The notes under the pieces were generated by a model. That model did no database searches. It was not told the DNA's origin and saw nothing but the letters and a program-made list of their open reading frames with translations. Source: Hippopus hippopus (lineage: Eukaryota; Mollusca; Bivalvia; Cardiida; Cardiidae). From it: a stretch of DNA of 64,000 nt. Position 1 is the first letter of the stretch, and every line of letters begins with the position of its first letter. The DNA is taken from the NCBI GenBank assembly GCA_946811185.2, contig OX328097.1, forward strand, positions 60,789,063 to 60,853,062, given 5' to 3'. The position numbers and the translations under genes are program-made. Positions 1 through 64,000 of this stretch are shown here, in pieces.

Positions 1-944
1 AACTGTATCAGTGTACATAAGTTGTCTAAATAGCATATTAAAGTATTAAAGTATCTTTCATCAAAGTTTTTTAGAAAAGAAAAACAAAAACATGATTGAG
101 CCATGCTCTGCAGTGCTTTTATTAAGTGGACATGGATTTAACATACACCCTGAAAATTCCCCAAAATGTCAAAATAATAAGACATGATGTTTTTGGTATG
201 TAAAGAATTAAAAAAAGAAAACATCCCAGAATTCATACTCTGATATATAAAGTTGTAAGTTAGAAGTCCTAAAATCAAGGGTTTAATTAAACATCTGGTA
301 TCAGAATGGCTGTAACTACTGACTCCAATATCTGACCATTTGAGGCACATGCTTCATCACCTCACATTATCGGATATCATAAACCCAATCTCTTTGACAA
401 CCAATTATAATAACAGGAAAGGAGTAAAACTGGATTTTGGTAATAAGTTAATTTTGTACCAATATAAGAAACAGTGACAAGCTTTTTGTGATAGCCTATG
501 ATAATTATTATCTAACTTGTATGACGTAAAAATCTAGACCTAAGTTTCCATTCCACAATTACATTCTTTTTCAAGACTGTATCTACAACAGAAAAATGGT
601 GATTTTTATATCTTTCAGTGAATGTCAAAACACATGGAAAATCTTTTTCAAAAAATGATCGTCATGGGAAAAAAAACACGAAAATTCATGACAAAACAAA
701 TGTCAAATTGACCTCGTCAGATTTAAGATCCTTTAATCTGTCTTATTTAGCCTTGATTATGGCTTTAAACAGATGAATTGCTTACATACCACATAGAAAA
801 CATTGCCACTAATAAAATGGGGGAAAAAATAACTCTGTCATGTAATTGAGATATTTAAAACTTCCTGAATTGTCAAAAAAAAAAAATCCTAGAATTCAGA
901 TATGGAATTTCAAATTCCCTGGAATAAGCTCTTTATGAAAGTAG
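1..944. other. Intron sequence, nothing recognised
   Basis: AT-rich. No exon of the missing legumain N-terminus was seen on + strand, and no repeat of the named families until 945. Confidence 0.5.
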
Positions 945-1147
945 TCTGTGCAGGCTGACCTTAGTCAGAACTTTTTACTTTTTGTAAATTTTCTGAATGT
1001 CCAAGGACCATTCTAGCTCAGGATTCAGCCGGTTGTTTGACAAAATGGATTTTATGGATCCATAAATACTAGTATGTGATGACTTACTTGGTAAGATGCA
1101 TCACAGAGATGCATTGAACCTCGTTTGCCTGAGTAAGGCTCATATGT
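945..1147 (-). mobile_element. F3 element, partial
   Basis: Antisense F3: TGCAGGCTGACC core, CCAAGGACCATTCTA, GGATCCATAAATA, and terminal GATGCATTGAACC. The far end is lost. It is joined at 1145 to a short piece ending CATCCCTTGTA, which resembles a mariner-type terminus. Confidence 0.7.
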
Positions 1148-1245
1148 ATTTTCAAGAAAAGTATGAGGCTTTTTTTGGATACTTTTTGAACATCCCTTGT
1201 ATGTAATGGCTGTAACGTTAAGAAAGGGAAATTTTTTTTTTGTAG

Positions 1246-1327
1246 AAATCCAGTACAAGGTAACATTATTAACAGACCTAACGGGCCAAATGTGTATGAA
1301 GGAGTGAAAATAGACTACAAAGGAAAG
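1246..1327 (+). CDS. LGMN: Legumain exon w1
   Basis: Preceded by a T-run and TAG acceptor, followed by GTAACT donor. The first base completes a codon from an upstream exon outside the window. The 27 full codons begin [13 protein letters not shown] and end YKGK, matching the conserved INRPNG segment before the catalytic His. The exon ends in phase 0. The donor merges into the end of an F1 repeat copy. Confidence 0.9.
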
Positions 1328-4300
1328 GTAACTCACTACTTCTGTACTATACAACATAAGTGTAGACTTGTCCATATTGAAAGTATTAGCAGACTACAAA
1401 TTAGATGTAGCTCAATGATGAGATTTGTCTCCAAAAGTGTTGAAAACATTGTGGAAAAAGGAGAAAATGCTGGTTACCATTATTTTCTCTTTTTTCCACA
1501 AGGTTTTCTAAACCTGTTTTAATTATGGTTGTTTTAAACTCGTGATTGTGTAGTGGCTAAAATTTTGCTTCATTCTCTTTCACATCTAAACTGGAGCACC
1601 ACTAATGTTTTGTGAACAAGATAAATTTTTAGGAGGACTGTTTTGGAAGAAAATGTAGGATTAATGTCATAGTCTAGTCATCTTCTTCATTATTCGTTTC
1701 ATCATAGTTATGTGAAAACTTTCTCATATTTCTGTTATTACTGAAGATGTTTAATTGACATTTGGACTAGTCCTTATCTCTGTCCTCCAAGGCAAAATTT
1801 TAGACCTGTCCAATTTTAAAGCATTTGCTTATGACAAGATGCAGTTGATGGAATTTGTCATTTAGAGACTAGGAAACACTTTTGGAAAAGGAGAAAATGC
1901 TGGTTACCAGTATTTTCACTTTTTCCTACAATGTTTTGAATAGCATTCTTTCTTGGGGTTGTCAAACCTCTGGACTGTAAGGTAAAGGGTTAACTAGGGA
2001 AACTTAAACCAGAAGGGTAGGTAAGTCGCAACACATTTTTGACACAGTTATGCCACTTTCTTTTCACACTGAAATAGCAGCTGCTGCCAATTGTAGGCAT
2101 CTTCATGTGGTACTTTTGTTAAATTGTTTGGTAGTGTTTATTCATTTACAACAGAATCGAGTGTTTTAACTACTCTGAGGAAGAAAGCTTTTGAAAATAT
2201 CAAGGAAAGAGGAAAAAATGTTGGTTACTGCTGGTTTACACTCATAGTGTTAAATGTTCATGGTGAAAATTACGGGACTTGTGAAAGGGTAGAAAACATT
2301 TTAGGTAAAGGAGAAAATGCTGGTTACTATCGTTTTCTCCTTTTCCCGCAGTGTTCTCAAAAGCCATCTTGGTTAGGGTAGTTAGGACACTGGATTATTT
2401 CCTAGAAGGTTGAGACAATGAAAAAAGAGGATGTCATTTCAGGATGTCAATCCAGACAAGTTCATTGCTGTACTGACAGGTGATGCTGAAACAGCTGGTG
2501 GAAAAGTCATCGACAGGTATGCACCATCTGCTTTTATTCTGTTCCCGAAATTTTGGACACTTCTCAAATTGAAAGGAGCAGCAAAAAGCAAATTTGAAAT
2601 GCATATAAATGAGTTTATGCTCTGATGTGGTAGAAAAACATGGAAAAGGAGAACATGTTCATTACCAGCATTTTCTGTTTGTCACACAGTGTTTTTGAAA
2701 GCCTTCTTCCCAAGGGTCGTTAAACATGGGATTGTTTGGTAAAGGGTTAACCTTTTAATCTTTAAATCTTTACTAAACAACAAAGCTCTGGTCTTGCAGA
2801 AAACAAATTAAGCATGGTGTGAATGTTGGGATTTGTCTTTAAAAGGGTAGAAAACATTGTCAGAAAAGAAGAAAATGCTGTTTACTGGCATTTTTTTCTT
2901 TTCCACAATGTTTGTAAAATTTTGTCATTTGGTAGAGGGCTGATATTGCACAAGCAATTAAAACCTTTTTTCACAATATTTCTTTCAACAATATACATAT
3001 TCCTTACAGAACAGGATTTTATTGTTATATTTTCAAGTAAATAATGAACTTTATCTTTATTAGCACTGAAGATGACTACATCTTTGTCAACTTTGTTGAC
3101 CACGGCGCACCTGGAATCTTAGGTTTTGGAGATGATTTCGTAAGATTATAAGCAGTTTGGATGATGTTTCTGTTACTAACATAGATATAGTTAACTTGTT
3201 GCCTCCAGACACAAATTTGAAGCAGACAATTTGAAGCAAACCTTGTAAATTCATCTTTATCAACAGCAGTTAAGGTCAGATACATCAATGAATTTACAAA
3301 TGTCATGCAAAAACATAATTGCAAAAAGAGAAGTTGGTAAATATGAGCAATTTATACTTTTTGCTGCAAAATGAAAAAAAAAAACGTTGATCTGGAGGCA
3401 GGAATGTGTTAATCCAGTGTATTCACATAGCTTGACTGTTTGGCTTGGGTTGATGTTTTTATGTTTATCAGCTCTGCTGTTTTGCGAAGAAAACACCAAG
3501 GTATTGCCATAGCCGTGACATGGATGTCTGTGTCATCATGCAAAAAACATGGACATTCTATAATATCTCTGTTATTACTGAAGATAATTCATTACCTCAA
3601 ACTTGGACTAGTTGTTAACAATTAAAAGGGGAACCTATACAACAAGGGCAGGTAACCATCAAAATATTTTTGACTTTGTTATGCCTTTTTTTCAACTTGG
3701 AATTTTCACTGAAAGCAACTGCAGCAGAGTGCCATATACAGTCAAACCTCAGTGGCTCAAACCTGGAAAATTTCAAACAGCAATGAAAGGTAGAATGATG
3801 ATATTTGGCCCAGCAAAATCTCTATATGATTTAAATTGTTCGACCATGGAAAACTCTCACACTTCATAATTTGACCTTTCGATTACCTACCATGGACCTG
3901 TCATTCCTTCTTCTGTGTATTTTACCTGTCAAAGTCAAACAAAAGGTTAATCAATAATAAGTCACAGATTTTCACACCTTTATCTGTTAACTTGATACGT
4001 CGGAAACTGTCTGTCCAATAATGGATGTGGTGCATTTTTTTAAAACTTACTATAAAATATACACACTTGATTTAGTTGTCAATTAAAGATTTTTTTGCTG
4101 TGATTGAATTATTGCTATGTCTTTAATTTATTGGTTTCCAAGAATGTTGTGATGAATTATTTCTGCAATCATTTTTATACGCCCATCGAAGACGGGACAT
4201 ATTATGGGATCACCCATGGTGGGTGGGCAGGCGGTGTCCAGTTCTTTGTCCAGAACATAACTTTGTCATCTCCAGTCCGATTGACTTGAAACTTGGCATG

Positions 4301-7300
4301 TGTGTTTTTTGCAATTATACGGAGTGCAGTGCGAAAGAACCATAACTCTACCTCGTGCTGTCTTTGAGTTATTTCCCTTTGATCGTCATTTTTACAGCAT
4401 TTTCTGCTTGTCTGGAGCATAACTTTGTCATCTTCAGTCTGATTGACTTGAAACTTGGCATTTGTGTTTGTTGCAATAATATAGAGTGCAGTGCGAAATA
4501 ACCATAACTCTACCTGGTGCTGTCTTTGAGTTATTTCCCTTTGATCGTCATTTTTACAGCCTTTTCTGCTTGTCCGGAGCATAGCTTTGTCATCTCCAGT
4601 TCGATTGACTTGAAACTTGGCATTTGTGTTTGTTGCAATAATACGGAGTGCAGTGGGAAAGAACCATAACTCTACCCGGTGCTGTCTTTGAGTTATTTCC
4701 CTTTGATCGTCATTTTTACAGCATTTTCTGCTTGTCCGGAGCATAACTTTGTCATCTCCAGTCTGATTGACTTGAAACTTGGTATTTGTGTTTGTTGCAA
4801 TAATACGGAGTGCAGTGCGAAAGAACCATTACTCTACCTCATGCTGTCTTTGAGTTATTTCCCTTTGATCGTCATTTTTACAGCATTTTCTGCTTGTCCG
4901 GAATATAACTTTGTCATCTCTAGTCTGAACATCTTCAAATTTGGTATGCATGATTGTTGAAAATTTACGGAGTGCAGTGCACAAGAACCATAAATCTTCC
5001 TAGCACGAATTTTGAGTTATTTCCCTTCGATCGTCATTTTTACAGCATTTAGTGCTTGTCCGGAATATAACTTTGTCATCTCAAGTCAGAGTGACTTCAA
5101 ACTTGGTATGCATGTTTGTTGCAATATTACGGAGTACAGTACGCAAGAACAATAACTCTACCTAGTGCGGATTTTGAGTAATTCCACTTTGATCTTCATT
5201 TTTACAGTATTTCTTGCTTGTCCAGAACGGAACTTTGTCACCTCAAGTCAAATTGACTTGAGACTTTGGTAAACATGTTTGTTGCATTACCTGCCCTTTA
5301 TGATTATTATACCCTCTCGACAACTGGTGGTGGGATGGGCATATCTTGCGACAATTTGCCGCTCTTGTTGTTAAATGGTACAATGGTATGAAAATATAGG
5401 TTTCCATTACAAAAGGTTTTTTTGTACCACGACTTTGATCATAATCTGCACATCTAACTTAAATATGATTCAAGATGATGTTAAGTTTCATTTTACATTA
5501 TGGTCTGCAAATAAATTTCCTTTTTCTTAGCTTATCATTTTTTTGCTAATAGAACGACTTTTGAATAAGTAAAATGTCAAAACTATAGGTGACCGTCCTA
5601 TTGCAGAAGCTACATACCAACAATCGGTGAAAAGGCGTTTTAGATTAAAAAAACATAGGGTTACTTTGAGAAGTTTTCCAAAAAATTAGTTTACCTATTC
5701 TCATTTATCAAAACAATTTATTGCCAGTACTTTGGCATGGTACTTGTGAATGACTATTTTTACATAAACTCATCCACTTTTTTGATAGTGTTGGCAAAGT
5801 AATTGTATCATGTTTTTTAGAATCAAAGAGGATTCCTTACACATTTTTCATCCTGTAATAATGCAGTGATCAAGTATCACATTAAAACACAAAATGTTTA
5901 TATTGAGGAAAGAATTCCAGTACAAATGAATGAGTATTCTTTACGATTTCATTCATTTCTACATAAAAATAAGAAGCGATGATTGAAACTAGTTTGGCCT
6001 GTAAACAAAGTGTGCATGATGTCATTCATCCAGGGCACAATCCAAGGATGGTATCTCCAGAAATAGAATGTGATTAAGGTAGGTTTAAAATGTAAACAGT
6101 TAAGATGATTTGAAGCAATGAGAAATAAAACAATACACCTACAAAGTACTTCCAGTAAGATCATTTCACAGATGTAGAATCATTTATTACAGACATCTCA
6201 GTATATTTATGGTTTGTCCATTCTTATGGGTAGGAATCATGGATGATCAGTTTTATTGGGTTCTTCCGGATATTTCAAATACAAAATCTATATGAAAATA
6301 CAATGAGAATACTTGTAAACCGTTCACTGACCTCTTCATATTTAATCTGAAAATAGATCAGTCAAACTGCCATTAGTTTGAACAAATTACCCAGTCCCAA
6401 AGGTGTTTGAGCTACCACAGTTTGACTATATATGTAATGCTTAGAGTGCCAAATGCATGAAATGCCAATTTTCAGTTAGTAAACAAGAGCAGAATATTTC
6501 AATTTTGTGGCTGTTTTTGTCGGAATATTCATAGCAGTGGAGACCTGTATAATGTGTAAAAGAATGACTGGTTGGCTTTGCAAAGCATGTTAATTGAAAA
6601 TGAAGCTTGCTTAGTATGTCGATAAAAAAAGACGTAACACATAATTATAACCATTTACCACACAATCCCAAATTTTAACAACCTGTAGGAGAAGGCTTTT
6701 GAAAATAATGTGGGAAAAGGAGGGAATACTGGTAATCAGCATATTCTCCTTTTCCAACAATGTTTTTACCCTTTCACAGATAAATCTGATAATATGAGCC
6801 AATTTTAATTTATTCACAGTGTTTTCTATCCTTTTACAGCCAGAATAAGTTCATACCTGACGTTATATTAACTTACTTTTAAGTTTTTAACACCTTTGGG
6901 TGAAAGCTTTTGAAAAAAAAAGAAAATGCATGTGGGTAACCAGCATTTTCTCCTTTTCCCTCAATGTATTCTATCCTGTCATAGACAAATTCTTTCACTC
7001 TAAACATATTTACTGATTATTTTCAGTCTTCAAATGCTCTCCAATTGGACAAGTGTTATTCTAGTAGAGAGTTAACTCTGAATGCCTAATAAAACTGAAG
7101 GACATTTTCAGTGTGGGAAAAAATGCAAAACTTGAAGTATCAAGACTGCTCTGATTAGCGCACTATCATAGGTTACTCATCAACTCTTACCAAATGACAA
7201 ATTCTAGACTCTTCCAAACTGTAAGCTTCTGCAGACAACAATTTTGATAGTGACAGAAATAAACTTTGAGAAGTTGGAAAAACGTGTGGGAAAAGGAAAA

Positions 7301-10300
7301 AATGCTGGTTACCAGCATTTTCTCCTTTTCCCACAATGTTTTCGAAAGTCTTTTCCATCAGGGTCATTAAAAGTCAGGATTGTGTGGTAATCTGTTAATC
7401 TGTTCATACTAAACATACCATGTTTATGCATAAATCTTTACCAAACAACAGCAATTTGTACTTACCCAAATTGAAAGCACTTGCAGACAACAACTTGAAT
7501 GAAGCTCAAATGATGATTTTTGTCTTCGACAGGGTATAAAACATTGTAGGAAATGAAAAAATGCAGGTTACCAGCATTTTCTCCTTTTCCCACAATGTTT
7601 TCAAAAGCCCTCTTTTTCAGGGTGGTGAAAATAGGAAATGTGTGATAAAGGGATAAGTAACTAAAAATCCAATATTCACCATTATTTTGTTGGGTTTTTC
7701 TTTTTTCCATGTTACATTAAGTGGGGGGAGTAAACCCTTTAGCAAACAATTCCATGTTTAACGACCCAAATGAAGAAAGCTTTTGACAACATTGTGGCAA
7801 AAGCAGAAATGGCAGCATTTTCTCCTTTTCCCACAATGTTTTCTACCCTGTCAGAGAAAGTCAGTTCAATTTTACCCATTTCAACTTAAGCATCTGCAGA
7901 TACTTTGGAGACTCCAAAATTTTTCATTTGGTAAAGAGTTAACTTTATAGCAAAGAACAAAACTCTAGACTTGTTAAAATTGAAAGCATTTGCAGACGAG
8001 AAAATAAATGTGACTGAGAAATTGAAATTGGTTTTTGGATGGGTAGCCAACATTATGGAGAAAGGAGAAAATGCATGCTGGTAACCAGCATTTTCTCCTT
8101 TTACGACAGTGTTTTCAAATGTCTTCTTCTTTAGCGTAGTTAAAACTTGGAATTGTTGAATGAAGGGTTAAAACTCATGTGACATGACTGTAACAGATTG
8201 TTTAAAGCACTTACTGTCATGCACTTATGAATCACCATTATGATGTTGTTTACTCTTGACCCCACCAACTCATTACCAGAAGATAACATTTTAGACTGTT
8301 CCAAATTGAATACATTTGCAGACGATAAATTGAATGGGGAACAAATCATTGAATTTGTCTTTTAAAGGATAGAAAACAATGTGGGAAATGGAGAAAATGC
8401 TGGTGACCAGCATTTCCTCCCTTTCACACAGTGCTTTCTACAGCCTTATTGCTCGAGGTCATAAAAAACTTTGAACTGTGTGGTAAAGGGTCAACCCATT
8501 GTGATATGATTATAAATGTTAGAAACTTTTGAAAGTTCATGGTTACTTTTTACAAAAAAACAGTGGTCCAGATGATTTTGTCTTTGTCAACTTTGTTGAC
8601 CATGGGGCACCAGGTATTCTGGGGTTTGGTACAAAGACGGTAAGTCAGATCACTGGCACCACTTTCGGGGCACAATACCTTTTCCCCCTTACACTGCAAA
8701 GATTTATGGATTTTTCCTAAATTCTTGCTAGAGAGAACCCCTTAAAAAAAGAAGGTCCATGCAAAGTGAAAAAAGGGTTTAAAGCATCTGCTAAAAGTAT
8801 CCATATCAGCCTGTGCAGTTAGTGCAGGCTGACATGGATTAAAACTTTTTGCCTTTTTATTAATTTGCTCCATCTCTAAAGGTTACATTGATGCTTTTAA
8901 CCCCCTTTTCCCAGAGAGCTTCTCATAAGTATCAGGGCTTGATCCTTAATTCCTTAATATAACTTGATTCTCCTTCAAGCTGTAGCTTTAGGACTTTATT
9001 TTAGGGGATAGCTATGAATCTGCACTTAGACAATGCCAAGTTTTCAATGATATTTGGATAGAAAGACTTTTTTTTTTCTAGAAGTCATAGATCATAAAAG
9101 TTTTCAAAAGATATGTATCCCAATAATAGATAGGGTTGCAAAGATTTTAACTAGCAGTAGAAGATCATTAAATTTGTTTCATTAACCCTTTACTGCACAA
9201 CCCCAACTTTTAACGACCCTGATCAAGAAGGCTGTTGAAAACATTGTGGGAAAAGGAGAAAATGCTGGTTACCAGCATTTTCTCCTTTTCCCACAATGTT
9301 TTTCAGAAGGCTTCTTCCTCTGGGTCGTAAAAACCAGGGATTGTTTGGTAAAGGATTAAAGATCATAAAAGGTTACTATACAAATGTTTATCAAGAATAG
9401 AAAAGCATCATGGGTAATTGTACAAAAAGGGAGGTAATCCTGACATTATTGAAAATATTTTACCATAGTACTGTAGTTCCTTGTCACTCCTTTTTGCTCT
9501 TTACCTAACAGTCACATGTTTCATTAACCCTGAGGAAGATCTTTGAAAGCATTATAGGACAAGTAGAAAATACGTGTAATCAGTATTATATCTTTTCCCA
9601 CAGTATTTCCAAAGCCTTTTTCCTCATTGTTGTGGACAGTCCCAAAATTTTGTTGTATGGTAAAGAGTTAATGGTTACGAATAAGAGATAGGGAATTTTT
9701 CCTTTTTTTGTTTAGTTTAAAGATCATAAAAGGTTACTTTACAAATGTTTATCAAGAATAGAAAAGCATCATGGGTAATTGTACAAAAAGGGAGGTAATC
9801 CTGACAAATTATTGGAAATATTTTACCATAGTACATGTACTGTAGTTCCTCATCACTCCTTTTGCTCGTTACCGAACAGTCACATGTTTTATCAACCCTG
9901 AGGAAGATCTTTGAAAGCATTATAGGAAAAGTACAAAATACGTGTAATCAGTATTATATCTTTCCCACAATATTTCCAAAGCCTTTTTCCTCATTGTTGT
10001 TATGAGACAGGAAAGGGTTATTAAACGCTTAATGCTTAACCTGTATATGCATTTATTTCCCTGCTTATGCTTTGTTTTATATACATGTTAATAATTTGTC
10101 ATATATCTAACTGGAGATGAAATAATACATTTTTTGTGTTTCAGTTGATTTTATATCATAAATACAACACAATCAGTTAACCATCAGTATTACTATTTTA
10201 TGAATACACATGTACAGTACCCTAGTAATGTTATCTGATTGATTTGGCCATGAATCAGGACACACATGTATGCCTTATCCTATTACCATCTGCAATAGAC

Positions 10301-13300
10301 TCACTGGGGTCCTGCATGGCTCAGTCGTAAAGTGTATGACTCGTAACCTGAAGGCTCGGGGTTCAAGCCTTACTGGATCCTCAGCGCTTTTCATTGGCGT
10401 GTCCTTGGGTAAGAGCAGAGCCTTAGCCTAGTGCTGGTGAAACCCAGGAAAATCATGAATATGTGAGCTGTTGCCATGATATAACTGAAATAATATTGAA
10501 AGTAGCATAAAACACCACTCGATCAAGCAAGCAAGCAATCAACCAACCAACCAACCAGCCAACCAACCAACCAATCCACCATTCTTTAATATGAATACTC
10601 AATAGGAATTTATCGTTTGTTTTATGACATGTATGTAGTATCAAAAAATATATTTTCAAAAAGAACTGTATTGTCTAATACATTCAGAATTGTCGCTTAA
10701 CACACAATTCCAGATTTTAACAACCCTGAGAAAGAAAGCTTTTGAGAACATTGTGGGAAAAGGAGAAAATGCTAGTAACCAGCTTTTTCTCCTTTTTCCC
10801 ACAATGTTTTCTACCCTTCCCATATCATATTTTAATTTTTGAAACACATCTATTTTGTCTTCTGCTAATGCTGTCAATTTGGACAAGTCTGAAACTTTGT
10901 TGTTTGGTAAAGAGTTAATAATTTGTAAGGTACCTTTGGTACTATACCTACCATAAGTGATATTTTTTGCTATGCTATGTTTGAAAATGTTGAGACAAAA
11001 GGGATATTACTTGTTACATCAATTGTGTCTTTTCTAACAACATTTTCAAATGTATTCAGTATGAGACATTCTGTTTTGTTAATCCTATTTCTTAACTCTT
11101 AACCACACAGTCCCAAGTTTTAATGACCTTGAGGAAGAAGCCTTTGAAAAACATTGTGGGAAAAGGAGAAAATGCTGGTAACCAGCATTTTCTCCCTTTC
11201 CCACAAAGTTTTCTTTTCTTTCAGACACAAATTCCATCATTTGAGCCACATTTAATTTGTCGTCTACAAATGCTTTCAGTTTGGAACAGTCTAAAATTTT
11301 GTTGTTTGGTTAAGAGTTGAGGGCATTTTTAATGGTGCCTGCAGCAGAGTTTGTCTCGGGCATAATTTTATTTATTTATTTTCTTTTACAGTTGAAGGCA
11401 AGTGTACTAAATGATGCAATCATGGACATGCACAAGGATAGAAGATATGCAAAGGTAATTATATAACAACAATATTTATACCGTCGTGTCCAGTAATCTT
11501 GCACATCCAGCAATCTTGCGCACTTCGGTAGATTCCTGTTCCGCGAGTTTGTTTGATGAATTCTACCGGTTTCTGCAGTGTTTCTTAGACCGCAGGAATT
11601 TGGAATAATAAGAAAACCTCCAGAAAGGAACTTTAGCCAAATTTTGTACTTGAGAATGTCTAAAGTTGTTTATGACGTCATCCTTACTAATTATTCATAA
11701 ACACACCCTATGACCCAATTCTCAACGAGACTGGCTGTAGCACTTTTTATCTGTCAATTAAACAAGTAATCCATGTCTCATCACAAAGACAAGTCAACTA
11801 AACACATATTAACAACTGTATAAGATATATAGAAACAGTTTTAACATTATTTTCTTTCGTGACATGTAACCTTTATCAGATGACAAATTTATTTCTTATT
11901 TGCTGCCATTTTGCCAAAGTTCTGATCAAAGGCCTGAATCGAGCATAACTATTTCTTTTCTTCAATTATTCTTTGTATGGGCCACAAATACTTAACAAAT
12001 CCCTTGCAATGACTTTATTCAATATAAGTGCGCAACATCACTGGACAGTTGTATGTCGGATAAAACCTCACAGTTAGTGTTTACTTCTTGAATGTTTGTG
12101 TTGTTCTGGGAATCTATTTATAACTATCTTGAGTCATAATCTAGATGAAATATTTCTATAAATATGTGACCAGCCATGCAAAAAGGGACCATCTGGGAAC
12201 TGCGAAAAGTGTCAACCCTGGTCAGACTGCGTGAATTGCACAGGCTGACCAGGGTCGACACTTTTCGCTTTTATGATATTTTCTGTATGAAAAGTGGTCA
12301 TTCTATCTTGTTATACAATCATTTTTGAACTATCAACTTAAATTGACCTGCACTGTCATTGATCTGTTTTCATCTAATTGATACACAGAATTCCCAGATT
12401 GTCCCTTTTCGTGTGACGGGTCACATATATAAAAAGCTGTGAGGACCTAGCAATTCCTTTCAGTGTCATGATTAAACAGTCATTTGCTTAGGTGTGCAAG
12501 ATTACCGGACAGCATCGTACTCTGGTTAACAACATTTTCTCCTTTTCCCAAATTGTTTTCAAAAATCTTTTTCATCAGGGTTGTTAAAATTGGGGATTTT
12601 GGGGTAAAGGGATAACTTATGAAATAATCATTTTTTAGCTCCACTGGCCAAAGGCCAGCGGGCTTATGTCATGGCCTGTTGTCCGTCGTGCGTCCGTGCG
12701 TCCGTCCGTCAGTCCGTCCATCCGTGCGTCCGTCCGTCCGTCCGTCCGTGCGTTAACTTTTTTTTAAAACGTCTTCTTCTCTGAAACTACCCATCCAATT
12801 TTGATGAAACTTCACAGAAATGATCCTGCCATGGTCCTCTTCAGAATTTCTTGAAAGAATTTAATTCCTTCAAAAACTCTGGTTGCCATGGCAACAAAAC
12901 TGAAAAATTTTGAAAATCTTTGAAAATCTTCTTGTCTGAAACCGTAAGGCCAAGGGCTACCAAATTTGGCATGTAGCTTTATCTAGTGGACCTCTACCAA
13001 GTTTCTTCAATTTATAGCCCTGGGGTCAAAATTGGCCCAGCCCCGGGGGTTACAAGTTATACATGGGCTTATTTAGGGAGAACTTTAAAATTCCTCTTCT
13101 ACCTAGCCATAGGGCCTAGAGCTACCAAATTTGGCATGTAGCTTTATCTAGTGGACCTCTGCCAAGATTGTTCAAATTATAGCCCTGGGGTCAAATTAGG
13201 CCCTGCCCGGGGGTAACAAGTTTTACATGGGCTTATATAACAAGTTTTACATGGGCTTATATAGGGAGAACTTTAAAATTCTTCTTTGACCTAGCCATGG

Positions 13301-16300
13301 GGCCTAGGGCGACCAAATTTGGCATGTAGCTTTATCTAGTGGACCTGTACCAAGGGTGTCCAAATTATAGCCGAGGGTCAAATTTGACTTCGCTCCGGGG
13401 GGTAACATGTTTTACATGGGCGGGCTTATATAGGAAAATCTTTCGCATCTAGCTATAAGGGCTAGGGCTATCAAATTTTGCATTTAGCTTTATCTAGGGG
13501 GTCTCTATCAAGGGTGCCCAAATTATAGCCCAGGGGGTCAAATGTAGCCCCACCCCAGGGGGTCACAAGTTCTACATGGTCTTATATAAGGAAACTTTAA
13601 TAATCTACTTGTACATAGCCATATTTAGGCTTAGGGCTACCAAATTTTGCATGTAACTTTATATAATGGGCCTCTACCAAGAGGGCCCAAATTTTAACTT
13701 TGGGGGTCAAGTTTGACTCCACACCAGGGGTCACAAGTTTTACATTGGCTTTTATAGTGAAAACTTGATAAACCTGTGTCATGGATCACATATTTTACAG
13801 GGCCTTTTATTCAGCAAACTTGTTTTACATGACTTTTTATTGGGCAAGATTAAAAAATCTTTTTGTTTATAACCACACATTCTAGTTTCATATTGTAGGT
13901 CTGGGGTCAAAATTGCCTTCATTCCAGGGATCGCAAGTTTAACATGGGCTTCAAAATATTGTCACTTCAATTTAAACATTAATCAAGGGAAATAACTCTT
14001 TTTATGAAAGATAAAGTTCGTTACTATTTACCTCCCTTGATTATCAAGCTGCAGTGATACATGATTGGTGCTAGACAAGTTTTTTAGCTCCACTGGCCGA
14101 AAGCCAGCAGGCTTATGTTATGGCCCGTTGTCCGTTGTGCGTCCATCCGTATGTTAACTTTTTAGCTCACTTGAGCACAACGTGCTCAAGGGGAGCTTTT
14201 AGGATCACCTGGTGTCCGTCATGCGTCGTGTGTCGTCAACAATTCTTTAAACATCAACTCCTCCTAAACCACTGGGCGGAATTGGACCAAACTTGGCTGG
14301 AATGTTCCTTGGAAGGTCCTCTTTAAAAACTGTTCACAGAATTTGATTCCATCAAAAACTCTGGTTGCCATTGCAACTAAATGGAATTTTTTAGGGAATT
14401 CTTTAAAAATCTTCTCCTCTGAAACCACGGGTCAGATTTTGAAATAATTTCACAGATATGCTCCTTGGGTGACCCTTTTTAAAAATTGTTCGTAAAATTT
14501 TGATCCGTCAAAAAATGTGGCTCTGGTGAATGGGGGCATCTTGCACCATATAGAAATGAAGGAATTCTTCAAAATTCTTCTTCTCTGAAACCGCTGGTCA
14601 GATTTCGAAATAATTTCACAGGATTGTTCCTTGGGTGACCCTTTTCAAAAACTGTTCGTAAAATTTTGATCCGTTAAAAAACGTGGCTCTGGTGAATGGG
14701 GGCTTCTTGCACTATACAGAAATGAAGGAATTCTTTAAAAATCTTCTCCTCTGAAACAGCAGGTCAGATTTTGAAATAATTTCACAGGATTGTTCCTTGG
14801 GTGACCTTTTTCTAAAATTGTTCGTAAAATTTTGATCCGTCAAAAAATGTGGCTCTGGTGAATGGGGGCTACTTGCACTATATGGAAATTTAGAAATTCT
14901 TAAAAATTCTTCTTCTCTGAAACGACTGGTCAGAATTTTACTTAATAGCCAGTGGAGCGATACAGGGCCATCATGGCCCTCTTGTTCTTTAATACCTTTG
15001 CTGTTGGTACTTAATAGAATTTTCCTGATGCATACCTACAATATAGTTTTTTGCCAACCCTTTACCAGAGAACAAAATGGCGGACTTGTATTAATTCAAA
15101 TTGCTTTTAGACAACAAATTAAATGTGGCTTGAATGGTTGGATTTTCTTATAAAAGAACAGAATCATTTTTGGAAAAGGGAATAGTGCATTAGTACTTAA
15201 TAAAATCTTTTTGATGAGACAAATTTATTCAGTGCTCTCAGCACAGATTTTAGTTCATTCTTTACCACAAACAATCCCAAGTTTTAATGACCCTGTAGAA
15301 AGAAGGCTTTTGGAAACATTGTGTGAATAGATAAAATGCTGGTAACCAGCAATTTCTCCTTTTTCCGCAATTTTTTCTACCCTATTAAAAGCAGAAATCA
15401 TCATTTTATCTACATTTATTTTGTTGTCTGTAAATGCTTTCTTTTTGGTCACGTCCAAGATACTGTTCTGCAATAAGGAGTAAAGAGTTGTTATTCTTTG
15501 ATCTGATAAAAACTTCCCATAATTATTCCGTACCTCTGTATAATGATATTGTCCTGCCAAGTGTATAAGCAATTTTGTTGTAGAAGCATTTCCAGAGCTT
15601 TGATTTGCTTTGAGCTCTTTGAGAAAATTTCATACTTCACAAGGCCAAAGGTCTTGTGATTTGACTAAAATTTCTCATGCAGGCAGAAGCAATTACATGT
15701 TCAAGCCCCAGGAAAGTAACAACTAGAAATATAGTGCTGTGTATGAGATTATGGAAGTTCCTTTTGATTCCTTAACCTTTTTCCAAATAGCTTTATGTTT
15801 TGATGACCCTAAGAAGAAAAGCTTTTGAAAACATTGTTGGAAAAGGAGAAAAAGCTAGTTACCAGCATTTTCTCCTTTTCCCACAATATTTCCTATGCTT
15901 TGATAGAGAAAGCTTATCATTTTAGCAATATTTGTTTTAATGTAGTCTCAAATTTTGCTTTTTTGGTAAAGGATTGAATAAGGATTGATCTTCTTCTAAA
16001 AGCCAAAGATAGAAGCAATCACTTGGAAAAACTTTGCGGTTCATCTTTTTGATGGCAAAAGGATAGAATAACAAAGAATTTGGAGTTGAAGGTTTATGCA
16101 TTTAGGTGCGGGAGATCACTCCTTCCTTACTGCATAGCTTCATCCCGTATAAAATCAATACCTAACAACTGCATTGGGGAGAATTCATTTTAGCTCGGTG
16201 GTTAAGGTATTGGTTGAAAAATAAGGATGTCTTTCGCACGAGTTCGAATCCCGCCAGGTGTGGTTTGTATTTCAGCTAAGTAATTTTTGCGAACTTTCAT

Positions 16301-19300
16301 GTTCGTAAGAATTTAACTAGATATTTTACCTCTCACTGTATTTTCAAACTTGTACTCTATTTTCAGATGGTGTTTTACATTGAAGCATGTGAATCTGGTT
16401 CCATCTTTTATGACCTTCTGCCTAAAGATGTCAATGGTATGATTCTACATGTGTATAAGACATAAAAACTTTACCAAACTATAAAATTATTGACTCATCT
16501 AAAATGAAAAGATTAGCAGAGGACTTTCAGTGTTCCTCGTATGATGGAATTCGTCTTTGAAACAGTTGAAAGGAGAAAATGCTGGTTTTTCTTTTTCCTC
16601 TTTTTCCTACAGTGTTTCCAAAGCATTCTTCTCCATGGTCTTTAACTCTTAGGCTGCTAAACGCAACTCACTGACCTTTTGTGGACAGTGTAGATCAAGA
16701 TCAGACTGCACAGAATGTGCAGTCTGATCTTGGATCTACACTGTCCGATGAGAAGATATTATTCTGCAAAACATAACTTTGAAATATCAATTTTTGGACT
16801 TTTAATATCGAATTAAAAATTTCATTTTAGTTATTTAGAAGGATAAGGGTTAAAACTTAGGGTTGTTTGGTAAAAGGATAACCCATAGAGAGCAAAACAA
16901 ACCCAACAGACATTTCAGTCTAGAAATAATAGAAATAATACCAGAAAGTCTCAGCAAAGAGGACAGTTTAGATGAAAGATCAAACTGTTTGTTCTGTGCA
17001 TTCTGATTACTGGCTGAGAAGCACTTAAAGTTAAGAAAGGTGCTTACACTTTAAGGGTTAACACTTTACAAAACAATTCCTTATTGTTAATAACTAGGCA
17101 AGAGGCTATTGAAAACAATGTGGGACATGGAGAAAATGCTGTCAACCAGCATTAGGAAAATTTGAGTAATTGCATGTATATGTATAGGCTCTGTATGAGC
17201 AACATCATATTTTGCTAGAAGATTGTTAAATGTACCAAAGGGTCAGAGCTGTTTCAGATATTTTATGCACAAATATTGTATTAGCAATATTCTGGAAAAA
17301 GGGGGTTTAATGCATCTTTGTAAAGCATTACACCATTCAAGTCTTAGCACAAAATACATCCATTTTGTCAAAAACCTTGCCAAATCAGGAGGTAGAATGG
17401 TCCTTTGTAATGCAGAAAATTAACTGATAGCAAATAGTTTTGACCCAGGTCAGCCCGCATGGACTGTGCAGGCTGACTTAAGTTGATATTTTTACAAATG
17501 CATTTTCACAGAACATGACTCAGCTATGTAAATATTCATTTCAGTTTTTGCCACTACAGCAGCTAATGCTCACGAGTCCTCCTATGCCTGTTACTTTGAC
17601 AAGAGCAGAAAGACTTATTTGGGAGATGTGTACAGCATTAAATGGATGCAAGATTCAGACAGAGTATGTATTTCAGTTTGCATCAGTTCATTTGGAGAGT
17701 TTTGTGTGAATGTCCTTGGGCAAGATACACTTCAGAGTCCCAGTCTTGTACTGGTGAAACCCAGGAGATACATGGATATGTGACCTGTCATAGTGATATG
17801 AGGGAAATAATGTAGAAAGAGAGATAAAACATGGTTCCATCCCATGATTCATTTATTCACTTACGGAGAAGGTGTGGAAGGAATTGTCAAGATATTAACA
17901 TTTGATCTAATTTTCTAAATTACCGAGTATTAACTCTTCACCACACAACCCTGACTTTTAACGACCTTGAGAAAGAAGGCTTTTGATAGCATTGTGGGAA
18001 AGGAGAAAATGTTGGTAATCAGCATTTTCTCCTTTTCCTGCAATACTTTTACCTTTTCCAAGACAAATCTGATAATTGAGGCTGCATTTGATTTGTCTTC
18101 TGCAAATTCTTTCAATTTGGATGCCTCTAAAAGTTTGTCATGTGGTAAAGAGTTAATTCACTGATATGACTTTGTACTGTTACTGAAAAATTATGTGGTC
18201 TTACGTCTTTGCCAAACCACAAAAATCTATCTGTCCATACTGAAAGGTTTTGTAGACGACAAATTGGATGTGGCTTAAATAAATGTATGAACTTTGTTTA
18301 TGAAAGGCTAGAAAACATTGTGGGAAAAGGAGAAAATGCTGGTTGGTAAAAGGTCACTTGTTCATCAGAAATATTGTAAGTTTCTTTACCCTAATTGTGC
18401 AGCAAACAGCCAAACAAGTGGCAGTTATTGGTTTTGTAGTCCAAAATTGACATAATGCTTTTATTAGAGTTTCCTCTACACAGGATTATTTGGCCTGCAA
18501 CACGCGAAAAGGGGCATTCGTACATCTGCGTAAAGTGTTGTTTCGGATCAGCCTGCACAGTCCGCGCAGGCTAATCCAAAACGACACTTTCCGTTTTTAT
18601 GTAATTTTCTGTTTGTCGCAAGTCAACTGAAGGACAAAATCTAATTTAGTTGTAAAGTGCCGTCTTGGATTAGCCTGCGCGGACTACGCAGGCTGATCCG
18701 AGACGACACTTTATGCAAATGTCCGAATGCCCCTTTTCGCGTGATGCAAGCCATTTGGTAAAGGGATTAAGTTCACATGACAGGAGAATTCTGTTTTCAC
18801 TGAACACAAACATCTGGTGTTTAGCTTCAAATGCCAAATGTTGCCCCTGTATCATCATGCCAAATGTTGTAAGGTTGCACAGATTAGGACGGATAGAAAA
18901 TGCATTTCATTCTATAGAGGCTATCCAAGACATCACTGTGGTTGTTTTTGGTTTTAAATCGGAGACAAATCCCCAGAGTTTCTTTATCCCATACACCTTA
19001 TATATTGATTATTTATCTATGTTTACACATCTGACTAGATTCTGCACAATATCATGTTTTAACAGCGTTTTTATGCTTCCCGAAGGGTGAGCATATAGTT
19101 GCCACTTCATCTGTCCGTCCGTCTGTCCGTCCATCCTTCCATCTGTCTGTCTGTCTGTCCATCATCCAAAGCCATTTTTCCACAACCCCTAGACCAAATT
19201 GGATGAAACTTCATATTTGAACTCCTTAGGATATTGTGCTCATGTAGTTTTCCCGGTTTTCCAATTTGAGGCTGTGTCTTGGAAAAAAGGGTTTTCTTGT

Positions 19301-22300
19301 AAAATTCCAATTTTTACTAATATCTCATTCAGTTTTCGTCAAAATTTCATGAGACTTCACATTTATATTGTTTATTAATAGTTTCACCATGTGCCCTTGT
19401 TTTTTTATTTATGCAAAACCATGGTATGGGAAAAGGGTGCTTAATGTCTTATAATGTTAGGTTTTGTTTTTTTGGACTCTGAAATTAAACATTTCCCAGT
19501 TTCTTCAAGACTATTCAAAATATATGTTGCTGATCAAAAGCCCCAGACCATGATTTCATTCTTTCCTATTTATACTAAGCTGTATTATAGAAAAAGAGGG
19601 CTTAATGACAAACTCAAACATAAAGTTTATAAATGTTTAATCTGATTTTTTTTCAGACAATTTTGCCATTACTATAATAGTAATGTTTGATTTACAGATT
19701 GTTCACATTGACAGGAAGTATTACACCACTGTTCCAAGAGTTATGCCCCTTCTTTATTTAATTATTTGAAAATGTGTTATTATGGTTCTACAAGAACAGA
19801 GATTTCTTACAGGATTTCAACGTAGTACTTTTCCAGTCTTTTCTTGAATATTACAGTAAGTGTAACATTTCTTGAAAAGAAGTCCTTGGTAACATTGGCA
19901 AATGCAGTTTGGCAGACAGGACCAAACACAAGTAGCCTGTTTCACTCCCACCCTCCTCTCCTGTGACCAACCATTTACCGACAGCCTTCACTTTCCTAAA
20001 AAGAGACCTGTTCGGGGAGCATAATCCGTCTACGATGGCTCTTGTTCTCTCTGGCTGTAAAAAGGTATCTTTTATGCTGTCTTCTTCTGGATCAGTAAAA
20101 CAGGATTGTTTGCTAAACTGTAAAAAAGGTGTATTTTGTTTAATTACAGGAAGATTTAACGTCAGAGACACTTGAAAAACAATTTGAGATCACAAAAGAG
20201 GAAACCAATACAAGTCATGTACAACAGTTTGGTGATATGGTTAGTTGACTCTAGAGTTCTAAGCTCAACAAAACCCTTTATTTAACCCTTTACCACACAA
20301 TGACGCCTTTTAACGCCCCTGAGAAAGAGGCCTTTTGAAAACATTGTAGGAAAAGGAGAAAATGCTGGTAACCAGCACTTTCTCCTTTTCCCACAAAGTT
20401 TTCTAACCTATCAAAGAAAAGTTGCGTCATTTGAGCCACTATGAAATTGTCGTCTGCAAATGCTTTCAATTTGGATAGGTCTTAAATTTTGCCGTGTGGT
20501 AAAGGGTTAAGGATGATTTTTATCTCTCTTTTAGCTCTTTACCAAATGACAGAATTTCAGACTTGACCAAATTGAAAGCATTTGCAGACATCAATATAAA
20601 ATGTGAATAGAAAATCAGAATTTGTTTTCGGAAGGGTAAAAACATTGGGGGAAAAGGAGAAAATGTTGGTACCCACCATAATGTTTTCAAAAGGTTTTTA
20701 TTCTCATGGTTGTTAAAACTTGGGATTGTGTGGTAAAGGGTTATATTGAGAACATCTGTAGACAACCTAATCAAATTTTAGTACATATTAGCCAAAGATC
20801 TCTGATAGGTAGAAAACTTTTCTGAAAAAGGCGAAAATACCAGGGTTTTCTTCTTTTCCAATGATGTTTTCAAAAGCCTTCTTTGTTAGGGTCATTAAAC
20901 AGAATTGTATTGTGAAGGCTTAATCCTTTGTAAGATATAAGCATGAGAAGAAAGGAGTTTGGAAATATTTTAGAAAGAGCAAAAAATGATTGAAAGCTGC
21001 TTATTTCTCTTGAAATGCTGTAAAAGTGGATAATAGTGTGGGTCCAAAATTTCGTAAGTTACGAAATACTGACCTTTTGTATGTTTTAATTTCTGCTAAT
21101 ATTGCAACAGAAGATCCCACATAAAAAGTTGTTTTTGTGCCAGTGTCCTGAACTGATGAACCCCATTAATAGGCAGTGTTAACCGCCACTAGTCTGGTAT
21201 ACTGGTCAACCTGATGGCAAAAAGGTACTTTTTGATGCCGACAAGGGTCCCTGTCAGTCCCTCCCACATGACCTGGTGTGTAGGTAAAACATACCTCAAT
21301 GTAGCCTCAATTTCTGCTGGTGGATAGCTTTGAGATTTTTATCAATACACAAAAATCGCAAAGATTTCCACAATGTGATGATTTCCATTTTTACAGTATA
21401 ATAATTACCATAATGCTTTCCAGTTCTTTCACAGTATGTTAACCCTTAAAGCGCCTTTCAAAACTATAGTTGCCTTTCTGGCCAGTGTAGATCAAGGTCA
21501 GGCTGCCAAAACATGCAGCCTGGTCTTTGATCTACACTGTCCACTTTGTTGCAACACTGTACAGAAAAGCAACCATAAAAATGCAATTATCTGGGTTGTA
21601 TTTCTTAAATGAGAATGTCTGATAGGTTTATTTGGCGCTCTTTGTGTTAATACATGTAGTTCTTTTGATTTTTTTCTTTTAGAGTATTGCTTCAATGACT
21701 GTGGCTGAATTCCAAGGTAACCAGAGGGCCAAGAGAGTTGACTCTGTCACACTTCATGATGCATGTGTAAGTTAATTTCTAGGTTTCTAAATATTGGTTC
21801 CAGCATTAGACATCTTATTGGCTGAGAAGATTATCAGCCAGTCAGATGGCTTGTAAGTTGTAAGAAAGTAAATAATTAGAAATGAATTGAACTTAGCATC
21901 AATTTTTATTGTTAAGGTGGATCTTTTAGGATATCAATAATTATTAATATCTTTTTTTACTGTTTTTCTCTCAAGCGTTCACCACACAATGCAGAATTTT
22001 GACGACTTTGACAAAGAAGCCTTTCAAAAACATTGCAGGAAAAGGAGAAAATGCTGGATAACCAGCATTTTCTCCTTTTCTCACAATGTTTTTTACCTTT
22101 CCCAGAACAAATTTCGCATTTTCAGTGACATTTATTTTGTCATCTGCAAATGCTTTGAATTTGGTCCAGTCCAAAATTTTGTCATTTGGTAAAGACTTAA
22201 CTCTTACAAGATTACAAAATTTTGGACTTGTCCTAATTGATGATGAATTTTCTACCGGCATTTTTTTTCTCTTTTCCAACAACATTTTCAAAAGCCTTTT

Positions 22301-25300
22301 TTTGGAGTCGTAAAAGGACAGAATTCTTTGATAAAGGGTTCATTTAGTTAGCCATGACCATTTGATTATTTCCTAACCCTTTAACAAACAATTTGGAGTT
22401 TTAACAACCCAAGGATGAAAGGCTTTTGAAACATTGTGGGAAATGGAGATAATTCTTGTAACCAGCATTTTCTCCTTTTCCAACAATGTTTTTGTTCATT
22501 ATCTAATTTATCATGTGCAAATGCTTTCAGTTTTGATCAGTCTAAAATTCTGTTGTTTCGTAAGGAGTTAAAGCCAAATTTTTACTACAATATTTGAATA
22601 ATGCCCATTAGATCTATCTTTAGGGTGATGCTGTCAAATCTGAGGATGTACCACTTGAAATTCTACGCAGAAGTCTTGAACTTGAAACAACTGATGAGGG
22701 CAGAAACAAGATAAAAGAAAAAATGGAAGAACTGGAAAATGTAAAAAGAATTTTGAAAAAATTTGAAACATTTCAAAATGCTCTATGATTAGGGGGTTTA
22801 ATGTATCTCCATGATGCATCATAAAAAGCAAGTCATCAATTAATTATGGATCCATAAAATCTATTTTGTCTAAGAACTGTCTGAGTTGTGTGGTAGAATG
22901 GTCCTCTGACATGCAAAGATCAGTAGCAATGAGTATTGATCCAAGTCAGAGTGCATGGATTGCACAGGCTGACTGGGTCAATACTTTTTGCAGATGCATT
23001 AAGCTCCCTTTTCACAGAGCGTGACTCAACTATTTTCATCATCCATTAGTCAATAAATATGACTTTAATACACCTGTGCAGTTCACAGTCTGTAACACAT
23101 TGTGGGAAAAGAAGAGATTGCATATAATAAGCAATTTCTCCTGTCCACAATTTTTGCAATACTATTCAGTTTTGGAAGAAAGACCAATACTTTTCTGTTG
23201 TTGAAAATCTGTTTACTTTGTATGATTTCATGTATTTTTGGTAGAACTGAAATAGCTTGTACCATAATGGGTTTAACTTTTCTTATGAAATAATTTTTAT
23301 TCCTGCATTAGGAATATGTTAGTTCTTATGATTGTATAGTTTGTATTGTGTCTAAAGAATATCCATAAAAATATCTGTTACTTTTATGTATATGTCATTG
23401 TGGATCTGAGATCAGATTGCACTTGTGTGCTGTCTAACCTTGATCTATAAGGATCACAAAGGATCCTAAATAATGGGGTTTCCCTTCATATACAGGTTTG
23501 TAAAAACTCAGGATCATTTGGTAAAGGGTGAGTATTGATTGATTGATTGTATGGTGTTTAAGACCGTTTTCACAATTATTTCAGTTATATCGCAGTGGCC
23601 AGTGCACCTATCCTTGCTCTCCTGGAGTCTCTTTTACCAGTACTCAGCACAGTATTCTTTCCATGGAACTGGCTGCTTTCCCACATAACCATTGTTGAAA
23701 CATTGCTTGGTGGTGGGAAAGGAATGAATCCTGTCGCAATGACTATCATCAATTTTTTGGAAAGAAATTGGCCAAGCCAGGGATTGAACCCACGACCCCC
23801 TGTTCTCAAGAAAAGGGTGAATAAGTAACTTTTCACTGTAGAATAAATCAATATTTCTGTTCTATACAGGAAAGAAAACTTGTGACCCAGACCATGAAGA
23901 CATTGGTTGGTAAAGCTGCTGAATTTCATGGTGTTAGTACAGATGTTTTGGAGAAACGCAAGGATATAACAAGATGGGATTGCTATGAGGATGCAGTGGA
24001 TTATTTGATTGAGAATTGTCAGGATCAGCTCAATTTGCCGAAGGTTTGTGTTAGATATTACGAGGGCTGTCCCAAAATAGTATAGACAAAGGCTATAATA
24101 CAGTCAGTGTTTACAAAATAGATTCAGCAAGTTTCGGAATTCTTTACAAGAGCTTTGTGCATATATGTGTGAAATATAAACTAACTACCTTCAGAATTGC
24201 TCAGTCTATCACGATTTAAAATAAGCTACCCTTACGTACCCGGCGCACACTAACGTCAACGTGATGACGTCCCTAGAAAACAATTTATTCTTTTTCAAAG
24301 TACTCTCCATGGTACTTGATGCATTTACGGTGGTGTGTGACCCACTTACCGTATACGTCTTCATACCACTAGCTTTTCAAATTACTCAACACTCGCAGAG
24401 TTTCCTGTTGTAGTTCATTGAAGTTTTCGAATCTATGTACCCGCAACTGAAACTTTAAATAGGGGAACAATGCAAAGTCTAGGGGTGCTAAGTCTGAACT
24501 GTAGAGCACTGCTCCTCTTCCATCCATCAACAAATCTCTTGTGCCATTTAAATACAAGAGATCTTGACACAGGTTTGAATTTTTCTGTAGCGTGCAGTTT
24601 GCATAGTGTTTGTGTAGGAGTCATATCTAAGTGTACACAATATTCGATAACATTCCACTGCGCAGCCATTTTCTTTGATGTCACCATTTTCAGCACGTTG
24701 GAATTAACCACTGCACTAGGTTTTGTTCTATAACTTTAATCAAAATAACATCACATAAGCATCCTTCGGTTTAATGATGTCAAATGCAATGATGTAGATC
24801 CATGTTGATTGATTTCCCGTAATTATGACCATGTTTGGAATTATAGACATGTAAAGATGTAGCATGTTCATAAAACCTAGTCACATTTTTGGTGTGCGCT
24901 GGGTTAGGTACCCCATTCGAGTAAGTAACTTCATAAAATGTACTATTTGCGATCTTGATTTTTTATTTTATATGTGAATATGCACAAATGACTAACGGAT
25001 ACAACATGCAAATTTAACTGAAATCTGACATCGAGTTCCATGATAAATAGTGTTGTCCACGCTATTTTAGGACAGCCCTCGTATGTCCTGTGGACAACTT
25101 TTGTCATTTCACAGCAGAGCTCCCTTTGAAAACTCTGTATCAAGTGAAGAAATTACTTATTATGAGCAAGTTCTGGCAATAGGAGAACTAGCCTATGTTG
25201 TGCAATTTCTCCTTTTACTAAAATCTTTTCAAAGTGGTCACCTTCTAGATGGAAAAAAGTTTTTCTGCAGGGGGATAATTTGTAAATGAAGGTTTGAATT

Positions 25301-27343
25301 TGTTCAAATTTGAATTTAATCCCAACTTTTAATGACCCTGAGGGAGAAGCCTTTTAGAAACATTGTCAGAAACCAGCATTTTCTCTTTTTCCCACAACGT
25401 TTCCTATCCTTTCAAAGATCAATCTCCTAATTTGTGCAACTTTTAATTTGTTGTCTGCAAATGCTTTCAATTTGGACCATCCTAAGTTAAATTGGGGCTT
25501 TTCAGATTTTTGTAATGGAAAGAGAAGTATAAAAAAAAAGTTGTTTCCTAAAATATTGTCTGTTAACTCTGTACCAAAAATTCCAAATTTTAGCACCCCT
25601 AGGGAAGAAGCCTTCAGATGAAACAACAAACTAATTAATAATTATGAAGAATAAACTGTACAAGGGCAATTCAAAAATAATGTAGACAATCCATATTACC
25701 AAGCTGTTTAACATGATATTTTCATGACTATCTAATACAGTGTAGCCAAACATTTTTACAGCTTAGGTCTAAAATATCTTAGACATCGGTTCCCTGGTTG
25801 TCTAGACACACCATGTTATGCTGCATTACCATAGTGACCATGGCGCAGTATAACTTACGTCATCCGATGTTATCAACATCATTTTGGAAGACTCGCGGTA
25901 CAGCTTTTACAAATTCTCACCCTTGCACTCTATACTATATCTATAACTGTGGATCCATCCCTGGAAAAGTTTTTTTTTTTTTTCCCAATTCTTTTCATTC
26001 CCAGCTAATATGATTCTGGTTTCATACTTCATTTCCTCTGTTGCATTCATAACATTGCTGATGCTACTGATAAGTTTCTTGTCAAGTTTTGGCTTTCTTT
26101 ACTGGCCTATATCATCCTCTACAGATCTTCTTCCCTCTGAAATGTCAGTGTCGCTCGTAGAGTAAGACTGGGCACACCTTTTGCTTAAGCTCTGCTTTTT
26201 CCAGCATCTCTCTCGTCTCAGTTGGTGTTTTTCGGAGTACAACACAGACCTATATCATCAGACGTTGTTCCATGGCTTTGGACAATGTCATGTTTTTTCT
26301 CTGAAACAAATCTGGTTGCCTTAGTTAACAAATAGTTTTAAAATAACCCTTGCAAATTTGACGTTGAAATTCAACACAAACAATGATGTAAGATGATGCT
26401 AAATGTATGTGCAGTTTTACAATGTTTTGCCACTGTATATTAGTAGATATGAGCTCAGTCGTGCAATTTAAAAATTCAGACGTCGAAATTCTGTCGGTTG
26501 CGCCGTGTGTCTAGACTTCCGTTGCTTTAACAGCCATAGTTCTGAGTAAAATGTAAGGATATCATAAGCATGTTAATAACTGAATTGGAGTTAAGTTGCA
26601 CCTTATCTATACCAATTTTTATAAATTTCCATCGAGCCTAAGTATAAATATCAGCAGTGTCTATGTATTTTTTTAATGGCCCTCGTACATGGAAATTAAT
26701 GTGATAGATATTTCTTTGTAATTTCTCAAGTGCATGTATCAAGTCATTCAATATTTTAATATTCTCCACTGGTAAGTATGGTTCCGTGATCTTAAAAAAT
26801 TCAAGAACAAGTTGTAAAGTTCAACGTTCAATAAGAGACCACTACTGTAAGAAACCATGTTTGAGATTTCTCTTGGGCTGTCTCTTAACCCTTTACCACA
26901 CGATAAGATTTCACACCTGTCCGAATTAAAAGCATTTGCTGATGACAGTTTTAATGTGGCTCATATGAAATGATTTTTCTTTGATAGGGTAGAAAACAGT
27001 GGGAAAAGGAGAAAATGCTGGTAACCAGCATTTTCTCCTTTTCCCACAATGTTTTCAAAAGCCTTCTCTTTCAGGGGCGTTAAAAGTCGTCATTATGTGG
27101 TAAAGGGTTAAACCAGGTTCGACTTGTTAAGTATTAAGTAGTCATTTTTGTCTTGGGAAATGCTTTAAAAAATGGAAAAGTCAAAAATTTTCTCGTTTTG
27201 TGAAATGTCAAACATTTATTTTTTGTACTTTCTTTTGACAGAATGACTATGCTTTGAGGCACCTGTACATGATTGTGAACCTTTGTGAAGCCAGCATTCC
27301 TGTAGAAACCATAAAGAGTGCAGCATACAAGGCTTGTCAATAA
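1246..27343 (+). CDS. LGMN: Legumain (asparaginyl endopeptidase), 3' portion, 11 coding exon positions
   Basis: Legumain is a family C13 cysteine protease of the endolysosome that cuts after Asn and matures by removing a C-terminal prodomain. Joined exons are 1246-1327, 2443-2516, either 3064-3139 or 8564-8639, 11392-11454, 16367-16436, 17545-17663, 20150-20239, 21683-21766, 22624-22740, 23870-24043 and 27242-27343. They give about 349 codons in one continuous frame, and every intron is GT-AG with matching phases. Family marks in order are INRPNG, the catalytic His in VDHGAPG, the catalytic Cys in EACESGS, TTAAN, YLGDVYS, the sequon NTS, and a Cys-containing C-terminal domain ending in ACQ and a stop. 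Animal legumains are about 430 residues, so roughly 80 N-terminal residues (signal peptide and first strands) lie upstream of the window. No matching exon was seen in 1-1245. Introns are packed with repeats. Family assignment is very secure; the choice between paralogues is not. Confidence 0.95.
1330..1556 (-). mobile_element. F1 copy starting at a legumain splice donor
   Basis: AACTCACTAC then TAGACTTGTCC, hairpin CATTGTGGAAAAAGGAG at about 1450. Its terminal TAACTC overlaps the donor of exon w1. Confidence 0.65.
1685..2100 (+). repeat. F6 dispersed repeat, split by an F1 copy
   Basis: GTTATTACTGAAGATG on the left and AGAAGGGTAGGTAAGTCGC with ACACAGTTATGCCAC on the right of F1 1782-1993. 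Related copies are at 3440-3760 and 29455-29890. Confidence 0.6.
1782..1993 (-). mobile_element. F1 copy nested in an F6 repeat
   Basis: TTTTAGACCTGTCC through a diverged hairpin to GGTAAAGGGTTAA. F6 sequence flanks both sides. Confidence 0.7.
2166..2375. mobile_element. F1 copy, rearranged
   Basis: TTAACTACTCTGAGGAAG arm, an interrupted segment, then GGTAGAAAACATTTTAGG and the other hairpin arm. Two F1 pieces appear to be joined. Confidence 0.6.
2443..2516 (+). CDS. LGMN: Legumain exon w2
   Basis: Acceptor ATTTCAG, donor GTATGC. Encodes [16 protein letters not shown] and then a short Gly-rich stretch ending in ID plus two bases (AG) of a split codon. This is the conserved segment with LTGDAE that precedes the catalytic His exon. 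Ending in phase 2 fixes which downstream exons can follow: both His-exon copies begin with one completing base. Confidence 0.95.
2545..2750 (-). mobile_element. F1 copy
   Basis: AATTTTGGACACTTCTC to TTTGGTAAAGGGTTAA, hairpin strongly diverged. Lies in the intron before the His exon. Confidence 0.65.
2766..2942 (-). mobile_element. F1 copy
   Basis: TTTACTAAACAACAAAG start, hairpin CATTGTCAGAAAAGAAG, end GTCATTTGGTAGAG. Ends 121 bases before exon w3A. Confidence 0.65.
3064..3139 (+). CDS. LGMN: Legumain exon w3A, catalytic-His exon, copy A
   Basis: 76 bp between a TTATTAG acceptor and a GTAAGA donor. After the split Ser codon it reads [20 protein letters not shown] and then FGDDF. The His of DHG is the catalytic His of family C13. 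Length and phases are identical to the second copy at 8564-8639. The two encode 18 identical residues out of 25 full codons and share the uninterrupted core [16 protein letters not shown], in which many codons differ synonymously. Only one of the two can be in the mRNA if frame is to be kept. See the corresponding finding. Confidence 0.93.
3440..3760 (+). repeat. F6 dispersed repeat
   Basis: TTTGCGAAGAAAACACC, TGTTATTACTGAAGAT, AAAAGGGGAACCTATACAAC, AAGGGCAGGTAACCATC. Shares this order with 29455-29890. Confidence 0.65.
4178..5374. repeat. Element with 162-bp internal tandem repeats
   Basis: Starts TACGCCCATCGAAGACGGG and ends GCCGCTCTTGTT. CTTTGTCATCTCCAGTC recurs at about 4263, 4425, 4587 and 4749 and then more loosely to 5230. 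The unit length is a multiple of three, so a 180-codon frame stays open on the minus strand at 4202-4744 without being a real gene. Confidence 0.85.
5375..6646. other. Intron between the two His exons, nothing recognised
   Basis: AT-rich unique-looking sequence between the tandem element and the next F1 copy. No coding or repeat signal was identified. Confidence 0.5.
6647..6810 (+). mobile_element. F1 copy, partial
   Basis: ATAACCATTTACCACACAAT start, hairpin AATGTGGGAAAAGGAGG; right end lost. Confidence 0.7.
6900..7075 (+). mobile_element. F1 copy, left end lost
   Basis: GAAAGCTTTTGAAA to GTAGAGAGTTAA. The hairpin left arm is degraded; the right arm CAGCATTTTCTCCTTTTCC is intact. Confidence 0.7.
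7180..7398 (-). mobile_element. F1 copy
   Basis: CAACTCTTACCAAATGAC to GTGTGGTAATCTGTTAA with a good hairpin. Confidence 0.75.
7431..7656 (-). mobile_element. F1 copy
   Basis: AAATCTTTACCAAACAAC to GTGATAAAGGGATAA; one hairpin arm shortened. Confidence 0.75.
7731..7942 (+). mobile_element. F1 copy, shares TTAA with the next copy
   Basis: TAAACCCTTTAGCAAAC to TTTGGTAAAGAGTTAA. The TTAA at 7939-7942 is also the first four bases of the following copy. Confidence 0.8.
7939..8171 (-). mobile_element. F1 copy, back to back with the previous one
   Basis: TTAACTTTATAGCAAAG, TAGACTTG, hairpin with CAGCATTTTCTCCTTTT, end TGAAGGGTTAA. Confidence 0.8.
8266..8494 (-). mobile_element. F1 copy just upstream of exon w3B
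   Basis: CAACTCATTACCAGAAG to GTGTGGTAAAGGGTCAA. Ends 69 bases before exon w3B. Confidence 0.75.
8564..8639 (+). CDS. LGMN: Legumain exon w3B, catalytic-His exon, copy B
   Basis: 76 bp between an AAAACAG acceptor and a GTAAGT donor (the stronger of the two donors by eye). After the split Ser codon it reads [20 protein letters not shown] and then FGTKT. It carries the same catalytic His as exon w3A but has SGPDD in place of STEDD before it and TKT in place of DDF after it. The SGP start is closer to what is usual in animal legumains. It is 5.4 kb downstream of copy A, with unrelated flanking intron sequence, so it is not a recent segmental or assembly duplicate. Confidence 0.93.
8760..8935. 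repeat. Palindrome-containing repeat related to the F3 core
   Basis: ATCAGCCTGTGCAGTTAG faces GTGCAGGCTGACATGG near 8808-8845, with flanks like those of F3 (GCATCTGC, ACTTTTTGCC) but no F3 termini. Confidence 0.5.
9182..9359. mobile_element. Symmetrical F1 variant (whole element palindromic)
   Basis: 178 bp, TTAACCCTTTACTGCACAA to TTTGGTAAAGGATTAA. Both halves are the same F1 arm, so the complete unit folds back on itself. Confidence 0.85.
9358..10005 (+). repeat. Direct duplication of about 290 bp (two copies 361 bp apart)
   Basis: 9358-9645 and 9719-10005 are nearly identical, starting AAGATCATAAAAGGTTACT and including a degraded F1 hairpin (GAAGATCTTTGAAAGCATTA ... TATTTCCAAAGCC). Unique sequence separates them. 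Confidence 0.8.
10306..10578 (+). mobile_element. tRNA-derived SINE
   Basis: The tRNA-like head has A-box-like TGGCTCAGTCGTAAAGTG and B-box-like GGGTTCAAGCC. A body with GTCCTTGGGTAAGAGC and GATATAACTGAAATAATATTG follows, then AAAACACC and a CAAC/CAAT simple tail. The 3' part is shared with the other SINE copies in the window. Confidence 0.8.
10697..10918 (+). mobile_element. F1 copy
   Basis: TTAACACACAATTCC (terminal CCCTTTAC missing) to TTTGGTAAAGAGTTAA; good hairpin. Confidence 0.8.
11092..11319 (+). mobile_element. F1 copy
   Basis: TTAACTCTTAACCACACAGTC to GTTTGGTTAAGAGTTGA. Ends 72 bases before exon w4. Confidence 0.8.
11392..11454 (+). CDS. LGMN: Legumain exon w4
   Basis: Strong pyrimidine tract with TTTTACAG acceptor and GTAATT donor. 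The 21 codons start [14 protein letters not shown] and end in AK, phase 0 on both sides. It corresponds to the helix between the catalytic His and Cys strands. A TA-flanked inverted-repeat element begins 24 bases after the donor. Confidence 0.93.
11481..12517. mobile_element. TA-flanked inverted-repeat element (Tc1/mariner-like, non-autonomous)
   Basis: 1,037 bp with TA on both sides (11479-11480 and 12518-12519). The left end CCGTCGTGTCCAGTAATCTT matches the reverse complement of the right end, CGATGCTGTCCGGTAATCTT, for about 27 bases. No transposase remnant was recognised. A further short element (12163-12427) is nested in it. Confidence 0.75.
12163..12427. mobile_element. Short inverted-repeat element with TATGTGACC ends, nested
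   Basis: 265 bp with ends TATGTGACC and GGTCACATA and longer related termini (AAAAAGGGAC / GTCCCTTTTCG). A central palindrome near 12206-12270 has CTGGTCAGACTGCG facing CAGGCTGACCAGGG. Its core resembles that of F3. It lies inside the TA-flanked element 11481-12517. Confidence 0.7.
12523..12614 (-). mobile_element. F1 half copy
   Basis: AACATTTTCTCCTTTTCCC to TGGGGTAAAGGGATAA. Only the right half remains, starting at the edge of the TA-flanked element. Confidence 0.65.
12634..13960. repeat. Element with (CGTC)n and internal tandem repeats
   Basis: TTTAGCTCCACTGGCCAAAG start with a GTCCGTCC-rich stretch (12680-12750). About 170-180-bp units follow, with CTACCAAATTTGGCATGTAG, TTTATCTAGTGGACCTCTAC and CAAGTTTTACATGGGCTTAT. 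It fills part of the intron between exons w4 and w5. Confidence 0.8.
14082..14975. repeat. Element with about 170-180-bp tandem units
   Basis: TTTAGCTCCACTGGCCG start, an inner TTTTAGCTCACTTGAGCAC start at 14160, repeated units with AATTTCACAGGATTGTTCC and AAATGTGGCTCTGGTGAATG, and end AATAGCCAGTGGAGCG with CATGGCCCTCTTG. One element appears inserted in another related one. Confidence 0.75.
15055..15190 (-). mobile_element. F1 half copy
   Basis: CAACCCTTTACCAGAGAAC to TTTTGGAAAAGGGAATAG; the second half is missing. Confidence 0.6.
15256..15490 (+). mobile_element. F1 copy
   Basis: TTTACCACAAACAATCCC to AATAAGGAGTAAAGAGTTG; hairpin diverged. Confidence 0.75.
15772..15976 (+). mobile_element. 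F1 copy
   Basis: TTAACCTTTTTCCAAATAG to TTTTGGTAAAGGATTGAA; good hairpin. Confidence 0.75.
16192..16260 (+). pseudogene. tRNA-Ser-like sequence (pseudo-tRNA or SINE head)
   Basis: TAGCTCGGTGGTTAAGG matches a D-arm with A box, followed by TTGGTTGAAAA (anticodon-loop position with TGA, as in tRNA-Ser), a long variable arm, and GAGTTCGAATCCCGCC as T-arm and B box. Acceptor and anticodon stems pair poorly, so an active tRNA is unlikely. Confidence 0.45.
16367..16436 (+). CDS. LGMN: Legumain exon w5, catalytic-Cys exon
   Basis: Acceptor TTTTCAG, donor GTATGA. Reads [12 protein letters not shown] followed by [11 protein letters not shown], ending with one base of a split Val codon. The Cys of EACESGS is the catalytic nucleophile of family C13. 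The two exon positions carrying catalytic residues are separated by 4.9 kb or more of repeat-filled intron. Confidence 0.96.
16466..16882 (-). mobile_element. F1 copy interrupted by F2
   Basis: ACTTTACCAAACTATAAAAT up to GGTCTTTAA, then the F2 element 16642-16853, then AACTTAGGGTTGTTTGG. Confidence 0.75.
16642..16853 (+). mobile_element. F2 element nested inside an F1 copy
   Basis: TTAACTCTTAGGCTGCTAAA to AAGGATAAGGGTTAA, with core GATCAGACTGCACAGAATG facing GTGCAGTCTGATC. TTAA is on both sides, and F1 sequence continues in register before and after it. Confidence 0.85.
17058..17154 (+). mobile_element. F1 half copy
   Basis: TTAACACTTTACAAAAC to a short hairpin GCTGTCAACCAGCATTA; right half absent. 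Confidence 0.65.
17286..17526 (+). mobile_element. F3 element adjoining legumain exon w6
   Basis: AAAAAGGGGGTTTAATGCATC through GACCCAGGTCAGCCCGCATG to ACAGAACATGACTCAG. Its end is 18 bases before exon w6, so it includes the likely branch-point region. Confidence 0.7.
17545..17663 (+). CDS. LGMN: Legumain exon w6
   Basis: Acceptor ATTTCAG; donor AGA|GTATGT, chosen because it gives phase 0 into the next exon. Reads [18 protein letters not shown], then a basic stretch, then [16 protein letters not shown]. It contains the TTAAN and ESSYACY motifs that line the substrate pocket in legumains. An F3 repeat fragment ends about 20 bases before the acceptor. Confidence 0.95.
17700..17865 (+). mobile_element. 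SINE 3' fragment
   Basis: Begins within GTCCTTGGGCAAGATACAC and runs through CTGGTGAAACCCAGGAGATAC and GATATGAGGGAAATAATG to AAAACATGG. The tRNA-like head is missing. Confidence 0.7.
17930..18155 (+). mobile_element. F1 copy, complete
   Basis: TTAACTCTTCACCACACAA to TGTGGTAAAGAGTTAA with TTAA at both ends. Confidence 0.85.
18204..18352 (-). mobile_element. F1 copy, truncated in the hairpin
   Basis: CTTTGCCAAACCACAAAAAT to GGAGAAAATGCTGGTTGG; the second arm is missing. Confidence 0.65.
18492..18752. mobile_element. F4 inverted-repeat element
   Basis: Ends GGCCTGCAACACGCGAAAAG and CTTTTCGCGTGATGCAAGCC. It contains two separate palindromic cores, CAGCCTGCACAGTCCGCG at about 18550 and TAGCCTGCGCGGACTACG at about 18670. 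It interrupts an F1-like end: GGATTATTTGG is on its left and ATTTGGTAAAGGGATTAA on its right. Confidence 0.8.
19077..19400. repeat. Dispersed element with a (CTGT/CCGT)n stretch
   Basis: TTCCCGAAGGGTGAGCATAT start, then CTGTCCGTCC words and ACCCCTAGACCAAATTGG, ending near ATGTGCCCTTGTTTTTT. Confidence 0.7.
20150..20239 (+). CDS. LGMN: Legumain exon w7
   Basis: Acceptor TAATTACAG, donor GTTAGT. 30 codons beginning [18 protein letters not shown], then [12 protein letters not shown]. It includes the N-T-S glycosylation sequon seen at the same place in other legumains. Phase 0 at both ends. Confidence 0.95.
20282..20510 (+). mobile_element. F1 copy, complete (229 bp)
   Basis: TTAACCCTTTACCACACAA to GTGTGGTAAAGGGTTAA, hairpin almost perfect. 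A good reference copy. Confidence 0.9.
20531..20743 (-). mobile_element. F1 copy
   Basis: TAGCTCTTTACCAAATGAC to GTGTGGTAAAGGGTTA; second hairpin arm shortened. Confidence 0.75.
20744..20924 (-). mobile_element. F1 copy, abutting the previous one
   Basis: ATATTGAGAACATCTGTAGA to TTGTATTGTGAAGGCTTAA; diverged, left terminus lost. Confidence 0.6.
21439..21640 (+). mobile_element. F2 element, diverged
   Basis: TTAACCCTTAAAGCGCC start and a core AGATCAAGGTCAGGCTGCC facing GCAGCCTGGTC. The far end is indistinct. Confidence 0.6.
21683..21766 (+). CDS. LGMN: Legumain exon w8
   Basis: T-rich tract and TTTTAG acceptor, GTAAGT donor. 28 codons: [18 protein letters not shown] then [10 protein letters not shown]. 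It covers the end of the protease domain (EFQG) and the linker where the prodomain begins. The linker carries a basic AKR stretch. Asn sites for self-cleavage are not obvious by eye. Confidence 0.93.
21975..22200 (+). mobile_element. F1 copy, shares TTAA with the next copy
   Basis: CGTTCACCACACAATGC to TTTGGTAAAGACTTAA; hairpin good. Confidence 0.8.
22197..22340 (-). mobile_element. F1 copy, back to back with the previous one
   Basis: TTAACTCTTACAAGATTAC, TTTTGGACTTGTCC, shortened hairpin, TTGATAAAGGGTT end. Confidence 0.7.
22373..22571 (+). mobile_element. F1 copy
   Basis: CTAACCCTTTAACAAACAAT to TTTCGTAAGGAGTTAA. Ends 52 bases before exon w9. Confidence 0.8.
22624..22740 (+). CDS. LGMN: Legumain exon w9 (prodomain start)
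   Basis: Acceptor TCTTTAG, donor GTAAAA. 39 codons beginning [20 protein letters not shown] and ending in a Lys/Glu-rich helix with [16 protein letters not shown] corresponds to the activation-peptide region of the legumain prodomain. Phase 0 at both ends. Confidence 0.92.
22785..23035 (+). mobile_element. F3 element
   Basis: GGGGGTTTAATGTATCTCC, ATGGATCCATAAAATC, core GCATGGATTGCACAGGCTG, end CAGAGCGTGACTCAAC. It starts 45 bases after exon w9. Confidence 0.75.
23532..23811 (-). mobile_element. SINE with 9-bp target duplication
   Basis: The reverse complement carries TTGAGAACAGGGGGTCGTGG with B-box GGTTCAATCCC and the body shared with 44338-44640, ending in a GATT-rich tail at 23532. AAAGGGTGA flanks it at 23523-23531 and 23812-23820. 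It interrupts the end of a degraded F1 copy. It ends 58 bases before legumain exon w10. Confidence 0.8.
23870..24043 (+). CDS. LGMN: Legumain exon w10 (C-terminal domain)
   Basis: Acceptor TATACAG, donor GTTTGT. The 58 codons include [15 protein letters not shown] and end in [16 protein letters not shown] then DQLNLPK. This is the helical C-terminal prodomain that stabilises the zymogen; its Cys residues sit where family members form disulfides. A deleted mariner element begins 17 bases after the donor. Confidence 0.95.
24061..25081 (-). mobile_element. Internally deleted mariner element
   Basis: 1,021 bp flanked by TA (24059-24060 and 25082-25083). Terminal inverted repeats read CGAGGGCTGTCC at both ends and continue imperfectly for about 28 bases. 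On the minus strand it carries a broken mariner-type transposase. It sits in the legumain intron after exon w10. Confidence 0.9.
24285..24711 (-). pseudogene. Mariner transposase remnant, catalytic core deleted
   Basis: Read on the minus strand from 24711. It starts with an N-terminal helix-turn-helix region ([15 protein letters not shown], then [13 protein letters not shown]). It then jumps, with a frame change near 24520, to the C-terminal end ([16 protein letters not shown] ... [20 protein letters not shown]) and a stop. An in-frame stop also precedes WYEDVYGKW. The middle of the D,D34D catalytic domain is missing, so the protein cannot be active. Mariner proteins are about 340 residues; about 140 codons remain. 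Confidence 0.85.
25315..25495 (+). mobile_element. F1 copy, ends lost
   Basis: TTTAATCCCAACTTTTAATG to GGACCATCCTAAG; hairpin shortened. Another fragment is at 25556-25622. Confidence 0.7.
25661..26685 (-). mobile_element. Second mariner-type element, heavily decayed
   Basis: 1,025 bp flanked by TA (25659-25660 and 26686-26687). The left end CAAGGGCAATTCAAAAATAA and the reverse complement of the right end CGAGGGCCATTAAAAAAATA align over about 28 bases and both run on to TAGACA. It lies 0.6 kb after the first mariner element, in the same intron. Its ends are related to but distinct from those of that element. Confidence 0.8.
26040..26275 (-). pseudogene. Decayed mariner transposase N-terminus
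   Basis: On the minus strand from 26275: MEQRLMI, a stop, then [19 protein letters not shown], resembling the mariner helix-turn-helix. After a frameshift, EGRRSVEDD resembles the linker that follows it. Several stops and shifts are present and no catalytic motif was recognised. Confidence 0.65.
26885..27111 (-). mobile_element. F1 copy, complete (227 bp), near the last legumain exon
   Basis: TTAACCCTTTACCACACGAT to ATGTGGTAAAGGGTTAA. The hairpin is perfect around GCTGGTAACCAGC. It lies 130 bases before exon w11. Confidence 0.9.
27242..27343 (+). CDS. LGMN: Legumain terminal coding exon w11
   Basis: Acceptor TTTTGACAG. 33 codons reading [18 protein letters not shown] and ending in [11 protein letters not shown], then [18 protein letters not shown] is the conserved end of legumains. 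The stop codon lies inside an AATAAA hexamer at 27339-27344. Confidence 0.95.
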   Translation, partial: NDYALRHLYMIVNLCEASIPVETIKSAAYKACQ

Positions 27344-27344
27344 A
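27339..27344 (+). promoter_or_regulatory. Candidate polyadenylation hexamer overlapping the legumain stop codon
   Basis: AATAAA whose TAA is the legumain stop. A GT-rich patch (TGTATTGGTG) follows within about 15 bases, which fits a downstream element. If used, the 3' UTR would be only some 10-25 bases. No other AATAAA was noticed in the next several hundred bases of + strand. Confidence 0.4.
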
Positions 27345-27409
27345 ACTGTATTGGTGACGATCATATCACTTTTGAATTCCAACCTTGTGACTTACTGTTA
27401 TTTGACCAA

Positions 27410-27639
27410 TTGATTCTCTTGCAACAAATTCCCAAGTTTTATGGACCAGGAGGAAGAAGGCTTTTGATATCAATGTGGGAGAAGGAAAAATGCTGGTTGC
27501 CAGCACTTTTCCTTTTCCCACAGTGTTCTCTTCCCTATCATTGGCAGATCTGTCATTTTAGCAACCTTTAAATTATTTCTCATTTTCAAATGCTTCCAGT
27601 TTGGACAAGTCTAAAATTTTGTTGTTTGGTAAAGACCAT
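27410..27639 (+). mobile_element. F1 copy
   Basis: GATTCTCTTGCAACAAATTC to TTGTTTGGTAAAGACC, starting 66 bases after the legumain stop codon. Confidence 0.75.
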
Positions 27640-27978
27640 TGTATTTATGCGTCTGTATGCTTGTAATTGATAATAGAGTTAAACAAACAAGCAAAGAAAA
27701 AGTTATTTTTTTTTAAAAGCACTCTCCTATCAGTGGACATGGAGGGCTAACAATTTAAGTTGGGCATTTGGAAGTCATGTTTTTTTGTTTTTTTACCAAA
27801 GTCTTTATATCTCAAAACTTTTGGGCATGTTAGGATGATAATGTAAGACATTGGCACAGACACTTACCTGTCCACATAATATGTGCAAACTTTGAAGAAA
27901 CTACAAGCCCTGTTTATCTAGAAATTATTGAACATATTTGGACGATAACATAAAACATTGGCATGGACATGATGTTTG

Positions 27979-28235
27979 TTCACATGATTCAAACTTGTGC
28001 TTATCTTTGGAGCAATTGCTTCTTGACATGATGCAAATTTTTATTTATCTTTGGAGCACTTGCTTCTTGACATGATGCAGACTTATACTTATCTTTGAAG
28101 CAACTGCTTCTTGACATGATTCAAACTTGTACTTACCTTTGAAGCAACTGCTCCTTGACATGATGAAAACTTGTACTTATCTTTGAAGCATTGCTCCTTG
28201 ACATGATGCAAACTTGTCCTTATCTTTGAAGCAAA
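27979..28235 (+). repeat. 44-bp minisatellite, about 6 copies
   Basis: TTGACATGATGCAAACTTG recurs at 28023, 28067, 28111, 28155 and 28198, each followed by TTATCTTTGAAGCAACTGC. A diverged first unit starts near 27979. Confidence 0.85.
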
Positions 28236-28497
28236 ATATTATTTCTAACAGACTAAAGTATATTGTTTAGTTTATATCAAAGCTTATCTTTACTTTTTAA
28301 TATTTTTTTTCGTTATAATTATGCAAGGTTGTATGTAAGGTTGCTTTTCTTTTCTTTAATTTTTTCCAGATATATGGCACTTGTTGTACTGATGCACAAA
28401 TTATTTAATCATTTTTATAATTAATTTAGTAGCTCCTAAAACATAGTTGCAGCAGACAACTTTGAAAACATTCCTGTAAAGTATGGATAAATATGAA

Positions 28498-28728
28498 GTT
28501 AAACCTTTTCCCACACAATTACCAGTTTCAACGACCCTGAGAAGGAACGCTTTTGAAAACATTGTTGGAAAATGAGAAAATGCTGGTAACCAGCATTTTC
28601 TCATTTTCCAACAATGTTTTCTACCCTATCAAAGACAAGTTCCATTATTTGAGTCACATATAAATTTTCATCTGCAAGTACTTTCAATTTGGTAGCATCC
28701 ATAATTTTGTTGTTTGGTAAAGAGTTAA
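28498..28728 (+). mobile_element. F1 copy, shares TTAA with the next copy
   Basis: TTAAACCTTTTCCCACACAA to TTTGGTAAAGAGTTAA. The hairpin reads TTGTTGGAAAATGAG on both arms, a compensated variant. Confidence 0.85.
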
Positions 28729-28952
28729 ATCCTTATCAGATGACAAAGTATTTTATCAGTCCGAATTGGAGACTTTTGCAGACAACTTCTAAAATGGAGC
28801 TCAAATGATAGTATTTTTCTTTGAAAGGGTTGACAAAATGTTAGAAAAAGGAGAAAAAGCTGATTATTAGCATTTGCTCCTTCTTCCACAATGTTTTGAG
28901 GAATATACTTCCTCTTGGTCTTTAAAACACAGGATTGTTTGGTATAGGGTCA
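28725..28952 (-). mobile_element. F1 copy, back to back with the previous one
   Basis: TTAAATCCTTATCAGATGAC to TTTGGTATAGGGTCA; hairpin diverged. Confidence 0.75.
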
Positions 28953-29454
28953 GTCTTGAGATATTATGTGAACCTTTTTTGTAAAAGGATTAATTGCTTG
29001 TTACAAACAATATCTCTTTATGTTACAAACAATATCTATGCTACGTTTTAATGTTGTATGTAGCAATAATCAAAAGGCAATGAGTTGGTTTCATGGAAAT
29101 TAATAGAATAAATTGATGTTACTATATTTGTTAAGGTTGGATTTCTTGTTTCAACCAATATTGTAGTGAAACTGTACCTCAATACTTTCTCAACATTGGT
29201 TATTTTTATATATTTTATTGTTTTAAGTTGTTCTTTTTGGTTAGGTAAGGTTAACCCATTATCATAATTGAGATGATTTTTTTCTCCAATCAAATCCCAG
29301 AATAAGTGACACCATGGGAAAAGGATAATACCCTTTAATTGATATTTTGTAATAGTTATTTTCTAAAGATATTTGTCACAAAAGCATATTTCTCAGCTTA
29401 TTCCACAAAATGTATATTTGTAGACAGTATGAGCTTATGCACATAGACATATGA

Positions 29455-29890
29455 TTTTCAGCTTTACTGTTTTCGAAGAAAACATGAATTATTATCATAG
29501 CCCTGGAATAGTCCTCTGGATCATTGTTTGTGTTGGTGTGCAAAAACTTTGACATTTTATAATATTGGTGTTATTACTAAAGATACTTCAAACTTGAACA
29601 AGTTGTTAACTGTCTAAAGGGGAACTCATACACCAGGAATAGGCAACTATTAAATTATTTCTTACACAGTTATGCCCATTTTCGACTTAGTATTTTCAAA
29701 AACTTTGACAATTTATAATATGATCTTATTACTGAGGATATTTTACTGCAAAGTCTGATAAGTTATAAACTATCAAAAGGGGAACCCACACAACAAGGGC
29801 AGATAACCATCAAGGTATTTTTGATACAGTTATGCCACTGTTTTGATATAGAATTTTCACCTAAAATCAAGCAACTGTAGCAGAGTGTGG
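29455..29890 (+). repeat. F6 dispersed repeat with an internal partial duplication
   Basis: GAAGAAAACATGAATTATT, GTGTTATTACTAAAGATAC, GGGGAACTCATACACC, then a second round of ACTTTGACAATTTATAATAT and GGGGAACCCACACAAC. Confidence 0.65.
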
Positions 29891-30116
29891 GCACCCACAT
29901 GCTGTGCTCTTGTACAGTATTGCAACCAATACATCACAGAATAATTTTAGACCTTGGCTTCTGAAGACCCTGATCAATTATAAAAACACTGACATGGCAA
30001 AATGCTGGGATGGTGACAGCAATGTCCATAAAGTAAGGGTCTGTATTTACCAGACATTTTTAGTTTCATTCCTGGTGTGAATCTAAATTTAGAAGGTACC
30101 ACAATCTCTAATTGGC

Positions 30117-30344
30117 TTAACCCTTTACCAGACAACAAAATTTTAGCCTTGTCCAAATTGAAAGCATTTGCAGATGACAATTTCAATGAGGCTCAAATGG
30201 TACTATTTTTCTTTGATAGGGTATAAAACATTGTGGGAAAAAGAGAAAAGGCTGGTTACCAGCTTTTTCGCCTTTTTCTTCAATGTTTGTAAAAGGCTTC
30301 TTTCCTAGGGTTGTAAAAAGTTGGCATTGTGTGGTAAAGGGTTA
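30117..30344 (-). mobile_element. F1 copy
   Basis: TTAACCCTTTACCAGACAAC to TGTGTGGTAAAGGGTTA; hairpin with several changes. Confidence 0.85.
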
Positions 30345-30364
30345 TCCAAATCTCTGATGATTTC

Positions 30365-30475
30365 AAACCATGTGGGTTAGCCAATCAGAGGTTTAATTAT
30401 TTTCAAGTTTTGAAAATGCTGGAGAAAAAGACTAAGAATATTCTTAAGAGTGGTTGGTGCATACAAACCCATGTT
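30365..30475. mobile_element. F5 half element
   Basis: TTAGCCAATCAGAGG followed by AGACTAAGAATATTCTTAAG and GTGGTTGGTGCATAC: the right half of an F5 copy. Confidence 0.6.
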
Positions 30476-31317
30476 ACAATATTTCTTATAGCCTGGGTTT
30501 CAACCTAATAACTTTCCTCCTATATATTCAGACGCTATTTTGTCAAAAATAACGATCATATTATTACGGAACAGATTAACAGATTTTTACCTTATATCTA
30601 TATAGACTGTGAAAAGGAGACCACGAGTAGGAAATTATTGAAATATGAACCCAAGCTATACCGCTTAGCATTTTGGGCTAAAACATTTTTTATATAGAAA
30701 TTATAAAGAAGGTTGGTGCAATTGTGCAATACTCTCTCCAATGGCCGGTGACTTTCTATTTTTCATACACTATTTAATTCTTTGTATGATTCTTTGCATC
30801 ATTTCTTAATGACCTTTCAGATTTAATCAGTCATTGCTGTGCATGTATTTGATTTCCTTCCAAAATTTGCAGATTGATTAACAGACAAATCTGGAAAATT
30901 TTTATTTTCTTCTAAGTCTTAAACAGCGTTATGTAACAAAACTGCGATCTATTTGTTGATATGCTTAAAGACGTATGTTAGATTATTATTATACATTGAA
31001 CAGAATATTTTTAGAAATTTAGTGCAAACAAAATAAAGATATCTACATTCGAGAAAGAATAATTTATTTACTAACCTTACCTGAAAAAATATACATAGCC
31101 TTTGTGAGCTATGTTATGCCTTTATGAGATGCATGGCCTAGGTTGAAAAAAAAACAGAGAATCTTTAAAAGGATACAAAAGTGTTTATTTAGTCAGATAT
31201 TTTGTTGTTTGTGTGGACGCTTGTTGATTTCTATTAGAATAAAGCCTATATTTACATCATAAATATATCAGTTTGCTTTCTGTTTTGTTGAAAATTACAT
31301 GTTCATGAACGTTGTTA
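30476..31317. other. Intergenic stretch, nothing recognised
   Basis: AT-rich sequence between an F5 half element and the F3/F1 nest. No gene or repeat ends were seen. Confidence 0.45.
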
Positions 31318-31765
31318 TTGAGCCATGCTCAGGCAAAAGGGGTTTAACGACCCTGAGAAAGAAGCCTTTTGAAAACATTGTGGGAAAAGGAGAAAATGCT
31401 GTTAACCAGCATTTTCTCCTTTTCCCACAATGTTTTCTACCCTTCCTAAAACAAATTTCAGTTTTTGAGCCACATATATATTGTCATCTGCAAATGCTTT
31501 TAATTTGGACAAGTCTACAATTTCGTCATTTGGTAAAGAGTTAATGCATCTCTGTGATTGATCATACCAAACAAGTAATCACATAATAAAGGATGAAATT
31601 TTATCTAACAACAGGCTCAGTTCTGAAGAAGAATGGTCCTTGGACATGCAGAGAACTTAGAAGCAAAACGTTTAGGCCTAGGTCAGCCTACGTGGATTGT
31701 GCAGGTTTACCTGGGCCGATACTTTTTACAGATACATTAAAACCCCTTTTCACAGAGTATGGTGC
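31318..31765 (+). mobile_element. F3 element split by an F1 copy
   Basis: GAGCCATGCTCAGGCAAAAG up to a TTAA at 31344, then F1 sequence to 31544, then F3 resumes with TGCATCTCTGTGATTGATC and runs to TTTTCACAGAGTATGG. This shows that the F3 copy was there before the F1 copy. Confidence 0.8.
31344..31544 (+). mobile_element. F1 copy nested in F3, starting at an internal TTAA
   Basis: Begins TTAACGACCCTGAGAAAG, which is internal in other F1 copies, and ends TTTGGTAAAGAGTTAA. It is flanked by the two halves of one F3 copy. Confidence 0.85.
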
Positions 31766-31866
31766 AATTATATTTGCCTGGTTGACAAAAGTCCTTAGTG
31801 AACATGATTCAGTAATTAACACTACCAACAGTCATGTGGTTCTACAGCCATGATAAGTATGCTTCT

Positions 31867-32096
31867 TTAACTTCCTACCCCACAATCCTGAGTTTCAACA
31901 ACCCAGAGAAAGAAGCCTTTTGAAAACATTGTTGCAAAACCAGAAAATTCTGGTTAAGAAGCATTTACTCCTTTCTCCACAAAGCTTTCTAAATTTATGG
32001 AGTTGAATCTTATTATTCAAGCCAAATTTGATTTGCTATCTGCAAATGCTCTCTGATTGGACATGTGTGAAATTTTATTGTTTTGTGAAGAGTGAA
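31867..32096 (+). mobile_element. F1 copy
   Basis: TTAACTTCCTACCCCACAATC to TTTTGTGAAGAGTGAA; hairpin degraded. Confidence 0.75.
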
Positions 32097-32355
32097 TCCT
32101 TGACTACATACCAAAATTTTAGACAACTCCAAGCATTTGTAGAGGACAAACTTAGTGTGGCTGAAATTATGAGATTTATCTGTGAAAGCAGGGATTGTAA
32201 ATTACATTACATGTTATATACAATCTCTGGTGAAAGGGTATAAAACATTGTTAGAATAGGAGAAAATGCTAGTTACCAGTATTTTCTCCTTTTCCCACAC
32301 TTTTAAAAAGCTTTCTTTCACATGGTCATTAAAATTCAGGATTTGTGTTGTAAAG
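32097..32355 (-). mobile_element. F1 copy with a small insertion
   Basis: CATACCAAAATTTTAGAC, hairpin GAATAGGAGAAAATGCTAG, end GTGTTGTAAAGAGG. Extra sequence lies before the hairpin. Confidence 0.65.
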
Positions 32356-32421
32356 AGGAAAATTTTTATTTGTTGTCCACAACAACTTTCAGTTTGGCTG
32401 TCCTGAAATTTTGTCATCTCC

Positions 32422-32645
32422 TTAACTCCTTACAACACAGTCCCAAGCTTTAATGACCCTGAAAAAGAAGGCTTTTTAAAACATTGTGGGAAAAGGAGAA
32501 AATTTTGGTAACCAACATTTTCTCCTTTTTCCACAATGTTTTCTACCCTATTAAAGACAGAAATCATCATTTTAGCTATATTTAATTTTTCGTTTACAAA
32601 TGCTTTCAATTTGGTCCAGTCAAAAATTTTGTCATTAGGTCAAGC
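32422..32645 (+). mobile_element. F1 copy
   Basis: TTAACTCCTTACAACACAG to GTCATTAGGTCAAGC; hairpin good. The right half of another F1 copy (32356-32421) precedes it. Confidence 0.8.
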
Positions 32646-32759
32646 CTCCAGTATTGTGCTGGGTTTTGAAATCTTGAATGCCCTGCTAAATTCATGCCTT
32701 GGTGCTGGCTGTATCATAGTGTCCTTTGGCAAAGCACTTCAGAGTCTCATGTACTAATG

Positions 32760-33512
32760 AAAGTCTGAAAATACTTGAATAGACGAGAGCTGTCTGTACT
32801 GTTACTGTAATGTTTTCCCTACAATAGTGAAAATTATGATAGTGTTATTTCCTTTTTTACCAGACAGAATGATGATAAGATGCAAACTGGATCTGTCTTA
32901 CATTTCACTAAACGCTGATTTTTGTTGAAGCCCTGCAAACCAGAAATCGATAAATAATGAGGAAACATTATGTTGAAAAGCATTTTATGTATGAATACGG
33001 AATAACAAAACAGAAAGTTCTTGCTAAATTCATTACGCGAAAAGATGGTATTTGCCTGTAACAAGGGAAATAACTCAAGTTTGATTATACCATACAGAGA
33101 AAGGAGTTACCTTACATGATTTTTGGTACTCGGTCAAAGTCAATAGCTGGAACTGGGAAACAGTATCGTTTATAAACACAGTCTACTCGGCTAAACATAC
33201 TCTTCTTTCATGTATGTGTGAGCTCTGTGTGATCGATAATGCTTCAGAAATTGTAATGAATTCTGTTTGTACTGTTTTCATGTAGGAAAGTAGTTTATTA
33301 TCTATATCTAGATCTACAATTTATATCACGGAATATTGGTGTGATTCCTTATGTATGCTTCCTCGGTTTCGGAAGCAGACGAAATTTTCAATATCGTTTA
33401 TTAGGGTTCATGTGAGTTATCAGTCACGGAAGCCGATTGTAGGAAGATAAGTGCGAGATAACAGAATTTATACTCTGCGGGAAAAGGATACTTGTCTTGA
33501 GATAAAAACACC
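32760..33512 (+). promoter_or_regulatory. Upstream region of the 33513 gene
   Basis: Free of the named repeats, unlike its surroundings, so it probably holds the promoter and 5' UTR. No TATA box or clear initiator was recognised, and upstream non-coding exons cannot be excluded. Confidence 0.3.
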
Positions 33513-33732
33513 ATGGCGTTCAATGTACAAGAATTTGCAAAATGTCATAAAATGCATCCTGAGACTGAGTCTTATTTAAAAAAGAAGGAGGAACGTTGTT
33601 CAAAGCCCTATCATTTACTGGATATTGACGTCGCGCGCTTGGAAGCCCTCGAGGATTCTAAGACGTTTGGGGGAACGGTAGAATTTGAAGGAATAGAAAA
33701 AGAATTCACAGTACCATCAATTTATATTAAAG
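33513..33732 (+). CDS. First coding exon of an unidentified gene (possible alpha/beta-hydrolase N-terminus)
   Basis: ATG in a strong initiation context (ACCATGG) opens 73 codons plus one base, then a GTATAT donor. The product starts MAFNVQEFAKCHKMHP and ends EFTVPSIYIK. It is hydrophilic, rich in Lys and Glu, and has no signal peptide or membrane segment. The pattern of a Pro-containing N-terminal helix, a Leu-Asp-x-x-x-Ala-Arg stretch and a following beta-like segment resembles the N-terminal cap of HSL/GDXG-type alpha/beta hydrolases, but the catalytic exons would be needed to confirm this and none was found downstream. Codon use and lack of repeats distinguish it from its surroundings. Coding status is fairly likely; function is a weak guess. 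Confidence 0.6.
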
Positions 33733-33757
33733 GTATATAGATTTATTTAACTAAAAG

Positions 33758-33830
33758 TGTTTCTCTCTGTCTGTCTGTCTCTCTGTCTGTCTGTCTCTCT
33801 GACGCTCCCTCTGACTCTCTCTCTCGTATA
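33758..33830 (+). repeat. CTGT/CTCT microsatellite
   Basis: Runs of CTGTCTGTCTCTCTG directly after the first exon of the 33513 gene, inside its first intron. Confidence 0.9.
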
Positions 33831-34100
33831 CATATTTTTGCACTGGTCTTTTCTTTGCTTCAATTCATGAAGTTCGGCCCTTTCACGACACCAGGGTATG
33901 CATAAATCCGTATTAGTCGGGCGTTTCTCTCTCGGGATAGATCTACCTGTCGAGATACGTAGATCTGCCATGCTTCCTGAATCGGTTTCTAAACGTTACT
34001 TTTGTGCCTCTCCACAATTACACACAATAATTATTGTTCATGGCACAGTTGATCATTGAAATGGGTTTAGCAAATAAATTTGAAAACGATCCTTATAGAG

Positions 34101-34373
34101 ATGAGCCATGCTCTGGCAAAAAGGGGCTTAATACATCTCTGATGCATTGTACCAATCAAGCCATCACATTATAAGGGATCCATTACAGCCACTTTTTTGT
34201 AACATCCGACTGAATCATGAGGTAGGCTGGTCCTTGGACATACAGAAAATTGATCAATAGCGAAAAGTTTCGACCCAGGTCAGCCTGCGCGGAATGTGCA
34301 GGCTGACCTGGTCGATACTTTTCGCAGATGCATTAAGCCCCCTCTTCACAGAGCATGGTTCAGATTTATAGGC
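34101..34373 (+). mobile_element. F3 element, full length
   Basis: Ends TGAGCCATGCTCTGG and CAGAGCATGGTTCA. The core palindrome GACCCAGGTCAGCCTGCGCG faces TGTGCAGGCTGACCTGG. Nearly complete, and usable as the family reference here. Confidence 0.85.
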
Positions 34374-34688
34374 TTATAAACATTATTTGCCAAGTTCCTA
34401 AGACAATTCTTGCTATCCAGGCTGGAACGGCTTCACCAAACTTCAATACATGTTACGCCTATTTTAGACTTAAACCTGAATTAGTAAATAACATTTCGCA
34501 GAACGAAAATTTCAGGCGAAAATGAAAATCGAAAAAAGCATTTACAGGAAATGGACAATTAATTACGGCAACCAATTTAACAGTCTTCATTTCCCAGAGT
34601 ATTTTTCAAAAATACCTACGGTGACTGCGGTCCTGAGTGTAGCAAAGTCGACTGCGAAGCGGAGGTAAGCTCCATGTATAAAATACAT

Positions 34689-34957
34689 ATGAGCCAGGCT
34701 CTATGAAAAGGGGATTTAAGACATGTGTTGCGGAAAAAAAATATCGACAAAGGTCAGCCTGCGCGGACTGTGCAGACTGACTTGAATAGATTTTTTTTTC
34801 TTTTGTTATTTTTCTGCATGTCAAAGGGCTGTGTTACCTTAGGAACCGGCCGGTTGTTAGCCTAACTGGATTTTATGGATCCATATTAACTATGTGTTGA
34901 CTAGCTTAGTTTAATGCAACACGGAGCTGCATAAAAAACTTCTTCTCAGGCTCATTT
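34689..34957 (-). mobile_element. F3 element
   Basis: Antisense copy from GAGCCAGGCTCTATGAAAAG through the AGCCTGCGCGGACTGTGCAG core to TTCTCAGGCTCATT. Confidence 0.8.
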
Positions 34958-35140
34958 ATAAATAAGTCTTTTCATTCCAGACGCAAAGTCCCCATTATAA
35001 ACTGGAAATAAATTTCGTAATAATGCTTTCGTTTAAAGATATTAAAGTTTGATAATAGTGAACTTTGTTTTTTGTTGTGCTCTATGGTGAGTTATCTATT
35101 GTGCTTTTGATGGTGAGTTCATCAGTTGCGTACGTGCACC

Positions 35141-35345
35141 ATAACTCTTTCAGCGCCAAATAAATAAATCCGACCTCTTTCGAGGGCTATAAATACAATA
35201 TAATACAAAGATTTTGATTGTATAGGCTTGACTAAACAAGCGGACGGTATAGATCAAAGATCAGACTGCACGTTCTGTGCAGTCTGATCTTGATCTATGC
35301 CGTCTGCAAAGTCACTGTTTTCGCCTATGGCACCGAAAGGGTTAA
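35141..35345 (+). mobile_element. F2-related element
   Basis: ATAACTCTTTCAGCGCC start and GGCACCGAAAGGGTTAA end. The core AAGATCAGACTGCACG faces TGTGCAGTCTGATC. A subfamily with different outer arms. Confidence 0.75.
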
Positions 35346-35641
35346 TACAGAAATTAATACGAATATTTCTTTTCATAAGTTACAAAACACATTGAAATGT
35401 CAGACACAAACACGTGTACATAATACTTCCGACAACGCAGAAAATGATGATTCTGCTGTTTATTTTACAATATGGTGAGTTGCTGATGTTGCGTCGATCA
35501 GTTTTCGTCCGAGCATCGAGTAAAACTTTTGAATGTTTTTGTTCACTTATCACAGAACACAATAAAATGTCAGACATTTAAACATGGACACGTATAACAC
35601 TTCTGACAACACGGGACACGACGATTCTGTGAATGGAAATA

Positions 35642-35911
35642 ACTGAGCAGCACTCTGGAAAAAGAGGGTTTACTGCGTCTCTGTGATGCACCGTACCATG
35701 CAAGCAAGTTATCACATAATTATGGATCCATAAAATCTATTTAGTCTAACAACCGACTGAAGTATGAAGTAGAAGGGTCCATGGACATGCAGAAAATTTT
35801 CCAATAGCAAAGAGTTTCAACATAGGTAAGCCTGCTTGGACTGCTCAGGCTGACATGGATCGATGCTTTTTTGCAGATGCATTAAACCTCCTTTTCACAG
35901 AACACAACTCA
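35642..35911 (+). mobile_element. F3 element
   Basis: From CTGAGCAGCACTCTGG through ATGGATCCATAAAATC and GCTTGGACTGCTCAGGCTG to ACAGAACACAACTCAT. Confidence 0.8.
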
Positions 35912-36049
35912 TATGTATAAATTAGAATGCGTAGGGAAGTTATGTTTATGAGTAATTAAAAGACGAACAATTAAAAGCTTGATTTATGCGACCATCATGC
36001 AAATTAGTTTTAACTATAGGGTGCAGAGTATAACTACAATTTTTAAGAT

Positions 36050-36308
36050 GAGCCATGGTCTGGCAAAAGGGGGCTTAATGCGTCTCCGTGATGTATTGTA
36101 CAAGTTATTCAACATTTATTCATGGATCCATTATATCCATTTCTCTAAAAAATGACAGAATCATGAGGTAGAATGTCATTGGACATGCAGAAAATTGACC
36201 AATAGCAAAAAAGGTTGGACCCTACTCAACCTGCGCGGACTGCCAGGCTGATTTGGGTCGATATATTTTGCACATGCATTAAGCCTCCTTTACACAGAGC
36301 ATGGCTCA
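36050..36308 (+). mobile_element. F3 element
   Basis: From GAGCCATGGTCTGGC to CAGAGCATGGCTCA, with a slightly shortened core (CCTGCGCGGACTGCCAGG). Confidence 0.8.
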
Positions 36309-36778
36309 CATGATTTTTTCCGGACAGACTGTGTAGTATAAGATCTTCAACGACATAGAACAGATTTTCTTGCGTCTAGATTGTCCGATATTTTGAGATA
36401 TTTCGACCAGAATAATTCTTATAATAGAAAAATCTTTTAATACAGTACATCTCAGAGACGACTTCCTTATCGCCTTGTGCCATGCTACTTTTGAAAACAT
36501 TGAGACAGACGGAAAAATTGCTCTCAAAAAGCAATGTCTCCTTTTACCGCAATACGAGCGTATTTTCACATGTACATGTTTTAAGAACTAAATTATGTTG
36601 TATTATCTTTATTTTCAAAGCTTTCTGTGGTATTTTGTTTCAAGGGGTAATTGTTCACGCTGGATGAAATATCTATTTCGTTGATTTTTCACCCGTATTT
36701 GCATAATTTATCCAACTGAGGCTAAATGTGCTTCTTTACTGTGATACCGAAAACGAATAACTTTAAAAACATAGATAT

Positions 36779-37042
36779 GAGTCATGCCCTGTGAAACAGG
36801 GGTTTAATACATTTGCAAAACGTATCGACCCAGGTCAGCCTGCGCAGTCCGACCTGGGCTGACCTGTATCGAAACTTTTTGCTTTTATCAAATTTTCTAC
36901 ATGTCCAAGGACCATTCTACTTCAGGATTCAGCCAACTGTTAGACCCAATGGATTTTGATGGGTTCATCAGTATGTGATGACTTGCTTGATAGAATGCAT
37001 CACGGATATGCATTAAGCTCCCTTTTACCAGAGCATGGCTCA
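36779..37042 (-). mobile_element. F3 element
   Basis: Antisense copy from GAGTCATGCCCTGTG to CAGAGCATGGCTCA. The core GTCAGCCTGCGCAGTCC is shortened. Confidence 0.8.
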
Positions 37043-37973
37043 TATATAAATACAAATTAAGATGGACATAAAATAGGTATGAAATTGGAGTCTGGTTGTC
37101 AATTTCACGTGGTTCGATGATTTTTCAGTAACCCCTTCGTAATTTTTAAATGTAACCAACACTGCCAAGGCAGGGAGTCAAAGACTTTGTCCCAAGTGTT
37201 CCAACATACAGTTGGGGCCTTGTCCCTATCGATTTTTTTTGAGAACTAGTCTTGAGTATATTTGTCTCATTTCTTTTAAAAATGTTACCCTTTTCTGCAA
37301 GTTAATGGCACGTAATTGTTCCCTCTATGAAAAGTTTTTGGCAGACGGGCTGTCAATCTAAAATTACGAGTGTCTTCCGGATATGTTACTTGTAAACCGA
37401 GGTCCCCATTCGTCACAACTCGGCCGATTCCGTACCTACATCTAACCTCGTCCGTATAACAGTCGTTTCCATTTGAACTGCCAATCACGTGATCTTATGC
37501 ATGGCGGCGCCACTGTTAGTCGTTTAGAAGTTATTCACATCTATCTATCTGTCGGTGAAAACTTCAATCGGAATTGATAAACCACGTTAAAAAAAGAATG
37601 TACGAACTGTTTGTCAACTGAAATATAGTTAGAAAGATTTCGAAAAAAAACTGAGACTCAAGTTTTTTTTTTTTTAGAGGAGACTTACAAATTTCAGAAC
37701 GGTAAACCGGCGTATTTCCGGCGATGAAATGTACCGTTTAGGTGCATATCAATCCACCAGATACAGCGAGGGATTTGATTGCTCCCATCACCCGAGGTAT
37801 GCCAAATGCCGAGGCCCGTGTGACGGTGCTATACACCGAATACTTTAAAAGAACCAAGAGTAATTTCAGATGGGTTTCGTCCTGTATCTTGCACTGTTCA
37901 TCGTAATATAACTACCAGGCTTCTGGGGCTGTCGCCCACATCGGCAACTAGTTGCGACGATAGATAAAGGCAA

Positions 37974-38006
<33 letters not shown>

Positions 38007-38290
38007 GTCAGTCAGTTTTGGCAGAACACTGATTATTTATGTCACCCTAAATTTATTTTTTGCCTTCTTTTATTCATTTGAAGAGGGTGAAGTGAAAAAA
38101 GCAATCGAAAACTCTGGACGAAGCACATGTCTCTTTGGCGACAAAGAGTGAACGACGATTTCTGTGTAAATAGTCCAGCTTGAGTAAAGCGATATTGCAT
38201 GATTGAGGAAAAAGAAAATGAACTTAAGGGTTTGCAGTGCATTTCCATGCCATTCGTGGTAGGTTTGTAACATACACTCCACGTTCACTT
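37043..38290. other. Relatively GC-rich intronic or intergenic stretch
   Basis: Contains a CpG-richer patch (about 37340-37520 and 37690-37950) and the (AATC)n tract. No convincing exon was found on either strand. Confidence 0.4.
37978..38016 (+). repeat. (AATC)n microsatellite
   Basis: Pure AATC repeats followed by AGTC repeats, possibly a SINE tail whose body is lost. Confidence 0.8.
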
Positions 38291-38399
38291 ACAGGTACTT
38301 TAACCCATTTTCCTTCTAAAATAAATTTGCAGTTAACAGCTTTGAAAACCCACTCTGCAAAATAGGGGTAACCATCGTGAACCGAGAGTCAATACATGT

Positions 38400-38485
38400 A
38401 AACATGTAAAATCATTGAGGCAAAAGGAGAAATTGCTCGTTCCGAGCAATTTCTCCTTTTGCCTTAATGTTTTTTTACAAGAAGC
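38400..38485 (+). repeat. Isolated F1-like hairpin with a changed loop
   Basis: CATTGAGGCAAAAGGAGAAA and TTTCTCCTTTTGCCTTAATG form a near-perfect stem around TTGCTCGTTCCGAGCAA. The stem differs from F1 on both arms in a compensated way. Confidence 0.7.
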
Positions 38486-38739
38486 CTGTCTCAAGACGAA
38501 AAAAGTCGTCTTAACGGAAAAGAGTGAATCGAAACAGAAACTGAAAAAAAAACGGGAATATTTGGAAATTTCTCCTACAAGATCGTGTGACGGGGTATGT
38601 TTATGGGAGAAAGGTGAAGTTCAGGAATGTTGTTACCATTTTACCGCGCAATTTTGTAGTCAGCTGCCTGTGGTATTGAATTGATGCAATCCATCAATAT
38701 CAACCCCTCGGTGCACGCTTATTTAGTCTGTTTTCTTTT

Positions 38740-38804
38740 TTCTTGTTTCTCTGTCTGTCCGTCTGTCTACCTCTAAACCTTAATTCCTTAATTGAATTAT
38801 TGTC

Positions 38805-38836
<32 letters not shown>

Positions 38837-38900
38837 AGTCTCTCTGTCTGTTTCTGCCTCTCTCTCTCAGTCTGTCTGTCTGTCTGTCTCTCTCTCTTTG

Positions 38901-38964
<64 letters not shown>
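38740..38964 (+). repeat. CT/CTGT microsatellite
   Basis: Long (CT)n with CTGTCTGT interruptions. It keeps three frames open, producing Ser/Leu-rich spurious ORFs. Confidence 0.95.
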
Positions 38965-38966
<2 letters not shown>

Positions 38967-39098
38967 AGAGATATCCTATGTATCGTGTGTTATCACATTC
39001 CAGCTCTCTATAGATCGTGTGGTACTAAACCAAATAGAACTTTCAAGTCAATGAGCAAAGTTCACGAACATTGAATGTGGTCAGACACAAAAGTGTCA

Positions 39099-39288
39099 GT
39101 ATTCACCAACCATTCTTCAAGCATAATTATTCTCAGTTTTATTGTTCTTAATTTCTTAATTTGAAGGTAGCACAACTTCTAATTGGCTAAACCACTCGGT
39201 TTAGCCAATCAGAAGTTGTGTTACTTTCAAATTAAGCAAATCTTGGAGAATAAGACTATAACCGTTCTTAAGAATGGTTGGTGAATAC
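39099..39288. mobile_element. F5 palindromic element, complete
   Basis: Palindromic along its whole length: GTATTCACCAACCATTCTT faces AAGAATGGTTGGTGAATAC. The centre is ATTGGCTAAACCACTCGG with TTTAGCCAATCAGAAG. Confidence 0.85.
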
Positions 39289-39561
39289 GGATCCAGTTTG
39301 AACATTATTGCCTGTAACTTTTCGTCTTTCATATTTGCTTGCATGGCATACTTATCCTGGAGTCCATCACATCTCGCCATTTCTCTCGAGTTCGAATCCC
39401 GTTTTTGCCGAATTGCTTGACGGGTCAAACCGAAGAGCCTTACCTCAGGTTGTGTGTAACCTTTGCTATCATATCCCTTCTCTTTAACTCTTTCCTTGCC
39501 ATCTAAATACATCAAACTTTTTTTTTTAGATTTGAGGGTATGAATCTACTGCAATTTTAGC

Positions 39562-39778
39562 CTCTTACCATACAATTCCGAGTTGACCTTTAGGAGGAAA
39601 GCATATGAAAACATTGTTGGAAAAGAAGAAAATGCTGGTAACCAGCATTTTCTCCTTTTCCAACAGTGTTTTCGACTCTCACAAGACAAAACCCTTCATT
39701 TCAGTCACATTTATTTATCGTCTGCAAATTCTTTAAATTTGATACGGTCTTAAATTTTGTCGTTTTGTAAAGGATTAA
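39562..39778 (+). mobile_element. F1 copy
   Basis: CTCTTACCATACAATTCC to TTTTGTAAAGGATTAA; hairpin TTGTTGGAAAAGAAG. Confidence 0.8.
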
Positions 39779-40061
39779 GATAATTTCGGCTATAGTTTGG
39801 AATTATAGGTAGGGGATCAGACTGCACGTTCTGTGTCGTCCGCAAAAGAAGGTATTTATAAAGTCTTTTGCATTATACAGGTTAAAGGGTGTCTTGCTAT
39901 TTCTTGCTGTTTGACCCTGATCATTTCCACATACTTTTAAGAACTCCTGCTGCGTTGTATCAAAGTTACTAACAAAGATCCGTGATGTCGACATACTATA
40001 AGATTAGCGATATTACATTGACTATGGTCGAAAAGAGATTTGTCGACTATAATTGCCTCGC

Positions 40062-40266
40062 TTAACTCAGTTTACCAATCGACAAAATTTAAGACTGGTC
40101 CAAATTGAAAGCATTTGCAGACGACAAATTAATAGTGGCTGAAATAACGAGATTTGTAATGATAAAATGATAGAAAACGTTGTGGGAAAAGACGAAAGTG
40201 CTGGTTGCCAGCATTTTTCCCAGAATGCTTTCAATAGCCTAATTTCTAAGGGTCTTTAAAACTCGG
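40062..40266 (-). mobile_element. F1 copy
   Basis: TTAACTCAGTTTACCAATCG, hairpin shortened, ending at an antisense SINE. Confidence 0.7.
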
Positions 40267-40440
40267 TTGATTGATTGGTGCTTAACGCCGCTTTCAACAT
40301 TATTTTAGTCATATCACGGCGATTGCTCACATATACATGTATGTCCTGGGTTTCAATAGTGCTTGGCAGGGACTTCGAAGCGTCTTGCCCAAGGACACAC
40401 ATACGAAAAACCCAATACGTTCAGTTGGGCCCGGTATTGA
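40263..40440 (-). mobile_element. SINE fragment
   Basis: The reverse complement shows CCTTGGGCAAGACGC, GTGATATGACTAAAATAATG and GGCGTTAAGCACCAATCAATC. The head is absent. It lies next to an F1 copy. Confidence 0.7.
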
Positions 40441-40723
40441 ATACATGTTATAAACATTTTACCAAACAAGCTCGTGTTTTACGAGACTTGTCTAGAATTA
40501 CTAGTATGTCTTTCGGGAAATATGTCGTTTTAGATGCTGATTTGTTAAAACAACTTTTATTGCCACTTGCGGATAGGGTAGATGACAATCAGGCTTCTCA
40601 GAACGTGCAGTCTGATCTTTGATCTGCACTGTTCGATATTTTTAGGGTATTTTAGCCATACTAGCCTAGAAATTACAATACCGGACTAAAGTTGTCCACA
40701 TCATGTGTTTGGCATTGTAAGGT

Positions 40724-40950
40724 TTAATCCGTATCAAACAATCTCGAGTTTTAACGGCCCTAAAGAAGAGGGCTTTTGAAAACATTGTGTGAAAAGGAGA
40801 AAATGCTGGTAAGCAGCATTTTCTCCTTTTCCCACAATGCTTTCTATCTTATCAAAGACAGAAATCATCATTTGAGATACATTTGATTTGTCGTCTGCAA
40901 TTGCTTTCAATTCGGTTGAGTCCAAATTCCTGTCTTTTTGTAAAGAGTAA
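40724..40950 (+). mobile_element. F1 copy
   Basis: TTAATCCGTATCAAACAATC to TTTTTGTAAAGAGTAA; hairpin good. Confidence 0.8.
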
Positions 40951-40959
40951 CCCGTATCA

Positions 40960-41125
40960 TGTTGACTGTTTGGACGATGGTTATGTGGAAAAGCTGCCAA
41001 TGGCTTTGGAAGAATTTTGTGCGAAGTACTGGTAAAAGAAACACCAGGAAAGCATAGATAGGTGCAATGGCCGCCGCGATATGACTGAAAAAAATGTTGA
41101 AACGTTCGGCGTTCTAGACCATACA
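40960..41125 (+). mobile_element. SINE fragment
   Basis: GACGATGGTTATGTGGAAAA through GTACTGGTAAAAGAAACACC to GATATGACTGAAAAAAATG and a degenerate tail. It matches the body of the SINE at 44338-44640. Confidence 0.7.
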
Positions 41126-41317
41126 AACAAACTGTCGCGTTGACACTTAAAGGGCAATATGATACCTGAAATTATACATAGAAGAGTGGAGAAAGTTGAT
41201 CAAGATCAGACTGCACGTATGTTTGAAAGTCTATCCCTTTCTCGAAATACTATTATCACCATGGCAGGATCACGAAGGGTTAGAAACTGACCTTACACAG
41301 CATGGTAGCCTTTTGAA

Positions 41318-41805
41318 ATTTAGCAAGGTGTTAAATTATAGGGGACTAGTTCACTGTAATCTATCTAAGCTTACATACCAATAGCCGTATCTTTACAGTA
41401 CCCCATGAACAAGTCTCTGTTGTACATGAACATGATGCTTGTACTCGATCAGGGGAGGTAACTAGTTCTAGTGCCCAAAGGTTTCGAGTTATAGGCCCTT
41501 GTTCACTAATTCATGCTTAACCCTTATCCTGCTAAATAATTTGAAATTTATGATTTTCGTTTATACTATCGGCTTAAAAGTTTGATTTCACTTATTCAGC
41601 AGGCCAAGCGTTAAATTATAGGGGTCTTGTTCACCGTAATCTGCCACAGCTTGCATTCCAATAGCTGTATCTGTACAGTATCCCATGAACCAGTGTCTGT
41701 TATACATGGTGCTTGTACTCGATCAGCTTTATCACAATCCTAGTGCCCGAAGTCTTCATGTTATGAGCCCTTATTCAACAACCATTTTTAACCCTTCAAC
41801 ACTCA
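41318..41805 (+). repeat. Pair of about 200-bp direct repeats around an F2 remnant
   Basis: GTTAAATTATAGGGG recurs at 41330 and 41611; GCTTGTACTCGATCAG, AGTGCCC and CAGTA..CCCATGAAC follow in both in the same order. Similarity looks like 75-80%. F2 remnant 41517-41602 separates them. Confidence 0.7.
41517..41602. mobile_element. F2 remnant lacking its core
   Basis: TTAACCCTTATCCTGCTAAA to ATTCAGCAGG: only the terminal part of F2. It lies between two direct repeats (41318-41516 and 41605-41805). Confidence 0.55.
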
Positions 41806-41807
41806 GT

Positions 41808-41915
41808 GCCGACTTTTTACGTCCCTAAGGAAGAAGCCTTTTGAAAACATTGTGTGAAAAGGAGAAAATGCTGGTAACCAGCATTTTCTCCTTTTCCCAC
41901 AATGTTTTTTACGCA
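41808..41915 (+). mobile_element. F1 left half with intact hairpin
   Basis: TTAACCCTTCAACACTCAG, GAAGAAGCCTTTTGAAAAC, hairpin complete. The right outer arm is replaced by unrelated sequence. Confidence 0.75.
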
Positions 41916-41932
41916 AATATTTCTATGAAAGT

Positions 41933-42045
41933 AATGCGATTTCTGATTGGTTCAACCATTTGGTTTAACCAATCTGAAACTAGTTTACTTTCTACATCCA
42001 GAATAAGACTAAGAATATAATTTAGAATCTGGTTGCTGAATAGAG
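41933..42045. mobile_element. F5 element, partial
   Basis: Centre TGATTGGTTCAACCATTTGG with TTTAACCAATCTG, then CAGAATAAGACTAAGAATAT and a degraded GGTTGCTGAAT end. The left outer arm is missing. Confidence 0.7.
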
Positions 42046-42111
42046 CCCAGGGTAAAGGCAGTGTTGTATACTTTGCTAAGCCCGTTGTTGGTACATCTAT
42101 TCATAGGCCTT

Positions 42112-42400
42112 GTGGGGTCCTGCGTGGCTCAGAGGTAAAGCGCAGTACTCGTAGTCTGGAAACCCGGATTCGAGCCTTCCTCGAAGCAATCAACTTCATT
42201 GGAGTGTCCTTGGGCAGCACTCCTCAAAGTCTTATCCTCATATTGGTGAAACCAAGACATACGTAGATATGTGAGCTGGTGCTGTGATATGACTGAATTA
42301 GTGTTAAAAGCGGCGTAAAACACCTATCAATCAATCTATCGATCGATCTATCGATCAATCAGTCGATAAATCAATAGATAACCAAGAAATCAGACAATAA
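42112..42400 (+). mobile_element. tRNA-derived SINE
   Basis: Head GGGGTCCTGCGTGGCTCAG with GAGGTAAAGCGCAGTACTC and B-box GGATTCGAGCC, same subfamily as 10306-10578. The body ends GATATGACTGAATTAGTG, then AAAACACC and a tail of ATCAATC and ATCGATC words. Confidence 0.8.
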
Positions 42401-42469
42401 ATTATTCAGACAATCAATTAGTCAGTCTGTAGCTTTGTCTCATCGAGACATAGAACAAATTAAATGTAA

Positions 42470-42615
42470 CTTGGTTAATAAAATTTGGTTTTGAAAGGTT
42501 ATAAAACATTGTGGGAAAAGCAGAAAATGCTGGTTACCAGCATTTTCTGCTTTTTCCACAATGGTTTCAAAAGGCTTTTATCTCGCGTCTGGTTGGGTTG
42601 TTTGGTGAATGGTTA
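42470..42615 (-). mobile_element. F1 copy, left arm lost
   Basis: GTTATAAAACATTGTGGG, compensated hairpin variant AGCAGAAAATGCTGG / CCAGCATTTTCTGCT, end TTTGGTGAATGGTTA. Confidence 0.75.
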
Positions 42616-42768
42616 TAGGGTAGAAAATTACGCTATTAGCAAGCAGTAAAAAAGATTTAATAGTCGGTTCATAATAGCTGTTATCATTTATGGCATTTGG
42701 TAATACAACACAAAACATTCTCACTTTGGAAAAAAATGCATAAACCCTTAATCCCAAAGTTTATTCTA

Positions 42769-42993
42769 TTAACTCTTTACCAAACGACATAATTTTAGAC
42801 TCGTGCAGTCAGAAAGGATTTACAGACGACAATTCAAATATCGCTCAAAAGATGGAATTTGTCGTTAACAGTGCACGAAACATTGTGGGAAAAGGAGAAA
42901 ATGCTGGTAATCAGCATTTTCTTCTTTTTCCCACGATGTTTTCAAATGCCGTTTTCTTCGTTAAAACCTCGGGATTATTTGGGAAAACCTTAA
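42769..42993 (-). mobile_element. F1 copy, complete
   Basis: TTAACTCTTTACCAAACGAC to TTTGGGAAAACCTTAA; hairpin good. Confidence 0.85.
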
Positions 42994-43400
42994 TACAGAC
43001 ATGTGGAAACGTTGTGGGGGAAAAAATTGAATAAACTCATTCCCTATGCTATGTAATTGTGGAATCTCAGTAAACATCCACCTGGTTAATTTATGGTATC
43101 GGGCACATGGCGCGATTTATTGTACAAAGGCATGTCACAATTTAGATTTAAATTTGTGGGACTGTGGATAACTGCGGTTAAATGTGTTGTGCCGCGGTTA
43201 AATCTAACGTACATTGAGGATATACCGCGGTACAACAAGTGCCACCGAGAAGATACCGCAGTACCGTGGATAAATTTGTTGCGTGGCTAAGATTTGTGGT
43301 ACCGTGGGTTAGATTTCACTCAGATTTGTATTAACGAGGGTTAGTTTGTTATGTAGGGGATACAGGACTGAAATACGGTTAAAATGGCGTTGAACACAAA

Positions 43401-43577
43401 TTAACCATTAGGCTGCTAAGCGCGACCCAAGGACCGTTTGCGGACAGTGTAGATCTACACCGTTCTATAAGGAGATATTTTTCCCGAAAAATAATTTACT
43501 TTAAAATAACAATATTTTGGCCTTTACCGGCTGCTTGAAAGTTTAACTTTTTAATTTATTTAGCAGGTAAAGGGTTA
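43401..43577 (+). mobile_element. F2 element, core partly deleted
   Basis: TTAACCATTAGGCTGCTAAG to TAGCAGGTAAAGGGTTAA. Of the core, only GTGTAGATCTACACC remains. Confidence 0.75.
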
Positions 43578-43655
43578 AAGAAAGAAAGAAACAGAGAGAG
43601 AGAGATGGGGAAGGAAGGAAGGAAGAGAGAGAGAGAGAGAAGCAAGCAAGCAAGG
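43578..43655 (+). repeat. Purine-rich simple repeat
   Basis: Runs of AAAG, AGAG, GGAA and AAGC words directly after an F2 element. Confidence 0.85.
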
Positions 43656-43874
43656 AGTATCAGACTAACGAAGTATTAAATCGACCGAAGAAAAAATAAG
43701 GGTATGCTACGACAAAGAGAGTAAACTTGCTGTGGGCGATCGGAACGGAAGTAACAAAATACAACACTGCGAAATTTAACCCGAAATGGGTATTAAGATT
43801 GTTGACTGATACTCGTTTACCAAAACCCATTTCCATACTGTGATACAGGTATGAGTTTTTACGCCCTGATGAGC

Positions 43875-43960
43875 GGACAGCATTTGGAAATATTGTGGGA
43901 AAAGGGGCAATTGCTTGTTACAAGCAATTCCTCCTTTTCCCACAATTTTTCCAAACCATT
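43875..43960. repeat. F1-like hairpin
   Basis: AATATTGTGGGAAAAGGGG faces CCTCCTTTTCCCACAATTTT with the loop TTGCTTGTTACAAGCAA. Outer arms are mostly lost. Confidence 0.65.
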
Positions 43961-44337
43961 AGGATCGTTTTTCATTCAATATATCGCCCCTTTTTTGCCA
44001 TTGGGCGTCCTTGATACTCTGTGTAGAAATATAACCTGTATGGAAATGGGTACGATATTAAATCGACGTGAAAAGATATGATAGCATGTTTGTGTAACTT
44101 AGTTGAAATAAATGTATATGTGGGTGTTTTAACCTCGTCAGAAGTCAAAGGGCGAACAACATAGTTCGAAGTTTTAGTTACGAACAGCGAAGCTCTGTCG
44201 GGACCCGAAATACAATATTTATTGTAAATGTAGGCCACCGGCCCAAAATACAGCATTACAGAAAAAATGCACAGAGCATGTTATACGTCCCCTTACATAC
44301 AATTACAATTATTTCATCTCGTTTTTAAAACAAAGCC

Positions 44338-44640
44338 GAGCCCCGGTAGCTGAGTCGGTAGCGTGCAGGACTTGAGAACAGGGGGTCATGGGTTAGATCC
44401 CTGGCTCGGCCAACTTCCTTCCGAGGATTGATGATAGCCATTGCGACAGGATTCATTACTCTACCACCGCTGACCATTGTTTCGAGGATGGTTATTTGGG
44501 AAAGCAGCCAGTGGCTTGGAATGAAAATTGTGCGGAGTACTGGTAAAAGAGGCTCCAGAAATGCATTGCGGTGCACTGGCCGCCACGATGTAACTGAAAT
44601 AATGTTGAAAACGGCGTTAAACACCATGCAATCATTATTA
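44338..44640 (+). mobile_element. tRNA-derived SINE, well preserved
   Basis: Head CCCCGGTAGCTGAGTCGGTA (A box), CTTGAGAACAGGGGGTCATG and B-box GGTTAGATCCC. The body has GATAGCCATTGCGACAGG and GTACTGGTAAAAGAGGCTCC, and ends GAAATAATGTTGAAAACGGC, GTTAAACACC and a short tail. This is the most complete copy of its subfamily here. Confidence 0.85.
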
Positions 44641-44886
44641 AAAAAATAGTATAATGACCATCAGAGAGAAGGCATTTGAAAAAATTGTAGGAAAAGGACA
44701 ATAAGTGGTTATATTCACAGTTTTCTCCCTTTACACAATTTCCTTTATACCTTTAAATATATAAACCTCGCGGTGTAGGCCACTCTTATTTTGTTGCATG
44801 CCAATGCCTTCATTGTGTGTAAATCTATCCCTTTTGTATTGTCTTGCGAAGTATTGCAGATTTCTGAAACCATACCGTAACTATTT

Positions 44887-45147
44887 GAGCCATGCTCTGC
44901 CAAAAGGGGACTTAATGCATCTGCGTGATCCATCGTACCAAGCATACATCTCATACTTATGGATCCATGATATCCACGTTTTTTAACAACCAACATAACC
45001 ATGAGATAGACTGGTCCTTGGGCATACAGAAAATTGACCAATAGCGAAAAGAGTCGGCCCAGGTCAGCCTGCGCGGACTGCGCAGGCTGACCTGGGTCGA
45101 TACTTTTCGCAGATGCATTAAGTCCTCTTTTCATAAAGCATGGCTCA
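44887..45147 (+). mobile_element. F3 element, well preserved
   Basis: GAGCCATGCTCTGCC to AAAGCATGGCTCA. The core GGTCAGCCTGCGCGGACTGC is a near-perfect palindrome. Confidence 0.85.
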
Positions 45148-45309
45148 TTTATAACTAACTAGTAATTCTTATGAAACTATCAGGTAAAATATAAAAAGGG
45201 AAGTAAAAATGGCATACGTACATCGGTTTGCAACGCACATGACTAGAGATTCACGGGGTTGTTAAGTTTTAATTTTGGTTTCGGTCAAACTTTCGTTTTC
45301 GACTTGGAT

Positions 45310-45540
45310 TGATGATTGTCATTGCGTCAGGATTTATTCCTCTTTCTTGGTCATAGTCATTGCGACAGGATTCATTCATAACTCGTCTGGACGATTGTTA
45401 TGTGGGAAAGCAGCCAACTGCTTTGAAAGAATATTGTGCAAAGTACTGGTAAAAGAAACTCAAGGATAGTATGGATAGGTGCACTGACCGCCGCGAGATA
45501 ATATTGAACAAGGTGTTAGACGACATACAAACCAGACCGG
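45310..45540 (+). mobile_element. SINE fragment, partly duplicated internally
   Basis: Body words GATTGTCATTGCGTCAGG and CATTGCGACAGGATTCATTC appear in tandem. GTACTGGTAAAAGAAACTC and a degraded 3' end follow. A further short piece of the same body lies at 45575-45635. Confidence 0.65.
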
Positions 45541-45634
45541 TTACTCTCTCGTCGCTGAAGTTGTTTCGACAGCGTTCCTGTGGGAATGCAGTCAGTAAGC
45601 AAGAAAAAAGCATTGTGCAAAGTTCTGGTAAAAG

Positions 45635-45840
45635 AAACTCCTTGACTGAACGATGTTTTACGCAGCTTTCAACATTATTTCTGACTTATAACGGCGACCG
45701 CTTCCTTATTCATGTGTGTCTTGGATTTTACACGTAAACGTGTCTTGCCCAAGGATAGTCCCAGCACCTCGGGTGAGGATCGAACCTGGAGACCCCGACT
45801 TGCGAATATTCCACCGTCTTAGACACTGAAGGAACCCATG
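45635..45840 (-). mobile_element. tRNA-derived SINE, antisense
   Basis: The reverse complement reads TGGGTTCCTTCAGTGTCTAA, a head with B-box GGTTCGATCC, then CCTTGGGCAAGACACG and TTGAAAGCTGCGTAAAACA. The head differs from those of the other SINE subfamilies in the window. Confidence 0.65.
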
Positions 45841-45890
45841 GATAGTTCCAGAGTTGTCTTACAGAATATCATTCTTTAAGATCTGCTGGA

Positions 45891-46063
45891 TCACCAACCA
45901 TTCTTAGTTTTATTCTTTGGTCTTATTATGGATATGGAAAGTAACGCAACTTCTGATTGGCTAAACCATTTGGTTTAGCCAGTCAGAAGTTGCGTTGCTT
46001 TCAAATGAAAAAAAAAAAAATCTTGAGAATAAGACTAAGAATATTTTGAAGAATAGTTGGTGT
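45891..46063. mobile_element. F5 palindromic element
   Basis: TCACCAACCATTCTTAG ... CTGATTGGCTAAACCATTTG ... GAATAGTTGGTG. Both arms are present. Confidence 0.8.
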
Positions 46064-46130
46064 GTACGAACCCTGACTTCGAACAACATTCAGCTGCCTT
46101 CAAAACACATCGAAAGCTGGACTTTGCATG

Positions 46131-46349
46131 TTAACTCTTTACTAGATGACACAAGTCTTGACTAATGCACTCGAAAAATCATTTCTAGCTTAAAAATGGA
46201 ATTTCTCTTAGAAAGGGATAAAAAACATTGTGGAAAAAGGAGAAAATGCTGGTTACCAGCATTTTCTCCTTTTCCCTCAATGTTTTCAAAAGCCTTTAGG
46301 CTTATTCCTCAAGGTCGTGAAAACTCATGACTGTTTCGTAAAGGATTAA
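46131..46349 (-). mobile_element. F1 copy
   Basis: TTAACTCTTTACTAGATGAC to GTTTCGTAAAGGATTAA; hairpin almost perfect. Confidence 0.85.
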
Positions 46350-47320
46350 GGTTTAATAACTTGCGTTTCTGCAGAGACAATCAACTTTGTACTATCCTCC
46401 ATAGAAGCGCATGAAACTAGACTGGATCTAAATTATGCATTATCAAGTTATCGATTTTTTCTTCTAATCATTTAGATCGATCATGTAACATTATTGCTCC
46501 AATAAAACTGTTTTATAACGGATCTAATCAAAGGTACCGTGTCTATGAGAGCTGAGCCACGCTATGACAGCGTAATTCATTCCCCACGGCTGACTATCCG
46601 CCTTTTAGCGAAAAAGTTTTGCTTTCATTGTGACAAAAGGAGTGAATTTTGGGAAAGAGTGATCTTTCTCGGTTTTTTTTTTTGACATTTTTTTAAAGTT
46701 CTTAATTCGCGTAGATTTTCCATATTTGTAAAAGAATGTTCTGCAAATATTTTTCAGTTATGCAACTCCTTATTGAGTAAATCGGCCACACAAAACCAGA
46801 TGCGGCTGTAGTTGTTTGCAGGGGCACTTGGAACTGCTATTACATTATTTTGCAATTTCATTCCAAATGTCAGTAACAAAAGGCTTCGAGATAACGATGT
46901 TCGAACAATCAAGATATCACTACTTGTAGATATATGCACATTGCTTTTTATGGGAAAGATCGATTAAGAGATATAAAAAAAAAAAAAAATGAAATATATT
47001 TTGAGGATCAAACACCCAAATCTCTAGTTCTTCACGAAAACCATTTCATTAGTATTAGCATTTCAATTGGTATTCATTAGAACAGTCTCATCGAGACAAC
47101 TCTCATGAGTACCCACAACATAAATTTTGGTGTAGGAATAACGTTGTTAGAATTTGATGACCCTTCCCTTTATCAAGACATCTGATTGTTCACTGCCAGC
47201 TCGCTATTCGTGGGGTCGAAAGTTTAGAATTCAATCTTTCATCTTACTTTTAATTGGTTTATGGTATACTTGTACATAGCTGACAAATATCGTACCTTAA
47301 CACTTATGCAGACAGCCCGA
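46350..47320. other. Nothing recognised
   Basis: AT-rich sequence with two A-runs near 46975. No named repeat or coding signal. Confidence 0.45.
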
Positions 47321-47329
47321 AATTTTTCT

Positions 47330-47450
47330 TAAACGATCTGGACAATGTTTTACGAACCTTTAAAAACATCATGGGAAAATGAGGAAATGCTGGTAACAAA
47401 GTATTTTCTCCTTTTCCCATATCGTTTTCTACCCTTCTTGAGGAAATTCA
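47330..47450 (+). mobile_element. F1 copy, partial
   Basis: Hairpin CATCATGGGAAAATGAG with GTATTTTCTCCTTTTCCC; outer arms degraded. Confidence 0.6.
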
Positions 47451-47552
47451 AAGATAAGGATTACGAGTACATTTTACCTGAGACAAGCTTACTCGTGCAA
47501 TACAAGAACAACATGCATTCGTAAATCTTGAATGTTTACAAGGAGATTTAAT

Positions 47553-47760
47553 TTAACTCTTAACCTGTTGAAAAAAGTGAAATGAAACTTTGAAGCCGAT
47601 GGTAAAAACCCGGATGTAGCAAATTCAAATGATTTTTAAGATATATCTCCAAATCGGACAGTGTAGCTTCAAGATCAGACTGCACGTTCTGTGCAGTCTG
47701 ATCTTGATATACACTGTTCGCAAAAGGCCTTTGAGTCGCTCATACTAGCCTAACGGTTAA
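47553..47760 (-). mobile_element. F2 element sharing a TTAA with the next F1 copy
   Basis: TTAACTCTTAACCTGTTG to CATACTAGCCTAACGGTTAA. The core AGATCAGACTGCACGTTC faces TGTGCAGTCTGATC. The TTAA at 47757-47760 also starts the F1 copy that follows. Confidence 0.8.
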
Positions 47761-47984
47761 CTTATTACTAAACAATTCTATGTTTTTACGACCCTTAGGC
47801 AAAAGGGTTGAAAAATATTTTGGGGAAAGAAGACAATGCTGGTAACCAGCATATCTCCTTTTCCCACAAATGTTTTCTACCCTATCAGAGACAATTTCCA
47901 CTTTTTGAGCCACATTTAAATTGTCGTCTGCGAAAACTTTCTATTTGGACCATTTTAAAAGTGTTTCGTCTGGTAAAAAGTTAA
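47757..47984 (+). mobile_element. F1 copy sharing a TTAA with F2
   Basis: TTAACTTATTACTAAACAAT to GTCTGGTAAAAAGTTAA. Its first TTAA is the last of the F2 copy 47553-47760. Confidence 0.8.
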
Positions 47985-48115
47985 ACGAAAGATCAATAAT
48001 TGACACCCATGTCAACCTGTAGTTTGGAAAATATAAATACCCTTGTTTTAGACGAGAGTTTACTGTCAAAGCTAATACACGGAACTTTTGAATTTTCAAA
48101 GCACTGACAGGATTG

Positions 48116-48154
48116 AAATAGTAAATGTCTTTTACTCATTATTTTAAACAACTC
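48116..48154 (+). repeat. Left target-site duplication of the LINE insertion
   Basis: 39 bases identical to 50853-50891, beginning AAATAGTAAATG and ending AACAACTC. Identity stops exactly where element sequence begins on the right-hand side of this copy. Confidence 0.9.
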
Positions 48155-50852
48155 GTTTCGTCTGGATGGACTTCCGGTATAATGAGTATGGACGCCATTT
48201 TTTTGTAGTGGGATGAAAAAATTAGTTTTATAGAAGAATTCTTTCGCTGTGTCAATCAGTTATAACAGAAAACAACAGAAAATGAATAACATGGAATGTA
48301 ACGATGGATTTAATGAATCTGATGTGATAGTTGACACTCAAAACATGATTTTAACACAAAATCGGTACGCTGGCCTTTCTGGCGCGCAAACAGACAAAGA
48401 AAACAAAGAAGTGGAATGTGATGAAGAAAATAGAAACTTCGTAGCGGTAAATCGAAAAAGAGCACGAGTAAGTACAGGCAGTTATTCAGACACACAAAAA
48501 ACACAGACTACACAAAAAATAAACATTAAATACGACAGATATGCTGATCTTCCTACGGACGAAAAACTTGTTGTTATGTTCGAACAATTACAAAACATGA
48601 ATGACAAAGTTGATGAATGTCTTGTACTAAACAAAAATGTCCGCATAATTGAGAACACTTTGTCTGATCATGACCGTCGCCTGAAACTGCTAGAATACAA
48701 ATCAATTGACTTAGAAGCGAGGTCTAGACGTAATAATCTGATCTTCAGTGGGATCCCGGAGCAAAGGGATGAAAATTGCACGTTGGTTTTAGAGAATTTC
48801 ATACGGGATCAGCTACATATTACAGACTGCACTCCGATCCAACGCGCTCACAGGCTAGGTCGCTTCAAGAGGGGCGCCACAAGGTCCATTATTGCTTTGT
48901 TATTGGACTATAGAGATACACAAACCATACTATCGTCTGCTAATAAGCTGAAGGGCTCGCATTTTAGTATCAATAAAGATTTCCCGAAAGAAATCGTCAA
49001 TGCCCGAAAAAAACTGTGGCCAGAATACAAGCGTCAGCGGCAAGCAAACCCGGAGAGCAAGGTGTCTATTGTTTATCCTGCGCGACTTGTTGTTGATGGT
49101 CGAACAATGGCTGACGAATTCCCCGATTGGAGCCCTATCATGCAAGGTAACAGGGGGGAACAGTTTTCACATAACATCAGTGACCGTTATACCACCCAAG
49201 CAAAACATAGTCACGCACGTGATCTATATACCATTAACAGTGAAACGGCGGGATCGAACAGCAAGCCTGTGCAAAATGAAATCAATGTCAGGAGTAGCGT
49301 TCAACACAACACTAGACGCAGACAATCCCAATCTCCACATCCGAATAGAGGAAGAACACATGCTCCGCTTTCCCAACGTACGCCTTTCCCAAGCTCCTCT
49401 TCGTCATCCAACAATATCCAACGCCCGTGGATGTCCCAACCAGTACAGTCATCCAATGAAGCCATTGCCCAAGCCGACATTGCATCACAATAGGAAATCG
49501 GGGGGAATGTTTCTTCGCTAAAAAACAAAAAAAATATACTAAAGTGTACATGTTTGAATGTAAATGGTCTCAAGAGACGTGTGAATTACCCAGATTTCTG
49601 CGACTTTGTTTGTTCATCCGATATTTTCTGCGTATGTGAGACTCACATAGACAACAGTGATATAGTGGATATTAACAATTATACATTTATAGCTAAAAAT
49701 AGAAGCAGGCATTACAAAAGGAAATCGGGTGGTATTGGTGCCTATGTGAGTAACGATATTGGAAAATATGTGAATCTGATTGAAAACGATTCAGACTACG
49801 TTCTATGGATTTCGATAGATAAGGCTTTTTTGCATTATGATGAAAACGTTATTTTAGGCATATTATACATTCCACCAGAAAGCTCTCGATTCTTTTCAAC
49901 TGATGAATTTGAAGAAATGCAATCCGAAATAAGTTATAAATGTAATGAAAATAAATATGTCTACCTAGCTGGTGACACCAACGGCCGAGTGGGCGCCATG
50001 CGTGATTTCGTCATATCTGATCCACATCTCCAAAATCTTTTCGATATCGATGGTGAGACCCAGTCGCAATTTTACAAGTATGAGATCCTTAATGAACTGT
50101 CCATTAATCTGCAAAGAAATACGAAAGACAAACAATCAAATTCACACGGCTACAGACTTCTGGATATTTGTAAAACTAATGATATGTTCATACTAAACGG
50201 TAGATTATTTTTAGATAGGGATACTGGGCAATACACTTTTAGAGACAGATCAGTCATTGATTATGTAATTGCTACGGCTGAATGCTTTAAAAATATAGCC
50301 CACTTTGAAGTTGTTGAAACCGATAGTCTGTTTTCAGACGGCCACAACGCGCTTTCCTGGCACATTAACAGTAAACAAAGTATTGATCCAAGCACCGAAT
50401 TCCCTAGTTCAGAACCTCAGTTGTTGAACCAGCGTCCACCATGGTCCCAATCCATGGAGCAAAATTTTGCAAGCTATATTAATCAGGAGCAGATTGAAAA
50501 TATATTGTCCCAATTAAACTCTTACCCACACTCTCAGGAAACTATCGATTACATATCCAAAGAGCTCCAGCTGATATTCCAAGACGCAGCTATTAAATCA
50601 TCTCAAAACATAACGAGTAGAAATCGGCCAAAATCCGAAAGGCATTACCCTATGAATAAACCATGGTTCGGTCCGCGATGCCATAAAGCTAGAACAGCAT
50701 ACCACTCCGCCAAAAACATCTACAACAAAAATAAAAGTGAATCTAACAGGACAAATCTTCAAAAAACAAGTAAAGAATATAAAAGGACTATGAATCACTT
50801 CATCAATAAGACAAAACTAAAAAATGAACAAAAACTACGCACAAAAAATAGT
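48155..50852 (+). mobile_element. 3'-truncated LINE insertion (ORF1 plus endonuclease, no reverse transcriptase)
   Basis: A 2,698-bp insert bounded by a 39-bp direct repeat at 48116-48154 and 50853-50891. It starts with about 125 bases of leader (GTTTCGTCTGGATGG...), then ORF1, then an endonuclease ORF in the same frame. It stops in an A-rich stretch before any reverse-transcriptase motif. LINE copies are normally truncated at the 5' end, so losing the 3' end while keeping a target-site duplication is unusual. The reading frames are not visibly decayed, so the insertion is probably recent. Confidence 0.9.
48282..49493 (+). CDS. LINE ORF1 protein (L1 ORF1p-like, coiled coil + RRM-like)
   Basis: The start was taken at the first in-frame ATG, giving 403 residues; the frame is open a little upstream, without an ATG. 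ORF1 proteins of this type trimerise through a coiled coil, bind the element RNA and act as chaperones during retrotransposition. Visible parts: an acidic, polar N-terminus (1-90); a heptad-like helix (about 92-147, with FEQLQNMNDKVDE and LKLLEYKSIDLEARSRR); an RRM-like domain opening at NNLIFSGIPE (about 151-160); QRAHRLGR; and a C-terminal domain with INKDFPKEIVNARKKLWPEY. A Ser/Gln/Pro-rich tail runs from about residue 290. The stop is TAG, followed in the same frame by the endonuclease ORF. No frameshift or early stop was seen. Confidence 0.85.
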   Translation: MNNMECNDGFNESDVIVDTQNMILTQNRYAGLSGAQTDKENKEVECDEENRNFVAVNRKRARVSTGSYSDTQKTQTTQKINIKYDRYADLPTDEKLVVMFEQLQNMNDKVDECLVLNKNVRIIENTLSDHDRRLKLLEYKSIDLEARSRRNNLIFSGIPEQRDENCTLVLENFIRDQLHITDCTPIQRAHRLGRFKRGATRSIIALLLDYRDTQTILSSANKLKGSHFSINKDFPKEIVNARKKLWPEYKRQRQANPESKVSIVYPARLVVDGRTMADEFPDWSPIMQGNRGEQFSHNISDRYTTQAKHSHARDLYTINSETAGSNSKPVQNEINVRSSVQHNTRRRQSQSPHPNRGRTHAPLSQRTPFPSSSSSSNNIQRPWMSQPVQSSNEAIAQADIASQ

Positions 50853-50858
50853 AAATAG
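49494..50858 (+). CDS. LINE endonuclease ORF (EEP/APE-like), lacking reverse transcriptase
   Basis: The frame opens directly after the ORF1 TAG and has no ATG before the first catalytic motif. The endonuclease nicks target DNA to prime reverse transcription. Motifs in order (residue 1 taken as the Leu codon at 49554): LNVNGLKRR (1-9), CETHID with the catalytic Glu (about 29), KSGGIGAYVS, ILYIPPESSR, LAGDTNGRVG with the Asp/Asn pair (about 141/143), SVIDYVI with an Asp (about 236), and FSDGHNALSW with the final His (about 264). The D-x-H spacing has one extra residue compared with the usual SDH. After the domain comes a KPWFGPRCHKAR stretch typical of the linker before reverse transcriptase, then the frame runs into the target-site duplication and ends. 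It is a 3'-truncated ORF2, not a complete one. Confidence 0.85.
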   Translation, partial: EIGGNVSSLKNKKNILKCTCLNVNGLKRRVNYPDFCDFVCSSDIFCVCETHIDNSDIVDINNYTFIAKNRSRHYKRKSGGIGAYVSNDIGKYVNLIENDSDYVLWISIDKAFLHYDENVILGILYIPPESSRFFSTDEFEEMQSEISYKCNENKYVYLAGDTNGRVGAMRDFVISDPHLQNLFDIDGETQSQFYKYEILNELSINLQRNTKDKQSNSHGYRLLDICKTNDMFILNGRLFLDRDTGQYTFRDRSVIDYVIATAECFKNIAHFEVVETDSLFSDGHNALSWHINSKQSIDPSTEFPSSEPQLLNQRPPWSQSMEQNFASYINQEQIENILSQLNSYPHSQETIDYISKELQLIFQDAAIKSSQNITSRNRPKSERHYPMNKPWFGPRCHKARTAYHSAKNIYNKNKSESNRTNLQKTSKEYKRTMNHFINKTKLKNEQKLRTKNSK

Positions 50859-50891
50859 TAAATGTCTTTTACTCATTATTTTAAACAACTC
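50853..50891 (+). repeat. Right target-site duplication of the LINE insertion
   Basis: 39 bases identical to 48116-48154. Its first six bases, AAATAG, supply the last Lys codon and the stop of the endonuclease ORF. Downstream sequence continues into an F1 repeat end (CTTACCAAACGACAAA). Confidence 0.9.
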
Positions 50892-51010
50892 TCTTACCAA
50901 ACGACAAATTTTTGGACTTGAACAAGTCCAAAGTATATGCAGACGACTAGTCAAATAAATGGTGGTATTTGTCTTTCAACGGCTTGAAAACAGTAAGAAA
51001 CATTCTTCCG
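50892..51010 (-). mobile_element. F1 remnant at the LINE target site
   Basis: TCTTACCAAACGACAAATTT, TGGACTTGAAC, then a collapsed hairpin. Its outer end lies in the right LINE target duplication. Confidence 0.6.
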
Positions 51011-51656
51011 ACAATATTTTCTATAACATCCAGTACTTTGGACAACATTTAGTCTAAGCCAATAGTTGCTTTTTTGACATAAACATCGTCGAAACAACGC
51101 CATACGGCGACAGAGGAGTTATTGACTATCCCCAATCCTCAAAAGAAAAAAATAAGCCGAGATGGGAATCTTGCCAGCGACCTGGGGTTTCAAGCGTTAT
51201 ATGTTACCGACTGTTTTCTACAATACGGAAAGTAGATGAATGAGTACAGTATTGTCTGAATTATTTGTGTCGTGATTTTGCTGCCCTAAAAGCGTGAATT
51301 GATGTCTTGAGCTTTGCCATTCGCTTCTTGCAAAGAACTCAAATCAGCCTGAATTTAGGTCCTCGAAAACATGTTGAAAGACCGGAACATTGTGTGACAT
51401 TCTCCTTTTTTCGATTTTCAAAGACACAATAAACATAAGTGCAAAGAATGAAAGGCTACCTGTTTCTTGAGATGTTTTAAGCCTATATTTTCAGAGCCGG
51501 AAGACCAACACTATTTATTAGAGCCTTTGGCTCCGAATATGAAGTTAATTAACCGTAATATTGAACGGTGAAGATCAGAGTTAGACAGGGTGTGATGAAA
51601 ATTCTTAAAAGCAATGTAAGTTAATGGAAGTCTTTTAATTAATCGATATGGTGTAG

Positions 51657-51873
51657 TTAATTTTTTACCCGTATTTTTATGACTCTGCGGAAGAAAGAAA
51701 AACTTTTTATGAGATAGCGGAAGCAGAGTCATGATTTGAAAACACATTTTTCTATCGTTCAAAGACGAATTCAGCCATAAGTTTATGAGCAATATTTGAT
51801 TTGTTGTGTACAAGCTTTTAGTTTTGGACATATCAGAAATTTTGTCGTTTGGTAAAGATATAATCTCTAACAC
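51657..51873 (+). mobile_element. F1 copy, hairpin largely lost
   Basis: TTAATTTTTTACCCGTATT to GTCGTTTGGTAAAGATA. Confidence 0.6.
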
Positions 51874-52010
51874 GTCTGCATATTTCTTGTAGGACAAAAA
51901 ATTGAAATGATAAAAACTGTTTTTGACAGGACTGATGGAGTATTTTGGAGGTATCAAGGGAAATAATCGACCCACGTTTCCTACTTTAGCCTGTCTTTGT
52001 TGAGTTGGGG

Positions 52011-52100
52011 AAAAAAAGTAACCTTTATAATGATGGATTATTGATGACTCATGTAAAAAAATAGTAACCTTTATAATAATGGATTATTGAGGACTCATGT
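52011..52100 (+). repeat. Tandem duplication of about 50 bp
   Basis: GTAACCTTTATAATGATGG and GTAACCTTTATAATAATGG begin two adjacent units ending GACTCATGT. Confidence 0.8.
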
Positions 52101-52111
52101 CTTATTTACCC

Positions 52112-52257
52112 TTAACACCCTCATCGCCATAGGCGAAAACAGGGGATTTTGTGAACGGCATAGATCAGCATCAGATTGCAACATTCTGTGCAGTCTGATC
52201 TTGATCTACACTGTTCGCAAAAGGTTAGTGAGTCGTGCTTAGCAGCCTAAGGGTTAA
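52112..52257 (-). mobile_element. F2 element
   Basis: TTAACACCCTCATCGCC to TAGCAGCCTAAGGGTTAA. Left arm as in the 35141-35345 subfamily, right arm as in typical F2. Confidence 0.7.
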
Positions 52258-52599
52258 AATGCTGAATGATTTACTACCAATTTTCTACCCAACAGGTAAA
52301 ACCTATAAAGTTGCGATTTCTAGGTTCTTTTTGTCGGTAAAATCTCGCAAAGTTGGATTGTGACATTAGATAAGATAGCATGTTCGGTGCAGTGTCTGCA
52401 AAAGCACCTTGGCTTGTGCTTAACAACCTAAGGAAAAAAATATGATAATTAAAACAGACATGAAATTATCAGAAAATTGCGATTTCAAAACCGCTATGTC
52501 ACAGTATTTCACGAAACACCAACCAGCGTAAAGCCAAAATCAGACTGCACGTACACTTCAATCTGATATTAATCTACACTGTCCGATAAGGGAAATAGA

Positions 52600-53412
52600 A
52601 TTGTTGCGTTCTTGTCACACAAAGTGCTAATGTATTCTAATTACACGGAAGCATGTCAAAGCATTTTATCCAGGTTTTATTTTCCGGCATAATAATGACA
52701 AACACGCACGTCTGTATTGGCGTGACATCTGCATGGTTATTGAACGGTTGGAAATCAATCGATATGGTTTCAGTAAAGATGTATTCTTTTGCTTCTCTTG
52801 ACCTTATTTGTTGTTGAGGTCTGGCTTTGTGCTTTTCCTCTGAGCTTTTTTTTTTCCTAAACCTGACAGTTTGGTTATCCACCATGGATTTCTTGGTGGA
52901 AGAGATCCAAAATCACTTTTTCCGATAGAAATCCATATGTTTTTTGCGAATATTTCACTTGCATATTGCACTCTGTTGACCTCCATTCATTAACTTGCCT
53001 CATTACATTAATTTGGCTGCTTTACCATGTTGTTTGTTATCGAATAGCTTATCAAGGTAATTAGAGATAGCATCTTATCTATACGTCCGGTTTCTCTTTG
53101 TATACCAATGGTAGACGGAAATATTTGGCATCACTTCTTCCAGGTGTGCATTGCGTAATTTAGAGGAGCAGACTAGAATGACACTTATCCTTTCTCGTCA
53201 TTTTCTTTTTGTGGGAGGGGCTGGGTGGTGGGTGGCGGGTTAGGTTTCAGATCATTTTCATAGCCAGGATCGAGCACCTTTCAGTTTTTCTGTCACGGTT
53301 TGTGAACACTGTTCATAGAAGCAGAATTTAAATGATTATACCCCGGATTACTTAGGATTTAGTGGGAGGATACCAATGGAATTTGTTGCTTACAACTGCA
53401 TTTTTACATCCT
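52600..53412. other. Nothing recognised
   Basis: Unique-looking sequence with a G-rich patch (GGGTGGTGGGTGGCGGG near 53223). No exon or named repeat. Confidence 0.45.
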
Positions 53413-53620
53413 TTAACCCGTTAGCACACAATTTTGAGTTTTGACGACTCTTAGAAAGAAATCGTTCTAAAAACATTGTGGAACCAGTATTTTCTTTTCT
53501 TTTTTCCAGTGTTTTCTGCCTTTCTAAGACAAACGCTATTCTTTGTACTACATTTAATTTGTAGCCTGCAAATGCTTTCAATTTCAACAGGTCTGAAAAT
53601 TGTTTTGTGAAGAGTTACAG
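53413..53620 (+). mobile_element. F1 copy
   Basis: TTAACCCGTTAGCACACAAT to TTTGTGAAGAGTTA; hairpin degraded. Confidence 0.7.
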
Positions 53621-54021
53621 AAGATGGTATCAAGGTCGATATCCCTCTAACCTCGCATAGATTATTGCCGCTGATTGTCCTGACTAAAAGTTTGGCCTTT
53701 AGTCATAGAGTACGGATAGAATGAATGGGAGATTTCCGTAGAAAACAATAATGTATTATTTAGCGCTAATGAACCTTATTTCACGTGTAATCTAATTATC
53801 CCAGCTAATTAAGGTATACTCATTGATCATTATTAGTCATTATCATGAATATGGTACAATGATATCTGCCGCCGAAACAGTCCTGGCACTTGCAAGACTG
53901 ATATGCACGTCTGGCAAGACATACTTCATTAATTTCAGTATGTTCATAGTAAAATACATGTATATTTCATTTACATGCACATAATATTATCATGAAATTT
54001 AGTACAGCACATGGTAATATT

Positions 54022-54240
54022 GAGCGGCGTTCTGGAAAAAGGTTGTTTAATAGGTATTCGTATTGCATTCCATCTTGCCTAAAACCGACTGAACCATGAG
54101 GTAGAATAGTCCTTTGACATGCAGAAAATTTACCAATAGCAAACAGTTTCGACCAATGTCAGCATGCGCTGTGCAGGCTGACCCTTGTCGATAATTTTTG
54201 CAGATGCATTTAACCACCTTTTCTCAAAGCATGACTTAAT
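54022..54240 (+). mobile_element. F3 element
   Basis: From GAGCGGCGTTCTGG to AAAGCATGACTTAA. A stretch around the GGATCCAT block is missing. Confidence 0.75.
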
Positions 54241-54670
54241 TCTATTACATGTATTTAAATAAAAAGTTAAATATAATGGGTATGTATTCAATTTTTCAAC
54301 TAGTCTTTGACCAAGGCTCGTTTGCCCACTCATAGCAGTGTATAAGATATACAGCTCGAAATGCACATGGTTGCAAGTTCGAATCTAGCGTCAAACATAT
54401 CAACTTTTCCTTAATTTGTTGTTGGTCTTCGTGGCGAAAATCCGCTATTCACCGATTAACTCTGACAGCACATTTCACGACTTTTACTGCCTTTCACGGC
54501 AGCCAGCCTATGACAAGATCAGATTGCAAAGAACGTGCGGTTTCATCTCTGATTTATCCTGTCCGATTTGCAAAGATACTCTGGCCAAAAGCGTTTAAAA
54601 ATATTTCTAAATTGCCTAGTCCTTATTCTAGACCGAAATTGCTTCTTAGATTTATTTGGCGCGTTGAGGT

Positions 54671-54883
54671 TTAACCCTTTGGCTGCTAAGCGCGACTCAC
54701 TGACCTTTTGCGGATAGTGTAGATCAAGATCAGACTGCACAGAAAGTGCAGTCTGATCTTGGATCTACACTTTCCGATAAGGAGATATCTTTCCCAAATA
54801 TAGTTTTTCGAAATAACAAAAACTTTGGTTTTTATCATCGGCCCTAAATTTCTATTTCATTTAATTAGCAGTATAAGGTTTAA
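54671..54883 (+). mobile_element. F2 element, well preserved
   Basis: TTAACCCTTTGGCTGCTAAG to TTAGCAGTATAAGGTTTAA. The core AAGATCAGACTGCACAG faces GTGCAGTCTGATCTTGG. Confidence 0.85.
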
Positions 54884-55439
54884 GATGGTTTTTATAGTGG
54901 CTTAAACTGGGAAGGCTGGCAGTGGCTTGGAAAGAAAGTTTCGTGAGTTGGATTTCACACCGTACTTTTATCAGAATCAACCTTAAAATTTCAATAAGTG
55001 GACCTCGCACAGTTTAATTCATACTTTTAAAACAAAGGGGGTGGGGCGGAGACTGGCTTACATTCACATACATGTATATGCACAGGAAATCATTGAAGTA
55101 CTTGACTTTCAATGACTTTGTTCCGCTGTTGTCAATCTGACTATACATATCGTCTCTAAATCTAACCCCCCCCCCCCACTCCCCATGATAACGGTCCCTG
55201 TGAAAAGTCTCAACTAGACAGAAAATTCAGACGAAAAAAGTTTTCAAAAAGGCAGGGACTATAAGCCTTGGAGTGGTAGCAAAACTTTTTTTTAAAGCTG
55301 TTTTTGTAGATTTCAGACTACCTTTTTTTGCAGGCAATATGGATCAAGACTAGACTGGACCGAATGTGTAGTCTGATCTTGGATCTATATTGTCCACTAT
55401 CTTGTGAAATGTTCCGGCGAAATATCCTAAGATTGCGAT

Positions 55440-55676
55440 ATGGCTTGCAACACGCGAAAAGGAGCATTCAGACATTTGCATAAAGTGTTGTCTCGGATCA
55501 GCCTGCACAGACCGCGCAGGCTAATCCGAGACGGCACTTTACGACTACATTAGAATTTGTGCTACAGTAGACTTGTGCAAAACAGAAAATTACATAAAAA
55601 ACGGAAAGTGTCGTTTCGATCCGAGACGACACTTTATGCAAATGTCCGAATGCCCCTTTTCGCGTGTTGCAAGCCA
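55440..55676. mobile_element. F4 inverted-repeat element, second copy
   Basis: Ends TGGCTTGCAACACGCGAAAA and TTTTCGCGTGTTGCAAGCCA. The first core is intact (CAGCCTGCACAGACCGCG); the second is reduced to TCGATCCGAGACG. Confidence 0.8.
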
Positions 55677-55974
55677 ATTATTTTGATTAATTTCCTGTTT
55701 GAAAAGGTCATTTCCTCTATGTAGCACCTGAAGCGTTGATGGCCACCAGCATTTTCCAACAGTCACAAAGTTTGGAAAGCCTTCTGCATCAGGGCCGTAA
55801 AAAAGCACTGGAATCTGGAATGTTTAGAAGATAAAAAGAGTGGGGTCCGTGTAATAATAAGTAGTATATCCTTCTATTTGTATTGCATGTCGAGTCAAAA
55901 TACCAGTAAGTGGACCCATGTCAATTTTTCCTGTCCTTTCCGACCATCAATTCATTCATTTATTACGAGGTATA

Positions 55975-56480
55975 CATGTACAGTCAAACCACTTTAGACC
56001 GACACACATAGTAAATTATAAAGGTTGAGTTCGGTCCGTAACTTCAACTACATGTTTCATTCGGACGTTAACATCGTTAGAACGACACCATTTGTTACAG
56101 GATATCTTCTGTCGGCAACTGAAAACCTCCTTAGAACCACAATTTGACATAGAGTAGGCTCGATCCTTTTAAACGGATATTGAGACCCATGTTTACCTCG
56201 TTAAAATGGACTTTCATTGTTACATTTAGGTTCCGTCGGTAGGTCGGTCACTGAAACTGTCGTTGTAATATTCAGATCGACCTTAACCTGGTAAGTGCGA
56301 CACTCTTGATTACAGTGTAAGATTGGTTAGTAATTAAGGTCTACGGCCCCTGACTCATCGGTAATATCGACGTTTTCGTAAAGGTTATTCGGCCAGTCCC
56401 GGCAGCTTCCGTCCTTTAATATGAGAGTTAGGGGCCGTATACCTTAAAACCGACGTTAAACTTGTCTAAAGACTTTTTGT
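55975..56480. repeat. Degenerate tandem-like region
   Basis: Words like CGTTAGAACGACACC, CCTTAGAACCACA and CGTTAAAATGGACTT recur every 50-80 bases, most followed by TTGTTACA-like text. It may be a very old tandem array; no ends are visible. Confidence 0.35.
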
Positions 56481-56707
56481 TTTAATTGTATTATATGCGG
56501 CTTATACCAGTACTACAGTCATATCGTGATGGTGATAACTTTTTTCTGGTATTTTCCAACACTTTGCTTGCGTTCTAAAATGCCTTGCCAGAGGAAACGT
56601 CAACTTCACCTGATTTTCTTATTACAAATCCAACGCCCTAGCTACTGAGTTACGTAGGATCCCTTTTTAGATAAGTAAGCAGTAGTCGCTCTAAATAAGC
56701 CGCTTTC

Positions 56708-56940
56708 TAGTACAAGGAGGTTTAATGTATCTCCCTGATGTATTATACCACGCAAGAAATCACATCAGTATCATGGATCTATTTTGTTTAACATGCAAAC
56801 TAAATAATGAGATAGAATCGTCCTTGGACATGCAGAACATTTACAAATTACCCATAGCAAAAAAATCAAGTTCGACCCAAGTCAGCCTGCACGGACTCTT
56901 TGTAGATACATTAGCCCCCTTTTCGTAGAGGATGGCTCAA
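56708..56940 (+). mobile_element. F3 element, core half-deleted
   Basis: GGAGGTTTAATGTATCTCC to GAGGATGGCTCA. The second half of the core palindrome is missing after GTCAGCCTGCACGGACTC. Confidence 0.7.
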
Positions 56941-57066
56941 ATATACGTATTTATGCCCCACCTGTTTTTATGTCTTCATAACCTCTAAGTAGATAAAAAG
57001 TAGCTGGGTTCCACAGTATGATGTAAGGTGTTTTTTTTTTTTTTTTTAAAGGAGAGCTGTACAACC

Positions 57067-57279
57067 TTAAACCCTTATCCTGCTCAATAACTAAAATGAA
57101 ATTTTCAATTCGATACTAAAAACTCAAATATTGCTATTTCAAAGGTATGTTTTGGGGAATAATATCTCCTTATCGGACAGTGTAGATCCAAGATCAGACT
57201 GCACATTCTGTGCAGTCTGATCTTGATCTATGCTGTCCGCAAAAGGTCAGTGAGTCGCGCTTAGCAGCCTAAGGGTTAA
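57067..57279 (-). mobile_element. F2 element, well preserved
   Basis: TTAAACCCTTATCCTGCTC to TTAGCAGCCTAAGGGTTAA. The core GATCAGACTGCACATTC faces TGTGCAGTCTGATC. Confidence 0.85.
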
Positions 57280-57288
57280 TCAAACTAT

Positions 57289-57400
57289 CTCGTGATCTCA
57301 CAACCCTGAGGAAGAAGACCTTTGAAAACATTTGGGGAAAAGAAGAAAATGTTGGTTATCAGCATTTTCTCCTTTTCAAATATTTTTGGTTATCTTTCAT
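57289..57400 (+). mobile_element. F1 fragment
   Basis: GATCTCACAACCCTGAGGAA then hairpin GAAGAAAATGTTGGTTATC; right half replaced. Confidence 0.6.
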
Positions 57401-57518
57401 GGACAAGTCTCATCATATAGATATAATACTGCATTATTTATCATCTTAAAATGCTTTGCATTATGCAAAGCACCATACACATGCTTTTGTGGGCAGTATA
57501 GATCTGAGACCAGAATCT

Positions 57519-57662
57519 GTATTCACCAACCATTATCGAGAACATTCTTGATCCAGTTATTACTTTTTAAAGTAACACTACTTCTGATTGGCTAAACCAT
57601 TTGGTTTAGCCAATCAGAAGTTGTGTTACTTTCTAATTCAGAAAAATTCTTTAGAATAAGAC
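57519..57662. mobile_element. F5 palindromic element
   Basis: GTATTCACCAACCATTATC start; the centre TGGCTAAACCATTTGG with TTTAGCCAATCAG is a perfect palindrome. The right outer arm is cut off after AATAAGACAAGG. Confidence 0.8.
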
Positions 57663-58228
57663 AAGGTGAGGTAGTAGACCCCTAACGCTTCTAGTGCAAC
57701 ATGGAATAAAATTTCTTGTCAGTTGATATATAAGGATTTATACTGATATAACACTTTTGCACATTTTTAACTTACCAGAAATTCCTTTGGTGTCTATCTT
57801 GAAATTATTTGTTGATACTTTTGTTAGTTTCCTGAAAAGGGAGGTAATTATTATCTCCTTTTGTAATGAGAATATAGTGGTTTTAGATTTATAAATGATA
57901 ATTCTAAGAAGGAAAAAAAAGGAAAAAGTGGCTCGGTTAAAGTAGTAGTACAATAATACTCATTTTTAATCATAGCAAATTTTGTAGGATAATATTATAG
58001 TGGAAATAGATGTTTTTTTTTTCTATTAGAGGTCTATGACCTTAAGAGTGCAAGCTGACCCAAGACTTTCCGAATATTTGAACCCAGAAGAGAATCTTTA
58101 TATCTCTTATCTTTAGATAATTTTCGCTAGAATATCACACAAAAAAAGATCCGAATAACTGACTGCACGATCTGCGTGGCCTGACCTTGTCTCAAATACA
58201 ACCAATTTTGCGTGTGGCATCCTTGAGA
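57663..58228. other. Nothing recognised
   Basis: AT-rich sequence between an F5 and an F1 copy, with no coding or repeat signal. Confidence 0.45.
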
Positions 58229-58460
58229 CTAACTCTTTACCAAACGATAAAACTTCAGAATTGTCCGGAAATTAAATGCACTCGCAGACGACAAAATTAA
58301 ATGTTGTTCGAATGATGGAATTTGTCTCCGAAAGAGTAGAAAACATTGTGGGAAAAGGAGAAAATGCTGGTTACCAGCATTTTCTCCTTTTCCCACAATC
58401 GTTTCAAAAGCCCTTTTCTCCAAAGTTGATTAAGTATGGGATCGTGTGGGAAAGGGTTAA
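58229..58460 (-). mobile_element. F1 copy, complete
   Basis: CTAACTCTTTACCAAACGAT to GTGTGGGAAAGGGTTAA. The hairpin is nearly perfect. Confidence 0.9.
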
Positions 58461-58794
58461 CTCCATGAGCACCACAATGTGATTATTTTCAGTCAATGTA
58501 AAGGAATTCAAAGGGCTCTTTAGGGGCCTGAATACTAGTATCTCATTAAAAAGTGGACTGTGTGGATCCATGATCAGACAGCACCTTCTGTGCAGTCTGA
58601 TCCTTGATCCACACAATTTGCAAATGCATCTACGGTGTTGACCTGGAGGCAAAGGATTAGATTTCCCAATTTTCTTGTTTCTACCGGCTTATTGACGTTC
58701 ATTACAAATTGGCCATTTCTATCACAAGCGCACCTGTCCTTACTAACACCCTTTCCACCTCGTGACTATATATCGAGTTTCGTTTATTATTCGT

Positions 58795-58975
58795 ACCCCT
58801 TTGGTTGTAAAGCGCAACTTATTGCTCCCTTGCGGACAGTGTAGATCAAGATCAGAATGAAAACAACGTGCAATTTGATTATTGATCTACACTGTCCAGT
58901 ACGGCAGTAGTTTTACTAGCAAAAAGGATTTTTAAATCGCAGTACTTTGGACATTTACTATTTAATTCCTCTCTC
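58795..58975 (+). mobile_element. F2 element, diverged
   Basis: CCCTTTGGTTGTAAAGCGC start and core GTAGATCAAGATCAGAATG facing TTGATTATTGATCTACAC. Ends degraded. Confidence 0.55.
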
Positions 58976-58994
58976 ACCGCTTATAAATAACACT

Positions 58995-59235
58995 GTAACA
59001 ACATTGTTTATGCAGAAAAGCAGCCAGTGGCAAAGAATGAATGTTTTGCATGCTACTTCAGCAGAAATAGTAGAAATGCACGGATAGGTGCTCAAGCTGC
59101 AATGGCGTGACTGAAATCATGTTAGAAACCCATTAAATCATTAATAAATAGTTCAATCCGTCCATCCATCCATCCACCCACCCAATCCATCCATCCATCC
59201 ATCCACCCATCCGTCCATCAATCAATCGATCGATT

Positions 59236-59266
<31 letters not shown>

Positions 59267-59360
59267 CAAACAAACAATAAATCAATCAATCAGTCAATCA
59301 ATCAGTCAGTCAGTTAATCAATCAATTAATCAATCAATCAACCAACCAACCAATCAATCT
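58995..59360 (+). mobile_element. SINE fragment with expanded tail
   Basis: The body resembles 44338-44640 (AGCAGCCAGTGGCAAAGAAT, GGCGTGACTGAAATCATG). It runs into a long simple-sequence tail of ATCC units followed by AATC units at about 59155-59350. Confidence 0.7.
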
Positions 59361-59524
59361 TGTTTACCGATTACTTCGCTTTGTAAAAGTCTTTATTCAA
59401 CCTCCTCATCATGAGCGATTCAAGGAGTTACAGAACCAAATTATTAGAATAGCAGACACGTGAATGTAGAATTACTCACTCGACAAAGAGGCGCGGATTC
59501 CTAACTATGGACGAAATCTTCTCC

Positions 59525-59754
59525 ATAACCCTTTACAAATCAGTCCCACGTTTTGACAAAACTGTGATAGAAGCCTTTTGAAAACACCGTGGAAAAAGGA
59601 GAAAATGCTGGTAACCAGCATTTTCTCCTTTTCTCACGTGTTCTGTCCATTCAAAGACAATACATGTATCTTTAAAGAAGCAAGATTTAATTTGTCATCT
59701 GCAAATGTTCTCAACATGGGCTGGTCTACAATTCTGTCGTTTGGTAAAGAGTTG
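59525..59754 (+). mobile_element. F1 copy
   Basis: ATAACCCTTTACAAATCAG to TTTGGTAAAGAGTTGAA; hairpin good. Confidence 0.8.
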
Positions 59755-59792
59755 AACGAATCTTTTTCTGACAAAGAGAAGAGTGATCCCAG

Positions 59793-60020
59793 TTAGCTCT
59801 TTACCACATAATCCTGAATTTTAAACGAGTCTAAAACAGAGCGCATAAAGCAAATCTAGGAATAGGAGATAATGCAGGTAACCAACAGTCAATCCATTTC
59901 CAACAATGTTTTCTATCACTTCAAAGACAAATCGCATCATTTGAGCCACTATGAATTTCTCGTCTGCAAATGCATTCAGTTTGGAAAAGTCTAAGATTTT
60001 GTCGACTGGTAAAGAGTTTA
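59793..60020 (+). mobile_element. F1 copy
   Basis: TTAGCTCTTTACCACATAATC to GACTGGTAAAGAGTTTA; hairpin degraded. Confidence 0.75.
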
Positions 60021-60137
60021 CTCTTTCAAAGCTTGACATTACTGCTTGAAAAGCTATTGAAACTTGAAATGGTGTTGCACAAGACAAACAAAGCATTGTA
60101 GGAAAAAGAGAGAAATCCAGTTTGGCTCTGTAGTGAA

Positions 60138-60525
60138 GTTGTAGAAATCGCAAACAGGACGCCCTGGGTTTGATCCTCATTCGAGATACTAATATTGTTG
60201 GCAAGGCACTTAGACTCTGAAATCCAAAACGCGGGTGAATAAGCTGTCGTTGTGATATGACTGAATGTTTAAGGATAGGGCACCCTAATGAGATTCTTGT
60301 AACATCGCTTTTCATCGCCGAAAAAAACGTACGGATTCGGCTAAGACTCCGGTAATCCGTAATCGATCGGCCGATAGACGCTGCTTCCCCGCATCGATTA
60401 CGGATTACTCGAGCCTTAGCCGAATCCATACGATTTTGGCGATGAAAGGCGATGTTACACGAATCCCATTAGGATGACCTATCCTTAAGCGCTTAAGCGG
60501 CGTAAAAAAGCATTCAGCCAATCAA
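60138..60525 (+). mobile_element. SINE split by a foldback element
   Basis: SINE body with B-box-like GGTTTGATCC and GATATGACTGAATG up to 60268. It resumes after the foldback (60489) with GGCGTAAAAAAGCATTCAG and a CAATC tail. Confidence 0.7.
60269..60488. mobile_element. 220-bp foldback element nested in a SINE
   Basis: Ends TTAAGGATAGG and CCTATCCTTAA. Two arms of about 95 bp match as reverse complements at roughly 85% by eye (GGATTCGGCTAAG facing CTTAGCCGAATCC, TAATCCGTAATCGAT facing ATCGATTACGGATTA), separated by about 35 bases. SINE sequence resumes on its right side. Confidence 0.85.
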
Positions 60526-60562
60526 TTAGTGGGAAAAAAGGAATGGCTGGTACAAATAGATT

Positions 60563-60826
60563 TGAGCCATGCTCGGGCAAAAGCAGCTTTGGTGTATCTC
60601 CGTGATGCATTTTACCAATCATCACATAATAATGGATCCATGAAATCAATTTTGTCTAAGTCGCCTAGTAATCAGGTAGACTGGTCCCTTGACACGCAGA
60701 AAACTGACCAATAGCAAAAAAGGTTTTAGGTTTCGACTCAGGTCAGCCTGCGCGGAATGCACGGACTGACCTTTTTCGATACTTTTTGCAGATGCATTAA
60801 ACTTCTTTTCACAGAGCATAGCTGTT
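60563..60826 (+). mobile_element. F3 element
   Basis: TGAGCCATGCTCGGGC through ATAATGGATCCATGAAATC and AGCCTGCGCGGAATGCACGG to CACAGAGCATAGCTG. Confidence 0.8.
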
Positions 60827-61084
60827 TTATTTTGTTTTCATTTTCATTGCAGAAGGTGGTGTACCGCTCACGATATATCGGTCCAAGGCATGTGACAGTA
60901 TTGTATGTCCACCTATTGTGGTCTATTTTCATGGCGGAGGGAATGTGGTAGGGTGCAGAGAGACTCATAGTAACGTGTGTAAAATACTGTCCAGGTAATT
61001 GCTTCTTTCGCTTTTTTCGAAAATGTTTCAATTTAGAGGAATTTGTGTCAATACTGACGAACTTTCAGTCATAACTAAGAAAGT

Positions 61085-62237
61085 GACTATTTACCCGACC
61101 GTCGTGTACGCACTGAAGAAAATTCATATTGCGAGTACGACTGTCGTGTACTCAATGAAGGAAAACTTCTTGGGTGCCCGACTGTCGTGTACTCAATGAA
61201 GGAAAACTCGTTGGGTGCCCGACGGTCGTGCACGGACTGATGAAATTTCGTCTTGGGGGCACGATTACGTGCCCGCTATTTCCGATTTCTTCATTCAGTA
61301 CACGATGTGGTCGTGTACGCACTGAAGAACTGGAGTCTTACGTACACGTATTAATGGATTGGACCAAAACGCAGACTGCTATGTGAACCAGCACGGCGTA
61401 AACCGTCTCAGTGGAGCAATAGTCATTTATACAGGGTGTCATGCAAACACACACAAAACAACTATTAACATATTCTTGTCACTGCAAATTTAACTAGTTA
61501 TTTCCCACAGCACATATAGTATATGTAGCTGAATTTCAATTGTATCTGCTTTAAATACTTTTTGGGATACCCCTATCTAGATAACTCTTTGAATACATGT
61601 AGGCCTACTCAAATGAATTAGTAATACTTTTTATCTACAATTTGTTGCTAAAAAAAATTGTGGGTCGAATTGACCAAAATATGGGTCGATACGACCAAAA
61701 AGTTTCGAACTGACTGGGTGTAGAAATGACTTGGTGCCGAAACGACTGAATACCATTGTGGCAAATTTCAAATAGATCTAATTCCGATGGAAACTGTAGG
61801 AGGAGTTGCGCACACAAGAAATTCCAAACGGACGGACGGACGACCGGGTGTACAGTATGAGGTAATACGAGCCTTCGGACGTATAAAAAGGATGCCAGCT
61901 ACGCTTGTGCATGCATTTGTTCTGTAACACGCTGTATAAATGACTATTGCCGTGTGCTCCAATGAGACTGTCTACGCCGTGCCGATTCACGTAAAAGTCT
62001 GCGTTTTGGCCCAACCCATTTACACGTGTACGTAAGACTCCAGTTCTTCAGTGCGTACACGACCGCGTCGTGTACTCAATGAAGAAATCGGAAATTGCGG
62101 GCACGTAATCGTGCCCCCAAGACGAAATTTCATCAGTCCGTGCACGACCGTCGGGCACCCAACGAGTTTTCCTTCATTGAGTACACGACAGTCGGACTCG
62201 CAGTATGAAATTTCTTCAGTGTGTACACGACTGTCGG
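61085..62237. mobile_element. Long palindrome / foldback element with about 350-bp arms
   Basis: The left arm (61085 to about 61450) and right arm (about 61912 to 62237) are near-identical reverse complements around a 460-bp spacer. Each arm is built from several copies of a 20-bp word like GTCGTGTACTCAATGAAGG, with variants GTCGTGTACGCACTGAAG and GTCGTGCACGGACTGATG. The left arm has one extra tandem unit of about 45 bp. No transposase is visible and no clear target duplication was found. Termini are approximate. Confidence 0.8.
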
Positions 62238-62637
62238 GTAAATATCATCGGCCCATAACTAATTCAAAATTTGCGAGCTTAGTAACATGACGTTTGATCG
62301 TATAACTGAATCAATTTTGAACAGTCTTGCGCGCCAAGATAAACGCACACTCAAAACCATAAAGCTTGAACAACCAACGACGCATACTGGGCTATGCTTT
62401 TGCTAGTGAAGTATGTCGCCTATATGCGGACCGCCCGATGAAATGTGGTTGGGTCAAGGCAGACACAATCGCTTTTGAGCACCATAGTCAGACATTGGGT
62501 ACGAGCGTACACCTTCGACGAAGATATTACATTTTATGGCGTCGGTTACACTGTTTTAAGTAGCTTATTTGACATTTCTTTGTTTTTCCAATCTGTAAAC
62601 CTTCAATAAATGATGAATTTTATCTTTGATAACCTTT

Positions 62638-62788
62638 TCCATGTAACTCTGTACCAGAGGACTTAAGATTTGACAAAATTGATTGCAAATGCAGACGACA
62701 AATTAAATGTGGCAAACTTAACGGAATTTCCAACTGAAATGGTAAAACACATTGCGGTAAAAGGAGAAAATGCTGGTTACGGTCATTT
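62638..62788 (-). mobile_element. F1 half copy joined to the terminal tandem element
   Basis: GTAACTCTGTACCAGAGGAC to GGAGAAAATGCTGGTTACGG; the second half is missing where TTTAGCTCACCTGA begins. Confidence 0.7.
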
Positions 62789-64000
62789 TTAGCTCACCTG
62801 AACACGAAATGTGATCGTGCTGTGTCCGGTGTCCCTCGTTGTCCGTCATCCGCTGTTAACTTTTATCTAGTGTACACTCTAGAGACCACATTTTCAGTCC
62901 GATACTCATGAAACTTGGTCAGCGTGTTTTTCTTCGTGATATCTCGGAGGAGTACGAAAATGGCTCATGTCAAATAAAAAAAACTAAGTCACTAGGTCAA
63001 ATTTCAGAAGAACCTTGTGTACACTCTAGAGGCCACATTTTCTGTCCAGTACTCTTGAAAGTAATCGTAATGTTTGTCTTTATGATATCTTTAATAAGTT
63101 TGAAAATGGGTCACATTGGGTCAAAAACTAGGTCACTAGGTTGAATCTTTGAAAAACCTTGTTTGTACTGTAGAGGCCATACTTTTAGTACAATAGTCAT
63201 GAAAGTTGGTCAGATCAGAATGTTTGTCTTGACGATATCTTGGATGAGACTAAAAGTGGATCATGTTGGGTCAAAAACTAGGTCACTAGGTCAAATCTTA
63301 GAAAAACCTTTCGTACACTCTAGAGGTCACATTTTATGTACAATACTCTTGAAAATTGGTCAGAGTGTTTGTCTTGAAGATATCTTGGATGATTTTGAAA
63401 AACTAGATCACCAGATCAAATCTTAAAAAAAAAAAAAAACCTTGTGTATGCTTTAGAGGCCACAGTTTCAGTCTAACACCAATGAAAGTTTGTCATAATG
63501 TTTATCCTGATGATATCTTAGAAGAGTCTGAAAATGGGTCATGTTGGATTGAAAACTTGGTCACCAGGTCAAATCTTAGAAAAATCATATCTACACTTTA
63601 GAGGCCACATTTTCGGTACAGTACTCTTGAAAATTATTCAGGATGTTTGTCCTGATAATATCATGGATGAGTTTGAAAATGGGCCATATCGGGTCAGAAA
63701 CTAGGTCACAGGGTTTAATCTGTGAAAAACCTTGTGTATGCTCTAGAGGCCACATTTTCAGTCCAATAATCTTGAAACTTGGTCAGTATGTTTGTCTTGC
63801 TGATAGATGAGTTTAAAAAGGAGTCATGTTAGATCGAAAACTAGGTCACTAGGTCAAACTTTAGGAAAAACCACTCAACAGGCCACATTTTCTCTCAAAT
63901 GATCATGAAAGGTGGCCAGAATGTTTTTCTGGATAATTTCTACAAGTTTGAAAATAGACAATGTTAAGCTTAAAATTAGGTCACTGAGACAAATTCTAGA
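62789..64000. repeat. Element with about 150-160-bp tandem units, runs off the window
   Basis: TTTTAGCTCACCTGAACACG start with GTGATCGTG, then repeated units containing CTCTAGAGGCCACATTTTC, GTTTGTCTTGATGATATC and AACTAGGTCACTAGGTCAAA. Confidence 0.85.

Follow-up and report, generated by a model that had tools for sequence, protein, structure and literature searches.

The 64-kb window analysed here, by which we mean the whole stretch of DNA to which all positions below refer, contains an animal-type legumain gene, of which two alternative and ten single exons lie here between positions 1246 and 27343, all on the + strand. The single exons w1 (1246–1327), whose peptide ends in DYKGK, and w2 (2443–2516) are followed by two alternative exons of 76 nt that both encode the catalytic-His segment, exon 3A (3064–3139, here called A) and exon 3B (8564–8639, called B). 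Downstream of these lie e4 (11392–11454), e5 (16367–16436), which holds the catalytic-Cys motif, e6 (17545–17663), e7 (20150–20239), e8 (21683–21766) and e9 (22624–22740), and then the prodomain exons e10 (23870–24043) and e11 (27242–27343), the latter with the terminal stop TAA. Exon w2 is thus the 5' neighbour, and e4 the 3' neighbour, of both alternative exons. Exons other than A and B were placed with bait peptides and by reading the exon borders. All 12 acceptors carry AG and all 11 donors GT, and the spliced transcript is open for 349 amino acids, up to the stop in e11, with either A or B in place. The alignment of the B form to 4d3y_A starts at residue 55 of that chain, and N-terminal legumain exons must lie beyond the left edge of the window.

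Both spliced forms matched the Peptidase_C13 family (PF01650) far above its curated cut-off of 22.8 bits, at 266.3 bits for the B form and 266.1 for the A form, and both matched the legumain prodomain PF20985 over residues 248–348 at 39.8 bits (cut-off 25.2). Among solved structures, legumain 4d3y matched the B form best, over residues 1–348 (E 6.3e-95), and for the A form an 84-residue piece around exon A was the part aligned to solved legumains. The protein is closer to animal than to plant legumains, with 321.5 bits for the best legumain chain and 196.2 for the best plant enzyme. According to these alignments, the DHG and EACESGS motifs are in place, and we take their His and Cys to be the catalytic residues of legumain. 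The gene product is therefore predicted to be a legumain of peptidase family C13, with Asn-specific cleavage as a predicted family trait. No relative was confirmed in scans of prokaryotic and viral contigs, an outcome that an animal gene would lead one to expect and that is uninformative on molluscs.

The two His exons were proposed in an earlier, sequence-only reading of the locus to be 76-bp exons of equal phase, of which a transcript can use just one. Direct reading of the borders showed both coordinates and both lengths to be exact. Exon A is flanked by TTATTAG and GTAAGA, and exon B by AAAACAG and GTAAGT. Exon w2 ends with the first two bases, AG, of a Ser codon, which A and B each complete; no codon is split between either exon and e4. 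Inclusion of both exons would read DDF-W-S-R-stop, that is, with a stop three codons into B, and skipping of both produces Ser-stop at the junction of w2 and e4, so that the proposed loss of frame holds for both wrong forms. A and B are thus homologous neighbouring exons, alike in length and phase and each with intact splice sites, and the reading frame survives single inclusion only; both features are among those expected of a mutually exclusive pair. An exclusive outcome would follow from the frame alone, since 76 nt cannot be divided into whole codons and the wrong forms stop at once. Steric exclusion can be ruled out because 5.4 kb separate the two exons. These borders support a well-formed mutually exclusive pair at the level of sequence, in which single inclusion would be the sole productive outcome. 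There is no third copy of the His exon in the window, where the next-best ungapped match to A or B on either strand reached 38 of 76 bases.

A and B are identical at 50 of their 76 bases and differ at 26. Over the 25 full codons we found seven residue changes, in codons 1, 2, 5, 6, 23, 24 and 25, and nine codons that differ silently. The 16-codon core (codons 7–22) holds nine base differences in eight codons and no residue change, as the sequence-only reading had put it with about nine synonymous differences inside an unchanged protein core; the one silent difference outside the core is in codon 4. If five of the nine core changes had arisen on an unselected copy, the chance of all of them being silent would be 6.5e-4, and with all nine on an unselected copy an all-silent outcome occurred in 0 of 100,000 simulations. 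Because such a pattern is so improbable without selection, both copies have evidently encoded protein for most of the time that they have existed. Together with intact frames and splice sites, this upholds the view of an old duplication with selection on both copies: the data support duplication of an exon with retention of both copies as coding sequence, and purifying selection on the cores of both is likewise supported by the sequence comparison. The earlier suggestion to estimate dN/dS between the copies gave dN 0.27 and dS 2.25 over the 25 codons; the ratio is rough, since there are only about 17 silent sites and these are near saturation. All seven replacements fall at the two edges named before, STEDDYI/SGPDDFV and DDF/TKT. 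The description of the variable residues as following the His loop fits three of the seven, whereas the other four are located before the loop.

Of the altered shoulders, one precedes the strand running up to the His and the other consists of residues 10–12 after it; directly after DHG, both A and B carry AP. The N edge reads Gly-Pro in B and Thr-Glu in A. Gly-Pro is also present at this edge in the mammalian chains shown among the structure matches and in four of the five plant chains shown, two of these four representing a single enzyme; Arg-Pro stands there in the fifth. In ungapped comparison over 25 residues, B and A share 13 and 10 residues, respectively, with a chain that we take to be human, and 14 and 12 with one that is presumably mouse. 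Against three plant chains the corresponding ungapped counts are 11, 11 and 11 for B and 9, 10 and 9 for A. B thus looks like the conservative form by sequence, by a small margin. The net charge over the 25 residues, with His left out, is -6 for A and -2 for B, which makes A more acidic by four charges. The differing edges could reflect weak constraint instead of tuning.

Splice-site strength also differs between the copies. The donor of B matches the consensus at eight of nine positions and has the strongest predicted U1 pairing of the 11 donors (-8.8 kcal/mol). The donor of A matches at five of nine positions, the fewest among the 11, and ranks eighth in U1 pairing (-4.6 kcal/mol); its weakness is poor evidence, given that the donors of e5, e6 and e9, each a single-copy exon, pair less well with U1. 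Both acceptors are mediocre, with pyrimidine fractions of 0.63 for A, where the site ends TAG|C, and 0.47 for B, where a run of A precedes CAG, and the acceptor of w2 (0.32) is no better. Only tentatively, from splice-site sequence, would we assign the default role to B, which has the strongest donor, and the regulated role to A, whose donor has the fewest consensus matches.

The features of A that bear on its use, namely the fewest consensus matches at its donor and the lack of the Gly-Pro edge found in most of the chains shown, would also suit a relic, with one copy unused or hardly used and the other constitutive. Silent sites this close to saturation should in such a copy be accompanied by lost core residues, a lost frame or lost splice sites, and none of these has been lost; for five random core changes to be silent throughout, the chance is the 6.5e-4 given above. 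We therefore regard a relic as unlikely, and prefer the reading of two exons that are both in use.

The two exons also share a short element. GTCAACTTTGTTGAC, 15 nt inside exon A (3086–3100, + strand), holds a 6-bp hairpin (fold -4.4 kcal/mol) and recurs base for base in exon B (8586–8600, + strand), and the exact 15-mer is found in the window only at 3086 and 8586. Its codons, for FVNFVD, have no silent difference between A and B, and the next ten codons have eight (hypergeometric P 0.0035). At silent-site saturation the chance of six identical codons is 0.007, and 2 of 128 codings give the full stem. These values weigh little, as the pattern was spotted after the fact; the hairpin could be a splicing element common to both copies, or chance. 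Matches to structural RNA families at gathering score numbered zero.

Pairing in which selectors at A and B compete for one docking site was sought among regions of some 600 nt flanking the exons, by ungapped pairing and with 60 shuffles for each pair of regions. With repeats masked, 8 of the 10 region pairs were at chance. The remaining two, before A with before e4 and before B with before e4, exceeded all shuffles, and both signals lay on repeat arms that extended past the mask; we accordingly rejected docking-site and selector pairing outside repeats.

The repeat in question is palindromic and has 57 copies in the window, 32 of them within the eleven introns, each of which (11 of 11) contains at least one. 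Arm orientation, noticed post hoc, is sorted around B: the seven copies found upstream of it all run minus, and the two located between it and e4 both run plus. One minus copy with arm and palindrome (8260–8445, numbered on the + strand) lies just upstream of B, and a copy in the opposite orientation (11140–11325, likewise on the + strand) lies just upstream of e4; we list these two as a lead only. Their predicted duplex has 154 pairs and -195.7 kcal/mol, compared with -50.4 and -66.8 kcal/mol for the two segments alone, and if formed would loop out exon B, which again is a lead only. Copies before A were predicted to pair with the same partners on the e4 side at -134.9 and -133.1 kcal/mol, and such pairing would loop out both exons. 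We found no plus arm between A and B, so that the adjacent introns offer no arm pair by which only A would be looped out. By hand count, opposite arms are present in both adjacent introns of 6 of the 10 internal exons (B, e4, e5, e6, e7 and e8). Since this arrangement is so widespread and palindrome copies occur in all 11 introns, we rejected repeat-driven looping as a feature special to exon B. We consider it unlikely that the exchange of the catalytic-His exon, with its shift of four in the charge around the active site, is a regulated isoform switch controlled by this duplex, in which pairing of 8260–8445 with 11140–11325 loops out B and yields the A form.

Pairing of repeats before A with those before e4 would also be of use if the pair were mainly a dosage switch, in which the stops after double inclusion or skipping serve a purpose and the proteins made with A or B function alike. 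Such control would be in keeping with the immediate stops in both wrong forms, with the identical core protein of A and B and with the predicted looping out of both exons (-134.9 and -133.1 kcal/mol). It would have no need of a second coding copy, however, and it does not account for two products that differ by seven residues and four charges; moreover, looping out of both exons gains little over the parts alone (-164.4 versus -83.9 and -66.8 kcal/mol). This explanation appears decidedly unlikely to us.

Two further explanations concern the origin of the second copy. One of the exons might stem from a decayed legumain paralogue, in tandem or inserted and including the case of exon donation, or might belong to a separate transcript. 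Apart from A and B, none of the exons w1 to e11 has a second copy, or any trace of one, in the 64-kb window; B stands alone without the rest of a catalytic domain, and the phases of the pair match the host gene exactly. We consider an origin of this kind very improbable. An assembly artefact that joined two haplotypes or two genes is the most remote of these explanations, and we give it very little weight. Each of the remaining exons occurs once and keeps the frame, and A and B differ at 26 of 76 bases, far beyond allelic variation. Nor were the introns duplicated as a block: when the sequence upstream of A is compared with that upstream of B, the five strongest similarities all fall on repeat copies, and the downstream stretches have no similarity better than E 0.1.

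Based on the sequence, we think it likely that one legumain gene yields two full-length zymogens through the choice of exon A or exon B, and that both are used in vivo. Duplication of a single His exon would have given rise to A and B long enough ago for silent sites to come near saturation. A transcript with both exons or with neither would meet an early stop, and nonsense-mediated decay would presumably remove such RNA. Inclusion of B may be the default and inclusion of A a regulated alternative. The swap would keep the catalytic loop intact and change both shoulders around the His, and its likeliest effect may be to tune how the protease responds to pH, how stable its zymogen is or which substrates it prefers, with no new chemistry. 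If both forms are made, two legumains from one gene become directly comparable, and the locus offers a natural test of which neighbours of the His loop set the pH optimum, activation or specificity.

The gene resembles known animal legumains, or asparaginyl endopeptidases (PF01650 and PF20985), in its catalytic domain from w1 on, in its prodomain and in its His and Cys motifs, and differs from them in that the exon with the His motif is present twice. To our knowledge, no such exon pair has been described in any legumain. Mutually exclusive pairs born by tandem exon duplication include those of PKM, FGFR2 IIIb/IIIc, the Dscam clusters and ion-channel exons. The pair reported here is like them in its equal length and phase, in the frame shift that results from both exons or neither, and in a conserved core with varied edges; by contrast, it concerns the catalytic-residue exon of a protease, and exclusivity is read here from the frame alone. 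Plant asparaginyl ligases are a further parallel, in that C13 enzymes are said to behave differently according to the residues found shortly after the His. In those ligases it is separate genes that differ in tuning, and the residues concerned come immediately after DHG, a place where both exons here carry AP. The kind of exon pair is thus already known, and its location in the catalytic-His exon of a legumain is unusual. Most known alternative exons alter binding surfaces or the properties of channels; the piece exchanged here holds one of the catalytic residues of a protease and combines a frozen loop with varied shoulders.

The two alternative 76-nt catalytic-His exons of the legumain gene, A and B, share an identical 20-base block, TTTGTCAACTTTGTTGACCA, located at 3083-3102 in exon A and at 8583-8602 in exon B. 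This block is the same in both exons although silent sites elsewhere in both are near-saturated, and it contains a hairpin.

A foldback repeat occurs at 57 places in the window, between positions 1438 and 62804, and each of the 11 legumain introns that the window covers contains it. Its core is a near-perfect palindrome, as exemplified by the copy at 9238-9302 with 32-nt arms that are 100% complementary. The repeat also has an arm region, for which there are 40 arm matches in the window. By eye, copies often have TTAACCCTTTACCACACAA-like ends as their borders. The legumain intron between exons A and B additionally holds a tandem array at 4246-5266, in which a 162-bp unit is repeated 6.3 times. 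An inverted repeat has arms of 100 nt each at 18491-18590 and 18654-18753, which are 89% complementary and spaced by 63 nt.

Two adjoining long open frames, measured from stop to stop, occupy 48234-49493 (419 aa) and 49494-50858 (454 aa). A Pfam search of these frames gave zero matches at 1e-3; inspected by eye, they read like a putative ORF1 and endonuclease of a non-LTR retrotransposon. An Rfam search gave no match for the segments at 10310-10380 and 16190-16270, which by visual inspection resemble tRNA-derived SINE heads (GGTTCAAGCC and AGTTCGAATCC).
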